Positions 1-14,669 of a stretch of DNA of 14,669 nt are shown piece after piece. Position numbers and translations under genes: made by a program. The first letter of the stretch is position 1. Every line of letters starts with the position of its first letter. The stretch lies in assembly GCA_013812995.1 (NCBI GenBank), contig JACCSL010000634.1, forward strand, positions 1 to 14,669, read 5' to 3'. The stretch comes from Ardenticatenales bacterium. GTDB lineage: Bacteria > Chloroflexota > Anaerolineae > Ardenticatenales > Ardenticatenaceae. The notes below the pieces were generated by a model that did not search any database, was not told the origin of the DNA, and saw only the letters and a list, made by a program, of their open reading frames with translations.

Positions 1-468
1 ATCGAAGAGGAAATAGAGAGGCTCTGTGTCCGGCTCGCGTGCCCAGAGGCGGGGTAGCAGGAAGGGCAGGTCGGGCATAAGAGGCAGCGTGGGGTCGGTA
101 AGAGCCTCCTGGGTGAACCAGCGAAAAGTTCCCTCCTCGCACACAGCCAACTCCCCCGCTGGAAGCTCCCCCACAAAGACAAAGAGCAGCACGCTGGGGT
201 CGGCAACGACATGGATGAGCGCGGCGAGGTCGAGGGTACGAGGCAGAAACCCTGTTTCCTCCTGGCACTCGCGGCGTGCCGCCGTGCGAATATCCTCGCC
301 TGCCTCGACGCTGCCCCCAATGCCGTTCAGCTTGCCCGCCCACCACTTGTGCGCCGCCCCCTCAATCAATAGCCACTCGCCCGCCCGCTCCAGGAAGAGC
401 AGTGTGCGCGGTGTGGCAAGGTGGTGGGCTGACCCCTGGCGGCTCAACTTTGTTTCGCTATCGTCCAT
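1..468 (-). CDS. Nudix hydrolase (MutT-like), 3' end cut by window edge
   Basis: The frame is open from an ATG at 468 to the window edge without a stop, giving 156 visible residues. A complete Nudix box occupies residues 52-74: G52, five residues, E58, seven residues, then R66-E67, E70-E71 and G73. This is the Mg2+/pyrophosphate-binding signature of enzymes that hydrolyse nucleoside diphosphates linked to another moiety, such as 8-oxo-dGTP or NDP-sugars. The strand-helix order around the box (LLFLERAGEWLLIEG before it, LLFVFVGEL after it) fits the Nudix fold. The exact substrate cannot be read from the sequence. The start lies 25 bases inside the upstream DUF3891 gene, in another frame, with a GAGG element about 7 bases before the ATG, so translation is probably coupled. 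It is the last visible gene of the aroF-aroA operon. The family call is secure and the substrate unknown. Confidence 0.9.
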   Translation of the reverse strand, partial: MDDSETKLSRQGSAHHLATPRTLLFLERAGEWLLIEGAAHKWWAGKLNGIGGSVEAGEDIRTAARRECQEETGFLPRTLDLAALIHVVADPSVLLFVFVGELPAGELAVCEEGTFRWFTQEALTDPTLPLMPDLPFLLPRLWAREPDTEPLYFLFD

Positions 469-1181
469 GATCGGACCTCGGTAGGGGCTGATTCCAGCGC
501 GGCGAGCAGGGCTCTATCATTCTCAAAGCGGGATGGCGAGAGAAGGCGTGCCTCCACGGATACCTCAAAGTGCATCACGTTGAAGGGCCAGGGGTCGAGC
601 GTGACAGACCCATCCGACAGTTGCCGCATCTCGTACGATAGCCCATCGGCCCCCTCACCCAGCGCGACGGAACTACCATCTTCTGGCAAGCGCCGCCAGC
701 AGAGGACGAGCGAGAACCAATCGCACCAGCGAATCATCGCATACGCCTGCTTGATCTCTGGCTCCGTTACCCCAAGAGCCTGCTGCCACCGGGCACGCTG
801 CGCCGCCTGATGCTCCAGAAAATCATCAAGCATCTCTCCCTCGCCCCGGCGCGGCTCATAGAGATGGCTGGCATGTCGAGAGATTAGCAGGCCCACCCAG
901 CGGCTCTGGTGCAACCCGCGCGCAATGCCGCGCTCCCACTGTGCGATGCTCTCCGGGAGCGTCATCTGCGTGAAGTTGCGCGGCTCGCCCTTGTCTGTCA
1001 GCTGGGGAGCCGCTTCCCACTCACGCCACCCATTGTCATGCTGCGAAACAGCGATCAGCGTCTCCCACCAGCGAATGGGCCGTACGTCGCGTCGCCAGTG
1101 CCCGGCCACCTGCGCGGAGAGCAGCGCGTGCGCGGGCTGATAGATAACCTCCCAGCCCGTGTCCAGACGATTCACTATCAC
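444..1181 (-). CDS. DUF3891 family protein
   Basis: This 245-residue soluble protein has no signal peptide or membrane segment. Its N-terminal half carries the conserved features I associate with DUF3891: MIV start, PAHALLSAQVAGHW (H18, H28), AVSQHDNGWREWE (H48, D49, W52, W55), a 'P.L...G.P..F' segment and LLISRHASHLY (H103, H106). The family has no assigned function that I know of. The spacing of H18, H28, H48-D49 and H103/H106 resembles a metal-binding helical site, which is inference only. The start is a GTG whose GTGA overlaps the aroA stop by 4 bases, with GGGAGG about 10 bases upstream. It therefore sits in the same transcript as the two shikimate enzymes and the Nudix gene, but nothing in the sequence shows that it acts in that pathway. 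Confidence 0.85.
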   Translation of the reverse strand: MIVNRLDTGWEVIYQPAHALLSAQVAGHWRRDVRPIRWWETLIAVSQHDNGWREWEAAPQLTDKGEPRNFTQMTLPESIAQWERGIARGLHQSRWVGLLISRHASHLYEPRRGEGEMLDDFLEHQAAQRARWQQALGVTEPEIKQAYAMIRWCDWFSLVLCWRRLPEDGSSVALGEGADGLSYEMRQLSDGSVTLDPWPFNVMHFEVSVEARLLSPSRFENDRALLAALESAPTEVRSWTIAKQS

Positions 1182-2545
1182 AGGATCTCATCCTCCCAGC
1201 GCATCTCGGCCCCTAGCGAGCGCATCAGCTCGACAAAGTCCGGAAAGCTATCGTCGATGACCTCGGCCCGCTCGATGCGGCTTTCGCCCTCGGCGAGGAG
1301 CGCGGCCACCGCCAGCGCCATCGCCAGGCGGTGATCCATGTGGCTGTCCATGCTGGCCCCACGCAGGCGGGCCGGGCCATCCAGCACAAAACCATCCTCC
1401 CGCTCCGCCAGCGAGACGCCCATCTTGCGCAGTTCCTGCGCCACGCTGGCGATACGGTCACTCTCCTTGACACGTAACTCGCCAGCGTCGCGCAGCGTGG
1501 TGCGGCCTGCGGCCTGCGTGGCCGCCACAGCGAGAATCGGAAACTCGTCAATCGCACGCACCACAACCTCGCCGCCGATCTCCGCGCCGTTCAACTCCGT
1601 GCCCTGTGCCCGGATATACGCCGTCGGTTCGATGGTCGCGTCCGCGCTATGGCTCTGTTGGATCGACGCACCCATCATCGAAAGAATATCGAGGAAGCCT
1701 GTGCGGGTGGGGTTCACGCCCACCCCCGTCAGCCGCACCTCGCTGCCCCGCACGAGCGTCGCCGCCACGAGGGGGAAGGCAGCCGAGGAAGGATCCGAGG
1801 GGATGGAATAGGGGGTATTCTCAGGGCCACGCAGGGGACGCAGCGGCGCAGAGGGAGGAGCAATCGTTACGTGCGAGCCCGCGACCCGGAGCGCAACCCC
1901 CATCGCGCGCAGAAGTCGCTCGGTGTGATCGCGGGCCGGGCCGGGTTCGCGCACGGTGCTCTCGCCGCTGGCAAAGAGCCCGGCCAGGAGCAGGGCGCTT
2001 TTGACCTGGGCGCTCGCCAGAGGCATCTCGTAGTCCATCGGGGTGAGCGTCATGCCGCGCACGGCGAGAGGTGCTTTCTCCCGTCCGCCCATCTCGCGAC
2101 TGAGAATCGTCGCGCCCATCTCGCGAAGCGGTGCCGTCACGCGACCCATCGGGCGGCGGCGCAGGGCGGCATTGCCGGTGAGAACACTGGTGAAGGGCTG
2201 CCCCGCCAGGATACCCAGCAGTAGCCGCATCGTGGTGCCGCTGCCGCCGCAATCGAGAATTTCTTCCGGCTCCTGTAGCCCGCGCAGACCAACGCCCCGC
2301 ACCCGCACCGTTGTGGCGCTCTCGTGGGCGATTTCCACACCCATCGCTCGTAACACGCGCATCGTGGCGAGGCAATCCTCAGCCGGGAGCCAGCCCGTAG
2401 CGCGTGTTTCGCCCTCCGCCAGAGCCCCCAACAACAGCACGCGGTGAGAGATAGATTTATCTCCTGGCACGCGTGCCTCGCCCCGCAGCGGGGCCGTCGC
2501 GGGCGAAACAATGAGAGTTCTATGTAAGTGGCGGCTGGGGCTCAT
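1178..2545 (-). CDS. aroA: 3-phosphoshikimate 1-carboxyvinyltransferase (EPSP synthase)
   Basis: The enzyme transfers the enolpyruvyl group of phosphoenolpyruvate to shikimate-3-phosphate, the sixth step of the cytoplasmic shikimate pathway. From the ATG at 2545 it is 455 residues, near the usual 430-450. Visible landmarks are PGDKSISHR (27-35), GGSGTTMRLL (100-109), RRPMGRVTAPLREMG (130-144), ASAQVKSALLLAGL (177-190), RDHTERLL (205-212), NPTRTGF (278-284), IDEFPILAVAA (332-342, catalytic-type Asp/Glu), RVKESDRI (358-365) and DHRLAMA (404-410). The motif set follows the class II/Bacillus branch rather than E. coli, with Leu where E. coli has Pro101 but the neighbouring Gly kept. An upstream in-frame TTG at 2626 would add 27 residues of non-family sequence and lies 8 bases after the aroF stop. 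I prefer the ATG by family length, although it has no obvious Shine-Dalgarno. It follows aroF in the operon. Confidence 0.95.
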   Translation of the reverse strand: MSPSRHLHRTLIVSPATAPLRGEARVPGDKSISHRVLLLGALAEGETRATGWLPAEDCLATMRVLRAMGVEIAHESATTVRVRGVGLRGLQEPEEILDCGGSGTTMRLLLGILAGQPFTSVLTGNAALRRRPMGRVTAPLREMGATILSREMGGREKAPLAVRGMTLTPMDYEMPLASAQVKSALLLAGLFASGESTVREPGPARDHTERLLRAMGVALRVAGSHVTIAPPSAPLRPLRGPENTPYSIPSDPSSAAFPLVAATLVRGSEVRLTGVGVNPTRTGFLDILSMMGASIQQSHSADATIEPTAYIRAQGTELNGAEIGGEVVVRAIDEFPILAVAATQAAGRTTLRDAGELRVKESDRIASVAQELRKMGVSLAEREDGFVLDGPARLRGASMDSHMDHRLAMALAVAALLAEGESRIERAEVIDDSFPDFVELMRSLGAEMRWEDEIL

Positions 2546-2634
2546 GGCATCCACGGTGACTGCTTGAGGAAATCGGAGGGGGCGAAAACGGGGAGAGTTG
2601 CCTTCCCATAATCCCGGCCCAAACAATTGCCTTT

Positions 2635-3720
2635 CTATGTTTGATAGTCCCCCGCTCTACCATTGCTTGGGGGAAGCTCCTGGGACAGGCTTGGCAGGGC
2701 CGGGGCAATGCAGCGACCAATGGCCTCGGCGATGCGACGACACTGGCCCATAAGCTGTGCAAAATCCTCGGGCGTGAGGCTCTGCTGGCCGTCGCTCCAG
2801 GCATTGGAGGGATCCGGGTGAACCTCAATGATCAGACCGTCGGCCCCTGCTGCCAGCGCGCCGCGCGTCACGGCTCCCACATATTCCCACTTACCCACCC
2901 CGTGGCTCGGGTCCGCCACCACGGGCAGGTGTGAGAGGTGCTGGAGAACAGGAATCGCGTTCAGGTCGAAGGTGTTCCGTGTGGCGGTCTCATAGGTGCG
3001 GATGCCCCGCTCACAGAGCATCACCTGGTAGTTGCCATGCGAGAGAATATACTCCGCACACATGAGCAATTCCTTGATCATGCCTGAGATGCCCCGCTTG
3101 AGCAGTACCGGCTTCTGTGCCTCGCCCAGCGCGTGCAGCAGCGCGTAGTTCTGCATATTGCGTGCCCCCACCTGGAGAATGTCGGCGTATCGCGCGACCA
3201 GCTCCACCTGCTCGGGGCTCATGACCTCCGTGACAATTAGCAGCCCCGTCGCGGCACGTACCGCCGCCAGAATCTCCAGCCCTTCCTTGCCTAACCCCTG
3301 GAAATCGTAGGGGGAGGTGCGCGGCTTGAAGGCACCACCGCGCAGCACCGTGGCACCCGCCGCCTTCACCACCTGCGCGGTGGCGAGCATCTGCTCGTAG
3401 CTTTCCACCGAGCAGGGACCGGCCATCACCACCACCTCGTCCCCCCCGATGATCACGTTGCCAATCTCGATGAGCGTTTTCTCCGCTTTGAACTCGCGGC
3501 TGGCGAGCTTGAAGGGTTGGGTGACGGGCATGACTTTCTCCACCCCCTCCAACGCTTCCCAGCGCTGCTTGCTCTTGGGCGGATCATCGCCGATGACGCC
3601 GATAATCGTCCGCTCCTCACCGCGCGAGAGATGGGCGTGGAGCCCCTCTGCCTCAATGCGGCGTAGAACCTCGCCAATCTGGGCGGCTGTTGCTGTGGGA
3701 CGCATTACAATAATAACCAT
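2635..3720 (-). CDS. aroF: 3-deoxy-7-phosphoheptulonate (DAHP) synthase, type I-beta with ferredoxin-like N-terminal domain
   Basis: It condenses phosphoenolpyruvate and erythrose-4-phosphate to DAHP, the first shikimate-pathway step. The 361 residues divide into a ferredoxin-like domain (about 1-70, starting [18 protein letters not shown]) and a TIM-barrel catalytic domain. In Thermotoga-type enzymes the first domain is the allosteric aromatic-amino-acid site. Barrel motifs are MAGPCSVES (99-107), [16 protein letters not shown] (127-142), GARNMQN (185-191), LLKRG (206-210), CERGIRTYE (236-244) and ADPSHGVG (269-276). C103, H273, E299 and D310 match the four expected divalent-metal ligands. 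The ATG at 3720 is preceded by GGAGAAGGA, a strong ribosome binding site. The C-terminal 25 residues beyond the barrel look unstructured. This is the first gene of the aro operon. Feedback inhibition by Tyr or Phe is likely for the architecture but is not shown by the sequence. Confidence 0.95.
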
Positions 3721-3756
3721 TCCTTCTCCTTGCCATACCCGGCTGCTGCTGAGGAT

Positions 3757-3785
3757 ATAGTACCAATTTCAGTGGCAAATCGAAA
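3757..3785 (-). promoter_or_regulatory. weak candidate promoter of the aroF-aroA operon
   Basis: On the minus strand a TTTCGA (-35-like, 3780-3785) is separated by exactly 17 bases from TACTAT (-10-like, 3757-3762), about 37 bases before the aroF ATG. The match is only 3/6 and 4/6. The position is right because 3721-3829 is the only gap upstream of the operon. No tryptophan- or tyrosine-type operator or leader peptide was recognised. Confidence 0.3.
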
Positions 3786-3829
3786 AAATTAGTGCAACCC
3801 GTCACAAGTGAGTTGGGGACATCTTCGGC

Positions 3830-5941
3830 TCACCCCTGGGGGTTGGGAGCGGGCGGAGGAAGCTCAAAGATGTAAATGTCGCCGGCCTGGTAGGCCAACC
3901 GCACCCACTCTTTGCCAAGAAGTTCCAATGGCTGCAATGGCCCGGAGGATATCTGCATATAGAGGTGAGTCACACCTGCGTCGGTCAACTCGCGCCGCAG
4001 CTGAGCATCTTCGAGCGCCCCTGGTTCCATCGCTCTTGCCAACAGTGCTGGGTCGATCTCGCGCTGAAGTATCGTGGGGCGCTCGCCAAACAGAGGAAGC
4101 CAGAGAGCACTATCGAGGGGCTGAACATCTCCCTCCTCTGTTACCTGTACATTGATGAGAAAAAGAGAATCAGGCTGGGAGCTGCCCTGCGCCCATTGCA
4201 GCCCCATAATATCCGTCTCACGCAGGAGAATTCCCTCCGTTGGCAGCGGGGCACTGCGCCACCAGACAAGTGGCAAGAGCAGAAAAAAAAGTAGTACCGT
4301 CAGCAGGCGCTTCGGCAGGGGTTCCAGTCGCGACCCGATCTGCCCGATGAGCCAGGCAAGTAAGAGCGTCACGAAAAGCAGCGGGTAGCCTGCGGTCAGC
4401 GGCACCTGGGGAATCAGCGGAGAGCCCTTGAGGAGCAGAGGACCCAGCAGCGACATGGCAGCTAGCAGCCACAGAAGGAGCCGCAGAATGATCTGGCTCG
4501 TGTCAAGATCCTCCTCATGGTCAACCCCCTTGCCCGACCGACGCTGCCAGTAGAATTCTGCCAACCGCCACAGCAGAACAACCAGGACAACCACAAGCGC
4601 CCTTAGCCCCTCCAGCAACCCAAGGGCAGCCAGAGGAAAACTAGCGAGCAACAGGGTTCGGATGGGGCGCTCTGTGACCCGGAGCGCGCGCAGCCCTACC
4701 GCGAAGGTCGTCGGCAGGAGCACCATGACAAAGAGCAGCGAGAGGTCACCCTGTGCCAGAGCATCCCACGGGGCAGCCCAAAGCCAAGCAAGGGGAACCA
4801 CCCAGAGGCCCACCCATCCATCCTCCGCAACCTCGCTTGCCACGGTGTAAAGCGCGGGAATCAGGGACACGCCCAGCAGCAGCCCCGCGAGGAGCAACAT
4901 GGAGGCCAGAGGCTGGCGGCTGAGCTGGGCCAAAGTCGCCGTTAGCACGGCCAGCGGCAGCGGAGAGCCAAGGTGCTCCACCTGGCCCTCGCGGATTAGT
5001 TCCTGCGCAAGTAGACCGCTGTCCAGCGAAGAAACCCCTGCCGGGGCATAGAAAAGCCGTGCTGCGAGGAGCCAGGTCGCTATTCCCATCACAATCACGA
5101 GGGCTACGAGCAGCAGCGAGCCACGCCCTGTGCTCTGCCATGCCTGGCGGAGCCGTGGCAGGTCGCGAAGCATGAGCAGCAGCAGCAGCAAAGCGCTTGC
5201 CTGGAAGAGGCTCTGAACCAACGGCTCGTAAAGGCGCAGCCCCAGCAAGGAGGCCCAGAGATAGACCAGCGGAGCCAGGGCCAGGCTCAGGCCAGCCACG
5301 AAAGGAACAATGGGCCGCTTGCCGCCCGGATGGATCATCCAGGTTAAAAGCCAGCCTGGGGAGATGAGAAGCAACGGAATCCAGAGAGCCAGCTTGCGCC
5401 ATCGCTCAGCCGCACCATAGAGCTGCCAGGGCAGGTTCAGGGGGGTCTCCTGGACCTGTAGCTTGAAATGGAGATCGTTGTTGCCCTGCTCACTGTCCAG
5501 CAAAGAGCCGTCAAAATACTGATCTGTGCTACTGGCCCAGAGAGAAAGCATTGCCTCTTGCGGCGCGGTCAGGCCAAGCTCTACCTGCATTCCCTCCGGA
5601 AGAGGCGCGAACTGTAGTCGTAGGGGGGTATTAGGGGCATACCCCGCCGTTTCCACGTTTCCCTCCCGCAATACGGTGAGGGTCGTATCTCTCAGGTCCC
5701 ACGACAGGGGGCGGCTATCCAGTACGGGAGCCGTATCCGGAAAAACGAGGATGACTTCAATCTCGTTGGTTCCGGCAGGCAAGAAGAGCGTTTGGCGCAC
5801 GGGGCTACCATTTAATGGGCGTGTCCAGACGCTTGCCTCCGACTGCTCCCCAAGGGAAAGCGTGCGGGCGGGGGTACAGGCAGGAAGCAGGAGGCACAGG
5901 AGCAAGAGCAGAGGAAGGTAAATCCGTAGAGAAGAGTTCAT
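3830..5941 (-). CDS. polytopic membrane protein with N-terminal lipobox and extracytoplasmic domains (GT-C-like, uncharacterised)
   Basis: The protein is 703 residues. Residues 1-22 form a signal sequence ending in a lipobox (LPAC, C22). Residues 23-180 look like a soluble beta-rich extracytoplasmic domain. About 12-13 hydrophobic segments fill residues 184-561. A second soluble domain (562-703) ends in the 'GVTHLYMQISSG ... EWVRLAYQAGDIYIFEL' style often seen at the C-terminus of GT-C and PMT-like envelope proteins. The loop at 303-330 (SSLDSGLLAQELIREGQ...GSPLPLA) recalls the acidic luminal loop of GT-C glycosyltransferases. I see no convincing DxD, so catalytic activity is not claimed. A charged cytoplasmic stretch lies at 468-481. 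There is no clear ribosome binding site, and a terminator hairpin ends only 14 bases before the ATG, so its transcription start is unclear. Envelope glycan or lipid chemistry is a guess from context. Confidence 0.85.
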   Translation of the reverse strand: MNSSLRIYLPLLLLLCLLLPACTPARTLSLGEQSEASVWTRPLNGSPVRQTLFLPAGTNEIEVILVFPDTAPVLDSRPLSWDLRDTTLTVLREGNVETAGYAPNTPLRLQFAPLPEGMQVELGLTAPQEAMLSLWASSTDQYFDGSLLDSEQGNNDLHFKLQVQETPLNLPWQLYGAAERWRKLALWIPLLLISPGWLLTWMIHPGGKRPIVPFVAGLSLALAPLVYLWASLLGLRLYEPLVQSLFQASALLLLLLMLRDLPRLRQAWQSTGRGSLLLVALVIVMGIATWLLAARLFYAPAGVSSLDSGLLAQELIREGQVEHLGSPLPLAVLTATLAQLSRQPLASMLLLAGLLLGVSLIPALYTVASEVAEDGWVGLWVVPLAWLWAAPWDALAQGDLSLLFVMVLLPTTFAVGLRALRVTERPIRTLLLASFPLAALGLLEGLRALVVVLVVLLWRLAEFYWQRRSGKGVDHEEDLDTSQIILRLLLWLLAAMSLLGPLLLKGSPLIPQVPLTAGYPLLFVTLLLAWLIGQIGSRLEPLPKRLLTVLLFFLLLPLVWWRSAPLPTEGILLRETDIMGLQWAQGSSQPDSLFLINVQVTEEGDVQPLDSALWLPLFGERPTILQREIDPALLARAMEPGALEDAQLRRELTDAGVTHLYMQISSGPLQPLELLGKEWVRLAYQAGDIYIFELPPPAPNPQG

Positions 5942-5955
5942 GATAGGTGGCTCAC

Positions 5956-5991
5956 AAAAAGAGCCATCTCCGCCTTGGCAAGAGATGGCTC
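5956..5991 (-). terminator. rho-independent terminator (or attenuator) after the lipoprotein gene
   Basis: Perfect 10-bp arms (5961-5970 and 5982-5991; GAGCCATCTC and GAGATGGCTC read on the minus strand) enclose an 11-base loop and are followed on the minus strand by TTTTT (5956-5960). This is a classical intrinsic terminator for the gene ending at 6027. It is not bidirectional, since no T-run follows on the plus strand. The next gene's ATG is at 5941, only 14 bases past the T-tract. Confidence 0.85.
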
Positions 5992-6026
5992 GACTGACGG
6001 CTAGGTAGGATCAAGTTGGACCAACA

Positions 6027-6578
6027 CTAGGGCGCAGACATCGAGATATCATAGGCAAGCGTCCCAACATTGAGGGCCTCGCCCGCTTCTAGCTCAAAGA
6101 GCATATCGCGGCCTGTTTCAGGATGTTTCAGCATGACGCTGCCCATTGGGGTCCAGAAGAAGAGGGCATATTCCCCCGGCTCAACATTCTCAAAAACAAA
6201 GTTGCCCTGATCATCAACCCCTGTTTTGGGAGAGGTGATGTCATCCATGACCGCAGCTTGTTTGTTTCCGTTCTCGTCGTAGAGGATAGTGCCCAGGTAA
6301 ATCGCGCCCATATTCAGCGGGCCCTGGGGCTCTCCATCAATGATCTGGAGCAACGTACCCCCCAGGTTTGCCTTGGAGGTATCGCTGGGAGGAGTGACCT
6401 CAAAAGGCCCCGAGGAGGTTGGCGAGGAAGAAGCGGAGCTCTCTCCACCCTGCGTTTCTGAAGGGACCGGCGTCGATTCTTCCGTCGTGGGAGAGGGCTC
6501 AGAACCTCCTAACTGGCAGGCTACCAGGGAAGGGATGAGTAAAGCAAGAAGTACGATGCTTAGAAATCGTCGTGACAT
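6027..6578 (-). CDS. small lipoprotein with carboxypeptidase-regulatory-like beta domain
   Basis: The 183-residue precursor has a signal peptide with lipobox LVAC (C21), so it is probably lipidated and held on the outer face of the membrane. A Ser/Thr/Pro/Glu-rich, low-complexity linker (about 22-72) follows, then one compact beta domain (about 73-183). The domain carries 'GAIYLGTILYDENGNK ... TGVDDQGNFVFENVEPGEYALFF', the turn pattern of carboxypeptidase regulatory-like or Cna-B-type beta-sandwich folds. These folds usually serve adhesion or binding. No catalytic residues are evident. The ATG at 6578 follows AAGGTGG at a normal distance. A near-consensus promoter lies just upstream and a terminator follows, so the gene is apparently monocistronic. 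I do not recognise a more specific family. Confidence 0.85.
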   Translation of the reverse strand: MSRRFLSIVLLALLIPSLVACQLGGSEPSPTTEESTPVPSETQGGESSASSSPTSSGPFEVTPPSDTSKANLGGTLLQIIDGEPQGPLNMGAIYLGTILYDENGNKQAAVMDDITSPKTGVDDQGNFVFENVEPGEYALFFWTPMGSVMLKHPETGRDMLFELEAGEALNVGTLAYDISMSAP

Positions 6579-6605
6579 GAATCCACCTTTTTTAGACCGG
6601 CAGCG

Positions 6606-6634
6606 ATTGTAGGGAGGGCAGAAAGAGTTGTCAA
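6606..6634 (-). promoter_or_regulatory. near-consensus sigma-70 promoter of the lipoprotein gene
   Basis: On the minus strand TTGACA (6629-6634, 6/6) and TACAAT (6606-6611, 5/6) are separated by exactly 17 bases. The predicted transcript start near 6600 gives a leader of about 20 bases ending in the AAGGTGG ribosome binding site. It lies between the hairpin at 6656-6689 and the ATG at 6578. This is the best promoter in the window and suggests strong constitutive expression. Confidence 0.8.
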
Positions 6635-6655
6635 ACCACTATCCCTCTACACGAG

Positions 6656-6689
6656 ACAGAGCGGAACTGCCGGAGCAGTTCCGCTCTGT
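6656..6689 (-). terminator. long GC-rich hairpin with UNCG-type tetraloop downstream of the secreted repeat protein
   Basis: Two perfect 14-base arms (6656-6669 and 6676-6689) extend by one further C-G pair to a 15-bp stem. On the minus strand the loop reads C(TCCG)G, i.e. the extra-stable UNCG tetraloop. The hairpin begins 26 bases past the stop of the gene at 6716 and ends before the next promoter. No T-run follows, so it may be a U-less terminator or a 3'-end stabiliser rather than a standard intrinsic terminator. Confidence 0.65.
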
Positions 6690-6715
6690 TCGTCGCTGTC
6701 TGCATCAAGAACGTC

Positions 6716-8092
6716 TTAGCGGTTGGCACCCTCGTACACGAGGAACGAGTCGCTGGTAGCCAGCGTGCCCAATTCGTTGACCACACCAACGATGGGGCTA
6801 GCCGTGGAGGTGCAGGTCGCCGCACCCACGTACTTGTCCGCAAGTTTGTTGAGGTTCTGCACGGTGAGGGCACCGCCCGGCGCGACGCTGGCGCTATCCG
6901 TGAAGCTGCTACCGGTGTAGGTGCAGGTGATCGTCGTCGCCGTCGTACCCACGTTCATGATCGCGAAACCGGTGAAGTAACCGAAGTTGCGGTCCATGAT
7001 GAGGGGCAGCTCAACCGTCTGGGTCGCAAGGGTGCTGTTGAAGGCACCGTACGAGGCACCCTTGTTGGCAGGGCTGTTCAGCTGGTTGACGATGGCAACG
7101 AGGGGCATGTTGGCGCTGTTGGCCGTGACGCGGGCAGAACCGACGAAGCGTGCGTCATTGGCACAGGTCTCAGCCGCACCGGAGGTGCTCCCGAAGGCAC
7201 CCAGAGCAAACGTCGTCGAGCTCGCCGGAGCGATGCTCAGCATCTCGGTGCAGGCGGCACCTGCCTGGCTGGGCGTGTAGGTGATGGTCACGTTGGTGGC
7301 CGTGGCACCCGTGTTCTGGATCTGGATACCCGTGATGTAGCCAAAGTTGTTGGTGTTGATGAGCGGCATCACAGGGTTGGCGGACGCCTGCGAGGGCAGG
7401 AAGCCATCAAAGCCCAGGAGGGTGGTGGGACCCTGCTGTAGCAGCGTCGCAACGATGGGGGTGTTGTTGGAACTGGTGATCGTGGCCGAACCCACATAAC
7501 CCGCATTGCCGGTCGGGGCAGGGTCTGCCAGGGCAGCGTTGCTCTTCTGGTCGAAGGTGGCAGCGGCACCGGGCTTCACGGTCGCCACCTGGGTGGTACC
7601 ATTGTCGAACCGAACGGTGACAGTGGTTTCCGCAGAGCCAGCGTTCTGAACGTTGAACCAGGTGTTAAACCCGAAGTGCTCGCGGAAAACGAGGGGAATG
7701 TTCACCGGGCTGGCACCGTTCGCGAGAGCGGTGTAGCTGGCACCCATGCCCGAGAAACCATTGCCGAAGACGTTGGCGATGGCCGCCACTTGGCGATCCG
7801 AGCTGATAACGGCCGAGCCGTTGAAGCCAGCGGAAACGCCTTCAAGGACGGCGTAGGTCTTGGCGCTACCCGCGGCGATGGCGTTGGTACCGGTCAGGTT
7901 CAGCGTCCCGGCCGAGGTACCATCCTGATTGTAGTAGGTGATGGTGACGTTGGCAGGGTTGGCCTGATCCAGGTTCTTGATCTGAACACCGACGGAGTAG
8001 GTCACTCCTGTCGTCTGGGCACCAACGCTGGTTGCCATCACTGCCATCAGAAGCAGTGAAAGAACAACCACTAAAATAAGTTTTTTGTTCAT
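6716..8092 (-). CDS. secreted protein of four tandem beta-rich repeats
   Basis: From the ATG at 8092 the protein is 458 residues. A Sec signal peptide (MNKK, hydrophobic core 5-20, cleavage near GA-QTTG at 25/26) is followed by four diverged repeats at about 32-134, 141-243, 250-363 and 370-458. Each repeat has the plan 'hydrophobic strand - (Q/M)N.G...T.VT..Y - PG....F - (Y/F)VGSA - P(I/L)VA..NQ/NE - GAS/YxAF - PLI..NFGY'. The fourth repeat stops short of the PLI/NFGY tail. Four Cys (281, 310, 390, 427) occur only in repeats 3 and 4. No sortase motif, lipobox or C-terminal anchor is present, so it may be released or bind the envelope non-covalently. Ser/Thr/Asn/Ala-rich composition suggests a surface or matrix protein. 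An in-frame GTG at 8107 is rejected because it overlaps the ribosome binding site. No enzymatic role is apparent. Confidence 0.88.
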   Translation of the reverse strand: MNKKLILVVVLSLLLMAVMATSVGAQTTGVTYSVGVQIKNLDQANPANVTITYYNQDGTSAGTLNLTGTNAIAAGSAKTYAVLEGVSAGFNGSAVISSDRQVAAIANVFGNGFSGMGASYTALANGASPVNIPLVFREHFGFNTWFNVQNAGSAETTVTVRFDNGTTQVATVKPGAAATFDQKSNAALADPAPTGNAGYVGSATITSSNNTPIVATLLQQGPTTLLGFDGFLPSQASANPVMPLINTNNFGYITGIQIQNTGATATNVTITYTPSQAGAACTEMLSIAPASSTTFALGAFGSTSGAAETCANDARFVGSARVTANSANMPLVAIVNQLNSPANKGASYGAFNSTLATQTVELPLIMDRNFGYFTGFAIMNVGTTATTITCTYTGSSFTDSASVAPGGALTVQNLNKLADKYVGAATCTSTASPIVGVVNELGTLATSDSFLVYEGANR

Positions 8093-8098
8093 CTGAAG

Positions 8099-8104
8099 TC
8101 TCCT
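8099..8104 (-). promoter_or_regulatory. ribosome binding site that fixes the start of the repeat protein
   Basis: AGGAGA on the minus strand lies 6 bases before the ATG at 8092. The longer alternative starting with GTG at 8107 would put this sequence inside the coding region and add charged residues before the signal peptide. The site therefore supports the shorter form. Confidence 0.75.
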
Positions 8105-8262
8105 CACGATTTAGGGAATTGGGGTTGAAATGTAAGACGCAAACATTTTGCAGACAGCGTGTTTTGTTGTTCCTACAGAACGAGTTTAGCTTAGGGCATA
8201 ACGCATCGAAATTCAATAATAAGTAGGAGGTATTGTTACACGTCTTAACCCTCTACCAATGA

Positions 8263-9237
8263 CTAATACTTTCGGGTTATTCGCCTGTGAATGAGAGGAA
8301 TCAGCCAGGTTATCAGGGCAATAAGGAGTTCATAGAGGGTGATGCTCAACCGACTACCAATCGCCACGAGGGTAGCCACCGGAGGCGGCATATAGAAGGA
8401 GAGAATGAGCACCATCGATAGCTCAGATACGCCCAGACCACTCGGTAGAATCATGATCAAGAGCCCTGCCAGACCCCCCAGCGCCCATGCCCCGATGACT
8501 CCCACCCAGCCCTGCCAGGAGAGGGGCTGAAAAGAGATCGCAAGCAGGAGGAGGATCATCCCACCTAATACCCACATGAGGGAATAAGTCAGCAGCCATA
8601 GCAATACCAACCAGGGTGATAGAGGAGTCCCATCCGCGGTCGAATGGCTGCTGAGGGTACGCAGCCGCTGCCAAGTTGCCGGGTGAAATAGGGTCATGAC
8701 CGCAATCAGCAATCCAAGGAGGATGAGCCCGGCCTGCCAGAAACCGGTAAGCTGGCTGGCAATCACTGGCCATGTGAGGAGAAGGACGAACGCGCCACTA
8801 ATCATCATCAATACGACTTCGAGTCCACTGACGACGGCGATGGCGCGTTTGGGTATGCCAAATGGCTGGTAGAGGACGGCCCGGCCTGCCACATGCCACA
8901 GAGAGCCGGGCAGGCGTCGTGTGACACCTGTGGTGATGTAGATATACCAGTGGTTCACCCAGGGGACCGGGGGAGCCATCTGCCCCATCATGCTGCCCCA
9001 TACCCAGACCGCCAGAACCAGGGCCAGGGCATAGAGTAAAAAAATGAGTAGAAAGCCCTGCCATCGAATCTGGGCAAGGAGCGTGGCAAGATCATACTCG
9101 CCTGCCAGGAAGGCTCGCCCCGCATACCAGAGCAGGAAGAGGAAGACGAAAATGGTTACCAGAGCGAGAAGTCGCCTACCCAGAGCCTGGTAGCGATCAA
9201 GCCACAGGCGGAACTCCTTAATCAGGGAGGTGGACAT
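8263..9237 (-). CDS. flippase-like integral membrane protein (lysylphosphatidylglycerol synthase TM / UPF0104-type)
   Basis: This 324-residue protein has about eight hydrophobic segments. Signature stretches of the LPG synthase TM family (without the aminoacyl-transfer domain) are RRLPGSLWHVAGR (107-119), SGLEVVLM near 137-144, ILPSGLGVSELS (263-274, the 'PGG.G..E' equivalent) and IGSRLSITLYE (293-303). Free-standing members commonly sit in glycan and glycolipid clusters and are proposed to translocate or retain lipid-linked intermediates, but activity is rarely proven. It is the last gene of the five-gene surface cluster. Its ATG overlaps the preceding methyltransferase by 20 bases. A GTG at 9252 is an alternative start adding five residues. 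Neither start has a clear ribosome binding site, which fits translational coupling. The transcript has no obvious terminator after 8263. Confidence 0.85.
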   Translation of the reverse strand: MSTSLIKEFRLWLDRYQALGRRLLALVTIFVFLFLLWYAGRAFLAGEYDLATLLAQIRWQGFLLIFLLYALALVLAVWVWGSMMGQMAPPVPWVNHWYIYITTGVTRRLPGSLWHVAGRAVLYQPFGIPKRAIAVVSGLEVVLMMISGAFVLLLTWPVIASQLTGFWQAGLILLGLLIAVMTLFHPATWQRLRTLSSHSTADGTPLSPWLVLLWLLTYSLMWVLGGMILLLLAISFQPLSWQGWVGVIGAWALGGLAGLLIMILPSGLGVSELSMVLILSFYMPPPVATLVAIGSRLSITLYELLIALITWLIPLIHRRITRKY

Positions 9238-9991
9238 CAGGGGCGCGCTCACAAATAAAATAAAAGTGGCTCGCCCAATTGACAGGGATCAGGGGGGAGA
9301 GGGCCAGGCGCACCATCCAGCGCCAGTTGGAGAGATAGGCCTGGACATCCTCCCAGGATCGTGGGATCTCTCGTTCATATTTGCCCACCCAGTGCACACG
9401 CAGGCCATTGTTTTCCAACAACCGCTCCCAGTCCTTGCGCGCCCCATACCGCTGAAGCGGCTGTCCATCATCGACGGCGTGCCCCTTGCGAAGGGCTTCA
9501 TAGCTATTTTGCAGGATACTGAAGGTGTTCGGAACCAGGATCGCGGCTCGCCCACCGGGCCGGAGGACGCGCGCCATCTCCCTTACCCCCTGGGCCATAT
9601 CAATGAAATGCTCTAGGCTGCCCACGTTGGTCACATAATCGAAATAGGCAGTGGGGAAGGGCATCTCCTGCCCATTGGCTACCAGAATGGCACCACCTGT
9701 CTCCCGCGCGGCCAGCTGCGCTGCCACCAGGGAGAGATCAAAGCCGATGCTATGGACCTGTCGGCGCGTGGCCTCGCGCACGACTACGCCCTCGCCGCAG
9801 GACACATCAAGGAGCAAGGTCCCTGGCTGCGGGTTCAGGATATCCAGCACCCACTCATAAAAGGAGTCGAGCAGGCGAATGCCCTTCTCTCGGTAAAGGT
9901 CATCATATTCGAGGCGCGTCCAGTCATCGGGGTGATAGCTGGTCTCACGCCGTATCACAATCATTGATTCATCCATAGGAAACTCTTTCAT
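9218..9991 (-). CDS. class I SAM-dependent methyltransferase
   Basis: This cytoplasmic protein has 257 residues. SAM-binding motif I is LLDVSCGEG (60-68), followed by an acidic post-I position (GFDLS, about 83-87), a motif II-like segment (FDYVTNVGSLEHF, with the common 'LEH') and the motif III-like 'ARVLRPGGRAAILVPN'. This is the Methyltransf_11/25 layout. The acceptor is not predictable, but the glycosyltransferase neighbours suggest a sugar or lipid-linked intermediate. The start ATG at 9991 shares ATGA with the upstream methyltransferase stop and has AAGGG 4-5 bases before it. An internal ATG at 9976 has a weaker upstream site. Its 3' end overlaps the flippase-like gene. Confidence 0.88.
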   Translation of the reverse strand: MKEFPMDESMIVIRRETSYHPDDWTRLEYDDLYREKGIRLLDSFYEWVLDILNPQPGTLLLDVSCGEGVVVREATRRQVHSIGFDLSLVAAQLAARETGGAILVANGQEMPFPTAYFDYVTNVGSLEHFIDMAQGVREMARVLRPGGRAAILVPNTFSILQNSYEALRKGHAVDDGQPLQRYGARKDWERLLENNGLRVHWVGKYEREIPRSWEDVQAYLSNWRWMVRLALSPLIPVNWASHFYFICERAPDVHLPD

Positions 9992-10917
9992 TCGCCCTTC
10001 TGTGCAAAGAAGGTCATGGCGGAACTGGAATTAAACCGTTCGGCGACCGTAAAATAAGGATAACTGAGCACCTGTGCTGGCAGTGTGCCTAGCACTCGCG
10101 ACCAGAGCGCGCGGAGGCGATGGGTGGGGGCTGCCTGTGCCCAATGGGCAGCACTCAATACCCACACACCATGTCGATCAGTAAAAGAACTCAGGCGAAT
10201 TTGTCCGAACCCTACCGCGTTCAAGAGGTGTTCCAGGGTATGGGGCGTGAAGTGGTAGAGGTGGCGAGGGGCATCCCAGCCTGCCCACCACGGACCCCAC
10301 AGGCGCGCATCCCAGCCGGCCGCATTTGGTACCGTGAGAACGAGGGTGCCTCCCGGTGCTAGCAAGTCATAGAGGCGGGACAGGGCTGCCGCTGGCTCAG
10401 GAAGATGCTCCAAAACATGCCAGAGAGTGATGACGTCAAAAGAGCCCTTCACCAGGGGAGCATCTTCCAGCGTGCCACAGAACACATCAAGCTTTAGTTG
10501 TTCCCGAGCAAACGTTGCCGCCCGTTCATTAAGTTCAACCCCCTGCACCTGCCAGCCTTCGGAGCGGAGGGCCTCCAGAAAGAGTCCTGTGGCACATCCC
10601 ACGTCCAGCGCTCGTCCCGCCTCTGGCTGGAAAGTACGCACCGCACGAACCCGTTTCTGCTGGAAGCGCCGCCGCATCCAGCGGCGGAGTGGAGAGTGGT
10701 CGCTCTGAATGGGCTGCTCGAAGGGGGCATAATCGTCCGGATAAAAGGCACCCAGTTCGTCAACGGTAGGGCGTGGGTTGAGCCGAAGGAGCGTGCATTC
10801 TGCGCACGACACCACATGAAACTGCTCATCTGTCACCAGTCCCAGACGATCTGTTAGTGTGATATGGGGATGATACTGCTCGCTACCGCAGAAGCCGCAG
10901 GGGATATGAACTCTCAT
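9988..10917 (-). CDS. class I SAM-dependent methyltransferase with N-terminal zinc-ribbon-like module
   Basis: The protein has 309 residues. Two Cys pairs, C7/C10 (PCGFCGS) and C38/C41 (SCAECTLLRLNPRP), form a plausible four-Cys zinc site. They are followed by the 'FYPDDY' linker common in this Methyltransf_23-type subfamily. SAM motif I is ALDVGCATG (103-111), with a later ITLWHVLEHLPEP segment and 'LLAPGGTLVLTVPN'. A C-terminal region with WWAGWDAPRHLYHFT is also typical. Such proteins are frequent in O-antigen, capsule and glycolipid loci and are presumed to methylate a sugar or nucleotide-sugar. That role is inferred from family and context. Both ends overlap neighbours by 4 bases (ATGA). 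It is a different subfamily from the next methyltransferase, so this is not a recent duplication. Confidence 0.88.
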   Translation of the reverse strand: MRVHIPCGFCGSEQYHPHITLTDRLGLVTDEQFHVVSCAECTLLRLNPRPTVDELGAFYPDDYAPFEQPIQSDHSPLRRWMRRRFQQKRVRAVRTFQPEAGRALDVGCATGLFLEALRSEGWQVQGVELNERAATFAREQLKLDVFCGTLEDAPLVKGSFDVITLWHVLEHLPEPAAALSRLYDLLAPGGTLVLTVPNAAGWDARLWGPWWAGWDAPRHLYHFTPHTLEHLLNAVGFGQIRLSSFTDRHGVWVLSAAHWAQAAPTHRLRALWSRVLGTLPAQVLSYPYFTVAERFNSSSAMTFFAQKGE

Positions 10918-12107
10918 GGATGGTGCCTCAACGCGCTAAAGTAGTGATGCTCCAGTCGGCCTGCCTGCCGATCCCAGTTGAAGCACTCTCGAATCAGGCG
11001 CTGCCCGGTCAGATGGTAGTGCTGGTGGGCTGTCGGCTCCTCATCGAGCAGGGCGAGGGTTTGCCGCACGACATCCTCCGGTGTGTCATCCGCCAGCCGC
11101 CCCAGCTTTTCCTGCTCAAAAAGGGTCTCGATATCCCCCACCCGCGTCGCAACCACCGGACGACCAATACAGAGATAATCCAGCAGCTTGGCTGGCATCC
11201 GCCCACGGTTGGCCCCGGTGTTCACCAGGGGAAGCCAGAACAGATCACAGGCGGCCAGGTGCAGATTCAACGCCTCCTCGGAAAGGTAACCCGGCTCCAG
11301 AAGCGCCTCGGTATCGCGCAGATGTGCCAGCAGTGGGTAGGTGTGCTGTCCTAGGCGAAGTAATTTCACCCCGGGACGGAGCGCGTGAAGGCGATCAAAG
11401 GCAGCCCCCATGAGGTCCAGATCAACGGGAAAAGCCGAGCCGACATAACCAATGAGAAGCGGCTCGTGGGGCAGGCCGAGTCGCTGGCGAGCCTCCGCAC
11501 GTGGGATAGGGCGAAGGCGATGGCTATCCGCGCCATTGGGGAGCCACAGGATACTTTCCGGCGCTACCCCGAGGGCCAGGGCCTTGTCTCGCAACACGCT
11601 GTTGATGACGGTAGTTCCTGCCGCCTGAGTCCGGAAATGCTCCTCGAACCAGCTCTCGACGGGACGAAGCACGGTGCGAACGAGGGGATTCGGGCGCATC
11701 TCCACCGAGCCCCCCGCCCCGAACCAATCGCACCAATCCATGACGAGCGCGGCCCGGTGCTGGCGGGTGGCGTAAAGGGCCGGAACGATCACGGTGGGGC
11801 GTGACTCGAACGCATGAACAACGTCGAAGGGCTCATGACTCAGCCAGCGGAGTCGCGCCAGCGTCTCAACAGGGTCCCAGCCGGAACGGAGCGGACCCCA
11901 GAGCCAATCGGGGAACTCCACGATGCGCACCCCCTCCTCCGTGCGTTCCGTGACTTTCCAGCGCGCCGTCCGTGACATCGCCAGCACAGAGAGTTGATGG
12001 CCCCGTGCGGCCAGGGCACGCGCAAAGCCCAAGGCGCGGAAGTAGGTTCCCCGCCCGACCTCGTTGAAAACAAGCATGGCCACGCGCAGCGACGCGTCAG
12101 GGGGCAC
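10914..12107 (-). CDS. GT4-family (GT-B fold) glycosyltransferase
   Basis: The 397-residue protein starts with the first Rossmann strand RVAMLVFNE (8-16) and a Gly-rich loop (VGRGTYFRALGFARAL). The C-terminal domain has LLIGYVGSAF (217-226), DLFWLPL (288-294) and RMPAKLLDYLCIGRPVVAT (303-321). The last is the nucleotide-sugar-binding region of GT4 enzymes, with Asp in place of the more usual second Glu. A retaining mechanism and UDP- or GDP-sugar donors are typical of the family; the actual donor is unknown. No transmembrane segment is present, so it probably acts at the inner face of the membrane. The start is a GTG at 12107, overlapping the GT2 gene by 11 bases. The next in-frame ATG would cut into the first beta-strand, which favours the GTG. 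Confidence 0.88.
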   Translation of the reverse strand: MPPDASLRVAMLVFNEVGRGTYFRALGFARALAARGHQLSVLAMSRTARWKVTERTEEGVRIVEFPDWLWGPLRSGWDPVETLARLRWLSHEPFDVVHAFESRPTVIVPALYATRQHRAALVMDWCDWFGAGGSVEMRPNPLVRTVLRPVESWFEEHFRTQAAGTTVINSVLRDKALALGVAPESILWLPNGADSHRLRPIPRAEARQRLGLPHEPLLIGYVGSAFPVDLDLMGAAFDRLHALRPGVKLLRLGQHTYPLLAHLRDTEALLEPGYLSEEALNLHLAACDLFWLPLVNTGANRGRMPAKLLDYLCIGRPVVATRVGDIETLFEQEKLGRLADDTPEDVVRQTLALLDEEPTAHQHYHLTGQRLIRECFNWDRQAGRLEHHYFSALRHHP

Positions 12108-13026
12108 AGTTCACCCCCTCGACATGGACCTCGTCGCGCAGGCCATGCCAGAGCCCACGCCAATACGCACGCAATGCCTTGCTCTGGCCCCGCCGCGCGA
12201 GTTGCAGGGAACTCTTCAGGGCACTGGCAAGGCGGAACGGGATGATGGCAAGCCACTGGCCCCGCTGCGCGTGCTTGCGGAAAAATTGAAGGCTAGCCCG
12301 ACCTTTCTGGTAGCGCTCCGAGGCACTGCCCACCCCCCCGCTGCTCTGGGCTTCCTTGTGCCACATCCGCGCACCGGGGGCAACCAGCAGCGCCCATCCA
12401 GCCTGTCTGGCGCGCAAAGACCAATCGCTATCCTCGTAGTACATGAAAAATTGCTCGTCGAACAGGCCGATTTCCTGAAGCGCCTCACGGCGAAATAGCA
12501 GGGCGCATCCCGTCAGAAACTCCGTCTGGAAGGGATGCGTGGGTAGCGGCTGCGAGCGCCCGTGATTGCCCGTCATTTCCAGCGTCCAGGGGTGTCGCCC
12601 GCCGCCCACGGACCAGATCGCTGTGGGGGGATCGGTATAGAAAATCGCGGGGGAGACAGCGGCGACCTTGCCCTGAAACGACTCCAGCAGCGGTGCCCCC
12701 ATCTCCGGGTCGAACAGGGTATCGTTGTTGAACAGGAAAAGAGCGTCAGCCCCTTGCTTCAGCGCATGGCGAAGCCCGCTGTTGGCCCCCCTGGCAAAAC
12801 CAAGGTTATTCTCATGGGCAAGCACTTCGACCTGGGGAAAATGCGCCTGTACGATGGTCACCGTGTCATCCGTTGAGCCGTTATCGACCAGAAGCACCCG
12901 CACCTCCCAGCCAGCAGGCCAGCGCACCTCCAGAAAGGAGGAGAGACAGGCAAGCGTGTCCTCTTTACGGTTCCAGTTCAGGGTAATGGCGTAGAGAAGC
13001 CGTTGGTTCGAAGAAAAAGATATCAC
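12097..13026 (-). CDS. GT2-family glycosyltransferase (rhamnosyltransferase-like)
   Basis: This 309-residue protein has a GT-A fold. Motifs are YAITLNWNRKED (12-23), LLVDNGSTDDT (45-55), NLGFARGANSG (74-84), FLFNND (97-102, the DXD-like metal/donor site), FLTGCALLFRREAL and FDEQFFMYYEDSDWSLRARQAGW. This series is typical of inverting GT2 enzymes grouped with rhamnosyltransferases that extend surface polysaccharides. The donor cannot be assigned. The only usable start is GTG at 13026, because no in-frame ATG precedes the first beta-strand, and its ribosome binding site is weak. It heads the five-gene operon, with an extended -10 element about 58 bases upstream. The downstream GT4 gene overlaps it. 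Confidence 0.9.
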   Translation of the reverse strand: MISFSSNQRLLYAITLNWNRKEDTLACLSSFLEVRWPAGWEVRVLLVDNGSTDDTVTIVQAHFPQVEVLAHENNLGFARGANSGLRHALKQGADALFLFNNDTLFDPEMGAPLLESFQGKVAAVSPAIFYTDPPTAIWSVGGGRHPWTLEMTGNHGRSQPLPTHPFQTEFLTGCALLFRREALQEIGLFDEQFFMYYEDSDWSLRARQAGWALLVAPGARMWHKEAQSSGGVGSASERYQKGRASLQFFRKHAQRGQWLAIIPFRLASALKSSLQLARRGQSKALRAYWRGLWHGLRDEVHVEGVNCAP

Positions 13027-13061
13027 TCGGGCAAAATCCGACTCTTGATTGGGGTTATATG

Positions 13062-13082
13062 GCGGGCCGTGCCAAAGCCCGC
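13062..13082. repeat. inverted repeat at the predicted transcript start of the glycan operon
   Basis: The arms GCGGGC (13062-13067) and GCCCGC (13077-13082) are perfect, with a 9-base spacer, and both outer flanks carry TTATAT. The repeat covers the predicted start point on the minus strand, so it could be a short 5' hairpin or an operator. Six-base arms are short enough to arise by chance. Confidence 0.35.
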
Positions 13083-13083
13083 G

Positions 13084-13092
13084 ATTATATCA
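13084..13092 (-). promoter_or_regulatory. extended -10 promoter of the surface-glycan operon
   Basis: On the minus strand the sequence TGATATAAT combines a perfect TATAAT (13084-13089) with the upstream TG of an extended -10. There is no good -35: the best at 18-base spacing is TTCGGG, which fits an extended -10 dependence. The predicted start is near 13077, giving a leader of about 50 bases before the GTG at 13026. The leader begins with the GCCCGC-type inverted repeat at 13062-13082. Confidence 0.55.
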
Positions 13093-13097
13093 CCATT

Positions 13098-13138
13098 CTG
13101 AACGAAGCCCGAACTGCTGAGCGGTGCGCGTCGTTCAG
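13098..13138. repeat. inverted repeat in the divergent promoter region
   Basis: Perfect 8-base arms CTGAACGA (13098-13105) and TCGTTCAG (13131-13138) flank 25 bases. One arm lies in the spacer of the extended -10 promoter and the other upstream of its -35 position, a layout compatible with a dimeric regulator. No regulator family is recognised. Confidence 0.35.
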
Positions 13139-13264
13139 GCTGCGCCCGTCACGGTAAAAACCTTAAAAAGCGAGTCCCCAGCAAATCTTGCCGCAAATTC
13201 TCCCTGACGCCCCGTTTACCCTGCCATTCGACCATGACCAGAGTACTACACGCTCGAGGAAACC

Positions 13265-13984
13265 ATGCAAAAGCTTGAACAACGCCCGGCCTATACACTG
13301 ATGATCGCGGACATGGCGCGCGAGGAGCGCCCGCGTGAGCGGCTGATTCACTACGGGGCCAGCGCCCTCGCCAATCGCGAGTTGCTCGCCATCCTGCTGC
13401 GCACGGGCGTGCAGGGCTGCTCCGTGCTCGACCTCTCGGACAGGCTCCTGAGTGAGTTCGGCGGGCTGCGCGGTCTCTCCCAGGCCACCGTCAATGAGAT
13501 CAGCCAGACGGTGCATGGCCTCGGCCCGGCCAAGGCCGCGCAGGTCCTGGCCGCGCTGGAGCTGGGCCAGCGCGCCGCCACGCTCCACCCCGACGAGAAA
13601 CCCCAGGTCAAAACCCCTGCCGATGCCGCGAACCTTCTCATGGGCGACATGGCTTACTTTAATCAGGAGCATCTGCGCGTTTTGATCTTGGACACAAAAA
13701 ATGTGGTCCAAAATCAGTGGCGGCACTCGCTGTACAAGGGCAGTCTCAACTCCAGCGTCGTGCGCGTCGCGGAGGTCTTCCGGGAGGCGATCCGATGCAA
13801 CGCCGCCGCCATCATCGTGGCGCACAACCACCCCTCCGGCGACCCGACGCCCTCCCCCGAGGACATCCGCGTGACGCGCGATATTCGCCAGGCGGGCGAG
13901 CTGCTGGATATCCAGCTTCTCGATCACATCGTCATTGGGGCACAGCGCTGGGTGTCGATGAAAGAACGCGGGCTCGGTTTTTAG
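13265..13984 (+). CDS. radC: RadC/UPF0758 family JAB-domain protein
   Basis: The 239-residue protein has an N-terminal UPF0758 region ([30 protein letters not shown], about 19-48) and a helix-hairpin-helix-like segment ([12 protein letters not shown] equivalent, about 83-95). The C-terminal JAB/MPN domain carries a complete JAMM zinc site: E170, then H187-x-H189 ([15 protein letters not shown]), with D200 ten residues after H189. The historical link to DNA repair is weak, and the biochemical role of chromosomal RadC is unsettled. The motif suggests a metallo-hydrolase. The length matches the family. The ATG at 13265 follows CGAGGAAACC, an adequate ribosome binding site. It is transcribed divergently from the glycan operon. 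The next gene on the plus strand starts 35 bases after its stop and may be co-transcribed. No confident promoter was seen in 13140-13260. Confidence 0.95.
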
Positions 13985-14007
13985 CGTTTGGCGTTCAACC
14001 ATTTTTG

Positions 14008-14013
14008 AAGGAG
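14008..14013 (+). promoter_or_regulatory. strong ribosome binding site of the small gene at 14020
   Basis: AAGGAG lies 6 bases before the ATG at 14020, close to the ideal arrangement. It predates the inverted-repeat insertion, because the duplicated target (AAATGATTA) begins two bases before the ATG. The second copy of the ATG at 14131 has no such site, so initiation probably stays at 14020. Confidence 0.75.
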
Positions 14014-14017
14014 CTAA

Positions 14018-14026
14018 AAATGATTA
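14018..14026. repeat. left 9-base target-site duplication of the miniature element
   Basis: AAATGATTA here is identical to 14129-14137 and directly abuts the GGG end of the inverted-repeat element. It contains the ATG and second codon of the small gene. Confidence 0.85.
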
Positions 14027-14370
14027 GGGTGTGTTTCATTTCAGTTGGAACCCGTCTGACCCGGCTTGGAATTCGCGCTGGCTCGCTGCGATGGTCCTTC
14101 GCTCTCCCAACTCATTTGAAACACACCCAAATGATTATTCCCTATGGTTACGGAATCTTGGTTGCTGATTTGCGAGGGCGCTATCCATTGTTGTATTTCG
14201 TACTGAAATTCATTGATTTCCTCATACGGACCTCTAAAAAAACAGGCAGTTTCTACAGGTCAGAGCAAATGATGATGATTGCGCTATGTGTGGAATATGA
14301 TACTCTTCGCCCCCTTGACATATTGGGGGATTCGGTCTATGAGGCCATATACCCTGCATCTCGTCTCTAA
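14020..14370 (+). CDS. uncharacterised small protein with 37-codon N-terminal extension from an inserted element
   Basis: The 116-residue frame starts at the ATG 6 bases after AAGGAG. Codons 1-37 come from an insertion of 102 element bases plus a 9-base duplication; codon 38 is the duplicated start Met. The ancestral product would be the last 79 residues, MIIPYGYGILVADLRGRYP..., with a hydrophobic, aromatic stretch around LLYFVLKFIDFLI and a Lys-rich turn. I do not recognise this protein. It may be a complete small gene or a remnant of something larger. The extension (RVCFISVGTRLTRLGIRAG...) is Arg-rich and unlike any domain I know. Base composition is clearly more AT-rich than in radC and the rest of the window, suggesting horizontally acquired DNA. 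Context is a restriction-enzyme-like fragment downstream. Expression and function are unproven. Confidence 0.6.
   Translation: MIRVCFISVGTRLTRLGIRAGSLRWSFALPTHLKHTQMIIPYGYGILVADLRGRYPLLYFVLKFIDFLIRTSKKTGSFYRSEQMMMIALCVEYDTLRPLDILGDSVYEAIYPASRL
14027..14128. mobile_element. 102-base MITE-like inverted-repeat element inserted at a start codon
   Basis: Both ends begin GGGTGTGTTTCA reading inward (14027 rightwards; 14128 leftwards on the minus strand). They continue, after four mostly different bases, with AGTTGG. That gives 22-base terminal inverted repeats with 19 identities. The element is flanked on both sides by AAATGATTA (14018-14026 and 14129-14137), a 9-base target-site duplication. It is far too short to encode a transposase, so it must have been mobilised by one elsewhere. 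Nine-base duplications occur in IS4- and IS903-type groups, but I cannot assign a family. It has no stop in the frame of the host gene. Confidence 0.85.
14129..14137. repeat. right 9-base target-site duplication of the miniature element
   Basis: AAATGATTA here is identical to 14018-14026. It supplies a second ATG (14131-14133) in frame with the first, at the junction with the ancestral coding sequence. Confidence 0.85.
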
Positions 14371-14401
14371 TCCACTAAGCTATTGGAGACTTTGACATCA
14401 A

Positions 14402-14641
14402 ATGACTACACACAGTTTGTCACCCTCTGACTTTCAGCCTATCGCCATCATTGTTCAGCAGGGGAAAGTTCTCGATTTTATTGACGGCCAGACACAACGT
14501 GAGGAAACCCCTGAAGAATATGTCCGCCAGGAAATAGCCAAGTCCTTAGCTCGACTTTATCCATTGGTAGTCCAACATCGTACATTTTCTAGCTGTCCCA
14601 GCCCCACAAGGTTCGAGGGAATGGGGAAACAGGCTTGGTAA
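14402..14641 (+). pseudogene. probable N-terminal fragment of a type I restriction enzyme R (HsdR-like) subunit
   Basis: The frame encodes 79 residues before a stop. Residues about 23-53 (VLDFIDGQTQREETPEEYVRQEIAKSLARLY, quoted here only as the span) resemble the start of HsdR_N-type domains, where 'R..TPEE.VRQ' precedes the nuclease core of type I restriction endonucleases. After LARLY the expected 'YP...I.VE' nuclease sequence is missing, and the tail (HRTFSSCPSPTRFEGMGKQAW) looks unrelated. Neither other forward frame resumes the homology, so this is not a simple single frameshift. More likely it is truncated by a deletion or an insertion from about 14565 onward. No HsdM or HsdS is visible before the window ends. 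The ribosome binding site is poor (GGAG about 13 bases upstream). It could alternatively be a short standalone protein. Confidence 0.5.
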
Positions 14642-14669
14642 TCAGGAAAGGGGCTGACACATCTCAATC

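Follow-up and report, generated by a model that had tools for sequence, protein, structure and literature searches.

The locus and its features

The window, by which we mean the whole stretch of DNA analysed, is contig JACCSL010000634.1 of an Ardenticatenales bacterium (positions 1-14,669; contig C201 here), and it comes from a 5.03-Mb draft genome of 1069 contigs that is 83.6% complete. Near its right end, a radC-like gene is followed by a short mobile element lying over the start of a small open reading frame (ORF), and then by the beginning of a methylase-like gene (Table 1).

Table 1. Coordinates of features in the window and of the family member at locus L146
Feature	Position	Strand or context	Remarks
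radC-like gene, upstream	13265..13984	+	Pfam RadC 141 bits, UPF0758_N 96.5 bits
Shine-Dalgarno-like AAGGAG	14008..14013	+	6 bases before ATG 14020, score 3.3
Target-site duplication, upstream copy AAATGATTA	14018..14026	+	contains ATG 14020
Extended ORF	14020..14370	+	116 codons + stop; 37 codons from element and duplication
MITE with ISKra4-type ends	14027..14128	+	102 bp, without transposase coding capacity
Left terminal inverted repeat	14027..14048	+	19/22 bases match right repeat, outer 12 exact
Right terminal inverted repeat	14107..14128	-	outer 21 bases identical to end of the C678 IS
Target-site duplication, downstream copy AAATGATTA	14129..14137	+	contains ATG 14131
Core ORF	14131..14370	+	79 aa, no accepted relative
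N-6 DNA methylase-like gene, N-terminal part	14402..14548	+	cut by second repeat
L146 MITE	L146:394-503	within ORF L146:2-841, - strand	110 bp

An earlier note on this DNA had described a 102-base element between perfect 9-base repeats that carry an ATG, and both length and repeats are as it said: the two copies of AAATGATTA agree at 9/9 bases. Its 22-base terminal inverted repeats stand as inverted ends but not as perfect ones, since three of the 22 bases mismatch outside the exact outer 12. The note had also held that element and duplication add 37 codons free of in-frame stops, and that the original ribosome binding site and ATG read through the element into a second ATG. This is what is found: the AAGGAG is kept, and the frame of ATG 14020 runs open through 116 codons to the stop at 14368-14370. 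Of the six frames across the element, two are free of stops, and these belong to the + strand. No promoter or terminator sites were found close to the element.

Copies and parent-like elements in the same genome

A search with positions 14027-14128, which the earlier note had suggested, recovered four other copies from this genome at 91-99% identity, making five with that of the window. Three copies, the window's included, keep both flanks, and each of them lies within a distinct exact 9-bp duplication; those of the copies on C1030 and C738 read TAATCAATT and TTTTGATTT, respectively. Both of these copies are called intergenic, and in the C738 copy a single base change places a stop in the frame that the window copy keeps open. 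The C917 copy runs into its contig end, and the C138 copy (L026:2380-2473) has lost its right end. An ORF near the latter has a sub-cut-off match to the putative transposase NF041680 (273.1 bits against a cut-off of 440).

In a genome as fragmented as this one, a repeated element could also mark a place where the assembly has joined unrelated flanks. We give this explanation next to no credence: identical 9-base stretches stand on either side of the element, they are absent from the other copies with both flanks, and a duplication that is unique among the copies speaks against an assembly error there.

Three longer elements in the genome (C553, C364 and C678) share the MITE end. The C678 element is a complete insertion sequence (IS) of 1601 bp, whose transposase is encoded in two overlapping frames and matches the NCBIfam ISKra4 model NF033572 at 232.6 bits (cut-off 205). 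It is identical to the window MITE at 21/21 bases of one end, the likeness is confined to the end sequence, and its own flanks show no matching duplication. Because the ends are all that is common, the MITE probably moved in trans, presumably by the action of an ISKra4 transposase, and is probably not a recent internal deletion of the C678 IS. The copies with duplications of their own and the IS ends that match thus bear out the earlier note's view of a MITE-like element. In short, the element is an ISKra4-type MITE: its ends are inverted at 19/22 bases, it is flanked by a 9-bp repeat, it is present in five copies, and it has autonomous relatives (C678 in this genome, L076 and L080 elsewhere in the family).

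The small ORF and its neighbourhood

Our home-made gene caller gives the 116-codon reading at the window and the 79-codon reading in the modelled empty site. The Shine-Dalgarno score is 0 at ATG 14131 and 3.3 at ATG 14020. By codon score, the 79-aa ORF comes out first among its six frames under three of the four models; under the one that represents the window's GC class, a reverse frame scores slightly above it (6.61 vs 6.07). Single-sequence structure predictions were not usable, with a mean pLDDT of 55.9 for the 79-aa and 44.1 for the 116-aa product.

No relative of the 79-aa ORF was accepted in Pfam, PHROGs, PADLOC, NCBIfam or PDB sequences, in 100 relatives or 396 class genomes (own genome included in both), by exact peptide patterns in genome contigs or viral contigs, or by tblastn of plasmids and phages. 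The best PHROG match (E 0.055) was not accepted. A match in another genome (G069:C275; 31% identity, two internal stops, E 0.006 per genome) was rejected as chance, because about 2.4 such matches are expected in 396 genomes and there is no matching ORF at the place; a local tblastn gave it an E of 6e-6 in 3.2 kb. Because these collections yielded no orthologue, the empty site is putative.

The neighbourhood gives further hints. At 43%, the G+C of the ORF region lies below the 60% of the window as a whole. The first 49 residues of the next ORF, which starts 32 bases further on, match N-6 DNA methylases on two plasmids (69% and 79% identity). Nothing resembling the 79-aa ORF lies upstream of either plasmid match, and a search for the 49 residues in the remaining 395 class genomes was negative. 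A second repeat (14548-14669) cuts the methylase-like gene and reaches the contig end; it is matched, in full or in part, at 8 other places in the genome.

One may therefore ask whether the 79-aa ORF is a gene at all, or whether the MITE simply entered AT-rich intergenic DNA, with radC on one side and a broken methylase gene on the other, where the frame is open by accident. This would agree with the missing relatives, with the low G+C and the second repeat, and with the family's habits, as 34 of the 54 listed insertions discussed below are intergenic. Moreover, under a local sequence model, any one ATG would be followed by 79 open codons with a probability of 0.023. On the other hand, the Shine-Dalgarno is strong and correctly spaced: in first-order Markov simulations of the empty-site region, only 4 of 5000 sequences contained a same-strand ATG ORF of at least 79 aa with an equally strong Shine-Dalgarno (260/5000 when any Shine-Dalgarno was allowed). 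The next ORF is, by similarity, the start of a real gene, which makes a series of small genes plausible here. We consider it unlikely that the ORF is not a gene; it is probably a small accessory gene.

The wider family

To sample the family, genome contigs were searched for the pattern of the end motif, which gave at least 114 stretches; together with the window and further loci, these yielded at least 70 paired-end elements. Among the matches listed, 66 elements have both 9-bp flanks, with duplications that are exact in 49, differ by one base in 6 and by more in 11. Their targets, again among the matches listed, are AT-rich and near-palindromic about a central G or C (AAATSATTT), and members fall mostly in Chloroflexota. 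Two longer members carry ORFs above the ISKra4 cut-off: L076 (1575 bp, 270.4 bits), with an exact 9-bp duplication, and L080 (1724 bp, 285 bits). The ISKra4-type MITEs of Chloroflexota form a broad family, one that is not named in the literature found.

Eleven of the 114 listed stretches bear names from outside Chloroflexota (Armatimonadetes, Chthonomonas, Verrucomicrobia and Desulfamplus; L033, L039, L062, L142 and others). Their end motifs reflect either spread between phyla or binning errors.

A fused gene pair at a second locus

At locus L146 (SLSP01000449.1, a Thermoflexales MAG), another member of the family covers the place where a nucleotidyltransferase ORF ends and a HEPN ORF begins. 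As sequenced, a single 279-codon frame spans both ORFs and the element, with Pfam matches to HEPN (59.9 bits), Polbeta (30.7 bits) and NTP_transf_2 (24.4 bits). The nucleotidyltransferase part has matches in 83 of 298 class genomes (that of the L146 element included). At all 11 other loci examined, the nucleotidyltransferase frame ends by itself; at nine of them a HEPN match starts 11 to 23 bases before the nucleotidyltransferase stop, in another frame, and at two no HEPN match was found. Some more distant nucleotidyltransferase matches, outside these 11 loci, lie in open frames of 200-424 aa.

L146 is a better documented case than the window, and its fusion is worth following because relatives show the state before insertion. 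The HEPN similarity is confined to the first 91 of 129 residues; the tail therefore differs, and the pair may be decaying.

Reading frame and start codon: favoured or chance

A special class of protein-extending elements, as the earlier note had envisaged, would be expected to keep the frame often. Among the matches listed, 8 of the 48 short elements with exact duplications, or 5 of 20 distinct lengths, give a multiple of three once the 9 bases are added; this is below one in three. Since family copies are not independent, we draw only the conclusion that frame-keeping is not favoured. With the C738 copy closed in the window's frame as well, the notion of a special element was not upheld.

To place the window among other insertions, we considered 54 listed elements shorter than 400 bp with at most one mismatch between their duplications, and modelled their empty sites. 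Genes were called with a simple home-made codon model checked by eye on the window only. The controls were 1518 target-like sites in the same loci, picked by a matrix built from the same duplications. Of the insertions, 34 are intergenic, 9 lie across a stop codon, 8 within coding sequence (CDS) and 3 across a start codon; the controls comprise 443 intergenic, 53 stop, 973 CDS, 24 start with and 25 start without a Shine-Dalgarno. A start codon with a good Shine-Dalgarno was hit once among the 54, at the window itself (24/1518 controls, P 0.59), and any start codon three times (49/1518, P 0.42). CDS insertions are strongly depleted (P 3e-13), as expected from selection, and where they occur, the frames that enter the element mostly stop soon after entry. 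Stop-codon insertions are enriched (P 2e-4, or 0.045 with CDS sites excluded from insertions and controls); the duplication copies the stop codon, so that the end of the gene survives.

Two longer elements with the same ends (L028:2848, on C364, and L039:188) lie directly behind a Shine-Dalgarno and ATGAT, and reading into their end terminates after 7 codons. A further candidate for an in-frame start-codon case, L069, was rejected, as its Shine-Dalgarno precedes a later ATG.

These counts bear on two other explanations. If start codons were the element's target, the position of those two IS ends behind a Shine-Dalgarno and ATG would be accounted for, but the frequencies at starts among the 54 listed insertions, with or without a Shine-Dalgarno, match those of the controls, and targeting is exceedingly improbable. 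Alternatively, the element might be a selected extender of proteins in the style of the Rickettsia palindromic elements, its added peptide kept because it functions. Two open frames in one orientation and the open fusion at L146 are in keeping with this. However, few listed elements are in frame, neither a start-codon nor a frame pattern is shared, one base change closes the C738 frame, insertions in CDS are depleted and those that exist mostly meet stops shortly after the element begins. We regard such selection as very improbable. A further reading is that the family acts as an occasional editor of gene boundaries: its AT-rich palindromic target (near AAATSATTT) and 9-bp duplication would spare start and stop codons, its nearly stop-free orientation would allow some insertions to extend proteins (as at the window) or to join adjacent operon genes (as at L146), and some of the products would be functional. 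This idea strikes us as quite improbable too.

With neither frame nor start codon favoured in the listed sample, the in-frame extension looks like chance. That is, the outcome at the window is most likely accidental, and neutral or mildly harmful. In-frame outcomes at chance level across the 54 insertions warn against seeing purpose in single cases.

Proposed mechanism and effect on expression

Taken together, we favour, with a probability of about three in four, the account that a non-autonomous ISKra4-type MITE inserted across the beginning of a small ORF that follows radC, duplicated the ATG and stayed in frame by chance. An ISKra4 transposase would have acted on the MITE ends and inserted the MITE at the AT-rich AAATGATTA, a target that would by chance have included the start codon. 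The staggered cut, once repaired, would have left this target and its start codon in two copies. The old Shine-Dalgarno would now serve the first ATG, and initiation at 14020 would carry ribosomes through 34 element codons into the old ORF, adding 37 residues. The frame stays open because the subfamily is 102 bp long (102 + 9 is divisible by three) and two of the three frames are open in this orientation.

As RNA, the element, whose first base comes 7 bases after the A of ATG 14020, is predicted to fold at -40.5 kcal/mol (z -5.2). The insertion could mainly lower or stop expression, through an RNA hairpin behind the first ATG and a second ATG without a Shine-Dalgarno, the open frame being of minor importance. 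The strength of the fold and the bare ATG 14131 speak for this, as does the long fold, in which bases +4 to +20 are predicted unpaired at 0.17 with the element vs 0.45 without it. Against it, the Shine-Dalgarno is predicted to stay accessible (0.72 with vs 0.77 without), and a short local fold leaves the first ATG more open with the element (unpaired at 0.70 vs 0.22). The long fold gives the opposite for that ATG (0.15 vs 0.28 at the empty site); as the two folds disagree there, the hairpin argument is mixed. From these models it is possible that the terminal hairpin reduces translation, and we hold loss of expression as the main effect to be a tentative alternative, somewhat unlikely on balance. 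On the favoured account of chance in-frame extension, ATG 14020 would be the codon used for initiation.

Comparison with known systems

Prokaryotic Mutator-like elements, among them ISKra4, have inverted repeats of 18-39 bp, are flanked by an 8- or 9-bp direct repeat and occur in Chloroflexi, among other bacteria (PMC3942029). The ISKra4 family (p-MULT 4) and the window MITE are alike in inverted ends that begin with GGG, in the 9-bp duplication, in the ISKra4 transposase of ISs that share the MITE's ends and in their presence in Chloroflexi. They differ in that the MITE itself has 102 bp and no transposase gene. Members of ISKra4 that target sigma-A promoters insert with the promoter some 13-17 bp from the junction; in the listed sample no such preference was seen, as an E. 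coli-type consensus, which may not suit these bacteria, places a promoter there at 2/107 ends and at 4/415 control sites.

Neither ISKra4 MITEs of Chloroflexota nor start-codon duplication by a MITE appeared in the titles and abstract openings of the open-licence literature, and print at large may differ. Small mobile repeats that add residues are nevertheless familiar. In a review of prokaryotic MITEs (PMC10969869), intragenic MITEs that give in-frame fusions are described as not unusual, with the Rickettsia palindromic elements as the extreme. Like these, the window MITE is a short element read in frame within an ORF. In contrast, the Rickettsia elements carry, according to that review, a conserved peptide in many genes, while the window MITE offers one case in its own genome and a frame that is not conserved. 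Frequent in-frame insertion and a conserved peptide mark the Rickettsia-like class, and 8/48 listed lengths in frame, together with the closed frame of the C738 copy, place the MITE outside it.

Other examples are the Coxiella QMITEs, which extend or overlap ORFs (PMC5896051), and the enterobacterial RU elements, which carry ORFs (PMC2759123). Both resemble the window MITE as small repeats that add residues or overlap the ends of ORFs. However, they have other sequences and other parents, and the cases cited in these papers are C-terminal, internal or ORF-carrying, whereas the window MITE copies a start codon. Accidents in which mobile DNA lengthens a frame, as at the window, have precedents in bacteria, and the window provides a clean, datable example of a small mobile element that lengthens a reading frame without breaking it.
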